Below, piece after piece: positions 1 through 64,000 of a stretch of 64,000 nucleotides of DNA. The notes under the pieces were generated by a model. The model was not told the DNA's origin and did not search any database. It worked only from the letters and a program-made list of their open reading frames with translations. Made by a program: the position numbers and the translations under genes. Source of the DNA: Isoetes taiwanensis (taxonomy: Eukaryota > Streptophyta > Lycopodiopsida > Isoetales > Isoetaceae); NCBI GenBank assembly GCA_021234155.1, contig JAJEKV010000013.1, positions 5,336,775-5,400,774 of the forward strand, read 5' to 3'. Within the stretch, counting starts at the first letter, position 1, and each line of letters begins with the position of its first letter.

Positions 1-2780
1 TTGTTTAAACCATTTCAACTTTATTTAACTAAAATCTATTAAGGAGTAATGTTTTGTTGTTTAAAGCATTTCAAAAATATTTAACAAACTATTAAAGAAT
101 ATGGATGGTTTCTTTTCAAACCATATATAATGATACATCAAATTTCGAATTCTTATTTTTTCGGTAGCTAATATTTCTGGGTTCTGCCTCAGGCGAGGTC
201 GACGCGTGTGCTTCATTTATTAATCATTTTCCTTTTTTTTCATGGTTTTCTGCCCTTTCTTCCTCTGCAAGCAATCTGGCAATTCGTTGATCTTCCTATA
301 TTCCTTGCCCTGCAAGCAATTCATCTGTACACCACGCGGCGCTGGTTTTTCGAGAGACCTCAATCGCATCTGAAATGGAACGGCTTCAACATTCTGCCAG
401 ATTTGAATATCAGCGATTTTGGGCATTTTCGGCTTCAACCATCTACATCGATTTGGGTATGTATCTTGCCATGAATTATTCATTGTTTTATTCTACACAT
501 TTTCTTGGCATTTGGCCATTCTAATACTCGAAAATAGCAACAGATCCAATATCTTGGGCTTTGTAGACCCAAGAACTCTCCAGCTCTGATTATTTATCAA
601 GGGTGCAGAGTTACATAGAGGTTTCTGCCTTAGTCTGTTTGTGAAGCGCTTAGAAGCTATGTTTCCCGTAAGAAAGAACATCATACGATTGGCTATGGCG
701 ACCCATGTGTTCCCGAAACTGCAGATCCAAATCCCTGTTCAAAGAATTTGTTGAAGAAAAATTCATGTGCTTCAAGCCGTTTATTTCTTGCAATCTTGCC
801 CAATGCTTGCTCTGAGGGCACCTTCAAATGGCCATTTTTTAAGCCATTAGAGAAGAAGCAGACATTTTTTTAAAAGAAGATGCCCTATGAACCCTATAGT
901 TCCCATTTTTGAAGCTATGGCATCCTCTAAGCTTTTATTAACTCCTCTAAAGTCCTATAAACTCCTCTAAGCTTTTTGCAAAAGTCCATCATTTACTAAA
1001 GAAGTCATCCGTAGGGCAGTGCTTGATGTTTTGGAATCGGGCAGATTACGACCTCCCATCACCGCCCCGCTATCTTTTCAGCTTTGGTTCTTTCCTTTCT
1101 AGAATTTCTACCTCAAGTTTTTACATAAGCTTTGCTTTCTAATTTTCTGTCTAGTTCACGACGTATCAGATCATGGGGCTCTATTGAAGGAACTCTGGGT
1201 TTCATTATTGCGACAGCAACAACAAGAATGCAAAGAAATATTTTTTGGTTGAACTTAATTGGAGCAGTGCATTTTGGATGGCTCCATTGCTACAAACAGA
1301 GGTCTGGCTATGGCAAATCAGGGTTAAAAAAAGATGTGGCAAATTTCAGGCTTATGCTTGGAAACAAATTGTCGGATCCCGTGGCACTTAAATTCTCAAG
1401 TCTTTGGTTGAAATATATGTAGTTTTTTCTCTTGTTTAGGCATTTTTGTTATGCACTACTGAAATTTTTTCACTTGCATGTAACAGGACTGGTGGGAAAA
1501 ATTCTAAGGGCATGTCACTTGACTTAGCTTATACAGATTGCAGGATGATATACTATAAATTGAGAGATGACTTTAAATAGAAATCAAATGTTAGGTTATT
1601 TCTTCTGCAGGATATGAATTGACGGTTGGGTTTAAATAGAAGTCAAATGCGATGTTCCGTCTAGCAAATAGAGATCAAATGCTATGCATGTCTAGTGTTA
1701 CATGAATAATTTGGACTCGTATGATTGAGCAGACATTGAGGTCTTTGAGGTCTGCTTGGCTTGCTAAGATGAACAAGAAAGCTATACCTCATACATAATC
1801 TTTCTAGTTAAGCGAACTTGCTAAGATATCATGAAAGATATACCTCAGACATTGTTTTTTGTTCCATCTGTTGAACTAAGACTCAGGTGTGATATTTTTG
1901 AATTTATAGCATGGGGGATTGTCTCTATGCCTAATTTGTAGATAATATGCAGAAGGAAGTCCTAGCTTTTACATCTTCCCTATTTCATATTATTAATTAA
2001 ATGGACAAAACTTTGTGACATTTCCTAAACTTATAATATGGGCATGTTTCCATATCTAACTTGGATTGAATCTAACTTGGATCTTAAATTGCATTTGTTT
2101 GATGCTAAGTAATTTGATTCAATTTTTTTGTTACAACTTGCACATATGAAAGAGGAGAGTTTGCTTGTGAAAGGCATATGCAACACCAAAGCAATCTGAT
2201 TTTTGCAATAGCCACTTCATTCTTGATCTTCTTGGCAATATTAAGAATCATATCTATTCATTTCATTTCAATATTCTATGAGGCAATGCATTTTCTTTGA
2301 ATGATGGCAATTACTCTACATTAGAATGTCAAATTGAACCCATGCTCAATAATTCAACATGCCATTATATTTTTATATTAGGTCAATTGTAGTGACAACG
2401 TCCAAATTGCTATGTGCATCCTAATCTCACAAATTAGTATGAGCCATACATCTATTCTATTCTATTCATACATCTTGGGGCAACGAAGGCAAATAGTAAT
2501 CGCAACACCTAGATTTGTAGGCCTAGATTTGTAGGTTCATCCACAATTATCTACGCAAAAGAATGTACACACTTTAATGACATTGGAAATGATATCTTTG
2601 AACTGGGGTGGACTTAAATGGTCCAAGAATAGTTTGTTCTCACCATACTTAAATGGAAAGATAGTGTCGAAATATCAAATGGCAAATTGAGCTTATTGAA
2701 AGTCTAATATCCTTGAAATTCCCACATTGTACTTCCCCGATATTCCCATGGCAAGATACATGGATGTTTCATGAATGTTT
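1..2780. other. AT-rich stretch, no recognised gene
   Basis: I see no convincing gene here. A 96-codon plus-strand ORF at 1132-1422 is open, but its predicted protein matches no family I know and its composition is that of the surrounding AT-rich DNA. Single-base runs and short phrase repeats such as 'tcctctaaa' around 930-980 occur without a clear unit. Confidence 0.5.
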
Positions 2781-2785
2781 AATGA

Positions 2786-2854
2786 AGGGGGGACTAACAT
2801 TATCCAATGCCTCTCGCATGCGAAGCGAGCGCTCTACCATCTAAGTTACAACCA
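2786..2854 (-). pseudogene. tRNA-Ala-like relic (anticodon CGC), T arm lost
   Basis: Read on the minus strand this has a tRNA-Ala-like D arm and A box (TTAGATGGTAGAGCGC). An anticodon arm CTCGC-TTCGCAT-GCGAG follows, with CGC at 2820-2822. The next part does not form a T arm with GGTTCRANNCC, and the acceptor ends do not pair well. I read it as a decayed tRNA gene or the head of a tRNA-derived element. Confidence 0.55.
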
Positions 2855-3182
2855 CATAATAACACTATAGCTCCTTAAAGCCCCCTATTAGCACTTCGCG
2901 TATACAGATATTGCTGAATAATTATTTAAATTCCAATTTAACCATACGATTATTAGGCACCATTGCCTATTAAGTGCCTCAAACAATACGATTGCACCAC
3001 CAAATACTAGCTTCGATGGTAGCATTAAACACTTTTAACTAGCAGTATAGTATGAGCACCAGACAAATACCATATAGGTGAGTTAACAACTTGGAAAGGT
3101 GAGCAGTATCCTAGTTGCTCTGAGCTGTACATAGACATTAATAGTGGGTCTAACCTGACAGGTTTGGAACCAAAGAAATGTT

Positions 3183-3204
3183 CGCGGCGGCCAAGGCCGC
3201 CGCG
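3183..3204. repeat. GC-rich perfect palindrome
   Basis: Ten bases CGCGGCGGCC are followed after AA by their exact reverse complement. The all-GC 22-base island sits in AT-rich DNA. It could be a hairpin or the footprint of a foldback element; no function is inferred. Confidence 0.8.
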
Positions 3205-4159
3205 ATAAATTTCTTGTATATATTGTTGTACTTATTACGTCCATGTCAATATGTATGCTTTCAGGGAGCAAGGGGATTTGAACCCCAACCATTTCACAAC
3301 TCATAAACTATTATAATCTATTTTCAGAAATACGTACAAAACAAATCCAGATAAAAACATCTTACAGAAAGACCAACCTTGCACTTGTTAGTACATAAAT
3401 ATCAAAACAAATTCAGATAGAAACATCTTACAGAAAGAAAGTAAGTACATAAATAAATAACTGAAACATAATGCAGCTTAAACCAATCACCTCTACTTCA
3501 ATCCGGTGATGCAATAAAGTATGGAAAGATAACTTCTTACATTAAGGTCTACAAAGGCTCTGTAAATTGTACCAAGATCTGACATATAAAAGCATATAAA
3601 CTCACATATCTTCGAGCAGAAAGATTGCAAAGCTATTTTTCTCAAGCTATGTTGGAGGTATACTTCTCAGGCTATGTTGGATCTCCTTTAGTTTTCACAA
3701 TTACAGAAAAAACCTCTAATAATACCTGATTGTTTCGATGGTTGAGTTTTAGGAAACGATTGTTTTAATGGCACTTTTTGACCGCAAGCTGCCAAGCATC
3801 ATTCTTAGTCTGGACCAAGATTTCCTGCAAAGGGAGTCCGCTGCTTAAAAACAGTAGCTACATGAATGGCATAGCAAACACAGCTAGAGTTGGAAGGTAC
3901 TTGCCATAACCAGCCTGAGCTTCCATTTTCCAGAGGTGTAATTTCACAGGAAAGTGCTAAATTTCCTTCGTATGCCTCTAAATTTCCTTCTTCTGCCTCT
4001 GTAGTATAAAACAGTCAGGTTATACTTGTAAAGAAAATAAAAGGGAAGAACTAAATAGCAACAGCAGTAGGGAGAACCTGGAGGTAGAATTGCAGCTCAA
4101 TTAGCAAGCCCAACATAGCTGCATCGCAAAATGAGGCCCATTTACAGTGGAATATATTT

Positions 4160-4640
4160 GCCAAAGGTGAGGCTTATCGCCCTTATAGCCATTTGCAGAA
4201 AAAACATTGTTGGATCTGCTCCATTGATTTCGTCTCCAGCCCCGTAGATGCCAAAAATTGCAGAGGGCCCTGTGTAACGGATTGTTTTAGAGCTAGAATG
4301 AAGAGAGGAATGGAGCAGCAGAGGCTATGTTACCTTTGTAATAGAGGTTGCCAATACGATCTGTTCTTCCTTTGCCTGGCCAGTAAAGCTTGATCAGAAT
4401 GCCTGCGAATGCTTAAATCTTGTTGTGGATTTCTACTGTAAACAGAAGAAGAAAACTGTAAGGTTCATTCAGCATCCATATTCTCATAAACAAATGCTTG
4501 TATATATCTCTGTGCGATACAAATTATCCACATCCTGTGCAAAATAAATCTTAATGCCATTGCTTCGTCTATAGTCTGCCAAATCGTGCTCCAACCCGTG
4601 TGCAATTCCTGTGAACACTGTTGCCTTAGCCAAACCCTGC
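4160..4640 (-). pseudogene. Three exon-like pieces of an unknown host gene
   Basis: I do not recognise this gene. On the minus strand three coding-looking pieces lie in order. At 4640-4502 the frame reads ...ATVFTGIAHGLEHDLADY... and ...IYFAQDVDNLYRTE. At about 4427-4345 it reads ...LIKLYWPGKGRTDRIGN... ending at a possible splice donor (AAAG|GTAAC). At about 4280-4163 it reads ...FGIYGAGDEINGADPT... and MAIRAISLTFGKYI. The amino-acid make-up looks like globular protein rather than chance translation, and the shared strand and order suggest exons of one gene. No start codon or promoter could be placed, and it may be a dead fragment. An alternative is chance open frames in AT-rich DNA, which I think less likely for the first two pieces. 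Confidence 0.35.
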
Positions 4641-5072
4641 TAAAAGTTTCACAGCCATATCCTTTGCTATCTGCTTGCCTGGTTACAAAGAGAATTAAAA
4701 CCTACCCTACTGCTCACGCCATCTCTTTCCCAGCCACCAGTGTCCTGTAAATTCTGAATATAATCCAGACCATAACCCAGCAAGGTCGTGTATGCTGTTC
4801 TGTTGATGCCTTCCATAGCCATAGCCAAAACCTTCATTTCCTTCTTCCACCTCTTGTCTACCATATCCCAAAAAGTCGCCAGATCCACCCTTGTTTGCCT
4901 TCCACAATGCCTGAAGGCTCTAGTCCGCTGCTTCTGTTCCGGAATGAACACTGCCCTAATCCGCCATATCCTAACATAACGGCCAGCATCGCACGGAGAA
5001 AAAGTAGAAACAAAAAGAAATGGAAAGAAAGATAAATGGCTTTAGAGGAAGAAAGAGTTGATATTAAGAAGG

Positions 5073-5155
5073 CATTGGGCAAATAGCCTAGTTGTAAAGG
5101 CAATTTGTTCTTACATGGGTGGTCAAGGGTTCGATTCTGCAGACCTCAACATTTT
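5073..5155 (+). mobile_element. tRNA-derived SINE head
   Basis: An A-box-like TAGCCTAGTTGTAAAGGC (5084-5101) is followed at the right distance by a B-box-like GGTTCGATTCT (5128-5138), the internal RNA polymerase III promoter layout of tRNA-derived SINEs. The cloverleaf is not intact. A T-run and A-run follow at about 5151-5160. The body is short, so this is either a truncated SINE or a tRNA relic. Confidence 0.5.
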
Positions 5156-5700
5156 TTAAATCCAAATTCAACTATCGCAATTCTTCAAAAATGATTCAAC
5201 TACTCTAGCATTTTCCTTATATATTGTTTTGTGAAGATATGCTTTTCTCCAACATACATTTGTGTATTATTGAAGATAGCTTTTTGAAGACCAAATCCTA
5301 GCATCACATGGAACATAATATTTTTGAGGATGTTATCCCATTATGAAATTGAAGATAAGGCTTTATGCAAGAGATGGATATCCCATATATTTATTCCTCC
5401 AGAAGTTATTCAAACCCCAAAATCTTTGAAGACCAAATGATGTTAAAGCTATTATCTATTGTTGGAAGACCGTATTCTCTCAAGATATTTGGAGTTCAGG
5501 TATTATGTTGAACATTTTCTAAGTCAAGTATGAAGATGAAGACATCTCGAGAATAATTCCCATCTTTCGAAGATCGTTATAGGATGATATTTTACTTCTC
5601 AGTACATACTTGGCCATGGGATACTAAATTGATATTGAAAAATTGAAACCATGATAAATCTTAGTTAATATAGAAGTGTCAATTCAAAACTGCACCACTA
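5156..5700. other. No gene recognised
   Basis: AT-rich sequence with repeated 'gaagac/gaagat' phrases. No open frame or repeat boundary that I can support. Confidence 0.4.
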
Positions 5701-5745
5701 TCCGATTGGTCTCCGTGGACGATAAAAAACATTCAATTCAAATCT
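5701..5745 (+). mobile_element. Short LINE-A-type 3' end
   Basis: CCGATTGGTCTCCGTGGACG plus ATAAAA matches the last bases of the LINE-A copies ending at 8304 and 19775. It is followed by an ATTCA-like short-repeat tail. Nothing upstream resembles LINE-A, so this is an extreme 5' truncation or a small element that borrows the LINE 3' end. Confidence 0.7.
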
Positions 5746-5819
5746 ATGTTGGTTTTGCACTACGGATAGCCACATCTTTTTAGGTGATATTTATGAACGA
5801 TTGCCATGACAATTAGCTC

Positions 5820-6255
5820 AGTATTGAAACTATGCTATAAACCACAACCATTTTATAACATAAATTGTGATAATAGAAAACTAGCATGAATAACCACCAT
5901 GGCATTTAAATTGGTTAAAAAACCACACCATAAAGTACTTCAACTTTGTGTCAATAGAAAACCAACATAAACAACCATTACCATATTTAAAGTGGTGTTG
6001 AAAAACCATGCTACAAACCAATAACAAAGTAATAACCATGGTACATTAGAAAACCAACATAAATGACCACCGTTGATATTAGAAACCATAAAATAAATTA
6101 ACTTTGGTTTTCAAAAGCCACGCTATAACAAAAAACCAACATGAATAACCACATACTAGTTATAAAAACCACTATGTTATGTGGTTTTTATTAAGAATGA
6201 AATTTTTATCATAAAAAACCACATCTATAGTGGTTTATCAGTGGTTTATTATAGT
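5820..6255. repeat. AACCAC/AACCAA-rich degenerate repeat block
   Basis: At least ten copies of 'aaaccac' or 'aaccaac' motifs recur at irregular 20-45 base spacing. Near the right end they become inverted pairs: AAAAACCAC and GTGGTTTTT around 6165-6190, then several TAGTGGTTTA. The pattern resembles the subterminal repeats of a DNA transposon (CACTA-type elements have such arrays, and a CACTAC occurs at 5757), but I cannot define termini or a target duplication. Confidence 0.45.
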
Positions 6256-6261
6256 GGTTAA

Positions 6262-8304
6262 ACTTTTGGGTGCCTTGTGGTGCCGGTCCTCACTACCCTG
6301 TTCAACAGAGCATTGCAGGAAGGTCTTCCCCGACAATGGACCACAAGCAGGGTTGTTCCCATTCACAAGGCGGGCGACCCACACTGTCCGGCCAATTACC
6401 GGACGATCATGGTCAGTTCAGTATTTGCCAAACCGCTATCGGCATTCTCGGCGGCGCCAGCTTGACCGGCGTAGGCGGACGCGGCGAAAGGCGACACACG
6501 CAAAGCGAGCTTTTAGACCCCACTCAACGATTGACCATATCTTTACACTTCGCGGGCATTGAAGATGTACCGGAATAATCGGTACTGACTTGTATTGTTT
6601 GCTTTGTGGACTTCAAGAAGGCTTTTGATACTGTCCCCCGAAAAGTAAGGCTAGATCAAGGCTAACTGGGCTCCGTACCGCCTGCGGCGAATGCCATATC
6701 TGTGTTGTATGAGAGTTGTTTTGGCGGAAGATGCGGTACCGGCGGGCCAAGCATTCACCGGTAGAATCGGGGTCCCGCAGGTTGCCCCCTCTCGCCAACA
6801 CTTTTTGGCCTTTACATTGATCGGTTAGAGCCACGCTTATCGAAAGCATGGGGATGGCATACGGCTTTTTGCACCGGGTCATCCGCCGGCTCATCTATCG
6901 ACGATGTTGGCTGGCGCCCACACCCGAAGCTATCGCGGTCTCACCCGGATGCCCCTAGACACATTTTGTCGCTACGTATACATGCGCGCAATTTAGCCAA
7001 GACCGGGGTGGTTCTCATATCCTCTTCACGCCACCCCATGCCTCCCACTCACATATGGGGGCGACTGTGGACGTCACGCCCACCTACAAGTACCTAGGGG
7101 TGGAGTTCCCCTCCTCCCCCCTGGCTGAGGCGTCTATCCGCTATGTGACAATTAGGCCGGAAAGCGCTTTATGCCATGCAATAACAAGTACCAAAGCGAG
7201 CTCTATGATTGGGGCCATCGGTCCACATCTGCTCGGGCAATCGGGTCGAAGTCCGCCCTTCAGACGGGTCGAGGTTTGGGGCCCTGGCCGCCTCTTTGGC
7301 GCACTGAATGACTTGGAGCAAAAGTGTAAGGCATTTTGGCACGGGCACTTGGGGTGAAACCTTCCTTCCCCTATCAGATTCTCACAAGTAGAAATCGATT
7401 CTTACGCTTCACGGGCAAAATTTGATAGACACATCGTCTATTTTCGTGGTGGTTACTATGGGTGATGCTCTGGCCCCGCACCTAGCTTACACGTGGGCCA
7501 TGGGTCCGCAAAATGCTTAGGGCCTTTGGAGGGGTAAGAGAGAGCGGTGGTTCGCCAGATGGAACGTCAGAGCACAGATCGCGTACCGGGCACACCAATG
7601 ATCGTGACGTGGCGGCAATGGAGTACCTAGATGCTTGTTTCCTTGGCAAGCTCGGGACCCCTACTCCTAGAGCAGGTCAAAATGGCCCATTACAAGGGGA
7701 GCACATCAACCAGTGTTAGCCCGGGGCCACGACTCTACGTTCCCGTTGCCCTCGGCGCGGACTCATTGCCTCCATTCGCCTGAGTGCCCACCATCTTCGC
7801 GCCCGAGGCGGGCAGGTGGATTGGGGAGCCCCGCCGGGGCGAGCTCTGTCGGTCTTTGTCAAACGGGTGCCATTGAGGATGAGTCTCACACTTTCCAGAG
7901 TTGCCCGGCGTTGATCGAGATCCGGGCGATATCGCCTCCTTAGTACGGCGGACGTGCCCATTGCATTTCTTTGATGAACACACCGTCGAAGATGCGTGCC
8001 ACCGGGTCATACATTCAGAGGTAATGGACCCTGGGGTCACCTTTTGCCCCCCGCTTGTCTGCCGTGACTAGGCACTACGGGTGTGGTGCATGACTGTATA
8101 TATTTGGGTGTTTCTGCATTTTATATGATTAGCACAGTTTGTCAGCAGGCTGATTGCTGCCACGGTTTTTTCCCTCGAAAACCCTTCCGGGCGGGGGTTT
8201 TTAATCCGGGCAGTAATCCGCTTGCTGCGTTTTTTGTATTGGGTCCCATAGACCGATTGGTCTCCGTGGACGATAAAAGTACCTTCCTTCCTTCCTTCCT
8301 TCCT
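6262..8304 (+). mobile_element. LINE-A copy, 5'-truncated, decayed
   Basis: Non-LTR retrotransposon fragment. Translated pieces show reverse transcriptase (6277-6465: LTTLFNRALQEGLPRQW, then PANYRTIMVSS, the usual 'NYRPI' region), later thumb sequence (7055-7357: TPTYKYLGVEF), and the C-terminal zinc-binding part near 7740-7930 with ESHTFQSCPAL. The reading frame changes several times, so it is dead. The 3' UTR carries a GC-rich stem-loop near 8178-8202, then GTCCCATAGACCGATTGG and GATAAAAG. The tail is (CCTT)n at 8282-8304. The 5' end lies within the reverse transcriptase, as expected for incomplete target-primed reverse transcription. GC content is clearly higher than in the flanks. The clade is uncertain: the layout is that of a single-RT LINE with a zf-RVT tail. 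Confidence 0.85.
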
Positions 8305-10006
8305 ATGGTTAACCCTGGTACGTCTTCCTCAGTTGTTATTTCTTCTGTCAATTCTGCTTCCATGGCTTTCTCTTCTGTTTCTGCATCCCCTATGCAATCT
8401 AGTGCTTCTGTAATTCCTCCTTCCTTGCTTGCTAACTCACGTCTCAATCCTCTTGCTTTTGCACATCCTTCTGCTAGTGCATCCACTACTTCGCAACAAT
8501 TTCCGCCTCTCACTGCTTCTTCATCTGCTACAATTGCGGGTCCTTGTTCTCCTGTACATCCTAGTCCTCGTGCTTCCCATTTTCAATCCACCTCTGTTGG
8601 ATTTTTGCCTTCTACTCCTTCCTCTTCTGCGGGTCTTCTGCTTGCTCCTGACACAATTGCTCGTGTGTCACGTGCATGCTTTAGTGATTGGATAAAGCAT
8701 GATATGACATCTGGTATACGTTATGCTCGTGTTACGGCTGCTGTGAATATTATGATGGAGAATAATAAGAAGGAAGTGTCTGCATACTCGAAGGAGTTAC
8801 AGGCTGCGGAAGATAAGATGGACATTTAACTCCCTTCAGAGAGTGTCTTTTACGAGACTAATGAGTGCACCAATGCTTTCACAAAGGCGGGGCTTCCTGT
8901 CGTTGAGATTGATCACGGGGTACATTTATAGTGTATTCAGAATCTTGTCTCTCATGCTGTTGTGTGTTTTGTCGATCTTAGAAGGATGGGCTTTTGGTTA
9001 AAGCAGCATCTACAGAGATTGGGTCTACCCCAGCATGAGTCTTTGATGGTCCTTGATAAGCAAAATAATTATTTCCTGATCATGTTTGGGTCTCCCATAG
9101 CGGTTGATAAGCTGGTGGAGCGGGGAATAGATCCTTTATGGGGGCACTATCTTTTGTATCAGGTATACACTCCTGGTTTTTTTCCTAGCAAGACGTGCAC
9201 TTCGGATGCCATGCTGGTTTGCCTTGGAAGATTTTCCTATTGAGTTGCAAGTTTCAGATTTCATGATGGCTATTGCTAGTGGCTTGGGTCTCCATCTTGC
9301 TCATTCTATTGTGAACGGTCCTCGTATTTGTGTCTCTCTTCCAGCTGATGCATCTCTCCCAAAATCCGTTGTGGTCAAAAGTGGTCCACTGTTCTTCAAA
9401 TATGGTTTGTCGCTACTTAATGGTCATGAGCTTGCAGACATGTTTCCTGATGCTGAGGCATTCTCTAGTTTTCGTATTAGAAGAACACCTCCCTTTGCTC
9501 CTACAACATCTGCAGCCCACAGCCAAGTGTCTCCATCTTCCTTTTATCCCTCTCCAGTCTTGGCAGCTTTGGGTTCTAGCCAGCCTGCTTCTGCTCCTGT
9601 GTCTATTCCTGCCCCTCTTTCTCCCTCTCCTCCCTCCTCCTCTGCGTCCCAAGCTGCTCTTCCTGATGAGCAACGTGAGAGGCTTGCAGTCATTGCTCGC
9701 AAACAGGAACGACTGGAAGCATCTCGAGGTGAGTGGTCCATCCCTCATATGAAGAGAGTTGCATGTCGGAGAAACACTATTGCACCACAATCTCTTCCTG
9801 TTGAGTGTGCTACTCCAGCTGAACCAGCAATGGCTACCATTGTTACAACCCTTCCTGCATCCTCTAGACTGACCTGGGCTGATCAGGTGGAAGCATCATC
9901 TGCTAATAGTGATTCCATGGATTTGGAACACCGGCCACCAGACCCCCCCCTGCATTATGAAGCTGGTTTCTTGGAATGTTCGGGGTGTTGCTTCCTCCCC
10001 AACTAA
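8305..10006 (+). pseudogene. L1 ORF1 (nucleic-acid-binding, DUF4283-like), frameshifted
   Basis: ORF1 supplies the RNA-binding protein that packages L1 RNA. The Ser/Thr/Pro-rich N-terminus starts at ATG 8305 (MVNPGTSSSVV). A stop follows at 8829, and homologous sequence resumes in other frames at 8962-9243 and 9206-10006. The middle part (LDKQNNYFLIMFGS..., WFALEDFPIELQVSDFMMAIAS, then GPRICVSLPADASLPKSV) has the strand-helix-strand look of the DUF4283 domain common in plant LINE ORF1 proteins. The C-terminal part is again Pro/Ser-rich. The end overlaps the start of the endonuclease frame (MKLVSWNVRG at 9955), typical of tightly spaced L1 ORFs. The start at 8305 is chosen because codons upstream belong to the LINE-A 3' UTR and tail. 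Confidence 0.75.
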
Positions 10007-10840
10007 AAGGAGCAGACTTTCCATGGCTCTTGCTAGGTTGAATTCAGATTTCTATTGTCTACAAGAGCACAAGTGCAAAAAAGAGGATGTGCAAAAGGTA
10101 GCTTCTGTGGTTGGTAGGAAACGTCTTGGTGGCTGCAGTAGATTCGGCAAAAGCGGGGGTCCTTACAGCATGGAGACATGATATAGCAGTCACATTCAGT
10201 CATGCTGACAGATTTGGTCGCTGGATTATCATCAAGTGGTTTGATAAGGGACAAGAGTGGGGACTAGTGAATGTATATGCGCACAATAGACCTCATCAGA
10301 GAGGTGCACTCTGGGCTTCTTTGAGATCCAAACTAGTTCGAATGGGGGCTCATGGTTGCTGGTGGGTGACTTCAATATGGTGGAGTTGGAAGTTGATCGG
10401 TGCGGCAGAGGATCAGAAGTCATCCAAGGCTTTGAACGTGAACAATGGTAGTGCTTGATGCATGACTGTGGTCTGGTAGAGGTGGATGGCAATGGAACCT
10501 TTACTTGGTGCAATGGATGGTTTGGAGCTGGTAGAGCATATGCACGCCATGACATGGGCTACTATAATGCATTGGCAGCTACATATTTGCATAATTTCTC
10601 TCGCCAAAACATGCTTGACAGCTCTATTTCAGATCACAATCCGCAGTATTTCTCTTGTTCTCAAGATGGAGCGCATAGCAGGACCAAGACTTATTTCAAG
10701 TTAAACACTTCATACTTGAAGGATAAAGATGGATGCAAGCAAACCTGGTCCTCTGCATTTGTGAGAAGGAAAGGAATGGCTGGGATTGTTGATGCTCTAG
10801 CTGCCGTGAAGTCTTTTGCTAAGAATTGGGGTCGTCAGTG
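9955..10840 (+). pseudogene. L1 ORF2 endonuclease domain, frameshifted
   Basis: The endonuclease nicks target DNA to prime reverse transcription. It begins with MKLVSWNVRGVAS, the family hallmark (K-x-x-SWNVRG), then LNSDFYCLQEHK, where the catalytic glutamate region LQEHK is present. It continues in other frames with WGLVNVYAHN, a remnant of the GDFN motif around 10355-10380, and SSISDHNP (10620-10640), which matches the catalytic SDHxP box. At least three frame changes separate these blocks. All major endonuclease motifs can be located in order, so the domain was complete when inserted. Confidence 0.85.
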
Positions 10841-10863
10841 AGTTGTTGCTACGGTGAGGGATT

Positions 10864-12570
10864 TTGATTGCTCTGTACCAACAATTAGTGGCTTGCAGGT
10901 CTGTTGTACCATCAGATGCCCAGCAGGAGAAGCAGATTTTGGCCAGCATTAGACATATGGAAGCTGAGCAAGTTCATCACGCTCGAGTTAAAGCAGCCTG
11001 CAATGGTTCAAAGAGGGGGATCGTTGCACAGGCTTCTTTTTTAGAGCTGCAAAAATTCAGAGACAAGCTTCTGCGATGGTGTCTCTCCAAGTTCAAGATG
11101 GGCCTCTCATCTCTGATCCTCAGCAACTTAAGTTCTTTCTGCATGGCCACTTTTCTTCCTTTTTTGCTTCTCGTCGTCTTCCCTTCGAATCAGACTTTCG
11201 GGAGGCATTACTAGCAAAGATACATCCTATTATATCTGAGGAACAAAGAGCTACTCTAGAAGTAGAGATTACGGTGAATGATTTAGCAGATGCTACCTTC
11301 CTTTTGAAGAAAGGAAAGTGTCCTGGAATTGATGGTATTCCTGTGGAGTTCTTTCAGGAGTTATGGGATTGCGTTGGCGATGATGTGTACGACGCGTTTC
11401 AGGATTTCAAGAGGCAAAGCGTCTAGACAAAATTTTTAACTCGGGCTGCATTTCTCTTATTCCCAAGTGTAAGGAACCTTCAACCCCGGGGGATGCACCT
11501 ATTGTATAGGGGGTATGCCACCTGCGTGCAAGGGGTCGGCAGAAACCCCCTTGTATACGTGTTTGAATTTTTACAAAAACCCCCTTTCCAGCCACATACA
11601 GTGCCAAAATCGCCCTAAAAACCCCAAATAACTACCCCTAGCTACGAGTATATGTACGGTTTAAGGGAAAAACAAACCCTTTCGGGTCACTCACATGGTT
11701 TGTACGACCAAAACTATGTGAACCCCCCCTTGCCTTCAACAATTTCGGACTGGCGCCCTATCACCTTACTATCTTCTGTGTACAAGATTTTTGCCAAAGT
11801 TTATGCACAAAAGCTTCGGGATATTCTTGCTGATTCCATATCCTCTACACAAATGTTTTCGCCACGACGATGCATATTAAATAATGTAGCCGCTTTGCCT
11901 ATGAAGGTATTTCTTGGGCTCGACTTCGTGGCCATGAAATTGTATATTTGAATTTGGACTTTGCAAAAGCATATGACAGTGTTGACTGGGCCTTCTTAGA
12001 GAAATGTCTCTTAGGCTTTGGTTTTGGTGCACAATTCACAGCTGATGTCATGAGGCTTCATTATTCTGCTCGGTCTTCTATTTTCTTCTAAGGGGAACCC
12101 TCAAAGATTCTTTCGGTGGGGTCGTGGCATCCGGCCGTATCGGGCCTTTAGCTCCATTGTTATTCTGATTGTGCCGCAGGTCCTTGCCCGTGTCTTCTCT
12201 CTTGCCGCCACGGGAGGGAATCTCGCATGGACTTCCTATGAACAATGGGTCGCAGGAGATCCAGAATCAATATGCGATGACACTTTCCTCTTTCGAGGGC
12301 GATGAGCAAAATTTGCGTAATGCCGCCTCCTTGTTGGATTCTTTTTCCCCTAGCATCCGGTATTTTTGTGGGTTGGCGTAAGTACAAAGACTATGGGCAT
12401 TGGACTCTCCAGTTCCACCATGTGTTGTTTGCCTATCCATGGAAGATCCTTCCCCATGGTAAAGCAACCAAACTTCTTGGTATCCCCGTGGGTGTTCATA
12501 TCTCATCGAGATGCGGGAGGGCAAAGATTAAGGGCTTGGAAAAGCACCTTTTCCGGTGGTCCACAAAATA
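10864..12570 (+). pseudogene. L1 ORF2 reverse transcriptase domain, frameshifted and split by a MITE
   Basis: The fingers and palm of the reverse transcriptase are recognisable. KGKCPGIDGIPVEFFQELW (about 11312-11370) is the 'PGPDG' block, ISDWRPITLLSSVYKIFAK (about 11740-11800) is the 'RPI' block, and LNLDFAKAYDSVDWAFLEK (about 11945-12000) is the first catalytic aspartate block. The YADD box lies near 12270-12283, where tatgcgatgac looks like YADD minus one base; the frame resumes as DDTFLF. LLGIPVGVHISSR follows at about 12475. A 248-base insert with an 8-base target duplication interrupts the domain at 11485-11732. The enzyme cannot be made from this copy. Confidence 0.88.
11485..11732. 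mobile_element. hAT-like MITE inserted in the L1 reverse transcriptase
   Basis: A 248-base insert lies between two exact copies of CCTTCAAC (11477-11484 and 11733-11740). Removing one copy plus the insert restores the L1 reading ...PKCKEPS-TISDWRP. The ends are imperfect inverted repeats: CCCGGGGGATGCACCTA at the left, and CAAGGGGGGG then TTCACATA on the opposite strand at the right. An 8-base duplication and C-A-a-GGG-like ends fit a non-autonomous hAT element. No coding capacity. Confidence 0.75.
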
Positions 12571-12628
12571 AGCTTTCCATGGCAGAGACGAATCATTGTG
12601 GCTAAGTCGCCTTTAAGCAAAGACCCAT

Positions 12629-13930
12629 GTGTATATGGCTTCGCTCATGTTGGCTCCACAAATCAAAGATACAACTTCGCCGTGGTTGTCGAACTTCATC
12701 CGGGGAACAGAGGAGGGTGCTGTTGTCAAAGTCAGTTGGGAAAAGTGCATGTTGCCAAAGCATTTTGGCGGCCTTGGAATGATCAATTTTCTTTTGCAGA
12801 GCAAGGTGATGATTTCTAAGTTTATTTGGAGAATTTTGAATAATGTGGATGAGTCCCCGGGTTCCCGTCTTGTTTATCAGTCTTTGCAAATGTGCATTTC
12901 TTTTGGGTCTCGGTCTCTTTGGCCACTTTTCCCATGGGCTCTGTTTTATCCACTGACCGCATACCCTAATGCGTCCCCATTTCTTAAAGGATTGCTAGTT
13001 GCATGGGAGACCGTACAATCTCTGTTTCATTTTCACCATCTTGCGCACACTAGCACTACTGCAAGTTGTTGGTGGATTCCATTGGACGGTGGTCCTCTGG
13101 TAGCTTCAGTCCACCCATTGACGCAGCGTCGATGGAGAGCAGCAGGTGTGCATATGATATCTGATTGGTATAATAATCAAAGGCAGTTGCTGACATGGGA
13201 AGAGTTTAGAGCTAAGTTCCTCCTTTTAAGGTGGGATCGAGCTATTTGGCGGAAGGTGTCTTCAATTCTTCCTCCAGTAGCACAAGTGGATGACCCCCAG
13301 CCTTGAGTAGTTCATGAGCGTGTCAAAGCAGATAAGTTGGTGAATTCCATGTACAAGGTCTTGCTTGATGCTGACGTCTTGCCTCTTTCGTCCAAGTGGC
13401 CTTTGGCCATTCCTAGGGATCGGCAAAAAGCAGTATGGAAATGGGTATGGGATAAACTACTCCATCCCAAAGTATCTGTTTTATGGTGGCAAGTTACTCA
13501 CCGTTGTCTGCACGTTAATATTCTGGTGCACAGATTTCGTCCAGAGGTATCTGCACTTTGTCCCTTATGTGCACAGAGGGACGAGACAATTGAGCACTGC
13601 TTCTTCCTATGTAGACATGTCAAACATGCTTGGTTGTGGCTTCAAGGCCTCTTTCATTGCAATTTGAATAGCCAGGTGTTATTAGCAGTCTATCCAAGTA
13701 GTTGGGATAATTTGGCAAAAAGGGCGTTTCATTTGGCTTCTGCATGGATCATTTGGTCCATTTGGAAAAGAAGGAATCTTCTCATATTCAAAGGTCTTGC
13801 TTGTTCAGATGCACAGATCCTTCTTGATGCCCAACAACGAATTGTCAAAGCATTCAGGTGCTCATCAATTGCTAATGAGGTGAAGAGCCGTATTTGGGAG
13901 CACTATCTTCAGATTCAAACTTACTTATGA
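12629..13930 (+). pseudogene. L1 ORF2 C-terminal region with zf-RVT
   Basis: Two long open pieces (12629-13306 and 13337-13930) cover the C-terminal third. The first has SWEKCMLPKHFGGLGMINF, the conserved block after the RT thumb. The second holds the zinc-binding reverse transcriptase region (zf-RVT): WWQVTHRCLHVN, then CPLCAQRDETIEHCFFLC with a Cys-x2-Cys...His-x4-Cys layout, and WIIWSIWKRRNLLIFKG. Only one stop separates the two pieces, so this end is better kept than the N-terminal half. The stop at 13930 is followed by about 140 bases of 3' UTR and the A-tail. Confidence 0.88.
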
Positions 13931-14081
13931 GTTTTTACTTGCTCTTCATATTATTTAGATGTTGTATTTGAGTGGGGTGGTCTTGCTCCGGTGGACATTC
14001 TCTCCACTGAGTTATTAGTCCCCATTGTACTCTGTAACTTTCTCTGGATAATAAAGGCTCAAGACCTATAAAAAAAAAAGC

Positions 14082-17000
14082 CGGCCTGAACTAGTTAAAC
14101 CTAGACCAGACATCCACCTCAGTCAATCCTTTGGTAGTATTATCATCCTATTACTGGACTGAGCCTATCCAGAATAGTATCCTTTTACCCATTTAAATCT
14201 GCTATACCATATGTCCACTTAGCATTTGATCATTTAAACAACTAGCAGTGAGACAACCTTTCACTAGTTAATCCATCTATAATCATGTATAACATTTATC
14301 CATGGCCAATATATCTATGCTAGACTTGAATTAAAATCTGAAGTCAAATGCTTCTTTTATACAATAGGACCAAGCCTTAGACCTATCTCAAATTCTACTC
14401 ATTTATGTAAAAGATCCAATAGACCAGTAGCTATGTAGAACATTTAAGCATTCTCAATCTTAAAAATAGACTAGAAAGCAAAATTTACATGAAAGTAGTT
14501 TTAACCCTGTTTAGGTGATGCTTTTGCCATTTAGAATTCGTAGATACAAGTCCCGCAAAATTACTGATCTATTTCTCCATCCTTCTTGTAGCCAAATCCA
14601 ACCTAGAAAAGCAAAGGGAACAATGGGAAGAAAATCCCGTACCTGCAGCCAATCAATACCCTGTTAGCATGTTAATGGTATCAGGGCAAGGGCCAAAAGG
14701 TACATTGGGATTTTCAGCTCTTCGCTGATTACCCACCTCTTGCCCTGCCAGTTGAAAATAGCTAAAAGAATACATGGAGAAAAAATGCAACTGCATAGAC
14801 ATCTGCCAGCACTTAATGAGCTTATCTTACATCACTTTCTATCACATGGCCAGCGGATTTGCATAGGTCATCACATCCTTCTTGTATTGTATAAATTCAA
14901 GAATGTAAACATTCTAATTACCATGACAGTTGATCCCTCTACTAGGCCATGACCGGTATTTTATTGGGACACAAAACTCTGCATAGTAATATGCCAGCAT
15001 CCTTTCATGGATAGCACATATGCCAGCAAGTGCTGAGGTCTGTTAACCCCTATTTAGAGATCGTTTGAAAAGCAAGAAACAAATAATCATACTATTAACC
15101 CCCATTTAGAGATCGTATGAAAAGCAAGAAACAAAAACCTGGAATGTAGCACCCTGTTTCGCCAAACTCTGAGCAGAAACCATGCTTGGTTGATTTGGAT
15201 GGAGATTAGCTCATTTAATCCAACAATAGTCGGATCTAGCAGCCCCAAAACTTCGGATCTGCATGCAACAGATTTCGGCCACTGCATCGGATCTTCAGAT
15301 GAATAAGAGTAAGCTTCGGATCTATCCTTGTATACTAGCAGGACACATCGCTGGAATAATGCAGCTTCACCTTTATATAGCTCTGCTACCAAATCAGTGT
15401 TTTGGGATGGATAAAAAACCTCTGCCGAAGCAACCAACTCAGGATTTGAAAGGAAAACAGTAAAGTCAGGATCACACATATTAGCAGATCCGGCTACCCA
15501 AAGCCTGGAGATTCCTATTTGATCGCCACTTTGCATCACTTAACAGATCCATGCGCCATGCTCACTCGATGCAGACCTGTTCATTTCGGGCATTTGAGCC
15601 AAAACCCTATTAGGGTTATCCATTAATTAGTTAATGAATGGAGTCTTAGGCACTGGGCTCAAAAAATATGGAGATCCAAAAAAATCTCTTTGCAATATTA
15701 ATCCGCCATATCCGCCTACTATTCTTTTTAAGAACACGGCTGACTCTTTGCATTAAATTATAGATGTATTAGAAGGAAAACTATTATTTTTTCCACGTAT
15801 ATGCTAGGACCACCTTTCGGCTACTTCCATAATGTTAAAATCCAAGTCATAATTGCATATCTAGCTAAATTGCCATGCATTGTGTATCACATGAATCCAA
15901 TTGGTCCAAGTCCACACCTTTCTAGGTCCTAATTGTCGTAGTGTGACCAAGGGACATCCTGATTCCAATTTTTTGTCATAATTCTATTGCCATAAATATG
16001 GCTAAGGCCATCACTTGGTTTGTTCTACATTTTTCACTGAACCATAAATCATGGTATTTGCCCAAATTGCACGCCCTGCATCATTGCCATAAAGCCTCCT
16101 AATGGATATTTGCCTTAGAATTGACAACAAGACTAACATGCCTTGCTCAGATGTCTTGCTCAGTTGTCTAGTTGCACATCCAGCAAACTTGCCATAATTG
16201 CAATAAAAAAAAAAAAAAAAAAAAACATTATCTTTAGAATTATTTAGCGAACATCCCATTCTTATTATAGCGTAGAAAGACTCTTAATTATGTCATTTTA
16301 CAAAAATAATGCAATTTCTTATATTAAAACATCCAAGATATTGTTCAAAAGTAGCACAGAATATATCTGAATGTACTAGGGATTTGAACCCTAGTATTTT
16401 CCAATACTTCTTCAATTCTTACTTGACAATTTGGAAAGAGATAATCACTAAAGAAACTTTCTTTTATGGCTTTTCAAGCAAGATAATTTCCAACTAATAT
16501 TTTCACCTATTGCTTGCGAGCTGCTGTATGCAAATCTTTCAAAAAGCCCATTCTCCTTTGCACTTATTAGGAAGTCCCGGTTATCTTGCAATATCTTGCA
16601 GTTACACTATGTGAACAAGGACCATGCATTCAGGAGGCATTTTTTTGCATGCCACTTTGATGATAAATAGTGTTTTGCCAAACATAGATCCAACCTAAAT
16701 TAAATGTGCCCTCTATTGATTCTAGGCAAGGACATTTCCTGTCAATATAGGTCCCTGCTAAGAACAACAATTAATAAATTCATCAGGCAGATCTAAGCCA
16801 TAGAGGAATGCAGAAAGTAAACCTTCTTCTATTTGGGTCATAGTGGGTTGAATCAGATTTCATGAATGAGTTTTTAGTTTCCAAAAGTTCCATTGAGAAT
16901 TATAACTCCAGATGCACACTGCTACAAAGCATCTAACACAGACGCTAAGTACTTGACTACACCTTTAAGATCGTTTCATGAGTCAGGAAGCACTAATTAG

Positions 17001-19157
17001 GCAAGGCATACCTTCTATAGCTTCTGGTGGCGCTCATGATGCCAAAACCAACGGCCTTTCATAAACGATTCTTCCTTCCCTTTGAGCATGTTTTTCCACT
17101 GCAATAAGAAGGGCATCTTCATAATTCCATAACATTGAAAACGGAATATAAATAAATTCAAATAAAAATATGCATTGACTAATCATTTTCAGCACATCTG
17201 AACCTCTGAACTGTACAATCTTTATCAAATGTTTACTGCATTCTTATTTGGGTACCTGAATTATCCCGCTAGTAACTTCCACTTCTTAGATAAATAAAAG
17301 AGGTGATCCATATTCTAGATTCGAATGCCATTTTTCATATATGCTTTTAGAATAAATGCTACAAAATTATATGAAAGAAAACAGACCAACCCATGTATAA
17401 AAGAAGACATAGATATAACAATATCTTGCAAATATAGTGGCTTATCTCTTGCAAGATAGCATGTTACTATGATGCAAGTCCCTATGTCACTCTGCCTTAT
17501 ATGAAGTTTGAAAAAGGTTCTCATCAAGGATATTACAAACACAATGAGCAAAAAATCCAGACTCCAGTGCCAAATAATGCATCAAAGCCACTCATAGTTC
17601 ACAAATGCCTTCCTGTGTGCTTACAAATAGCCTGCAAATCATGATTGTACTTAGAAGTGGATGGTGACATTATACACTTACCCCAAGGTATATCTCCTAA
17701 AGCCATCAGATCTCCATCCTTGTCTGATTTGTTAGAACGTAATCAGAGCCATAAGCAAAGTTCAGATTTTCCATTTCATTTGTTAGCTTATAGCAAAGCA
17801 CAAGAAAGACATTAGATTTATAGTATCATTAAAATACTTAAGGACATTGTTGAATGGCAAAAAGCAAATGTGACCATCACTGTTACAGATTTACGGATAA
17901 TCTGACTTTTTAGACAAGTTTGTTTGTAGATAATTAAGGAGATGAAGGGATTTTTGGAGGGTAAATTATGTGGATTCGATGGCGATGTAGAGGGTAGATA
18001 ATGCTTTGGATTTAGAATTGGAGAGGGAAAATTTATTGTCAAAGGCAAGGCCGGTAACCTGGACGAAGTAGCCGGAAGAAATGGAAAGGGGGAATAGGTG
18101 AGAGAGGAGTGAATGCTTTTTTAGCGGGTAGAAGAAAAACCGTATTACAGTTAGAAGAATACCTGCATTGGGAAAACCATCACGGCATTCTTTATTCTCA
18201 CTAGAGGTTCTTGCATTACGCTTCGCACTGTGGGTGACCGTGGGATTCGCAAGAGAGTTCCTTATTATCATACTCTTTATAGAATCTCAATGAATATAAA
18301 TCTAACAAAGGTTTATTGATGCAATATACAATCGGTCTCATACAGTCCTTAAATAATAAGAGACTTGTATGAATATAAGATTTTTTCCGGTAAAAAAAAA
18401 GTAATAGGATTTTTTTTCTTCTCTCTAATATATAATTGTAATATGGAGGATAAGGGGGCAGCTTAGAGGCACGTGGTATTGTTATAGGAAGTTATATTTT
18501 TTGTTTAGAGTTGGACACGTGTAAGCTTTTAAAATATCAAGGAGGGGATTAAACGTTTTAGAAATTGATAGCTGAGCCTAATAGTATCTTCAGAAGTTTC
18601 TGGAAACGTTGAGTTTGAAGCTTGGTGCAGGTTCCGGAAGGGTGTATGCCTGTTGTTCGAGGAGCTTCCGGATTGTCCAGCATAGTATAAAAGATGGAGA
18701 GGTGACGAGTTGGAGCCCACATTAGCGAGACGACAAAATTGTTAGCAAAGCAATATTCGGCAAGAAGGCTTCGCCTTTGATTCAAGCTTTCTATATTCAA
18801 TCTGCTAGCAAATCGTTCCATTTGGAGCCTCACTGCTTCGACGCAAAGCCTGGGTTGGATAAATCTCTATAACCCGGCGAGCTTTGGCCTATCGAAGTCC
18901 GATTTGTGTGCGACATCGCGTTGTCCTGGCTTGATTAGCCAATTTTGGCATGGCACAGAGCGGATTTCCCCCTTGTCTGGAGTTTTCATTCTTCAGATGT
19001 ATCAGGTAATTCTGTGGCAGTCGAAATTGTTGAGGTAATTCTTTTTGAACGGAGATGCAGGGGTTCCCAGAACCCGGAACTGGATGCCGAATCGGGCTTT
19101 AGCACAGATCCGTCGTCCTGAATTGTGCTGCGTTTTTGTTCCCCTGTTGTCTTCTTC
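14082..19157. other. About 5 kb without a recognised gene
   Basis: AT-rich DNA. Seen but not interpreted: a 25-base A-run near 16203; a telomere-like inverted AACCCTA-T-TAGGGTT at about 15604-15618; a B-box-like GGGTTCAAATCCC on the minus strand near 16380-16394 without an A box; a minus-strand 150-codon ORF at 15087-15539 whose protein resembles nothing I know. No splice-consistent exon series found. Confidence 0.4.
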
Positions 19158-19775
19158 TTTGGGGCCACCACAATGCTCTGGAACAGGTAAAGATGGCACA
19201 CTACAAACAACACATAAACCCCACCCTGCTTCCACAGCTCTACCTGCGTTCTCAGTTGCCCATGAAGATGCGCAGGATCATCGCGTCCATTCGAACAGGG
19301 GCCCACCATCTTCGGCTTGAGACGGGTCGGTGGATTGGAGAGCCGCGTCAGGACAGGCTTTGTCAGTGTTGCCCGCTGGGGGTTGTTGAGGATGAAAGCC
19401 ATGCCTTCCAGAGTTGTCCAGCCTATAGTCAGATTCGGGCTCGCTACACCCTCTTGGTGCGACCTGGTCTGCCACTGCACGAGCTACTCAGTACGCCGTC
19501 AGTTCGATCCCTTGGCTCCTACCTCCAGGAGGTTTTGGATCTGCGGACTCACCTCTGTCCCCGCGCGCCTACTTGAGGTGCCGGGAATTCATGTGTATAT
19601 GTATATTTGTACAACTGCCAGCAGGCTTGTTGCTGCGACGTTTTTTCCCTCGTAAGGGGGTCTTTTAATCCGGGTAGCAACGGGCTTGCTGCACCCGTGT
19701 AATTTGTGTCCCATAGGCCGATTGGCCTCCGCGGACGATAAAAGAACCTTCCTTCCTTCCTTCCTTCCTTCCTCA
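19158..19775 (+). mobile_element. LINE-A copy, 3' part only
   Basis: This 5'-truncated copy keeps the C-terminal zinc-binding region in one good frame (19136-19576). LPMKMRRIIASIRTGAHHLR leads into ETGRWIGEPRQDRLCQCC, then VEDESHAFQSCPAYSQIRA: the Cys-x2-Cys...His-x5-Cys pattern of zf-RVT. The stop at 19576 is followed by a 3' UTR with TTTTTTCCCTCGTAAGGGGG, GTCCCATAGGCCGATTGG and GATAAAAGAA. The tail is (CCTT)n at 19747-19774. It is the best-preserved LINE-A C-terminus in the window, so probably one of the younger copies. Confidence 0.85.
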
Positions 19776-19866
19776 TTCCAACAATTTAACCTGCCCAATA
19801 ATTTAACCTGTCCGACAATTCTTTTGTGTCGTCAATAGCTTTGTTTCACTTCAACAAATTTTTGTA

Positions 19867-20882
19867 GCCCTTGTACTCAAGGGGACTTACATCTTATTAC
19901 CCAGTATATTCAAGCGGTGCTTGGAGTAAAACATATGGGTTGCAATATATAAGTCGGGCTTGTATAGGTATTCTAGTACTACCTTATTTTGTGAAGTAAG
20001 ATGTATATTACGCTTTGTAATGTTAGATTGGCAAAGTAGTGATTATGTGTTAGAATAAGTAGTCAAAGAAACTGACTTTATGGCACATAATTCAAGTTGG
20101 AAGGAGGTAAACTCGTAAGTTTACTAACAAATTGAATCCTATCTATGATTTTTCCACTGATGTGGATATTCATTTCGAGAGCTGGTCTCCAATAAGGGGT
20201 GAGCCATTAAGAATAGTTTCACCTTAAAGAGTGTCTTGGGATTGAAAATTTTTCTGCATTTGGCTGTCTATGGCTGAAAATATATGAACAGATTATGGGA
20301 AATTAGATCCCCACATAAGACTCTTGAACAGTATTAGTTGGGGTTAAGTACAATTGAAAGCTTTTGACAGGTCAAGAAGTTGTAAATTGGTGGACCAATT
20401 TAAGTTGCAATTGACTACATTTGTAAGCAAACATAACGGTTGTGCTACTAAGCAAGGTCGAGAAATGACTTGAAAAGTTCTAAGCCAAAGTGAGAAAAGC
20501 AAGGCTATGTACAAACAAGAACCTCTAACGATAGTTTAGGCATGGAGAACATTGTGGTATCACTTGGGAAGTGGTGGAAACCAAGGTCCATGTAATTCCA
20601 TAAGTTTTTGGAAGTTGCAAGGCCAATTAGTCGTGCTAGACTGAATTGCTTGGCTTTTTGCATGAACTCTGTATTAATATCAAAGACATATTTGGATGGA
20701 CACCATATTGATGTATGCAAGGAGCATAATGGTGCGTCACTTATGATGCAATGGTCTTTAAGAGATCAATGACGCCTATTGAAAAGATCATTTTAAGGAT
20801 GATAAAGTCTAGTGACTTATATCAAGTGAGACAATAGTTCTTGATGAGGAATTTACTGAGTACCTTAAAGTCGTGTTCTTTA
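19867..20882 (+). repeat. Repeat B, copy 1
   Basis: About 1 kb that matches 41396-42398 closely, from 'ggagacttacatcttatta' to 'tactgagtaccttaaag'. Both copies lack long ORFs except the 102-codon ORF at the start of copy 2. I do not recognise the family. In copy 2 the similarity stops exactly where repeat A starts, so B is one half of a mosaic. Confidence 0.8.
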
Positions 20883-22125
20883 GCAATCAACATGGCATGA
20901 GCATCAAAGTCACTTACAAGTTGAGCATGTAAGAGACCTAGAAGTGGTCTATGGCAATGGTTTGTTTGGAGTGCAAATCAAATTTAGAATTTGATGATGC
21001 ATTACTTGGGGTGTTCAGCTATGGAAGCCAATTATAGTCAAATATCAAGGTTGTTAGAACCTTTGACTTTATAGAAAGAGTGCGAGCATATAATTAGGGG
21101 TTTTATTGCTCTATAATGCAAGGCAATGCCCTTGGGTTCTAGTGAGGTGACTAAGAACACCACCATATGATAGTTAAGGAGTAGTCAGAACTCTTATAAG
21201 CAGGGCTTATGGAGTGGTCGAAAACTCCTATAAGTATATCATCCAAGTTGAGTATTAGATAAGTTCTATGTTAAGCTGTAAATTGGATACATATAGCTTA
21301 AAATTCACTTCCAAAAGAAAAGGATTGCTTGATTAGCTAACTTCCTGAAAGGGGAAGGAAAAGGATTTTCTAGCCTCGGGAAAGAATAAGCAAGATGGAA
21401 TGCAATAGTATTATTAAACTTACCACATGGTGGGCTAGGATATGTTTGATGAAGGTAAATTGCTTATTATAAGCTTCCCTAAGAAAAATGAATTGCAAAT
21501 TGGAATGTCAATGTCGAACCAAAATTGATGATTAAAGGGTTCACATAATACAGATATGTAGATTGTCAGACTTAGGAAGAAAATTTTCCTAAAGGAATGG
21601 CATAAAGCTAGCAGGGCTAGGTATGCCTTGGAATAGTTAACAAGGCCCATAAAGGGCAGTGTCTGAACCACCACTACTTGTTATCAAAGTAGTATACATG
21701 TATGTAAGGATTCTTGATAATACTTGGAGCAAGAGAATCAACTCTGGGAGTTGGGATAGAGAATCCAATTGGAATTCTTGATTAGCCATAATTGGTGTAT
21801 TGGCTACTTAGGAGCAAGGTCTTCAGAAATGCAAGAATTAACCTGGGGTTGATGTTGCAATAAGATCTTTGATGAAAGATTAATGTGTCGATTAAGGCGG
21901 TACAATTGTTAGAAGCTTCTTTTTAATTAGATCCATTTTGGAGAGGGGGATAGTTATTACCACTATATTGATTATAAAGCATCGCGATTCTATTAACGAT
22001 GTGTTCTTTCCCGGTACCATGTGGCAATCACCCATCAACGCTCAAGTCCCTACACTTATATGCTTCACGATGTTCTCATGTTCATGAGGCTCGAGGCTGC
22101 TTTCATAGTACCTCCACCCACACAT
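20883..22125. other. No gene recognised
   Basis: AT-rich DNA with no supported gene. It continues from repeat B without a visible boundary and may be more of the same decayed element. Confidence 0.4.
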
Positions 22126-22171
22126 CGTGGTCTCCGTGGACGTTAAAAAAACTATTCTATTCTATTCTATT
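22126..22171 (+). mobile_element. LINE-A-type 3' end with (TATTC)n tail
   Basis: GTGGTCTCCGTGGACGTTAA followed by A's and a (CTATT)n tail. It shares the terminal 20 or so bases with LINE-A but the tail repeat differs from the (CCTT)n copies and equals that of the copy ending at 60924. The 130 bases upstream do not match the LINE-A 3' UTR. Confidence 0.65.
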
Positions 22172-24812
22172 TCAATGGCTACCACGCCAAAAGCAGTCGA
22201 TCCTTCACCAAACTTGTTGCCAATTCCAAGCTTTCCCACTCAATTTCGTTAGGACAACTCGCAAAATTTGGTCTGAAAACCAATTGCAACCAGTCTGTAC
22301 CTAATTAAACCCCATCATTTTGAATTTTCAAGCTGTCATAGGTCCTCCAAGGATAAAATCATTGTTCTCCTTAAAAAAAAAGGTTGAGCATTTGATTCCA
22401 TTCATCACATGCCTTCTTTATCGGATTATTAGAGCATCTAAGATATGTTCAACTCCTTATCTATTACATCTTGTTCTTGTAGATCACACTAAGTTTTAGC
22501 CTTTCATTCAACGTAGATCGCCACAATTCTAGTATCTATAGAATATGGCATCAACCTGTCGCGCCCAAAAGGCTACACCCTGAATCTTCCTCTTCAGCCA
22601 CAACAACGACTGGGGCCAAATGGATTAAGCATTCACAATGCCTTGATGGCTCCAGTAGAGGTAGCCCATGTCATAACCTCTAATCTCTCTGCAGAGGTGT
22701 CCCGTAAAATCTCAACCCAAGTCGAGTGATCCATGTCCAGCCGATGCTCAGTGTTTAATGTTGAGGACAATGTCATGTTCTAGTCCATAGTCAGATCCTA
22801 GTTGCCTTATTTCTCTGTGCACCCTCTTTTTTATTTTGGCCGGAAAATAACTTGGCAAAATCCCCCTTCCCCTCCCCCCCTTCCATCCCCCATCTTCTGG
22901 TTTTCCCTTGAATTCATCCTTTTGTGGCTATGGTTTTGTGTAGCCCTTTGGAGGGTTTCGACAACCCATTGTGGCTTTAATTTTGTGCAGCTAGTTCGAT
23001 TTCTTAATGTAACTAGATCTTAACCTTAATGACTGATTATATCCGTGTTTTGTTTCCCTTTGTTATTGCTAATGACCTGTGTTCTAACTAATCTCATTTC
23101 AGTTCTATGGTGCCTTGATTCATGTTGTCGTGAATGTGAATCGTTCATCTTAAAGGTTAAAACTCACTCGATATACAACTCAATAAACATAATCTATCAA
23201 CGATAAGTTATCTATTAGTGAAATTTATTAAAGGAATTTACATATGCATCGCCAAATTTAGGCACTTACCCTTCTAATTCAATAGCTTATGATAATGTAT
23301 GTTGAAATTTGGGCACAAATGCATGCCTTATTCTTCTACAGTTTCATCACTGTCAACGGAAATCTATAGCTACAAATACCATGTCATGCAATGGTCTACA
23401 CATAAATTGATAATACTACAAAGAGTAATATATACATGGTTTTTGGTTTTTGATGGCAAGGTGGGTTTTTGGGTTGCCCCTAGGGGGGCAAACTCTCGTT
23501 TATGTGGGTTTGTGGGATATACTGAGTATATGCTGGAATATACTCAGTATATGTTGATGACTGCTAAAAACCCTTTGTTCCCTGTAAATGCACGGTCAGT
23601 TGCGTTGTGGATCAAGGATGTTCTGGACCGGGTAACTGGCAGCTCCAATCTGATGAATAAGAACACAGCGCCCACCTCAAGATGAGTGCTCTCCTCCATT
23701 TCTCCGTCTCTGGTCACAAGCGAAGGCCATGAATTTGTCTACAAGAACTGATACATCTGCTTCTCTGCTGCAGAATGTTATTTCGAGGTTAAAGCTTGTG
23801 TTTGGTGCTGTTGTGGTATGGTACGAAAAGTTTTCTGTTCTGGCCAGGATGTAGAACTTACAGCAGCGTGGCTTCTTGATCTGGTTGCAGTGGGGTACTC
23901 ACAGCCAAAACTTCAGCCCCCAAGCACTAATAACAATAAAGATACAACTTTAAGCTCAAAGGAGTTCATTCCCTACATCTTTTCATCAATATATCCAGGT
24001 ATCGAGGAGGCTTCTTCTGTAGAGAAGGAAATGGAGAATCTTCTTTGTTGGAGGGGTTTTTTTTACAATATGGTACTAGTATTAGAATGCTCAATGCCAC
24101 GAAATCATTGTATACTAGCTTGGAGAATGCTTTATAGTAGACTCTCTAGACAAGTCGCAATTCTTTTTAGAACAAGCGGATCCCCGGATTGCACATTGAT
24201 GCGGAAGCGGTGAGCAAACTTATCGGTATGTATTTCATGTTTTATTTCCGAACCAACTAGCGTTAGAATGTAACGATATAGATAGAGCAACTTAGGTGAC
24301 ATGATAGACCTTGTGTCTTGTTATTCTTTATGATTTTGTTGTAGAGCCGAATGGGTCATTTTTATTAAATAAACTTTCAAATGCCCCTGTTTAAACAGAG
24401 GCCATCCCCACTTTCAAATTATCGGTTAAGTCATCCGATGTAATGCATAGTCTTTTATTCATTACAGATTATCTTATGAATATTTTGATTATGGTTGTGT
24501 AGTCCCTAATTTTGAGAAGTATCCAAATGCGCATGTTATCTAAATCGCTAAAGAACATGTCATATTGAACTATTGGAATATGTTCAAAGGATATAGATCA
24601 AAGTTATGGGCACTACATCAGGTAAAGTTTCATTCAGAAGCCTTATTGGTTTAACATGAATAAATGGTGACTATTTCTTATGCTAGGACTTAAGCTTACT
24701 GCATAACGGACTCTAAAGAGCAAAGTACAGTAGAAAAGAAACAGTAGGCAAGCATAGATGTTCTTATTGCCGTGCATTTGTTTTTAAAAGAAGTTGCTTA
24801 ATCTGTTGATCC
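22172..24812. other. Mostly unassigned; possible decayed exons
   Basis: Two plus-strand ORFs (23299-23685 and 23818-24213) are open for over 120 codons, including VELTAAWLLDLVAVGYSQ, but match no family I can name. A 15-base perfect inverted repeat lies at 23517-23552. On the plus strand near 22605-22730 a 55-codon open stretch has HNALMAPVEVAHVITSN. None of this is strong enough to call a gene. Confidence 0.35.
23517..23552. repeat. Perfect 15-base inverted repeat
   Basis: ATATACTGAGTATAT (23517-23531), a six-base spacer, then ATATACTCAGTATAT, its exact reverse complement (23538-23552). Each arm is itself nearly palindromic. No flanking duplication seen. Confidence 0.8.
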
Positions 24813-25092
24813 AGGACTAAATCTCAACTGTGGAAGTTTTCTTGCGCGCTATGCAATGGGAGCAATTCAACAAGGGAAGCTCACAGAAGCACACCTAGAT
24901 TATGCACTGACCCAGTTAATTACAATCCAAATGCGTCTAGGCGTGTATGATGGGGACCCAAGAACTGGACCTTATGACTAATTAGGTGCCAAGGACCCTA
25001 CCTTTCACCAAGGCAAAATAGGCACCCTTGCTGTTATTGGTTCCCATGCTAAGGTCAGCAGATCCATGATAGGTAACTATGAAGGCGAACGC
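24813..25092 (+). pseudogene. Beta-D-xylosidase (GH3, BXL type) fragment
   Basis: Plant BXL enzymes are cell-wall glycoside hydrolases of family 3 that trim xylose or arabinose from wall polymers. The stretch starts after a splice-acceptor-like 'ttgatccag' and reads GLNLNCGSFLARY, then LTQLITIQMRLGVYDGDPRT, ending LAVIGSHAKVSRSMIGNYEG. These match the BXL blocks (DLNCGTFL..., MRLGLFDGDP, AVIGPNAN...MIGNYEG) between the GH3 N-terminal and C-terminal domains. The frame holds one stop (after RTGPYD), and the block usually reading ...CTPAHQELAL is shortened. No signal peptide, catalytic aspartate region or other exons were found nearby, so this is an isolated relic. Confidence 0.8.
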
Positions 25093-25229
25093 TTTTTTTT
25101 TTTTAATTTGCCTATGTTTCATATTTTGCATTTGCATGAGTTAGCTCGTCTGAAACATGCTTGATCAAAGAGATATTTTTAATTTGTGGAAACTATATAT
25201 GTCAGAGCTTTGGCTTGTTGCTTATGGTG

Positions 25230-25831
25230 TGCAGGTAATTGCAGTCATTCTAACACAGGATGATGTGCTGCATATAATGAAAGCCGCCTAGTTCTTTGTT
25301 CGGATGGTGGCTTTGCTTATGTACATGTACTGCATTGCATCAGTACCAATGCTGGTGCAGCCATCCTTCCACTTACATCTCCAGGAAATCTTAATTTTTA
25401 TGAAGAGGTTGACATAACAAGTGTCTTAGATGGAAAACATAAAAAAAAACAGTTTGAGTTGGTGCCTTATAGGCTGCCCTTCACAAAACCACATGAGTGC
25501 TAGCAAACTTTTTGTCATTCAAAAGGGTGGAAAAGTTATTGAATATACTTTCCAGGGTATGACCATTGTGAACAATGTTGAGGAGCTTTCATGCGAGCTA
25601 TGAGCTACGGCATTTTCCCAAGGGCTTTATAATTATTATCTTTGCCATGTGGAACAAAGTAGCCAGTCACTATCGGAATGTTCAATGGTTAGCTATATAG
25701 ATGGGCTAGACAACCAATGTCTTTACTTCAGCAGGCATGAGAATGGTTTTGTTGATGTTTGGAATGCATCAAATATCGCAATATGCCTTATCACCTCAAT
25801 TCAAGGAGAATTATGCTGTTTGTGGTCCTAA
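25230..25831 (+). pseudogene. WD40-like fragment (possible tomosyn/Lgl-type)
   Basis: Coding-looking plus-strand pieces in changing frames. They include RLVLCSDGGFAYVHVLHC and ILPLTSPGNLNFYEE (25285-25410), ASKLFVIQKGGKVIEYTFQG (about 25500-25560), then the 60-codon ORF 25649-25831 with CLYFSRHENGFVDVWNASN. The 'HxNGxVxVWxAS' run resembles a WD40 blade and reminds me of plant tomosyn/lethal-giant-larvae proteins (trafficking regulators), but this is from memory. Another WD40 family is possible. It lies about 140 bases after the xylosidase fragment on the same strand, two unrelated gene relics side by side. Confidence 0.4.
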
Positions 25832-27073
25832 CATTTAGGATTTCTTCATCTCTTTATTTACGTTATTATGATTGTTTGTTAAATAAGTATAAGTAGCCCC
25901 TTGAACACAAAATCCAGCAGCAATTGATTTTTCTGCTTTGTTGGCATTCTTGCCACTTGGTTAGCACTGTTATAGCTATGCTGATAGAACGATCGCCATG
26001 AAAGCGCTTTCTTTTGTTGTGTTTCAATTTATCTCCTCCCTTAGCATTCTTAGCTTTAAACACATTTGCCCATGTCAATTTATCATGACATTTGACTGAA
26101 GAAAAAATTAATCCATTTGGTGAACCACAACCAATTTGAAGGCCAGCGTAATGTCATTGGACTATTGAATGATTGTTGCACATTGATCAATTAGTGCACT
26201 TTGAATAATTCTTTAACATAGCATCTGCCTAGCCTCTTCTAGTATCTCATTTGGCTGGTGTTTTCTAATGTTTCATCTGCCTAGCGTCTCTTTATTATGT
26301 TTTTTCAAATCATAAATGTGCACCATGGGACATTAAGTCTTACCTTTTTTCTGTTTTTCATTTCCTTATCACCAATTTCTATTTTCTAGCCTTTTTGTGT
26401 TTGTCAAGCTTATAAATAATTGCGAGTGCCAGACTCCTTTATGGACTGTCACACCGTTAGGTTAGAAATTGAATTGCAAATGGAGCTTAAAGGATAGGTT
26501 CCCCCTACCCTTAAATTTGAAAGGAAAATTTATGGCCCGTTAAGTCCGTCGTTAAAATTGACCTAACGGAATTCAATATGAACCAAGGTCACGTTATAAT
26601 TAACATGTGATGTTGGTTCTGGTTTTGAAATCATGCTCAACCCAATTATGAAATATAGTGTTGTTTTAGATGTACATGTATGTTGGCAAAGATTTGATAC
26701 TGCCATATACTCTAGTTTAACATGAAACTCTAAACTAGACTGGAAATTAGATGAAGGAATTACATGTCCAAACCAGGCACCTCAAACCTAAGCATCAAAC
26801 ATCCAAATTAAAAGCAACCCCTTGAAGGTGTAACACACAAAAAGAATGCATCAAGCTAGAGCAAAGTATAGCAGCCAAGTTCCACAAAAACAATATGCTA
26901 GCATAAGTTATTCTTTGATTGCGTTTTTACTGCATTTGCATACTCCTACAACAATCGAATGGGTTGTAAGGAAAAATATAATAAGAGAAATAGATACAAT
27001 AGAAAAAAGGAATCACATTAGCTCATTGTTTATTAATTAAAGCAATGTTATTAGAACATTGAATCATTTACTA
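25832..27073. other. No gene recognised
   Basis: AT-rich DNA without a supported feature. A 64-codon ORF at 26846 has no recognisable content. Confidence 0.4.
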
Positions 27074-27173
27074 GAGGTTCGAGTCCTCGTATTTTATATT
27101 ATAAAACCTTAGGTATTTTGGTGGAGGTCCAAGTCTTTGTATTTCATATTATAAAGCCTTAGGCGTACTTGTA
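27074..27173. repeat. Two 50-base tandem units with a B-box-like motif
   Basis: Units start at 27074 (GAGGTTCGAGTCCTCG) and 27124 (GAGGTCCAAGTCTTTG) and share 'tattataaaaccttagg'. GGTTCGAGTCC is B-box-like, so the unit may come from a tRNA-derived SINE. Confidence 0.65.
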
Positions 27174-27654
27174 TTTCTGAGACAGACCTAGCCCCTCTGC
27201 CTAGACTATCACACCAACCATCTACAACTAATTTTTGTGCAAGTGATTACATCTCAAACTTAAGCTATAGGAATTCAACGATGCATATGGACAATAAGTT
27301 ATGGCTCAAGCACTCTTACATCATATTGATATCATTCTTACACCATATCAATGAAACTCTAGATTAGCACTCTTGGTCTTGGCCATCCACCGGTCCAAAC
27401 TTAAACCATAGAAATTGCATCGTACCCCCTGCATCAATGCTCATATATGGCTATGATTCCTATAGGTGCCATATCTAGGTCTTGGAATTGTTGTTGATGC
27501 TTTATAAGATAAAAAGAACAAAATGAAAACCAAGCAAACACACCCTCAGACCACCGGAGGGCAACCCTCCGTGCGCAGCACCTTGTTTATCTTTCATTTA
27601 AAAAAGGGTACATAAAGAAAATGAGTGAATCACTCTAAGCGAAACGAATCTCCA
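27174..27654. other. No gene recognised
   Basis: Contains a small hairpin CGGAGGG-CAA-CCCTCCG at about 27555-27571 and nothing else I can support. Confidence 0.4.
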
Positions 27655-27970
27655 AAAATATAGGATAAGAGATGAACCAATTTTGATGTTGTTTTAAATG
27701 GTAAACTGGTGGGTCTTTGAAGAGAAACACCATGCTCCAGGATTAGCAAATCGTTGTCCAAAAACGCCACCCATCATAAACCATAAAAGGTGCAACTACA
27801 GTCCAGGTAAAGAGCTCCAACATAAATAAAACCAATCAGATCTGTGCCATTAAAGAACCTTAAAGGAGATATTATGCTAAATTAGGATCCATAGTGGACA
27901 TACTCTAGTGCCATAGTGGACCATAAAAGGCTATGATGTGGCGAACATTTTGTCCAAAAATTTGGACAAA
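27655..27970 (+). repeat. Repeat C, copy 1 (uninterrupted)
   Basis: Matches 38723-38886 plus 40376-40560. This copy reads straight through 'gcaactacagtccaggtaaagag', so it is a natural empty site for the hAT-like element in copy 2. No coding content. Confidence 0.85.
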
Positions 27971-29120
27971 AAATAGTATCCTGAACCGATAACGGGATGT
28001 CTACTCTATAATATATATCAATTTAAATTATACATAAGTTTAGCATTTATAGCTTATTAATTAAATTCTTTATCAAACATTGCTCATATGTTTCTAAATA
28101 TCGTTTGCATATTACTATTTTTAATTTATTACACTATAAATTAATATATATTTATCTTTATATGGTATTAATTCAATTGCTTATAAAACAATATGGAATT
28201 CATTTACCAAATTATCTTTCTCACCAAGTTTTAAACTAGAAATAAAAAATCTATATTTTCAAAATGTTTTACTTGAAAATCTAATTCTAAATATATTCAA
28301 GTGAAGATTAGTTTAGAAACTAGTTTAATGTTTTAATAACTATTGCACTTTTGATTTGAAGGTAGACTTATAGAATTAAAACTTATAAAATTTAATAAAA
28401 TCAATATGTACTTTCATAATGAAAGATATTATGAGAGATGTTTTTTTTTTAAAAAAAAAAAGAGAATGAAAAACAAAAAAAAAACTTGCAACATCCCATA
28501 ACACAACCAAAACAAAAAATAACTTATTTATTTTCATTCAGAAAACCGATATAGCATGAGAGCAAGAGGGCAGCAATGGTGGACTGCCAGAAGATGCATT
28601 TATTGCGATCTATCAAATACAAGACTTTGCCCTTTATGTTGCTTGCAATTTCAATCCAAAAACCTGTACATATAGTGTTTATCTTGTGGCTGTAAGTGAA
28701 ACTAACTATCGAATCTGTTGCAACCCTCAAAAGAGGCCAAGTCTGGCTACTGGGTTCCCCACTTCTTGAGTCCCTTGGACTCCCCATGCCAAACTTGCAT
28801 TGATCCCTTGGATCCATACTGCAAAATAGTGCAGTTCCCAATCGTTCCCAAAACGATTCTACTTCGCGTTCCTTCCTTGAGATCTATGCTCTCTTATATA
28901 GGATACCAACTCTAGTGCCATGCCGCCATGCATATGCATATATGCATTAATGTCACTTGTCTCTTAAACCTATAATCTTTAGGTTTAATGGTGCTATATG
29001 ACATAGGGCCCTAACATATGTTATATGACCTAGGGCCTAACATATATACGTAACATACGCCCCCCCTTCAAATCCTTGGTCCCCAAGGATCATGGAGGTA
29101 TATGTATTTCCCATTCCTTG
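27971..29120. other. Very AT-rich stretch, no gene recognised
   Basis: 28000-28500 is almost pure A/T with a T-run/A-run pair at about 28440-28460. A 105-codon minus-strand ORF at 28524-28841 has no recognisable content. Confidence 0.4.
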
Positions 29121-29316
29121 GGTCACCCGATGACCATGATTTCAACATCTAGTCCCTTTTGAAACCTGTTCCCCAGATCACCTAGTGATCATGGTTTCAT
29201 CCTCTAGTCCCTTTGAAAACCCGTTCCCTGGATCACCCCGTGATCATGGTTTCAACCTCTAGTCCCTTCGGAAACTCGGTCCCTGGATCACCTCGTGATC
29301 ATGGTTTCATAGCTCA
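29121..29316. repeat. 55-base tandem repeat, about 3.5 units
   Basis: Units start at 29121, 29176, 29231 and 29286 with exact 55-base spacing and high similarity. Each has GATCACC then GTGATCATGGTTTCA, an inverted GATCAC...GTGATC, followed by CTCTAGTCCCTT. The last units are better matched than the first, which suggests decay from the left. Confidence 0.88.
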
Positions 29317-29954
29317 TTCCTTTATGTACATCCTACTTGCCATCCCTAATGCAAGTCTTTAATTCTGTACTTTTAGGTAATTGGCCTCATATTGACTTTA
29401 CCAATATTTCCTCGATCTCCACGGTTTTGAGTTAAGTGAAGATTTTGCTCCACGTACACTTCACTCTTCCATATAACATCGAGAAGTGATTGATATCGTC
29501 ACAAGATCCAGTACTCTGCAATATTCCTATTGCGCAGCCTCCGAATGCGAGCGTCTAGAATCACCTCAAGAGTTACCTCAGAACTAAGGGGCTAGAAGTA
29601 TTGTTACAATCCTTGGACAATATTGCTTTCTTGAGTTGACTTATATTAATCCATTCACAAGTTCTAACTCGACTCATATGCTGTCTTCATTGACTCTTCC
29701 TCAACCCAACATATTGGGACATCTTTGACTAATGGTCTTAAGGTTCTTACCTCGCCACTAGTATTGTAAGACCCAGTTCCAACCTTGCATCTATTCTTCA
29801 GTCAAGAACTTTAGGTTCTTTATGACGCATTTACCAACTCTTTGGACTAGAGTGGAAGCCCCGTTTCTACCTTAATTCACACTTAGTGCAACTAAGTATC
29901 TGATACTAGTCAGGTGAATTCACTAAGCAATGCGAATTCAATATTCTTGATCCT
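29317..29954. other. No gene recognised
   Basis: Sequence without ORFs. The phrase 'tcaagaactttaggttcttt' is weakly repeated. It may belong to the same unknown element as the 55-base array. Confidence 0.35.
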
Positions 29955-29965
29955 AGATCCAAGAA

Positions 29966-30269
29966 TTTTTTTTTTTTTTGAAGAACTGTGTCATCAATAT
30001 ATTAAAAGAATGGTAATGTTACAAAGCAAGTGAGGAGGAAGGAGAACTGCCCCAAAGAGACAGCGATACCTCGACACTCCACAACAAACTCACAGAAAAA
30101 CTGCAACTCTACTGCTGTACAAACCGACCATCACCATCTACAACACCCAAGAAGTCTCGCCAAATGGCAAACTTCCGCTCTACTACTTCCGGGAACACCA
30201 GAAAGCTTTGAAATAGCTTGTACCTGAGTCGAGGAATCAGAGAGGCTGCAGGCTGCTGAATCCCCTGAA
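29966..30269 (-). mobile_element. 5'-truncated poly-A retroelement (L1 3' end), with target duplication
   Basis: On the minus strand about 290 bases of mostly non-coding sequence end in a 14-base A-tail (T-run at 29966-29979). Exact 11-base direct repeats AGATCCAAGAA flank it (29955-29965 and 30270-30280), the signature of L1 target-primed insertion. The sequence resembles a plant LINE 3' end but differs from the L1 at 8.3-14.1 kb; a retroposed transcript is the alternative. Confidence 0.8.
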
Positions 30270-30279
30270 AGATCCAAGA

Positions 30280-30587
30280 AAATTGTAAATATACCCCTAT
30301 TTTTTTGTAAAATTTTGCCCCTGTTTTAAGGATATTTTTGATAAAATTATCGTAACTTCTTTATGATGATCCAAATAAGAATAAGACTTATTTGTGTTTA
30401 AAAAATAATATAACTTGTGATTCCAGGCTCCGATTCAAGTGATTTTAGCCTTGACAGAAAGATATTGTCCTCGCATACATTTTTTTTTGGATCATTAGAA
30501 GAAAGTTGTGGTCATTTTATCAAAAATACCCCAAAAACTAGGGCATTTTCACAATTTTGCAAAAAAATAAGGGTATTTTTACAATTT
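30280..30587. mobile_element. Foldback MITE with about 95-base inverted ends
   Basis: The first and last 95 or so bases are imperfect inverted repeats. The outer parts are AAATTGTAAA-ATACCC-TATTTTTTTG and the inner parts share GGNATATTTTTGATAAAAT and AATGATCC, with short gaps. The middle 110 bases are unrelated. There is no coding capacity. It abuts the target duplication of the L1 piece, so its own duplication is not clear. Confidence 0.75.
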
Positions 30588-31326
30588 GCCTAGTTATGGT
30601 GTGTGGTAAGAGGGCCCCTAAGCCTTGCGAGCCTAGGCCTCGACTCCTATACAACAAGGCTGCTGCCCTAGCGAAGGTGGACCTTAGACCCCCTATACTT
30701 TGACCCCTAATAAACTTTTTTGTAGATCACTTTTAGCTCGAAAGTCTTTTAGTTGGGTAGGGTCAACTTTAGGAAGTCGATTCTTGCCGCAGTATTGTCC
30801 ATGGGCTAGTAGTTTTCAATTAGTAAGAACTGTGCTCTTAAGTGTGCGAGACATGGCGACGCCTCCCTAGTTGTTTTGATTTGAATGTGTATGAGCGATA
30901 AGGTTGGGAATGGTCTTTTTGACTCTTTTTTATGGCATTACCCTAGCCTAGCAAGTTGGATAGCCCATATGGAAGACATCATTCCACTTCGTCTATGCAC
31001 CATGCAGCTTCAAGTGCCTAATGGTTTCAAGGCTCTATTTAAAGGCTTTGTTTTGTTTTGTTTTAGCCCTGGGGATATTTGGGCATTTCAGAATAGGAAA
31101 AGAGCATGAAGCGGCCTAGCAACTTATAGATCACTGTGTTTTTGAGACACGCATATTTTGTGGTTCGAAATTTGAATTCTTCGGCTATAAATACCAAGCG
31201 GATGTTCCTGTTTGGTGAGTGCAAATTGAGTACAATCTGTAAGTTCGCATGCTGCTTCTTTCCTTTTGCAAGTTCGTAGCAGATGCTGGATATGTGGTTG
31301 TTTGAACACATGTTTGTTTCTCTACT
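30588..31326. other. No gene recognised
   Basis: A 74-codon plus-strand ORF (30885-31109) is open but unrecognised. No other feature supported. Confidence 0.35.
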
Positions 31327-33221
31327 TAAGGAGTGAAGCTTAAGAGTCTGCGATCTGATTCACAGAATACATGGCCTAAGAGCTGCTTGCCTGCAATGTG
31401 TTTGGAGGGAGAGAGAACTGAGTACAATGTCAAAATTATAGATGAAGATCCTTAACAGTCCAGATTTTACTAGGTATTTTAGGCATGTATGCATCTCTAT
31501 ATGTGCAGCATGATGCAAGGTCAAATTTTGGTGTTTGAGGATAAGCTACGATTCCAAGATTGTGCTACGCAATTGGTGCATTCATGAACATGATGCATCT
31601 CATATATGGAAGGAATGTAGAAGAATGAAAACCTCTTTTAACTAGGACTGTTGTTCTGGGGATCTGCTTCCTGCTATTCTGATATCAAAGACATTAGGTC
31701 CATGCAGTACCTTTGCATTAACCTTCTGATTGTTTTAGTTCCTGTCTCACATCACAAATTCTTCCCTGCAATCATTATTAGAGTAAGGAAGCTGATGAAC
31801 ATTCCAAAAATCCACCCTTATAAAAAATAGAAAATGCAGCCAACAATTGTTTTTCCTAGAAGATAAAGTATGTTCCTTATGCATAAGGAACATCAATTGA
31901 GAATTATACCTTATGATTTGCAAATACATTGTCTGCAGAAAAAGCATAATTTCTAGTGGACAAAATTGAATAGAGTTCTCAGATATATACATTTGGTTCT
32001 AACAATTCTAAAATGCAGGTTCTTTTGTTCCAAACTGGAGATGAGGAAAGTAAGGCTCACATTGTTGATAGAAATCGAATTCCAGTCGACCTCACAAATA
32101 AACTTAAGGAGTGAAGCTTAAGAGTCTGCGATTTGATTCACAGAATACATGGCCTAAGAGCTGGTTGCCTGCAATGTGTTTGGAGGGAGAGAGAACTGAG
32201 TACAATGTCAAAATTATATATGAAGATCCTTAACAGTCCAGATTTTACTAGGTATTTTAGGCATGTATGCATCTCTATATGTGCAGCATGATGCAAGGTC
32301 AAATTTTGGTGTTTTAGGATAAGCTACGATTCCAAGATCGTGCTACGCAATTGATGCATTCATGAACATGCATTTCATATATGGAAGGGAACAATGCAGA
32401 AGAATGAATCACCTCTTTTAACTAGGACTGTTGTTCTGGGGATCTGCTTCCCGCTATTCTGATATCAAAGACATTAGGTCCATGGAGTACCCTTTCATTA
32501 ACCTTCTGATTGTTTTAGTTCATGTCTCACATCACAAGTTCTTCCCTGCAATAACATTATTAGAGTAAGGAAGCTGATGGACATTCCAAAAATCCACCCT
32601 TATAAAAAATAGAAAATGCAGCCAACAATTGTTTTTCCTAGAAGATAAATCATGTTCCTTATGCATAAGGAACATCAATTGAGAATCATACCTTCTGATT
32701 TGCAAATACATTGTCTGTGGAAAAAGCAGAAGCACAAAAGAAAAGAGCAGAATGTGATGTACACATCAGGATTATGGACATAAAATTTACAATGGTTCTT
32801 TAAGGTTGGTTGCAAAACAACTTGCCTTGTAGATCAAATAGAAAAGATACATAAAATTTGAAATACAACGGGTCTTCAAGGTGGGTTGCACTACCCGTAG
32901 AATAGAATAGAGTTCCAATTATTAGAATGCTCTGTAATTCGAAATACAATAGGTCTCCAAGGTGGGTTGCAAACAACTTGCCCAGTAGATCAAATAGGAA
33001 AGACTTGACTTCTTCAGTCTGTTTAGAAACAAATTCAAGATGCAGGCCTCTTACAAAATAGGATTTCTAGTGGACAAATTTGAATAGAGTTCTCAGATAT
33101 ATTCATTTGGTTCTAACAATTCTAAAATGCAGGTTCTTTTGTTCCAAACTGGAGATGAGGAAAGCAAGGCTCACATCGTTGATAGAAATCGAATTCCAGT
33201 CGACCTCACAAATCAACTTTT
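31327..33221 (+). repeat. Large tandem duplication carrying an exon-like segment
   Basis: Unit 1 is 31327-32103 and unit 2 is 32104-33221; both start 'ttaaggagtgaagcttaaga' and end 'gaattccagtcgacctcac'. Unit 2 carries about 330 extra bases (32726-33055), themselves built of repeats around 'caaggtgggttgca'. Each unit ends with an exon-like plus-strand stretch after a 'tgcag' acceptor: VLLFQTGDEESKAHIVDRN then RIPVDLTN (about 32020-32103 and 33133-33230). The gene is unknown to me. Identity between units is high, so the duplication is fairly recent. Confidence 0.8.
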
Positions 33222-33734
33222 CCATTTTGACCTATTGAGATAAATGCATCAATCCGAAGCATAAACCAATCTAATGCTACCGATGCGAGGAATGGATCCT
33301 GTTAGAATTAGGATAGAGGGCAATTTTTGTACAAACTGCCCAACAAAATGCTGCTTTTAATGTCGTTACTTTTTTCCATCCCTCTAAAACTCCAAGCTTT
33401 GGCAGCACATATGTGGAGTGTCATCCACGAATTTAGGATTTCAGCAAGCATTCACATATTTACCCTTAAGGTTTGTACCGATTTTTTGCACTCTCACTGT
33501 TCTACTTCTTTTGAAGTAGTGTTTTCAAAGCTTATCTGCTCTTTTACTTACATGCATGGTGCTGTTTCAAGAGCATGGAAACCATTTCTTCCAAAGTCGT
33601 GCTCTAGAAGAAATTGTAGAACATGGCAGTACCAGATGGATGAATAGAATTGCACAGCCATAAGATATACATTCCCTTCTATCTTTTATCAATTCCTGTA
33701 GACTCAAACTGACTGTTAGTTTTCAGTTCTCAGA

Positions 33735-34190
33735 GTTCTGAGACTATATAGCCTAAGAGTTCATCTGGTCAAGTATAGTGACAGCTGATATTATGTGTGG
33801 CAAATTTAAAAGCCCACATTTTACTAGGCATTTTAGTCATGCATGAATGAATCTTTCTATGTGCAGCAGATTGTCTCCACTGCAAAGCCAAATTTTGGTG
33901 TTTTAGGATAAGCAGGATTCAAGATTGTGCTACACAATTGGTGCATTCATGACATGCATTCCATATATGAAACGGAACAATGCAGAAGGATGAAGTAGTA
34001 ATCACCCTTTTTAACTGCCCTCTATTCTGCTGATATGAAAGATAATGGTCCATTAAATATGCTTGCATTAACCTTCCGATTGTTTTGGTCTCCCCCACAC
34101 CACCCCCGGTTCCCACATCACAAATTCTTCCCTGCAATAACAAGATCAGAGTTGAAAAGCTGATGGCCATTTTAAAAGAAAAAGGGACAA
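33735..34190 (+). repeat. Older diverged copy of the same repeat
   Basis: 'cctaagag', 'acattttactaggcatttta', 'ccaaattttggtgttttagg' and 'cacaattggtgcattcatga' match the 31.3 and 32.1 kb units in the same order, with much lower identity. An ancient third copy of the tandem unit. Confidence 0.7.
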
Positions 34191-34838
34191 ATATCCACCC
34201 ATATCAAAACTAGAAACAGGAATTTTATGCTTATCTATTGGAAATTGGACAAATTTCATATCAGATTTAACTTAAGCTCTTTACATCAATAATATTTCAA
34301 CGGGAACAATGTCAGAATAAAAGAACCTTTCCAATCCTTCTGCAGTTAGATTTCTATCATCAACATCATATTGCAACAAGCATTACATTGGCTTCGCTGC
34401 TAGGCCAGCATTGCCCATTCACTTCAATAAAGCATCAAAGAATTACCATCTACATCTAACAACGCATCTTACCATATAAGTCTGCGCATCCGTTTCTTGC
34501 AATATGCATTAGACGTGGTTATATCTCGTTATGCTTTTACATAGGCTGAAACAAGGTATTGTTGGTAGTAAGATTACTTTAGTCTAGAAATGTCTTAAAC
34601 CGTTAGATATTGAGGCTACGACCAGGTTGATGCAGTGCTGTTTGGGTAAGTTCGAGAGGTTCTTTTTGTCTCTGAAACTGTTTTCTCATATTTCTGTGTT
34701 TAAGCTTTTAGCCCAACTTGTGCAACTTGGGAATAGTAAAGATGCTGCTTTACTGGTAAAAGACCTAAAGAAGAAGAAGGGGCCGCCCATTGTTGGACTA
34801 TTAACAGATTATATAAATATTTCAATGCTTTAGAGTTC

Positions 34839-35355
34839 TTGGCCCACTATGCTTTAATGCTTTACATCAGTCGGGGTGTTTCTTTTCTAGCTGCCACAGT
34901 CTCTTTATCGACGCTTCTTCTTGGGAGAACTAGCATAAGCTATTTGGGAGTTCTTGCAAGCAAGAAGAACTATGGGCACATTTTGGTTATGGCTTCAGTT
35001 TGCATATGCCATTTGGCAGTTTGTAAGAGTGGCCAAATTTTTCAGGATACCCTCAGCTCTGTGCTACCATACACTACTATGGTTAGTCAATAGAGCAGAG
35101 AGGCCATTTTCTGCGCAAACTTTCAGCTTGGTACAGCAGGGAACAAAGTGGACCGCCTCCAGTGATGATATACTACAGCCAGAAGATGTTGATCAAGGCG
35201 GCGGGTATTATGTACAGCGCAGGCATGGTGCTACCTATCTGGCTGATGCTGAGACAGTAAGGTACATCAATATGGTAGATCGTTTGCAGCCCAAGTTCCT
35301 TTGTAGCAATGTGGATCTGCCCTTTCCACCACAACAGGCCATGTCTTGGCTGTAA
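34839..35355 (+). CDS. Unknown ORFs upstream of the 262-codon ORF
   Basis: Two overlapping open frames, 34839-35093 and 34954-35355. The second reads LWLQFAYAIWQFVRVAKFF, YHTLLWLVNRAERPF and GGYYVQRRHGATYLADAE, a protein-like composition with a hydrophobic N-terminal part. They precede the 262-codon ORF on the same strand and may belong to the same unit. Function and family unknown. It is unclear which of the two frames was ever used. Confidence 0.35.
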
Positions 35356-36134
35356 GTAGCCGAGAACATTTTTTAAACCAAAATTTTATGAGGCTCTTGT
35401 CAATCTTTCCATTGATGCTCCAAGCAAAAGGATTTGATTCTGAATCAATTTATGCCTCCATAGCCATTATAATTCTTGATCAAGTTAGCTATCCTGCAAA
35501 CATTGTATGGAGGGCTTTTCAAGATCTTCTGGTAGACCTGGGTAGTAATCTAATAAGCAAAATCAGAGGGCTTAAAACAAGGTTATTTATCTCTACCTTC
35601 TTATCCACTATAACACCAAGGTTGAGGTTTCGGGATCAGGTTGTAAGGAATTTCTATTATGTGAGAAAGAATGAACACATTTTATTGGCTGGAACATCCT
35701 GCATAGACTATTTTGATGACATTCATGAGCTCGAGCCACCTTCAGAGCTCAATCCATATAAACAACTGTCAGAAGAAGATTATTATTCACTTGTAAATGT
35801 GCATGGAGACGTTGAGCAATATTTTGGCATTACAGTAGGCACCACGTATCTGGAACATCACATAAATGGAGCGTGTATCAAGACATTTCTTTGTGAGAAT
35901 GCCTACTTTAATTTCATTGATAATGAACCCCTGCACTATGGTATGTACTCTCAAAATATGGAGTTCAACATTAGGAAGGCTCTAAAATGGATTGAAAGTA
36001 ATGGAAGGATGCCTGTCAAATGTAACTATGCAGGGGAATTAGCTGCCGTCGATTTTAACGTCTTTGTTGACGGTGTTGGTCAAGGTCGAGGCGTCATCTC
36101 TGCAAAAACAAGAAAAGGAGCATGGGTGCATTAG
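35346..36134 (+). CDS. Unknown 262-codon ORF, duplicated in the window
   Basis: I do not recognise this protein. It starts MAVSSREHFLNQNFMRLL and has a hydrophobic stretch SIYASIAIIILDQVSYPAN (about residues 33-52). An acidic loop YFDDIHELEPPSELNPYKQ follows, then a well-composed C-terminal half: FGITVGTTYLEHHINGACIK, MEFNIRKALKWIESNGRMP, CNYAGELAAVDFNVFVDGVG. The last 100 or so residues recur as an open frame at 42403-42726 with only a few amino-acid changes, so the C-terminal part was once under constraint or the duplication is recent. Upstream ORFs on the same strand at 34839-35355 may be its neighbours. An AATAAA and A-tract lie at about 36797-36825, well downstream. No domain, signal peptide or catalytic motif is evident. 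Confidence 0.5.
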   Translation: MAVSSREHFLNQNFMRLLSIFPLMLQAKGFDSESIYASIAIIILDQVSYPANIVWRAFQDLLVDLGSNLISKIRGLKTRLFISTFLSTITPRLRFRDQVVRNFYYVRKNEHILLAGTSCIDYFDDIHELEPPSELNPYKQLSEEDYYSLVNVHGDVEQYFGITVGTTYLEHHINGACIKTFLCENAYFNFIDNEPLHYGMYSQNMEFNIRKALKWIESNGRMPVKCNYAGELAAVDFNVFVDGVGQGRGVISAKTRKGAWVH

Positions 36135-37813
36135 GGCAATAGAGCATTCTCTGACCATGAAATTCTTAATAGGGATAAATAGCTGATTGTTCATTGCAAA
36201 GACAAGGAAACTGGTTGCTTTCGTGAATTTATAAGAATTTGTTATGAAATATACTGGATATAACTTTTTTTTAATAAAATGTTAGTAAAAACTTTCTGAG
36301 GGCGTGCACAACATCTAAGTACTAGGTAATTGATGGGGGCGTTTTTATGCCCCAGAAAACCATGAGGCACGACGAATGACGGCAACCCAGGAGTCGCCAC
36401 CGAAAGTGGTTTTGCAAATAAGATACAACCCCCTGCCCATCAATTATCAAGTGTAATGCATAGTTGGGGTGCAGTGACATAGAGTAGAGAAGCTTACAAT
36501 TAACATTTTACATAAAGAACTTCATTCTATGTTATAATTTACATGTAATTATGGATATGGCAGTTAACCATGCATTACATGGATATTTTTGGTCCTTCTA
36601 CAAGTGTATGAAAAGGATTACCCCCCCCTCCCCAAAAAAAAAAAAAAAAACAAAAGCATCGAAAATTAGCCAGAAAAGAGGACAAACATGAAAGGATCCT
36701 GTTATAGAATTATCTTGTATCCCTATGAATTCAAGGGCCCAAGATTGTATCAATTCTGCTTCAACTCGACAATGTTGTAACGAATGGTTGATTTTCAATA
36801 AAGTCTTGCTCCAAAAAAAAATAAAAAATAAAAAATAAAAAATAAAAAAATAAAAAAAATCCCCAGATTACCAAATCTTCCTAAACATTAGAAAAGGATC
36901 CCTTAAGCTAAAACATGTAATTTTCTGCCGGTGAGTGAGAATTGTGAAAATCTTATGTCCTATAGGAAATTTAGGATTTCTGCATATTTTGAATCTTTGT
37001 TACTATAGAGAATGCAAGCCTTCTATAAAGGCTTGCAAATTGATCAAAATGGAGAACCAATCGAGAAAAACTGACTGCCAATGATGCAAAAAAGAAATAT
37101 AATTTCGAAAAAAAAGGTGGGAAAGGCCAAGAAGATCAAGAAAAATAGTGCTGCCCTTTTTTTTTTTCCAGCTTAAAAAAAAAGCTCTAAGTCATAATGA
37201 ATGGATTTTGTTGTATAAAAGTTCTTAAAGTCATAATGTAATTGCAAAGTTTATGTTTCATGTTAACATCAAGATGAGAAGGAATTTAGAGGAATGGCTA
37301 TTGGCTATATTGCCTTTCAAACTGCATGCCAAGAAACCTGAGAGTGGGCCATACCATGTTGTGGTGATGATGGTTGCGAAGGCAACGACGTCTACAGAGA
37401 AGAAATATGGATATAAGTACTCTTCGATGTTTGAAAATATTGAGGTATTTGGTGCACAGGAGTGTGATGCGGTGATTGAGGTTGAGAGCAATGTCTACAA
37501 TTTGGAGGCGACCCTGGTCGTGAAAAGACACAAGGAGTAGGAGGTGCTGAATGAGCACGCCAGCAAAATTGACCTCCTTCAATGTCATAGTCTCCTTCAT
37601 AAGGATCTCGAGCAGCTTCCTCGCATTAATGGCGATCCAATCGAGCCGCAGTTTGGCAGAGAAGCTCTTCCTGGATAAAAGCACGAACAGACATTTTGAA
37701 GTCTGAAGAAAAGAACGAAGACCCGACGGCGGCGACATTGTTTAGGGTCTGGGTGCAAGATAGCCCTCTGTGAGGACCCTGGGATCAAGCAGACAAATCC
37801 TTAATATAGTGTG
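35790..37813 (+). repeat. Repeat A, copy 1
   Basis: About 2 kb matching 42396-44367 throughout. It contains the C-terminal half of the unknown ORF, a 'ggagtcgccaccgaaagtgg' phrase, AATAAA (36797-36802) followed by an A-rich run, and a second short ORF at 37253-37540 (KMRRNLEEWLLAILPFKLHA). Both copies share the A-run and the sequence beyond it, so the A-tail was there before duplication. Confidence 0.88.
37253..37540 (+). CDS. Unknown short ORF within repeat A
   Basis: A 95-codon ORF (KPESGPYHVVVMMVAKATT..., FGAQECDAVIEVES) with a homologous ORF at 43792-44061. The opposite strand is also open for over 140 codons in both copies, so coding direction is uncertain. Family unknown. Confidence 0.3.
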   Translation: MFHVNIKMRRNLEEWLLAILPFKLHAKKPESGPYHVVVMMVAKATTSTEKKYGYKYSSMFENIEVFGAQECDAVIEVESNVYNLEATLVVKRHKE

Positions 37814-38722
37814 TCACGCAGGATTTTGCAAAAGTGAAAAGAACAAAAAGAACAAAACAAGAAACAAAGGAAACTGTTGAATATCATAAGAAATACATGA
37901 GGTCTCACAAAACACAGAGACAGAAAGCTGAAACAAGAAGTCTCATCTATGACTAACTCTACTGATATATATATTACAACGGCCTTAGGCCCAAAATAGG
38001 CATATGGCAGAGCCTTTGCAGCAGACTTCTCCTTTGCTTTCTTTTTTTCCTTCTTCTCTAGTTCCTCTTGCTCTAGTGTAGCTATAATGCCTGCTTTAAT
38101 TACAAGAAGTTACCCTTTATTTCTTTGGGCACAAATATTCTTCTACCTCTTGGCCTATCTACAAATGCTAGAGTAAACTTTTGCCACCTCTTGTGCAACA
38201 ACATCCATTTGCTCTTTGTTCCAAGCACCTCTCTTCAAAATTTCTAATTTTCTTAGCTGTCTGAAAATTAGAAGGAGCCTGGACCGGATTTCTACAAGCA
38301 AATTGAGGCCATTGAGGAATGGGATGAATCGATGGATTATCATCTACAATAGTTGCTGCAATGGAAGGAGTGGCAGAGGACTTGGAATTCTGGGAATGTT
38401 GAAAACGACTTCTCAAATGCCTAAACAACATTTTACTTCTGGAAGAATTGCTAAGAACAGCAAATGTGGCGCATGATAGATGGATGCAGAAACAAAACTT
38501 TGTTATACTAGAATTCTGAGTGCCAATTGCTCAAAATATTGAGCAGATGGATCAGTCTATAAGAAAGAGATTGGTTTGCTTGCCATTTCATGGATCCTGA
38601 AAAGAAATTGATCCTGGACACAATTTGAAGGATGGAAAAATTTGGGTGGAAAAAACAATTGTTGTGAGCTCTAAAAGCCACGAATTTGAACCATAGAAAT
38701 AAAAAAGAAATAAGAGAAAGAA
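37814..38722. other. No gene recognised
   Basis: No supported feature. Short overlapping ORFs on both strands at 38155-38476 look like chance. Confidence 0.35.
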
Positions 38723-40560
38723 ACGAATCTCCAATAATATAGGATAAGAGATGAACCAATTTTGATGTTGTTCTGAATGGTAAACTGGTGGGTCTTTGAA
38801 GAGAAACATCATGCTCCAGGATTAGCAAGTCATTGTCCAAAAAAGCCACCCACCATAAACCATAAAAGGTGCAACTATAGTCCAGGCATAGTTACGGAAA
38901 ATGGCCGTTTTGGCCGTTTTCTAAAAAAAAATGGATTTTTTTTAGTTGCCGTTTTCAAATTGGAAAAAGGCGCCAACGAAAACGCTCTTGGTAAAAACGA
39001 TGAAGAAATCCATTTTTGTCTCAAAAAAAGGCTAAAAAACGGCCGTTTTCAGCAACATTCAGTAAAGACCCTTCGTTCTTACTTTTTTTCAACGTAAACC
39101 TATGAAAACAGGGGCAAACATAAAAAAAAAAGCAGTCGGTGGCGCCCAATCTACTCTGTTCTTGGATGGATTCTGGATTTAGATTTCTATATTTGGCTTA
39201 AAAGGTGAGTTTTTTCTTCAAAGGCATTTCGGGCTGAATTTCGCCATTTAGCAAAGAATAGACTCATTAGCCGCCTAACTTCCGTAAGCTTCCTCGCTTT
39301 AGAATCATAATCGATCCAAATCCTCCGCTTCACATCCGCGATAGCAAAGAGAATAAGCGAACGAAGGGACTGAATGCGGACCGAAGCGGATGCTTCCCTT
39401 TAGGATCCCCCTGGTTAAAAGATGTGTCCAAATCGACCCCAACAAAGGGCTCGCGGTTTCCACGATTTAAACCCATGCCTGTTTCTCGTGAGTCGGGCCG
39501 GCGCTTATGCAACTCTTTAGTTATTACTAACCCTCATTAACCGGAACAAGCTACCGTACATACCAAACCCTCGACTTTGTTCTCGCCAATTATGATACGT
39601 AAATTTTAAGGATATGCTTCACTTGCTCTAAATTCTCCACTTGCTCAATCCTTCCGAGTAGGCATATCCATTAAATCAATATGATTGATTGAATGATCTC
39701 ACGCGCCCCCTCGTATATATGCTACGCATTGGAAAACATTGCTAACTTTGCCCTTCCCAAAGACATGGATTGATTGATGCACCATAAAAATGTAATGGAG
39801 ATGCATTTTTGCTATTATTATAATCGCATCAATGCTCATCTTCCCGAGCCCTCACTCAAAAATTAATCCTATATTCTTAACAATCATTCAATAGTGATCC
39901 TATATTTTTAACCCCAGTAACATTTGGCTTTCAATTTCTTAGCTTTATAAAGTTTTGATGACGATACATTTGTCTATCCTCCGTTGGAATCGAAATCAAC
40001 GGTATAAAGATAGACATTACAAAGCTAGGTTCCTTTCCGTGGAAATTGACCACACTTTCAAATTGAGCATAGAGCTTGCAAAGCAAAGATCCATATTCCT
40101 CGTTAGATTTTGTATGTTGCTATCGATTTTGTATGTTGCTGATATGTCTATTTTCTGATTTATTGATTGTTACTAATTGTTAACAAAAAAAAGGGGCCAA
40201 GAGTTCTTTTTATGTTGTTTTTGAGTAAATTAATAGAATTTTCTTGTAAAATGACCCTATTCTGTATCTTTTGAGTACTTTGCCATTTTTTTGCCGTTTT
40301 CGTTTTCCGTTTTCGTTTTCCGTTTTCAAAAAATGACTCGCCGTTTTCATTTCGTTTTCGTTTTCCGTAACTATGAGTCCAGGTAAAGAGCTCCAACATA
40401 AATAGAACCAATCAGACTTGTGCCATTAAAGAATCCTAAAGGAGATGTTATGCTAAATTAGGATCCATAGTGGACATACTCTAGTGCCATGGTGGACCAT
40501 AAAAGGCTATGATGTGAGGAACATTTTGTCCAAAAATTCGGGCAAAAAATAGTGTCATGT
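38723..40560 (+). repeat. Repeat C, copy 2, interrupted
   Basis: The two halves (38723-38886 and 40376-40560) together match the uninterrupted copy at 27655-27970. The interruption is the hAT-like element at 38887-40375. Confidence 0.88.
38887..40375. mobile_element. Non-autonomous hAT-like transposon, 1,489 bases
   Basis: The ends are exact inverted repeats CATAGTTACGGAAAA and are flanked by exact 8-base duplications AGTCCAGG (38879-38886, 40376-40383). The paralogous empty site at about 27.80 kb has AGTCCAGG once. Subterminal parts are rich in GCCGTTTTC / CGTTTTC motifs, about six per end, typical transposase-binding arrays of hAT elements. No transposase-like ORF is visible, so it needed a helper. 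An 8-base duplication with terminal CA...TG fits hAT. The perfect ends suggest relatively recent insertion. Confidence 0.9.
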
Positions 40561-41316
40561 TCTTGGACGGGGATCATTTGCACGGGCAAAAGAATTACAG
40601 CTTTAAACCTTTCTAATCAAAGCTTGCCAGGATCAATCTCTCCTGCAAGTTTTTTTCCTAGTTACAAACGCAACAGTTCGCATTTGAGATATTGATGTCA
40701 GCAAAATAGCTTGGATCAGCTGGACTACTGCATGAGAAGCTCTGTCTGTTTGATTGAATAGTCTCAGGTTGAAAATGTTTGTGAAATTAGTGGGTTTGGT
40801 ATTTAGCGCCTGGTATTCCATAAAGTGGGCTAATGGCAAAACTTTGTTCTAAAGCTAAAGGGCAGAAGACATGAATGCAGTTAGCGGCATTGGTTACGCA
40901 TTACTCTCCTTGGGGCCTGCCTTCGCAATCTTCTTCTCAGTGTTCTTGGTTTCCCTGTAACCAGACTCCAAGCTACAAGAATTCCTGGCTGGTTCACTTC
41001 CGACAAAGGTTGCCCTTCACCTGAGAGCCGCAGACGATGAAAGTTGTGTCGGTTCGGGAGTTACCATCTATCAAGACAAAAAAAACACCTCCACGCCCAA
41101 GGGATCGACCCAACATGGATGCCAATCCAAAAGCCAACATGAACCGCAAAGATGGATGCACAAAATGTCAATGTTTTAAAATGAGCAATTTTAATTGATT
41201 GTAAAACATCACTTTCAAGTATGATTTAAGCCACTTCGCTTCACGCAAGAGCAGAGATGCGGAAGACCTCCAGAATCTACTCCGTAAGAAGATTAGGCGT
41301 ATGAATTGAAAGCAAA
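40561..41316. other. No gene recognised
   Basis: No supported feature. A 68-codon minus-strand ORF at 40633 has no recognisable content. Confidence 0.35.
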
Positions 41317-41625
41317 GTGAAGATTTGGCAAGATATCCCGGCCGAAAATGGAGGGACGCACCGTTCTTACATGGACGAAAACCTAATGAGACTCAAGGAG
41401 ACTTACATCTTATTACCCAAAGATATTCAAGCAAAGGCTTGGAGTAAAACATATGGGTTGCAATATATAAGTCGGGCTTGTATAGGTATTATAGTACTAC
41501 CTTATTCAGAAAAAGTAAGATGTATATTACGCTTTGTAATGTTAGATTGGCAAAGCAAAGATTATGTGTTAGAACAAGTAGTCAAGGAAACTAACTTTAT
41601 GGCACATAATTCAAGTTGGAAGTAG
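41317..41625 (+). CDS. Unknown 102-codon ORF at the start of repeat B copy 2
   Basis: Starts MKIWQDIPAENGGTHRSYMD and continues YILLPKDIQAKAWSKTYGLQ, YSEKVRCILRFVMLDWQSKD. The copy at 19.87 kb has the same sequence without an intact frame, so this copy is the better-kept one. Family unknown. It may be a fragment of a larger protein. Confidence 0.35.
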   Translation: MKIWQDIPAENGGTHRSYMDENLMRLKETYILLPKDIQAKAWSKTYGLQYISRACIGIIVLPYSEKVRCILRFVMLDWQSKDYVLEQVVKETNFMAHNSSWK

Positions 41626-42398
41626 GTAAATTCGTAAGTTTACTAACAAATTGAATTCTATCTATGATTTTTCCACTGATATGGATATTCATTTTGAGAG
41701 CTGGTCTCCAATAAGGGGTGAGCCATTAAGAATAGTTTCACCTTAAAGAGTGTCTTGGGATTGAAAATTTTTCCTCGCATTTGGTCAAGCCTATGGTTGA
41801 AAATGTATGATCAGATTATGGGAAATTAGATCCCCACATAAGACTCTTGAACAAGATTAGTTGGGGTTAAGTACAATTGAAAGCTTTTGACAGGTCAAGA
41901 AGTTGTAAACTGGTGGACCAATTTAAGTTGCAATTGACTACATTTGTAAGCAAACATAAGGGTTGTGCTACTAAGCAAGGTCAAGAAATGACTTGAAAAG
42001 TTCTAAGCCAAAGTGAGAAAAGCAAGGCTATGTACAAACAAGAATCTCTAATGAGAGTTAAGGCATGGAGAACATTGTGGTATCACTTGGGAAGTGGTAG
42101 AAACCAAGGTCCATGTAATTCCATAAGTTTTTGGGACTTGCAAGGCCAATTAGTCGTGCTAGACTGAATTGCTTGGCTTTTTGCATGAACTCTGTATTAA
42201 TATCAAAGACATATATGGATGGACACCATATTGATGTATGCAAGGAGCATAATGGTGCATCACTTATGATGCAATGGTCTTTAAGAGATTAATGACGCTT
42301 ATTGAAAAGATAATTTAAGGATGACAAAGTCTAGTGACTTATATCAAGTGAGACAATAGTTCTTGATGAGAAATTTACTGAGTACCTTAAAGTTGTGT
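41396..42398 (+). repeat. Repeat B, copy 2
   Basis: Matches 19867-20882 to the phrase 'gagtaccttaaagt', then switches without a gap into repeat A at 42396-42412. The switch is shared with neither parent copy, so it is a recombination or deletion junction. Confidence 0.85.
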
Positions 42399-44367
42399 AA
42401 ATGTGCATGGAAATTTTGGCATTACAGTAGGCACCACATATCTGGAACATCACATAAATGGAGCGTGTATCAAGACATTTCTTTGTGAGAATGCCTACTT
42501 TAATTTCATTGATAATGAACACCTGCACTATGGTCTGTACTCTCAAAATATGGAGTTCAACATTAGAAAGGCTCTAAAATGGATTGAAAGTAATGGAAGG
42601 ATGCCTGTCAAATGTAACTATGCAGGGGAATTAGCTGCCATCAATTTTAATGTCTTTGTTGACGGTGTTGGTCAAGGTCGAGGCGTCATCTCTGCAAAAA
42701 TAAGAAAAGGAGCATGGGTACATTAGGGCAATAGAGCATTCTGACCATGAAATTGTTAATAGGGATAAATAGCTGATTGTTTATTGCAAAGACAAGGAAA
42801 CTGGTTGCTTTCATGAATTTAGAAGAATTTGTTATGAAATATACCGATATGACTTTTTTAATAAAATGTTAGTAAAACTTATGAGGGCGGGCACAAGATC
42901 TAAGTATTTGGAATTGATGGGCAAATGGTTTTATGCCCTCAGAAACCACAAGGCGACGACGAAAGTGGTAGTCGTGGAGTCGCCACCGAAAGTGGTTTTG
43001 CAAAATAAGATATAACCCCCCTGCCCATCAATTACCAAGTGTAATGCATAGTTGGGGTGCAATTATGTAGAATAGAGGAGCTTACAATTAACATTTTACA
43101 TAAAAAAAGCTCTTTCTATGTTATAATTTACATGTAATTATGGATATGGCAGTAAATGGATATTTTTGGTCCTTCTACAGTGTATGAAAAAGGATTACCC
43201 CCCAAAAAAAAAAAAAAAAACCAATCAAAAATCAGCCAGAAAAGAGGACAAACATGAAAGGATCCTACTACATGATTATCTTGTATCCCAGTGAATTCAA
43301 GGGCCCAAGATTGTAACAATTCTGCTTCGAACTCGACATTTTGTAACAAAAGGTTGATTTTCAATAAAGTCTTGCTTCAAAAAAAAAAAAAAGATTACCA
43401 AATCTTCCTAAACATTAGAATAGGATCCCTTAAGCTAAAACATGTAATTTTATGCCGCTGAGTGAGAATTGTGAAAATCTTATATCCTATATGTTTCAAT
43501 CAATATGAAATTTAGGATTTCTACATATTTTGAATCTTTGTTACTATAGACAATGCAAGCCTTCTATAAAGGCTTGCAAATTGGATCAAAATGGAGAACC
43601 AATCGAGGAAAATTGACTGCCAATAGTGCAAAGAAGAATAATTTCAAAAAAAAAGAGGGTGGAAATGGCCAAGAAGATCAAGAAAAATAGTGCTGCCCAT
43701 TTTTTTCCCATTTTATAAAAAAGCTCTAACTCATAATGAACGGATTTTGTTGTATAAAAGCTCTTAAAGTCATAATGTAATTGCAAAGTTTATGTTTCAT
43801 GTTAACATCAAGATGAGAAGGAATTTAGAGAAATGGCTATTGGCTATATTGCCTTTCAAACTGCATGCCGAGAAACCTGAGAGTGGGCCATACCATGTTG
43901 TGGTGATGATGGTTGTGAAGGCAACGACGTCTGCGGAGAAGAAATGTGGATATAAATACTCTTCGGTGTTTGAAAATATTGAGGTATTTGGTGCACAGGA
44001 GTGTGATGCAGTGATTGAGGTTGAAGCAATTTCTACAATTTGGAGGCGAACCTGGTCGTGAAAAGATGCGAGGAGTAGGAGGTGCTGAATGAGCACGCCA
44101 ACAAAATTGACCTCTTTCAATGTCATAGTCTCCTTCATAAGGATCTCGAGCAACTTCCTCGCGTTGATGGGTGATCCAATGGAGCCGCAGTTTGGCAGAG
44201 AAGCTCTTCCTGGGTGAAAGTACGAACAGACATCTTGAAGTCTGAAGAAAAGAACGAAGACCCGATGGCGGCGACATTGTTTAGGGTCTGGGTTCGGGAT
44301 CACCTGTAAGACAGCCCTCTGTGAGGATCCTGGGATCAAGTAGACAAATCCTTAATATAGTGTGACC
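42396..44367 (+). repeat. Repeat A, copy 2
   Basis: Matches 35790-37813. It carries a 107-codon open frame at 42403-42726 equal to the C-terminal part of the 262-codon ORF, AATAAA at 43363-43368 and an A-tract at about 43379-43392. In the ORF part nearly all differences from copy 1 are G-to-A or C-to-T, as expected from deamination of methylated cytosine. A small deletion near 42412 removes the bases for about five residues. Confidence 0.88.
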
Positions 44368-44689
44368 AACTAAAGAAGGGTCCATAATAAAGTAACCTTT
44401 TATTTCCAATACATTTGGCATTGTTTCCAAGACCATCCATTGGCAGCATATAGTCCAAAAAGTTTAAAGTTTACTAAATCTTTCAACACAATTACCCAAA
44501 AAGGGGGCATGCGATATCGATGAACGTAAAAAAGCAACAAAATGATATTAGTTTACAGAATTTCCCTCTTATATATACAACAATAGCCCTCTCTACCACA
44601 GCGATTAATGTCGAAACAAAATGACGTTTTCTACAATGGCACCATATCAAAGGAGAAAAAAAATCGCTGCTTACCCTCTATTTGTTGCA

Positions 44690-44874
44690 TTAGCCACATT
44701 GTGAAATGGTAACAACACTATGAAGTTGTCGCGTCAATGCAATTTCAAACTTTTCGAGGATTTTTATAACCTGCCAAAAATCTAGATGTTTATCAGGATT
44801 AGATGACCAACAATGCTGCATCAATTGTTGTAACACTGCAGGGCAATTGGGGGGCACCTCAGGGCCTTTCTTGC
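44690..44874 (-). pseudogene. Raf-like kinase, last-exon fragment
   Basis: Plant Raf-like (HT1/STY-type) kinases are Ser/Thr/Tyr kinases acting in CO2, light and stress signalling. After a good splice acceptor (pyrimidine run then TTACAG at about 44875-44880 on the minus strand) the frame reads GPEVPPNCPAVLQQLMQHCW, SSNPDKHLDFWQVIKILEKF and ends QLHSVVTISQCG stop at 44690. This is kinase subdomain XI: the 'CW..NPDKRPDF..I...LE' signature. The conserved Arg-Pro is His-Leu here, which argues for decay. The kinase N-terminal fragments at 47.2 and 54.0 kb are on the same strand and upstream, so this may be the end of the same gene; exons for the middle of the domain were not found between them. 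Confidence 0.75.
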
Positions 44875-44983
44875 TGTAACAACAAAGAAAGAAAGAGACA
44901 ATAAACTTTAGAAACAGCTTGTTAGTTCTTTTCATGTGAAGAATGTGCACTTGATGGCTAAAAAATGTTTCGTAGACATGCAC

Positions 44984-46556
44984 TACAAACGAAAAAGCAC
45001 ATTAGGGCAAAGAACATCATAAAGATAACCTACCCTGCAATGGTTATGGGAAAGATAAAAACGACACTCAATATTATGTTTTGAGAAACTGACAGGTTTA
45101 AGATAACAATGGGCTACCAAGAAATACATTCAGAGTTTAAAAGCATGGCATACAGAATTTCCATAATTCTCAAATTGTATCTCGCATATACAATAAACAG
45201 TATTTGCAGCCTGAGATAGTTGTCTTTCACTAATGGTTGTGATTTAAAAATGGATACACAAAAAGAATGATAACAAAACAAGAAGTAATGATATGCATAA
45301 GACTTGATCAATGACACTAGGGGTTGTTATATTGATGCGGGTTCAAATCAGCTGCTTAGGAAGAGCCATTATTGGCCTCTCTTCCATTCTCTAGTTAGCA
45401 ACAAAATGCCAAATTTGCAACTGCCTCACCTATCAGAAATACCGTACAGTTGCTTCAAAAGTGCAAGTAAAGTGGAAAATTGATAACAATTGGAGTTCAG
45501 AAACAGTCTTTTGGATTAGAGGTTAGCATGCTTCTTTGGATTGTTGAAGAGGAGAGTCTACATCCACAACCATGTGAAAGCATTTGCAAAGAGATCTCAA
45601 TTTTCACAAAAGACTTATGCTGTGAAGAAACAAATTTTTGCATACCTGGGATGTTCGATGTCCAGGCTGCCCAACAATGTTGTCCAAGTCATCTGCATAA
45701 TGTAGAAGTGACGATGAAAAAATGTGCACCTTTGATAACTTACCCCTTTAGGAAAACTAGATTGCTAAAAGTTCAAGGGTATAGAAGACGCGAGAGCGGA
45801 ATTGCATGGCTACATACTATCTTATTGTTTTATGCATATAAGCAAATGACATGGGTAAATTAAGATGGGCAGTATACTAAATGATGGGAGTGTTCGCTTC
45901 TGCTCTACACACAAAAGAATAGTTTCTACATAAGGAGCAATACTTCAAGGGGGGAATCAAGACAACAATGCTCAACGACCAAAACAAAGTTTATAGTAAT
46001 TTTGTACTTGGCCAAGTACAGGCAATGATAAGATGGATATCTTTTGCTATATGATAGAAGCAAAGCATCTCCCACCATCTGTTGTGATTTGCTACACAGT
46101 GCATGTCTTCTCTTTATGTCCTCCAAGCTATTTTGCACTTCAAACTCTTAAAGCATTCCCATGCACATAGATGAGATAATGAATTCAAGCTGAATAAAGG
46201 GCTGAGTACAAGGTCACCAAGACTAGATGAGAACACAATAGCACCATGTACATAGGCAAAGTTTTACAGTTTATCTGCCCCATCGTGCATGAGCTGATCC
46301 CAGCACATAGGATCTTATGATGGAGTACACAAAATTTATCCAAAACATAGATTAATAATCATTGTTCATCTGACAGAACGGTCAGGACCAACGACATTTT
46401 AAAATCCATATTTGATTATTGCAACCGTAATGGTTCTAAATGAGAGTTAAATGGAACCTATACATATGAAAGGTGAATGGTTATTTTATGTTACAAATTT
46501 CATAAGCCATCAGCTCTATTCAATTGTCGATTCTATTTCGGCGCTTCAGTGCAATA
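44984..46556. other. No gene recognised between kinase and MinD relics
   Basis: I looked on the minus strand for the missing kinase subdomains (HRD, DFG, APE) and did not find them. A plus-strand 127-codon ORF at 45480-45863 and a minus-strand 70-codon ORF at 45926-46138 look like chance. Confidence 0.4.
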
Positions 46557-47151
46557 TCAACCACCTATGGAAGGTAGAAAACCTCTCTTGGAAGGGGTTT
46601 CCTCAATCAAGACTGCTTTCATGCTGTCATATTCCACTAACCTCCATGCCGCCTGCTCTAGTGCTAATCCTGCCAGAGTTGGAGTCTTTTGCAATACCAA
46701 TGGGAACTCTTAATAACTTCAGAATCTTCTGGTATCACACCTAGCAAAGGACTCAAGCATCTCCTGTATATCTAAAACAGACGTCAAGGCAAGTGGGTCT
46801 GCGTTCTTGCCTGATACTCTGATCATTCTTGTCAAGAATGGAAAATGGGTCCACAAAACCTGTAGAATCCGGTTCTTCTTGCCTTGACGTAGTACAATGG
46901 CATGGGGGCAGCAAGAATGGCTTCCCCCATGCCATTCTACATAACATCATGTCTTCTCCTCTTATCATGTCACTTTCGACCCTGTTTACTACCATCTTAA
47001 TGTCCTTTATGCCATCACACTCAAGAAGGCCAGTCACTCTATCTGCATCTCTCAAACTAGTGATGTCAGGAGTCGTAACAAAAACCACCTCGTTTGCTGG
47101 TGTTATTGCAGAAATGAAACCAGCATCAATTCTTGCAGGGCAATCTATCGG
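46557..47151 (-). pseudogene. minD: MinD (chloroplast division-site ATPase), copy 1, broken
   Basis: MinD is a ParA-type ATPase that positions the plastid division ring. The minus-strand frame reads DCPARIDAGFISAITPANE, VTTPDITSLRDADRVTGLL and VVNRVESDMIRGEDMM. After a 160-base interruption it resumes with VLDIQEML, LLGVIPEDSEVIKS, LAGLALEQAAWRLVE and ends KRGFLPSIGG stop at 46557-46559. This covers the C-terminal half of plant MinD, without introns, as in known intronless plant MinD genes. The P-loop half is absent. Breaks: two adjacent hairpins at 46781-46940, a deletion after VIKS removing STNRG, and a frame shift near LESF. The usual Gly of DCPAGIDAGF is Arg. Immediately upstream, with no spacer, lies a Raf-like kinase fragment on the same strand, so MinD is fused into a chimera. 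Confidence 0.9.
46781..46940. repeat. Two adjacent hairpins interrupting MinD copy 1
   Basis: Hairpin 1 has perfect 13-base arms ACGTCAAGGCAAG (46781-46793) and its complement (46878-46890), with an 84-base loop. Hairpin 2 has 17-base arms with one mismatch (46892-46908 and 46924-46940; core AATGGCATGGGGG). Together they split MinD between GEDMM and VLDIQEM; copy 2 lacks them. They look like two small MITEs or one compound element; no clear target duplication. Confidence 0.8.
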
Positions 47152-47164
47152 AATAAATGCACAA

Positions 47165-47588
47165 AGAAGGTTCAGAAAATCTGATCTTGATCTAGTTTAC
47201 TAGCAAGCTCTTCATTATCATCTGGAAATCTCATTATTTTCACTGCAACAGGTAAGCCATTGTAGATTCCTTCATAAAACAGTCTACTATAAAACAGGCT
47301 ATATGTACCCTGCAAATTTCAACCCTAAAATAGTCCTTTCATATCTATCGTCCAATCTTCAGCCTCTCCCATTGCTTCTTCATCACCAGAGGGCTCCAGA
47401 TACTTAGAGCAGGAAATACGGTGCTTCAAATCCTTCCCTTTCTTTATTATTTTGCCAATGTATATAGGGCCTTGGAGGCGAAATAGTAAGCTAAGATTAT
47501 GCATGCAGGCATGTAGAATAAACTGATTAAAACCAAACAATTGCCGAGCTAAAGAATTATCGAACTGAAGTTGGGTCTCCATGGCCAC
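47165..47588 (-). pseudogene. Raf-like (HT1/STY-type) kinase N-terminal fragment, copy 1
   Basis: The minus-strand sequence reads GDEEAMGEAEDWTIDMKGLF, then after frame changes a glycine-loop remnant and YNGLPVAVKIMRFPDDNEEL, ASKLDQDQIF. This matches the start of HT1-like kinase domains (EWTADLSKLF..., YRGxYxxxxVAVKxxRxPDxxEE, LEDQFxREV). The VAVK lysine that binds ATP is present. The upstream part to 47588 (METQLQFDNSLARQLFGFN) could be the kinase N-terminus with its start codon, but this is uncertain. A stop follows MKGLF, so it is dead. It joins the MinD fragment directly at about 47150-47165. Confidence 0.8.
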
Positions 47589-48484
47589 AGCCGATTGTGA
47601 AGCACTCAGGTTGCTGCTTCTGGATGATCTGGGTAGCTAACAGGGTCTTCAAAGTAACGGCGAAGGGAAGACAAAACCCAATTGTCGAGCAAAGCATATG
47701 GCGGAAGAGAGAATTTCCTTAGATTTTCTATTTTTCGTAGCTGTTAGATGAAGAAATTTAACAAATCATACCAGATAGAAGCAGTTTGATGAGAAATTTG
47801 GTGGACTACTCTGGTCGTTGGAGGTTTGGTCATTAGGGCCGGAATGGTCAGGCTTGCGGCCGAAGGAATTACTTGGCTTTTCTATTTTTCCTAACCGTCG
47901 ATTCATAAATTAGAAAATCTAACAGTTGAGATGGAAAAAAACTGACTTGGCACGACACGTGGCATAGCTAGAAACGCACAAAAATGGACAGCTCGATTAG
48001 GCAACCCTGCTAAAAAAGTCCCTTTTAATAATGTTACCCTTTGCCAATGTTTCACCGGGCCCATTTTCATGCAAGAAACCTCATGCCTGGGTCCGTTTCC
48101 GATGCAACCTTGTTTTGCAATCTGTTTCTTCTTTGCCTTAGGCTATCACTCTTTTGCTTGATGTAAGAACTAAACTGCTTGTGCCACCATGGTTGTCATA
48201 TCAAGATCTTGTGAGAACAAAGAAATACAATGGCGAATGAATTGATTCGAGATTGGGAAAATGATCGACAACCCTTTGGGACTAAATTCACAAAATTGTA
48301 AAAGACACTTAGTTTGCATTCTGCCATTTCATCTAATCGACTATATGGCACAGGTTTCTTCATCCAATCATATTTCGCCATGTGGCACAATTTCTTTACC
48401 TGAATGTCAAACTGGAGTGCAGATTCACAAACAGAGTGCAGATTCATCACGACCACCGGTTCTTGAGTTTACCTCATGTTCCGA
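47589..48484. other. No gene recognised
   Basis: Possible upstream region of the kinase relic; no promoter element that I can defend. Minus-strand 86-codon ORF at 48196-48456 without recognisable content. Confidence 0.35.
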
Positions 48485-48593
48485 AGCATTTACCTTTCAT
48501 TCCAGAAGATTGTGGCCGTAGAATGCAAACTAAATTTCTTTCACAGCATTTACCTTTCATTCCAGAAGATTGTGGGCGTAGAATGCAAACTTA
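48485..48593 (+). repeat. 60-base tandem duplication
   Basis: Two units start at 48485 and 48545 and share AGCATTTACCTTTCATTCCA, AGAAGATTGTGG and CGTAGAATGCAAACT, with one difference (c/g). The length is a multiple of three and keeps a plus-strand 70-codon frame open (HLPFIPEDCGRRMQT twice), which may be chance. Confidence 0.85.
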
Positions 48594-48599
48594 GTCACG

Positions 48600-49434
48600 T
48601 TAATAGAATGTCATTCCGGGTGACATTCCCCATGTGTCCACAAGCCGCTGCGCCTTAGCGCATCAACCTGTTTCCACTCTGGGAATGTCCCATAAATTAG
48701 CATCGATTGCCATTCGAATTGTATTGTTTTGAAAGATCTGGATGTGCGCGACCTGGATATTAATTCTACACACCAGCACTGGCTTCAAAAATCCCCTTTG
48801 TTAGTAGGAGTACCTCTCATAGGATTAGGGTACCTGGAGTGTGGATCGGGCAAGTACACAGCTAGAAAGCCATATTTTGTAATATGATGCAATTCTGCAA
48901 CCCCATCTTATAAAATGCAGGTTAGCAAGCTGATATTGGTCACTAGAGAACCAATAGTTAAAGACATCTCATATTAGATTAGATTATTTTTGGAGCAACC
49001 CAGAGGTGTGCAACATTTTACTATAATCAGATATGATTGTGAATTTTCTAACAAGCTCCCATGTCCGAAAGCAAAGATTCAATCCATTCAAGGCCAATGA
49101 TTTCAAGAAATCGCTTCGAGGCATTGCCAATATTCCAGAAACGCTCAAAGATTCTTGTGAAGAACGCATTAAAAGTTTGATCCACATCTACCATCTGGTA
49201 TTGTATCATCCATCATGTGGCACAACATTATAGCATAGACACACACAACACGGCCCAATAATATAGGATAGACAGAACAAACTTGATTGCACATATGTTG
49301 CATCATTGTTTCATAGCCTTCAAAGTTGCTTTTGCTTTCGGGCTCATCCGGCAATTCCAAAGGTAAAACATAGAAATTCACGTAATTACATGTTCCAAAA
49401 AGCATATGTCCTTCCCCGCCCTTTTGTTTTGTAC
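48600..49434. other. No gene recognised
   Basis: Several short ORFs on both strands (48984-49438), none with recognisable content. Confidence 0.35.
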
Positions 49435-49620
49435 TCAACTTTTCTTTTTACGCATTGCTCGCTTGCAATAACTCGCTTTGTCGAGACTCAAGCTACATAT
49501 GTAACTACCCCATTTCTCCCGAATGCCGGAGAAGTGAAGTATCCGCTCGCACTCTTCTCCAAAAAGTTGATGTTGTACCATGCCCATTCCATCTCCCAAA
49601 GCCCGCGCTAAAATTAACCC
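49435..49620 (-). pseudogene. Unknown coding-looking segment
   Basis: A minus-strand open frame of about 60 codons, GLILARALGDGMGMVQHQLF, CERILHFSGIREKWGSYICS, SLDKASYCKRAMRKKKS stop. Its composition is protein-like, with a basic end, but I do not recognise a family. It has the same strand as the MinD/kinase relics. Confidence 0.3.
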
Positions 49621-50100
49621 CATAGAAAATACCAAGGCTTTTATTACGCACTAAATAATAGTTGCAAAGTCTCATAAGCAAGAATTTTAATACTTACTTT
49701 GTATGGATAAAAACCAGATCAATAAAATATTCTCAATTGTCTTCGAGGGAATATGTGTAGATGTTCCAAGTAATAAGGGATCCAAAATGCCCTGCTTCAA
49801 CATCTCGACCTTCAATAGAACATGTCAGAAGATGAACAGTACACAAACGTTGACAACACGTTACAGTATATCCACTTACAGTTTGCATCAACCGCCACAT
49901 ACTTGTGTCATGAATCCCTTCACTCACCACTAAAAGAATGTGACAACCGAGGAAAGAAACACTTCAAGCTAGAAATGTTCCTTAGATAACAAAGTGAGAG
50001 ATGTAAGGCTTCAGCAACTACTGTGTTACTCCCAAAGACTTGACACACTCTTGCTAGCTATTGTCAATACAAAAGAAAAATGTACGACATTGAACAGTAC

Positions 50101-50220
50101 CTATATTCCCATTAACTCATATGCCAGCTCTGCAGACAAGGTATCACTACCCAACATTGACACTGATGAAGAACCATCAGGGCGCATGAGATCAGCCAAC
50201 ATACTTGCGCTGTATAATGG
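50101..50220 (-). pseudogene. Unknown exon-like segment
   Basis: Minus-strand frame LYSASMLADLMRPDGSSSVS, MLGSDTLSAELAYELMGI stop. Looks coding but family unknown. May belong with the segment at 50420-50583. Confidence 0.3.
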
Positions 50221-50377
50221 CTATTACTGAGAGTGAGAGAGCTTCCCATAATGGCAATGGAAAGAGAAAAATGTGATACAATGCTGGTTATACAACATGC
50301 ATTGAACCTACATGTTGTGTTAGCAATGAAAAGTTATGCAACTCAATCATTCCAGCAAATGCATGTCTCATACAGTT

Positions 50378-50477
50378 AACAAGCTTGGAGAGTTGTCATG
50401 GGTTCACATGGAAGATGGCAAACCACAATAAACAAGCTTGGAGAGTTGTTCCGGGTTCACATGTAAGATGGCAAACC
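50378..50477. repeat. 53-base tandem duplication
   Basis: Units start at 50378 and 50431, both with AACAAGCTTGGAGAGTTG, GGGTTCACATG and AAGATGGCAAACC. A few substitutions distinguish them. Confidence 0.85.
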
Positions 50478-50583
50478 TCTGTTCAAGGAGGATGAACCTC
50501 TCAGCTGCCATCCAAAATTCCAAGCCCGTGGTGCAGTGTCTTGCCATTGCTTTTGTTTCATCACTTTGGACCGGAAAGGGAGG
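50420..50583 (-). pseudogene. Unknown exon-like segment joined to MinD copy 2
   Basis: Minus-strand frame with VQSDETKAMARHCTTGLEFW, MAAERFILLEQRFAILHVNP, EQLSKLV, continuous from the MinD copy 2 break point at about 50584. It reads like part of a real protein, family unknown to me. It replaces the MinD C-terminus seen in copy 1, so copy 2 has a different third partner. Confidence 0.4.
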
Positions 50584-50706
50584 CAGTATACCTATAGGGA
50601 ATCAAAGACTAGTACTCTTAATAACTTCAGAATCTTCTGGTATCACACCTAACAAAGGAAGCTCAAGCATCTCCTCAGATATCTACAAATGTACATCATG
50701 TCTTCC
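50584..50706 (-). pseudogene. minD: MinD copy 2, part 1 (C-terminal side)
   Basis: Minus-strand sequence with the end of GEDMM, then the QEMLELPLLGVIPEDSEVIK region, with a stop shortly after KSTSL. It matches copy 1 closely but lacks the twin hairpins, and carries a short substitution after GATGATG. The rest of the MinD copy lies at 53767-53985, beyond the LINE-A insertion. Confidence 0.85.
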
Positions 50707-53700
50707 TCCGATCTTAGCCGCTACTACTTTCCCCATGCAGAGTCCCTTCTATCACAACCACCCGAGGTGGATGATGGACCCGTGATGTCGATCTATATGA
50801 TGACATACAAAGAAGACAAGTGGATGGGCGAGTCATGCTCCTTGAGACTTCAATGTGCAGACAGGGGTGGAACAGGCCATGCGGCTGGACCCCCTCGCGG
50901 ATGACGTGCTGCAGTTGCGTCCCGCAGAGGCACCTTGCACACGGCACTCGATGACAAAACAGTCACCCGCCGCGCATAATTGCTCCCGATGTGCGTACCT
51001 TTGACCTCGCTTCATATGCAATGGCCTACCACAATGGTCCTCTTCCCACGGGTACACTTGCGCACAAGACAATCACGGTGGCGTAATCCAGTGTCGTGAG
51101 ATTATGTCATAGTGGTCGCAAGCAGATGTACACCTTGTCAGCCATTTTCACGCCGAAGACGACAAATGAGACGAGGAGGTCAATTTCGCATCACCTCCCA
51201 CTCTATGTGAAGCCGCCCTGCCAATCGGCTACGCCCCTCGAAAGGGCAAGCATTTGGCCGACTTCGCTGGGCGCTTTGATTATGAGCAGCGAGGGTTATG
51301 CCGACATGCTCGCGTAAGCCCCCCGACAGCTTAAGGGCCATTACACGCTTGAGCAAAGAAAACCGGTGAGCCGGTTGAGCTCTCTAAATGTGGGCCGACA
51401 GTGCTTTGGGGAGACCTCCCCATGCCGAGATCGAGGCCACAACCTTCCCGTAAATGATGGTTTGATGCTTCAAGTAAGGAACGAAACGCCAAGACTGCCT
51501 CATCGTGGGATCAGACACGCTGAAGCTCAAAGCCACCAGCCATTACCGCGGCCTTCCCCTAAGGAAACAAAGGCAAGGTACCGGCAAGGCACTATGAGAA
51601 ATGTTCGCCCATCGACGCACCCGAACTTTCGGGCGCAGGGGTACTCAGAGACCAGCAATGTGCCACGGGAACATCACGGGCGGTGTAAATGGGAGCAAGA
51701 CTCGCAGAACACCTTTATGATCCCCCGAACACTAACAGATGTGCCCCTCAAGAATATGGCCTTCGGCCGGGTGATCACAAAAGAAGATGTCGGTGAGGGA
51801 CCGCAATGGGCCGCTAATGGGAAGGCAAAGAGACTTGACGGCCCGCAGTTTTTTTAGTTGCTCAAGTGGGCAGATTAAAACCATGGTGCCCGCTCTGCCG
51901 CGACCGCTCAACAGTATTTAAGAGGGTTTTTCCTGGCCATGGACCACAAGCGTGATTGTTCCGATCTACAAGGTGGACCCATACCGCCCAGCCAATTACC
52001 GAACCATCATGGTCACCAAGAGTTTGCCAAGTCGCGGCGCAGTGCATTCTAACAGCCGGGTAAACTGGGATGGGCGAGGCAAAAGTCGTGGCACTTACCT
52101 GTGCAAAGCCCGACCTCTATATTCACCATTGATCACATCTTCACACTCGTGGCCTCGGGTCGAGGACAACAGAACCGCCGAGGACCTCAGATCGCTGCTT
52201 TTGTGGACTTTGCAAAGCTTTCTACACAAGCACTCGAAAAGTTGTGGGCTTTTAGATTGCACCATCCGGGGCTCCCTATGGATCTCAAGACGAGTTGCAC
52301 AGTCGCATGCAACCGAAGGACAGTCATTTTCCAAAGAGTATCTCGAAGTTAGAAAGGTTGTCCTCTCACCCACACTCTTTGACTTTACATTGACTAGCTT
52401 GAAAACCCGGGCTTGCCGCCAATGGGGGGATCGGTGATACGCCTCTTGCACCAGTCATCCTACAGCCTCATCTATGCGATGATGTGGACCTCTTGGCCCA
52501 TACACCAGAGGGCATGCATGCACACCTAGATGCCCCGACACATTCTCGCCAGCGACGGACATGCGGTCAACCTCGGCCCTGCTCACTTATCGTGGGCAGA
52601 TGGTAGAGGGTCACACCCGCCTACAAGTACCGGGTTGGAATTTCCATCCTCAATGTATTGGGATGCATCCATTCACCTTCGGGTGACCGCAAGTTGGAAG
52701 ACGCCAGACGCGAACTCAAAACAATAGTCACAGGCGTAGCCAGATGACCACTAGTCACATTTGTTCCGCAATCGGTGGAGCCAGGCCTTCCAGATGGGGT
52801 CGAGGTGGGGGCACAAAGGGTGTCTTTGGCTTAACTTGGAAACCACTTAGAGCAGGTCCGTATATATTTTTGACGCTGGCACTTGGGGTCAAGCCCCCCG
52901 CCCATATCGATCTTGTTGCAGAGACAGATTCATGCCCTTTGCAAAGATGCGGCCCTCGATAGACACACATTGTTTATTTCCGTATAGGTGGCCAAAGATG
53001 GGCTTACACTGGCCCCACACTTGGCTTACGCTGGTATGGCGATGAGCCCGCAATCCACTGTGGCTTTTGAAGGACAAGAGAGCCCTGGGCATAGCGCGAT
53101 CGAACGTAAACGCATATAGGTGCGCCCAGTGTGATAGACGCCGGGGATAGGCCGAGGGGGTACTTGGACTTTGTTTCGGGAAGCCTGGGACCACCATGCT
53201 CGAACAAAAGATGGCACACTACAAACAAGATAAACCCCACCCCGGTTCGAGGCCCCATGCCTCTATCTCGCTTCGGGCCACCCATGAAGAAGCGCATGAT
53301 CATCGCTGGCCCATTCAACAGGGGCACACCCATCTTCTGCTTGAGACGGGTCGGTGGGTTGGAGAGCCGCCAGACAAGTTTTGTCGTTGTTACTCTACCG
53401 GGGTTCTAAAGATGAAAGCCATGCCTTCCAGAGTCGCCCGGCCTATAGTCGATTCGCTCGCTTACATTCTCTTGGTGCGACTGTCTCGCCGCATGAGCTA
53501 CTCAAGACGCCATCGGGCCGATCTCTTGGCTCCTACCTCCAGGAGCTTTTGATCCGCTGACTCACTTTCCTCGCCCCCCCCTCGGTGCCGGAATTCATGT
53601 GTATATGTATATTTGCACAGCCTGCCAAAGCCAGTTTGTTGTCGCGACGGTTTTTTCCCTCCTAAGGGGTTTTTTAATCCGTAGCAATGGGCTTGTCGCG

Positions 53701-53766
53701 ACCCGTAATTTGGGTCCCATAGGCCGATTGGCCTCATGATGATAAAAGAACCTTCCTTCCTTCCTT
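50707..53766 (+). mobile_element. LINE-A copy inserted in MinD copy 2
   Basis: A 3.06 kb plus-strand LINE. It starts within the endonuclease (DLYDDIQRRQ-like region at about 50790, remains of GDFNAR at about 50845) and continues through a linker. The reverse transcriptase shows PANYRTIMVTKS at about 51990, FTLVASGRGQ then AFVDFAK at about 52195-52215, and a YADDVDLLAHTPEG-like box at about 52475. The zf-RVT end reads LETGRWVGEPPDKFC and ESHAFQSRPAYS (53339-53450). The 3' UTR is conserved and a (CCTT)n tail lies at 53751-53766. Frames change very often, so it is dead. MinD sequence flanks it directly on both sides, and the site in copy 1 (46.95 kb) is uninterrupted by LINE-A. Confidence 0.88.
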
Positions 53767-53985
53767 ATCATGTCACTTCCCGACCATGTTTATCGCCATC
53801 TTAATGTCCTTTATGCCATCACACTCAAGAAGGCCACCACTCTATCCTCAGATTCTCAAACTAATGATGTCAAGACTCATAACAAAACAACCTCGCTTTG
53901 TCGGGTATTATTGCAAGAATGAAACCAAAGATCACCGCAGGGCAATCTATCAGAATAAATGCACAAAGAAGGCTTACAAAATCTG
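53767..53985 (-). pseudogene. minD: MinD copy 2, part 2 (middle)
   Basis: Minus-strand counterpart of copy 1 at 46960-47151. The blocks for PIDCPA...DAGF, TTPDITSLRDADRV and LLECDGIKDIKM are recognisable through several small deletions. It is more decayed than copy 1. It is continuous with the kinase fragment upstream, as in copy 1. Confidence 0.8.
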
Positions 53986-54258
53986 ATCTCGATCTAGTTT
54001 ACTAGCAAGCTCTTCATTATCATCTGGAAATCTCAGGATTTTCACTGCAACAGGCAAGCCATGGTAGATTCCTTCATAAAACAGGCTACCATAAAACAGA
54101 TTATATGTACCCTGCAAATTTCAACCCTAAAATAGTTCTTTCATATCTATCGTCCAATCTTCAGCCTCTCCCATTGCTGCTTCATCACCGGAGGGCTCCA
54201 GATACCTAGATCAGAAATACGGTGCTTCAAATCCTTCCCTTTCTTTATTATTTTGCCA
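53985..54258 (-). pseudogene. Raf-like kinase N-terminal fragment, copy 2
   Basis: Matches 47165-47457 nearly base for base, including the LPVAVKI and FPDDNEELASKLD parts and the same frame break after the DWTIDMKGLF block. The match ends at 'attattttgcca' (54258), while copy 1 goes on differently, so the duplication boundary is here. The conserved junction with MinD shows that the fusion is older than the duplication. Confidence 0.8.
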
Positions 54259-54386
54259 TAATGTTCTAATTATTTTGTTTCGTATTTGGGGAGGATATCT
54301 CAGGCATGGTTTGGCCTAGATTTTGGCTGGTATTGTATGGAAAATCGTAGGAAAAAGGTATTTTTTAGCTTATTTGAGCTGCTTAT

Positions 54387-54709
54387 TTGGCCGACAATTC
54401 CAAGAATGGGTTGCTTGTTGGCTTGAGGCGTCCTAAAAATCGGCTAAGGCATGGTTTCAGAATAGGAGGCATGCCTCTTTCTTCTTTGGGCAGGGGTGGC
54501 TTTCCAGGCAAGGGTTGCACTGATGGAATCTGCTCCGGATCCGAAATGGCGGATTTCCTAACTTCTGGCGGTTTAGAGTAGATTGGATCAGAGACAAGAA
54601 AAGGCGCAGATTTTCTGGTGAGGCCGGCATGGCCTGGAGCTTCGAATCCTCCAGCCGTGCTGTAAGATGATCTAGTTGCTGCTGTAAGGTGCCGCTGTGA
54701 CGACCTCAA
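54387..54709 (-). pseudogene. Unknown Pro-rich coding-looking ORF
   Basis: A 108-codon minus-strand ORF with GGFEAPGHAGLTRKSAPFLV, DPEQIPSVQPLPGKPPLPKE and MPPILKPCLSRFLGRLKP. Proline-rich, probably disordered. No family recognised. The opposite strand is also open for 64 codons, so coding is uncertain. Confidence 0.3.
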
Positions 54710-56639
54710 ATCTTTGACGACCTCAAATGTGCTGCTTTGACGGCCTCAAATATGCCGCTGTGGCTCTTTTCTGATTTTTTTTTCTGAGAGGAATCAAATC
54801 GGCAGGAAGAAGGGGGCCTTTCTCTGGATCTTGTTTATCTCAGCAGAATACACATGGCCAGACAACTCATTCTCTAATTTTCTTATCCCATCTTGCACAC
54901 TTAGTATCACCCATGGTTTTGTTCTATTATTTCTAGAGGGGAATCCTGAGTTTTATGCTGAAGCATACACCTTGCAACTGGATAGGATTAATTCATAAGT
55001 GTGGTGGTATAAATATAATATTAACTAATGACAGGTGGATGGTTATAGACATGCTAGTAGATAGAATAAACAAATTAGAGGTCGGTATGTCATCATCGTC
55101 AAAAGAATGAATTTTCCATATGAATATGATATTATATACATTTATGATAAAGAGAAGTTGGTGAACTCGAAGAAGTGAATTTCCACTTAGAAATTTATGG
55201 CGGAGATCGTGGCCATAAATTTCTAAGTGGAAGTATTCTTTTTCGGCTTTTTCTTGAGAGAACATGGCTCCTTTCTTCACAGAAGCAAATGCTGCAGTAG
55301 CGGATGGAGCCAAGGCCCCGATCTACCATACTTTCTTATGCTAATAGAAACAGAGCACTTCAGAAAGCTGGGATACTGCCGTTTACATGCAACTCTGATC
55401 CATCTATGTAACTCTAATTTTGATTTTAAGCTCCGCTTTTGTTATATTTTTTGTTTTAACTGCATTGCACCCATAGGCCCCTTGGTCTTGAACAATATAA
55501 TCATTCAATTTAATTCAACTATTAATAATGTATATTGTATTTCTTGGTGTATAAAGGTAGATGGCAGTGCCAACAGAGCGCCGCCACAAAATTTCAATGA
55601 AAAAATGCTAAAAAATCACCAAAAAATCACTTGAAAAAATCTTAAGCAATAATCCTAAGTAATTTGAAGGTGACATTGGTTACGTAATTTGCTATTGATA
55701 CATGAAATTCTCCTAACCCTATTAATACATGCTATTTCACCTATTCACGTAATGTTAAAAGCTCGATATACCAAGAATTGAGATCTCATAATGTTAATGA
55801 TCAAGATCCCCATGGTTTCATATATGGAAACCTGCCACCAAGAGGTGGTTTCTAGTCGAACCGCCACGACGCCGCTGCCCGCATGCGTGCCGCCAATCGC
55901 CCGGGTTGGAAACCACTGATTGGTGGCACGTTACAATATGTAAGCCGCATGTATCTAACGGTTTCTGGACACGTGTCACATCTTCCATGTCAACACCCCT
56001 GTTTAAAGTTTTGCGAAAGCAGAGTGCATTTTGGTGGAGATCTTCCTTTTGCCACACTTTTGGTGGCTAAAAGTTTGGATGCTATAATACTGTGCCAGAA
56101 ATGGCGATCAGGAGCTCGTTTTGAAGCTTATGGGCAAGTCGAGCAACCGCGGGGAAGGATTCTGGCAAACAGGAGGTGAGCATTGAAGAAAAAGGCGACA
56201 CCATAGCCAGGGAGGGAGAAATCTTGACAACAGAAAAACAAAAAAAAAAAAGATAGTACAAATGCTTATCGCAAAGGAGCTGCCCTTAGAGTAGGAGCCG
56301 CCAAGTAAAGGTGTCCGAATGGCGCCGCTTTAGAGTAGGTAAACACAACATTATCAAGAATAACAATACAGGAAAAAAAGTGGAACTCATTAGGTATCCA
56401 TGGTTTACGTGGCTTAAACCTTTCAAAATGGGTAAATATTAGTTGACAACATGTTTCAAAGTATTCCTTAGCTTAAGTGACCATGGTTTCTCATAGATGT
56501 TGACTTGCTTTTTAAGCTTATTGGAATGTGAAGAATGGGATATTGGCACATGCATATGGTTCCATCCTTTGTATAAATAGGGTAATGGAAGGACAAAGAT
56601 GCAACAGAGGCACAAATTAAAATATTAATAAAGAGTAAT
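54710..56639. other. No gene recognised; short direct repeats
   Basis: 54715-54765 has three 'gacg(a/g)cctcaaat' units. 55181-55232 is a hairpin. A plus-strand 135-codon ORF at 55227-55634 and ORFs near 55818-56179 have no recognisable content; 55850-56160 is GC-richer than its flanks. Confidence 0.4.
55181..55232. repeat. Perfect 21-base hairpin
   Basis: Arms at 55181-55201 and 55212-55232 are exact reverse complements (each includes CACTTAGAAATTTATGG on one strand), with a 10-base loop. Pairing continues outside after a 2-base bulge (GAAT/ATTC). It could be a microRNA-like fold, a small foldback element or a rearrangement scar. Confidence 0.9.
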
Positions 56640-56991
56640 GGTAGCACGTTTGAAGTGGATTTGTTACATACCTTCTGAGACACAAGATCAGAAGATACAG
56701 GAGCTCCGAGCAACCATTACCCAACAAGGCAGGGGCCTCCATGTCGAGGTCCATGAACAATTACGGCAGTGCACGAATGAGTTGGCCAAGCAGCAGAGAT
56801 TTCAACAGGAGCTAGGCTCCCGACTCCAGGCAGCAGAGGCAGCAACACAGGGCCAGACAAGCACACATGCCCCACAGCCCACAAGTCTCCAAACAAAGTG
56901 CATTGCACACTACCGCGCCCATCTCGCACACCACACCGCCTTTGCCGTGAACAGCCCACACACCCGCATAACAGTATCACCGGACAACTAA
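56638..56991 (+). pseudogene. LINE-A ORF1-like coiled-coil piece
   Basis: Reads SETQDQKIQELRATITQQGR, VHEQLRQCTNELAKQQRFQQ and ELGSRLQAAEAATQG: regular leucine/hydrophobic spacing of a coiled coil rich in Gln and Glu. A coiled coil ahead of the endonuclease is expected for a LINE ORF1 or an ORF N-terminus. The first 15 residues may belong to flanking DNA, so the start codon at 56638 is unsure. A similar piece is not visible in the other, truncated copies. Confidence 0.55.
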
Positions 56992-59900
56992 TGTTGCCTC
57001 ACACTCAATGAGCAAAGCAGGAGCAAGGTCACACATCATAATGTGGTGGTAATGTGGACTTCTGAGGAGGCAAGAGAGGATCTCACCAAGCACATCCAGA
57101 TCGATCCTATCTCGCATGGCATTTCGCATACAAAGGCACATTGTTGGAACAAGCCACCTTGGGGCTCAACGCATTTATCACCCGCTGTCATCTTCACGGC
57201 GGCGCATATATGCGAAAGCGCGGAGGCAATTCCCGCCGGTAGGTAATTGAAGGGGTCTACCTTGTATGTCGACTCAAGATCTTACTCCGATGCAACAGAG
57301 TCCCCGCCAGAGCAAACCGCCTAAGTCGAGCGCCCGTCGTCGTGGGGTGCCGCAGTTCGTCCGAGGCAAGCTTTGCATTTTTAGCCGGCGCCGCCGAGGT
57401 CACCGATGCAAAGGCGCCAAGCCGCTGCCAATCCCGGCATCGCCACCAAGACTTATCGCCTCCCCGCCGCTTCCAATTGTTCTCGCATCCGCGTTCAAAG
57501 GCCGCGACACCGCCCCCCGCAAATCAAACAGATCATCGAAAGGCCTACATCAAATGCCAAATAAATAGAACCGTACCTGGATGGTATCTTGAACCGTTTG
57601 GTTTCCCTTGCAGGAAGGGGAGAGTCTCAACTCTATTGCTCCAGATATGGATCTCATTTTCCTCATGGAAACATGGGAACATGCAGGCAATGCATCGCTG
57701 AACCTCCTAGGCTATCCGTGATTTCTGTTCAATGAGTGCACAGCAAGCGAGGCATGGCGGGTTGCCTCGCTACTATCGCGGCAACCTTGGGGCACCCGGC
57801 CTCGCCGCACAAAACGTAACAATCGCTACTTGTGGATGCGCCGCGCAAAGATGACAAGGGCAACATTCTCTTCATAGTAGCATGCTACTTTCCACATGCC
57901 GAGCAACTTTTTATAGCACTCATTCGATGTTGATAGGTTGGAGCCCTATGTCGATCTATATGATGACATACAACAACACAAACAGCTTGGGCAAGGTTAT
58001 GTTGCTTGGCGAATTTTAATGCACGACAAGAGCCGAAAGGTCCCCCAAAATTTGAGCCCCCGGCAGAGGACGCCTTGCGCTTGAACCCCCAGGCGGCTTG
58101 GTCAAGAATATCGACGACAACCATATTTCGCGCCATGGCAAGCGCTTGTTGTTGCCGGGTAGTATCTTTGACCTTGTTATTTGTAATGGGTTGGCACAAT
58201 GGCCATCTTCTAGCCGGCCGTGACTTGTAGAGATGTGAGAACCAAGGGGTGGCTCCAAAGGTGGTGGATTGGTTGAAGAACAGATCCAAACCCGGTTACC
58301 CATTTTTCCATTGGAAATGTATATCTCGACGCAGGAAGTGGGACTCGACCACCAGCCCCTCGCTCAGGCATCTCCATTGGCAAGCTCCCCGGCATCTACT
58401 ACCTCAACACCCTGTGTGCCCCAACCTGGCCGACTACTTAATGTGCAGGGACCTATGCTCGCCTTTCTTGAGCATGACTGGCAGACTGCCGCAACTCCTC
58501 ACACTTCAACAAAGAATTGCCAGCCTAACTCCACCTACTTCTGACAGTTGCTAAGAGATGTTTTGGGAGAGGCCGCTCACGGCGAACCTCGGGCGCTACC
58601 ACCTTCCCCCGCAACAGATGGTTCGATGATGAGTATTGAGAGTTCAAATGCACACTCCGGCAAGTCACTGATCCCACCTCCTGCCCATAGGCCATCAATC
58701 AATACCGCTCCTTCCTCAAGAACAAGAAAGCCAGATACCTTGCAGAGCATCAGCAACAGATGTTTGGTCTCCTGGATCGGCACCCCAAGACATTCTGGAG
58801 AAGGGACTTGAGCAAGACTGCACAGCCTACAAGGAACATCACCTCGGAGCAATGGGTATAATACTTGCAACAGCTTTACGACTTGCTCGGGGTCCGGACA
58901 CCAGTCCCTCCACAGATAGGCATGGTTCTGGTCATCACAGAGGGGGGTGTCATCATGGGCCTACAATGTCTAGCTAATGGGAAGGCAGTAGATTTAGATG
59001 ACATGCAAAGCAAACTTCAAATGGGCTGGCCTCCACTGCGCCTATCCTCACGCCATTATTCAATAAAGCATTGCAAGAAGGCTTCCTTCAAGTAGGGGAC
59101 CACTAGTAGAGTTGTGCCCATATACAAGACAGGGACCCTCAATGCCCGCCAACTATCGCATCTAATATGGTCAGCTCTTTTGCAAAATTATTGGTCGGCA
59201 TCCTTTGAGCAAATTGTACACAATATGGGCAGAGGGAGGTAGATGCGAAGCTCACACAAAGTGTGCTTTCGCCCGTGCATTCCACCATTGATCATATCTT
59301 CACTCAAGACATTGATTGAGGGATAGCGTGAATCACCGACAAACCTATATTGTTGTTTCGTGGATTTCGCAAAAGCTTTGACACAGCATCACGGACAAAG
59401 TTATGGGACAGATTATGCACCGGGACCCCCTTGACTTGCAAAATGCAAAGATATAGGCTATAATGAGGTATGCTCAAAGCCAGATCACATCGCCGACAGC
59501 CGATAATCAGTAGTATTGAGTGCAGTTCCTTTCCCCCACACTCTTTGGCCTATACATTGACCAGCTGGAAGATTGGCTCTCTGAGCATGGAGGTGCGGGT
59601 GCCCATCTCATGCATCACACAATCCGATAACTTATATATGCTGACGATGTCAACCTCCTGGCCTATACTCCAGAGGACATGCAACGTCACCTGGATGCTC
59701 TTGACACTTTTTGCCGGTTCACTGGCATGCGAGTTAACTTGGCCAAAACTAGGGTGCTGTTAGTTTCATCATCCCGTCAGCCAAGGCTTCCCTCATTCAC
59801 TTATCAGGGAAAGATGTAGAGGTGGCTCCGACCTACACGTACTTGGGGATACTACCACCCATTGGGATGCTGCCATCAGGTTGCGGGTCACGGCGGGTTG

Positions 59901-60924
59901 GAATTATATGCCATGCAGAACAACAGCCACAAGGCAGAGTTGTATGCCTGGGGCCACCACCACACTTGTTTCGGCCTTGGTCGAGCCGGGTCCTTTGTAT
60001 GGGGCAGAAGTGTGGGGTCCGTGATATCCTCAACACCGAATGACCTCGGCGCAGGTGCGTAAAGCTTCTGGCATGAGCCTGGGGTAAAGTCCACGCTCCA
60101 TACCGCATCCTACCCGGAGAGACAGTTTTCTATCCCTTCAACGGGCCGCATTGGAACGCCATATCATTTACTTCCATAAGGTGGTCGCTATGGGTGATAC
60201 ACGTTTGCCCAACCTTGCTATGGCGATGGGTCCCCAATGCCTGAAAGCCTACTGGAAGGACAAGCGCTCAATGGTTCTCATGCTGGGGTGTACAGGCAAA
60301 CAGATGCATACATGTAAGACAAAGAAAGATCACAAGGAACTTAAGTTGTACCTAGATGCTACTTTCCTTCAAGCAAGCTCGGGATGCGATGCTTCGACGC
60401 ACGTTAAGCTGGCACACTATCAGCAGCAATTCAATCCTAGGCTTATGAGAGGCCCACACCAGTACTTGTACACCCAGTTGCCCATGAAGAAGCGCAGACT
60501 TATAGCTTCCATTCACATGGGTGCACGTCGCCTCCGCATTGAGACAGACGCTGGGATCGGAAGCACGAGCAAAGGCTTTTGCTGCCACCAAATTGTGGCG
60601 CATTGAGAATGAATGTCATGCCCTCCGTGATCGCCCTTCAATGTTTGCCCATATCCTAGAGCCAGTATGTTCGACATTTAGTGCCCGGCTAACCGCTGCA
60701 TGAGTTATTGAATACGGCCGCTGGGTTTGTTGGGGTCATACCTCCGTGAGGTTATGGATGCACAGACTCTTGTGTCCTCCGTGACGTATTGAACCGCCCT
60801 ATATAATTGTACAATGTGGCGGGGTTTTTAATCCTGCCAAGAATACGCTTTGTCGCTTCTTTTTGTTTAGGTCCCATAGGCCAATCACGCTAAAAATCTA
60901 TTCTATTCTATTCTATTCTATTCT
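56640..60924 (+). mobile_element. LINE-A copy, longest in the window, broken
   Basis: About 4.3 kb plus-strand non-LTR element. Order: a coiled-coil ORF1-like piece (56638-56991), a basic Arg-rich linker (57266-57570), endonuclease (57570-58060), a linker ending in KARYLAEHQQQMFGLL-like helices (58700-58860), reverse transcriptase (58860-59830) with YADDVNLLAYTPEDMQRHLD at about 59637, VNLAKTRVL and TYTYLGI, zf-RVT end (60400-60700), 3' UTR and a (TATTC)n tail at 60892-60924. Frames are broken many times. It gives the best view of the LINE-A layout. The left end is approximate and no target duplication was found. Confidence 0.85.
57570..58060 (+). pseudogene. LINE-A endonuclease domain, frameshifted
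   Basis: Pieces in successive frames show the endonuclease fold: DLIFLMETWEHAGNASLNL (about 57650-57700, with the catalytic Glu in METW), NRYLWMRRAKM (about 57825), ILFIVACYFPHAE (about 57870-57905), DLYDDIQQ (about 57955), then GKVMLLGEFNARQEP (about 57990-58030), where the usual GDFNAR has Asp changed to Glu. The SDH box was not located. Broken by several stops and shifts. Confidence 0.7.
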
Positions 60925-61899
60925 AAAAATTGAATGGAGATAACAAATTTTTCATGTTATCCAAATGAACACACTAGATGTGTCAAAATGTAGCTTCCAA
61001 AGTGGAATTTACATTGGAATAAAATATCCATTAAAGATTAACGCAAAACACCGTAAGCCACTCTCTTTGGCACGCATTGGCTTTTAAAAGTCTTTGCTCT
61101 ACTTAACATGTTACATTTCATTTCATTTGACAAGAGAATACTTGCATGGGACCAACTTCAACATCTGAATCAACTGACATGTCCATTTATCACGATCGCA
61201 ACTTTTGATATTTGTGATCCCCGCCATTATATGTGAATTTTGAAACTGTAGTTAGTATCAAAACCCATTGCATATTTCATGCTCAATCATGACGTAGACA
61301 ATACTATTAGAGGGAAGAACAAATGTTAGTGTACTTTCTTGTTGATACCCCACACATGAAGGAGCTCCAAGTTGCAAGGTTGAAGGTCTGGATCCCATAT
61401 CTGAATCTGCAACCTGCAAAAACGTAACTTGAAGATTCAAAACAGTAGAGCACAGATGTAACAGAAAGAAAGTTCTAATTCTATAAAGTGCCAAGCTTAT
61501 CCATCTGTTTAACAATTCATAGAGGGCGTTCCTAGCCATATATTACTATGGTATACCAATTCTAGATGCCAAAACTCTCCAGTACATGGAACATGAAATC
61601 TTTGCCTTGAATAATAACATTTGTCGCCTGGATATTGAATACTGATAGAAATTTCACGAATGATCACTTTCCACTCAACATTTATAGGTGCAAACACCAA
61701 CTTACCATTGCACAATAGATAGTTAATTAATTAGCAAACCATGATTTCAATGTGCAGTTGAAATGAAGATATGTGAAGGCAGTATATTTAGACTACCTAG
61801 ATAAGCAACGCGCAGCTTGATGGAGAGCCGTTCATCCTGGCAACAGATATACAAGCCACAGACATTTGATAATATTGTCAAGCTACCTAGGACAAGCAG
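60925..61899. other. Mostly unassigned, possible further exons of the minus-strand dioxygenase relic
   Basis: Minus-strand open stretches at 61258-61539 (MGSRPSTLQLGAPSCVGYQQ...) and 61509-61715 look protein-like but do not match dioxygenase C-terminal motifs. At about 61800-61880 LTILSNVCGLYICCQDERLS faintly resembles the LTVLLQ...GLQV block. Uncertain. Confidence 0.3.
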
Positions 61900-61916
61900 A
61901 GTATTAATTTAGTTTA

Positions 61917-62437
61917 AATGCAAGTTGATGATCCATAAGGGTTTCTTCAAGGACATGTTGTTTCATTCCAATGCCTTCTGACAATACTGGCAGAAGTAGC
62001 TTTCCTAGTTTTGTCACATCTTCAAGATATGCTTTGCCAATAGATCTGTCAAAAGAAAACACCAATATGACATAATTGTGCTAATGTATAAAGAAAAGGA
62101 CCATAACATTGAACAGATAAATGTTTAGTAATGAGCTTACTTATAGATGCAGCTTTTTGAGGTGAAGGATGCTTTTTATTATGTGGAGCTAGAGCAAAAA
62201 ATCCTGCCATTATCTTGCCATTCCAGAACACCTTTCATGGTGGAATATTGGCGAATTCCATACCTCACATGAGTATTGAAGCCAGTGTTCTAATACTTTG
62301 CCTTCTCATCTATTGGCATGTCAAAACTTTCATGAGCAACAGAGAGCATTTTGCTACAAACATCTATGACTCCATGGTGATAACCTGAAGCCAAATAAAC
62401 ATAATTGGAATGCAGCTCTAGCATTGGAGCTCTTCCC
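61917..62437 (-). pseudogene. 2-oxoglutarate/Fe(II) dioxygenase fragment
   Basis: Plant 2OG-Fe(II) dioxygenases oxidise hormones and specialised metabolites. Exon-like piece 1 (62437 to about 62190) reads GYHHGVIDVCSKMLSVAHES, FDMPIDEKAKY, then HVRYGIRQYSTMKGVLEWQD: the N-terminal blocks '(V/I)NHGV...FF(D/N)(L/M)P..EK.KY' and 'VRYG...W.D'. Piece 2 (62045-61920), after a splice acceptor 'ttttgacag', reads SIGKAYLEDVTKLGKLLLPV then LSEGIGMKQHVLEE, the helix before the catalytic core. A stop (TAG at 62290-62292) follows EKAKY, so it is a pseudogene. The HxD...H iron ligands and RxS motif were not found downstream. Similar to DMR6/DLO-like enzymes by eye only. Confidence 0.75.
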
Positions 62438-63411
62438 TAAACAACATTTAAATAACATAAAAACTTCCATTTTGACTAGGTCATCATAATAATGCATAAA
62501 ACTTTTCTTTAAGGATGGAGAAGATATAGATTTGGGCATGCATTGGAACTGCATGCTCAACACAGTAACGCCAACATTTTTAATATGACCACCATTATAC
62601 TGTGCACAAAGGGGTATATACCACGAGCATCTATTTGTGCAAAAGATCACCGTGATATGCACATCACTACTTTTCACGTCTCCATTTTGTTCAACATGCT
62701 ATATTTTATCAACCTTGCTCTAATAAAGCAAGAACAAATTAAAAAATACAAGTTGCCTTCTCATTGCAATGATCTTTGTGAAAGATACAACCAAATGCAC
62801 GACATATGCTCATATGCAAGGCAAACAAGATAGAATTTAGAGCTGTCTTGCTGAAATAGAGCTATAAAGATAAGAGGAAAAATGCAAGATCAATTATCTA
62901 TTATTGTATAATGGATCGTAGGAAGGACTATAATTGGATATAAACAAAGAAACGTAAGTTGTACTGTGAAGCATTTGCAGCGTGCACCTTTTCTTTTGTC
63001 AGAGAGTCAAAATGCTTTTTGAAAGCAAGGAAGAAAGTGTTTAGCTCTAACAGTTCCTCCTCTAGTATGAAACACACCATCAATGGAATTGCGGTAAATA
63101 TTCCAATTTGGTAAAGGAACTGCCCATTTAGTACAGTCTATAGTAAGGTTTTGTTAAGAATATCGCCTTGTCAAATCATTTTTCCCCTCCCTCCCTTCCG
63201 ATAATGCCTCGCATTTTCAAACCTATTCACGTAATGTTGAAGCACTTTTTGTTTCAATATAAGTAGCATATCAGATATAATTTGCCATAGAGGAAAGCAT
63301 ACGCTTATCCACACATACATCTACAAAGATGAAAATATTAGCCGAAGATTATTAGGATAGCTTACCAAGGTACAAATATAATATCTAACCAAGTGTAAAA
63401 TGAGAATGCTT
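62438..63411. other. No gene recognised
   Basis: Would be the upstream region of the dioxygenase relic on the minus strand; no first exon or promoter found. Plus-strand 96-codon ORF at 62543 is unrecognised. Confidence 0.35.
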
Positions 63412-64000
63412 AATGATTTTTTATCGTCCAATCGAGGCCACCTACCTATGGGACCCATAAGGAGCCAGCAAAGAAACTTATTATTGTTCGGGTTAAAAAC
63501 CCCCGCCGGCGGGTTTTCGAGGGAAAACTGTAGGCGCATAATAAGAATGTTGTCAAACTGCATAAGTATACATCAACGTGTATATACATGTCAAGTGTGC
63601 CCGAGGACATAGCTGATCTCGCATGTCCATAACCTCCCGAAGGTATGATCCCAAAGACCGCATTTGGATGCTATGCTCAATGTCACATGTAACGGCTGGC
63701 GGGCCCGACCAACTCAAAGATAGCGCCGTCCGAATTTGATCATATGTCAAGGCAACTTTGAAGGGTATGAGATTCATCCTCAATGACTCCCATTTGGCAA
63801 AGATAGCGGCCCCGGCGTGGCTCACCAATCTATCTCGCCCGCCTCAATTCAAGATGATGTGCCCCTCGCGCGAATGGAGGCAATGAGTCCGGCGCCTTTT
63901 CATGGGCAAGTGGGCACGCAGTAGCATTGCGGGCCTCGCTCCAATGTGGGATTTATATGGCGCCGGGTAGTGTGTCCGCCTTGACATGTTCAAGGGCATT
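63412..64000 (-). mobile_element. LINE-A copy, minus strand, cut by the window edge
   Basis: Reading the minus strand from the right edge: LPMKRRR...LHSRE (about 63900), then EDE(S)HTLQSC-like remains and RSLGSYLREVMDMRDQLCPR (63600-63680), the C-terminal LINE-A region. The 3' UTR stem-loop AAAACCCGCCGGCGGGGGTT is at 63493-63517, with GGGTCCCATAGGTAGGTGGC and GGACGATAAAAAA ending at about 63416. The tail is short and not a clean microsatellite. The rest continues past 64000. Confidence 0.85.

Follow-up and report, generated by a model that had tools for sequence, protein, structure and literature searches.

The minus strand of the window (the whole stretch of 64,000 nucleotides of Isoetes taiwanensis DNA analysed here) carries, in two copies with the same junction, a Raf-like kinase exon fragment followed by a C-terminal fragment of MinD. 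It is very probable that these units belong to a multi-copy, out-of-frame chimeric pseudogene that was formed at the DNA level and copied afterwards, partly by segmental duplication. The finding is thus one of ordinary chimeric pseudogene DNA: the kinase-MinD chimera is dead DNA, and its annotation as a kinase-MinD gene is unwarranted. With this result a supposed new domain pairing can be set aside as a false lead; the fusion itself is of little consequence.

Organisation of the two copies in the window

A first-pass annotation of this DNA had described the kinase sequence as running into MinD with the same junction in both copies. This juxtaposition is real: the kinase fragment is followed by a spacer of about 31 bases, and alignment places the first MinD base at 47157 in copy 1 and at 53959 in copy 2. 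The position annotated for the copy 2 junction (53985) was about 26 bases off. Comparison of the window with itself gave 89% identity between the copies over 502 bases, plus a 75-base piece at 91%, a similarity far beyond chance. The features are as follows.

Copy 1
47493..48017, minus: DNA upstream of the kinase fragment; partly present in many dispersed copies, no match in kinase loci L017-L020
47190..47492, minus: kinase exon-1 fragment (Raf-like); 82% to exon 1 of the C1100 kinase (L018), frame-breaking lesions common to other copies
47158..47189, minus: spacer at the join (about 31 bases); ends the kinase frame with a stop, common to all seven junction copies
46947..47157, minus: MinD, first part; TIGR01968 at 81 bits, profile positions 113-185, 94% to the C1034 MinD
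46787..46946, no strand assigned: short high-copy repeat of about 160 bases inside MinD, with internal inverted arms
46557..46786, minus: MinD, last part, through the stop codon at 46557 (DNA comparison)
45162..46556, minus: MinD 3' flank carried with MinD; 88% to the DNA downstream of MinD on C1034
44365..45161, minus: kinase intron 2 and exon 3; 77% to L018, exon 3 match at 44863-44711, also by protein; intron limits inferred from open frames

Copy 2
53990..54258, minus: kinase exon-1 fragment; 83% to L018
53960..53989, minus: junction spacer, the same as in the other junction copies
53764..53959, minus: MinD, first part (DNA comparison)
50706..53763, no strand assigned: GC-rich insert of about 3 kb inside MinD (GC profile and DNA comparison)
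50614..50705, minus: MinD, resumed past the insert (DNA comparison)
50397-50613: stretch beyond the resumed MinD
49332..50396, minus: DNA that in loci L015 and L016 lies directly 3' of the kinase fragment and spacer, without MinD

Copy 1 keeps the MinD C-terminus, as had been proposed, through the stop at 46557 and split by the repeat at 46946-46787. The stretch that follows the resumed MinD in copy 2 overlaps what had been listed as an unknown exon (50420-50583). Positions 50372-50477 hold a direct repeat of 53 bases, and a tRNA scan of the whole window found none.

The identity of the MinD piece is based on the NCBIfam profile TIGR01968 together with DNA matches. The profile match in copy 1 (C941:5383716-5383934, C941 being the contig of the window) reached 81 bits over positions 113-185, which is below the family cut-off, and a Pfam scan of the window MinD frame (46753-47196) and of the L052 frame assigned no family. 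The junction copies resemble plant MinD (the chloroplast division protein described by TIGR01968) in matching the profile from position 113 to at most 211, but they differ from it in consisting of the C-terminal half alone, without the P-loop and with a broken frame. About 1.4 kb of DNA located 3' of the MinD stop in the window also follows MinD at C1034 (88% over 1.2 kb), and parts of this flank match dispersed repeats elsewhere.

Kinase parent and the kinase DNA beyond MinD

With regard to the kinase, which we take to be Raf-like, an apparently intact gene is present on C1100 (L018), where the whole fragment lies inside one uninterrupted exon 1 and exon 2 matches PF07714 with 138 bits; the three other kinase loci read (L017, L019 and L020) have frame breaks or a stop. 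Since the fragment comes from within a single parental exon, the absence of an intron in the kinase piece is uninformative. The kinase gene resumes past the MinD flank, with intron 2 kept and then exon 3, and the homology to the MinD flank ends where the homology to the kinase begins (45161). Kinase intron 2/exon 3 DNA is found directly beyond the MinD flank in the window, C1073 and C1046, and the join between MinD flank and kinase 3' DNA is kept in C889 and C1038, about 11 and about 14 kb, respectively, from the kinase fragment. When compared with plant Raf-like protein kinases (PF07714), the window pseudogene is similar in carrying an exon-1 fragment and an exon 3 that both match the C1100 kinase, and different in lacking exon 2, which contributes much of the catalytic core, and in having a broken frame.

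Junction copies across the genome

In the whole genome (1,658,258,908 bases in 1110 contigs), a query of 401 bases with the join at its centre gave 25 scored matches. The junction was spanned by seven of these, two on C941 (the window), two on C1073 and one each on C889, C1046 and C952; the copy on C952 (5.907 Mb) keeps just 41 bases of MinD. The window and the 17 loci that were checked are free of N. The chimera had been reported as present twice, which is correct for the window and an understatement for the genome. As judged by alignment, one and the same spacer (about 31 bases) recurs in 7/7 junction copies, pointing to one event and bearing out the view that the fusion is older than the duplication. 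C1073 matches the window from 56998 to 44001 piecewise at about 90-97%, and its junction copies are 98.5% identical to window copy 1 and 97.7% identical to copy 2, compared with 91-97% for the remaining pairs. This match over at least 13 kb, combined with the highest pair identities, indicates that C1073 is a later segmental duplicate that brought both copies with it.

Moreover, the kinase fragment by itself is commoner than the junction, with 41 matches in the genome (some being two pieces of one copy). Several of the kinase-fragment loci have a common upstream edge near 48017, and copies end at different places, corresponding to 47272, 47158, 47117, 46408 and 44363 in window coordinates. On the minus strand of L015 (at about 4829) and L016 (at about 4651), kinase and spacer are followed by the DNA of window positions 50396-49332, the departure occurring exactly at the first MinD base. 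Either these two loci lost MinD through a deletion that happened to end at this point, or they preserve a stage preceding the arrival of MinD; they speak against a simple order of events. A spliced-out intron was considered for C1054, C941:10.1 Mb and similar copies, in which two matches lie 1.6-3.7 kb apart, and was rejected as the C1100 kinase has one exon there; because the stretch is a single exon in that gene, the gap in the C1054-type copies is taken as an insertion. Long open PPR-type frames were seen by eye near kinase-fragment loci (L020 1567-4092 and L021 7604-9901).

Reading frame and lesions

In all seven junction copies a stop within the spacer ends the kinase frame, and MinD lies out of frame with it by 2, so that the shared ancestor of these copies was most likely out of frame already. 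One open frame through both kinase and MinD was found in none of the seven. Judging from these sequences, a kinase-MinD fusion protein would not be expected from the junction copies, and, with the stop and frame offset, the novel domain pairing that had been envisaged for an intact copy is likewise not supported.

We surveyed lesions in 14 kinase-fragment copies, a subset of the larger number in the genome search. Relative to the C1100 gene, a single-base loss of frame is present in 12/12 copies retaining the site (C1046 and C952:15.97 Mb are without that stretch), and the same short internal duplication occurs in every one of the 14. The C1041 kinase locus has a single-base loss at the same place, but without the duplication. 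As copies without the MinD join have the same lesions, the kinase piece was already dead in the common ancestor of the copies surveyed. The order of the lesions and the MinD insertion is one that we infer: whether the death of the kinase preceded the arrival of MinD depends on whether the join-less copies were always without MinD or once carried it.

Origin of the chimera

The layout, the common junction, the broken frames, the kept intron and the copy number were observed directly. Since MinD and its flank are bounded by kinase DNA on both sides, MinD lies inside a copy of the kinase gene. About 0.7 kb is missing from this kinase copy, namely the last part of exon 1 together with intron 1 and exon 2. 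Their place is taken by about 2 kb of genomic DNA from a MinD gene without introns (its 3' half plus 3' flank), the left join being made through the filler of about 31 bases. A capture of DNA during double-strand break repair would fit both the collinear order kinase - MinD - kinase and the filler. The chimeric locus was then copied elsewhere, with C1073 as a later segmental duplicate. In plants, repaired double-strand breaks with filler or captured DNA are known to have given rise to chimeric pseudogenes. The window chimera is like these in having genomic DNA of one gene lodged within a second gene, a short filler, missing host sequence and an out-of-frame arrangement, and unlike them in having been copied subsequently to several loci.

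A retrocopy or captured cDNA, as had been suggested earlier, implies that a MinD cDNA inserted beside a kinase exon. The MinD piece does lack introns and occurs in several copies, as a retrocopy might; the near-full-length MinD on C1034 is however likewise intronless, about 1.4 kb of 3' flank was carried along, an A-run as expected from poly(A) is absent at the boundary between MinD flank and kinase near 45161, and kinase intron 2 is kept in 45161-44365. We consider this origin very unlikely. Still harder to credit, indeed hardly credible, is that the window copies are decayed copies of a functional chimeric gene: one junction common to several copies would suit such a gene, but the stop and frame offset occur at every junction. 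The outcome that had been named beforehand as a refutation, a dead fusion by insertion, is the one borne out. Contrary to what had been expected, the assembly yielded no intact parent gene for MinD.

Pack-MULEs and Helitrons capture gene fragments, join them and move them. That a DNA transposon of this kind captured, joined and spread the kinase and MinD fragments would agree with the dispersal of the 41 kinase-fragment matches, with the upstream edge near 48017 common to several loci, and with a frame for a MULE transposase located a few kb away from MinD on C1034. The window units share with such elements the joining and dispersal of pieces of unrelated genes, but differ from them in that no long (at least 30 bases) bracketing inverted repeats or common ends were found. 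The sole inverted pair of at least 30 bases found in window 44000-57000 is at 55168-55245 and does not bracket the units; the copies end at differing places, and the C1073 segmental duplicate is much bigger than the unit. Spread by a transposon therefore seems improbable, though less so than a retrocopy.

MinD, MinE and FtsZ in the assembly

An intact MinD did not turn up in the assembly in searches by profile, by protein and by DNA (24, 14, 8 and 10 candidates, all scored), and 0 profile matches were over the family cut-off. The only near-full-length MinD found is the intronless copy at C1034:16961041-16962259 (L014 4540-5760, minus), which is broken by indels and duplications and whose P-loop, on reading of the sequence, appears altered. 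In addition, three N-terminal MinD scraps are located on C942, C960 and C1083 (L052, L053 and L056), those on C942 and C960 having lost the P-loop through internal deletion. By eye, the frames beside the three scraps resemble each other between loci. A candidate at C1064:3.367 Mb was rejected as MinD, being a NUBPL-type protein instead. A search for a second MinD via the upstream flank was swamped by repeats, and among the 40 of 1112 candidates that were scored, C1034 alone lay within 1 kb of MinD. The 2.2 kb read at C1038:8.86 Mb contain the MinD 3' flank, neither MinD nor a gap being present. Of the control searches, that for MinE gave 8 matches, all 8 over the cut-off and with open frames; that for FtsZ gave 41 matches, of which 28 were without stops and 0 over the cut-off, the low scores arising because exons score separately.

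According to the table published in PMC8566536, the I. taiwanensis assembly has 1658.30 Mb in 204 scaffolds and 909 unscaffolded contigs, the scaffolds (1494.58 Mb) being built from 1211.25 Mb of contigs, and the genome BUSCO is 94.5%. On these figures, we take the difference of about 283 Mb between scaffolds and contigs, about 17% of the assembly, as gap. Given such gaps and the retained MinE, it is likelier that the assembly lacks an intact MinD than that the plant does. It is accordingly doubtful that I. taiwanensis has lost functional nuclear MinD, leaving the broken C1034 copy and scraps while MinE and FtsZ persist. If this were true, chloroplasts would position their division site without MinD; the lack of an intact MinD beside open MinE frames would, if upheld, bear on division-site placement in lycophyte plastids. 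A search of the open-access literature on MinD in Isoetes with chloroplast division found none, and the accessible portions of PMC8964177, PMC8646090, PMC11135702, PMC4015805 and PMC10030945 contain no mention of MinD in Isoetes.

Later insertions in the copies

The repeat of about 160 bases is missing from the equivalent site in C889, C1046 and C1034, and at least part of it is present in the C1073 duplicate. A query with this repeat gave 622 first-look candidates; among the 40 that were scored, the best matches elsewhere were 98% identical, and the sequence at 46787-46946 is perhaps a short element that was recently active. Within the copy 2 insert (about 3 kb), the part at 50713-51084 (plus strand) matches an endonuclease frame of LINE type in L012 (42% over 132 residues), and this L012 frame matches PF03372 in a profile scan. 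Since both the repeat and the insert are present in C1073 too, they are older than the segmental duplication. Elsewhere in the window, fragments of LINE-type endonuclease, reverse transcriptase and related sequences were noted at 6268-6842, 11411-11998, 13313-13600, 19190-19534 and 57602-60546 by their similarity to frames at other loci.
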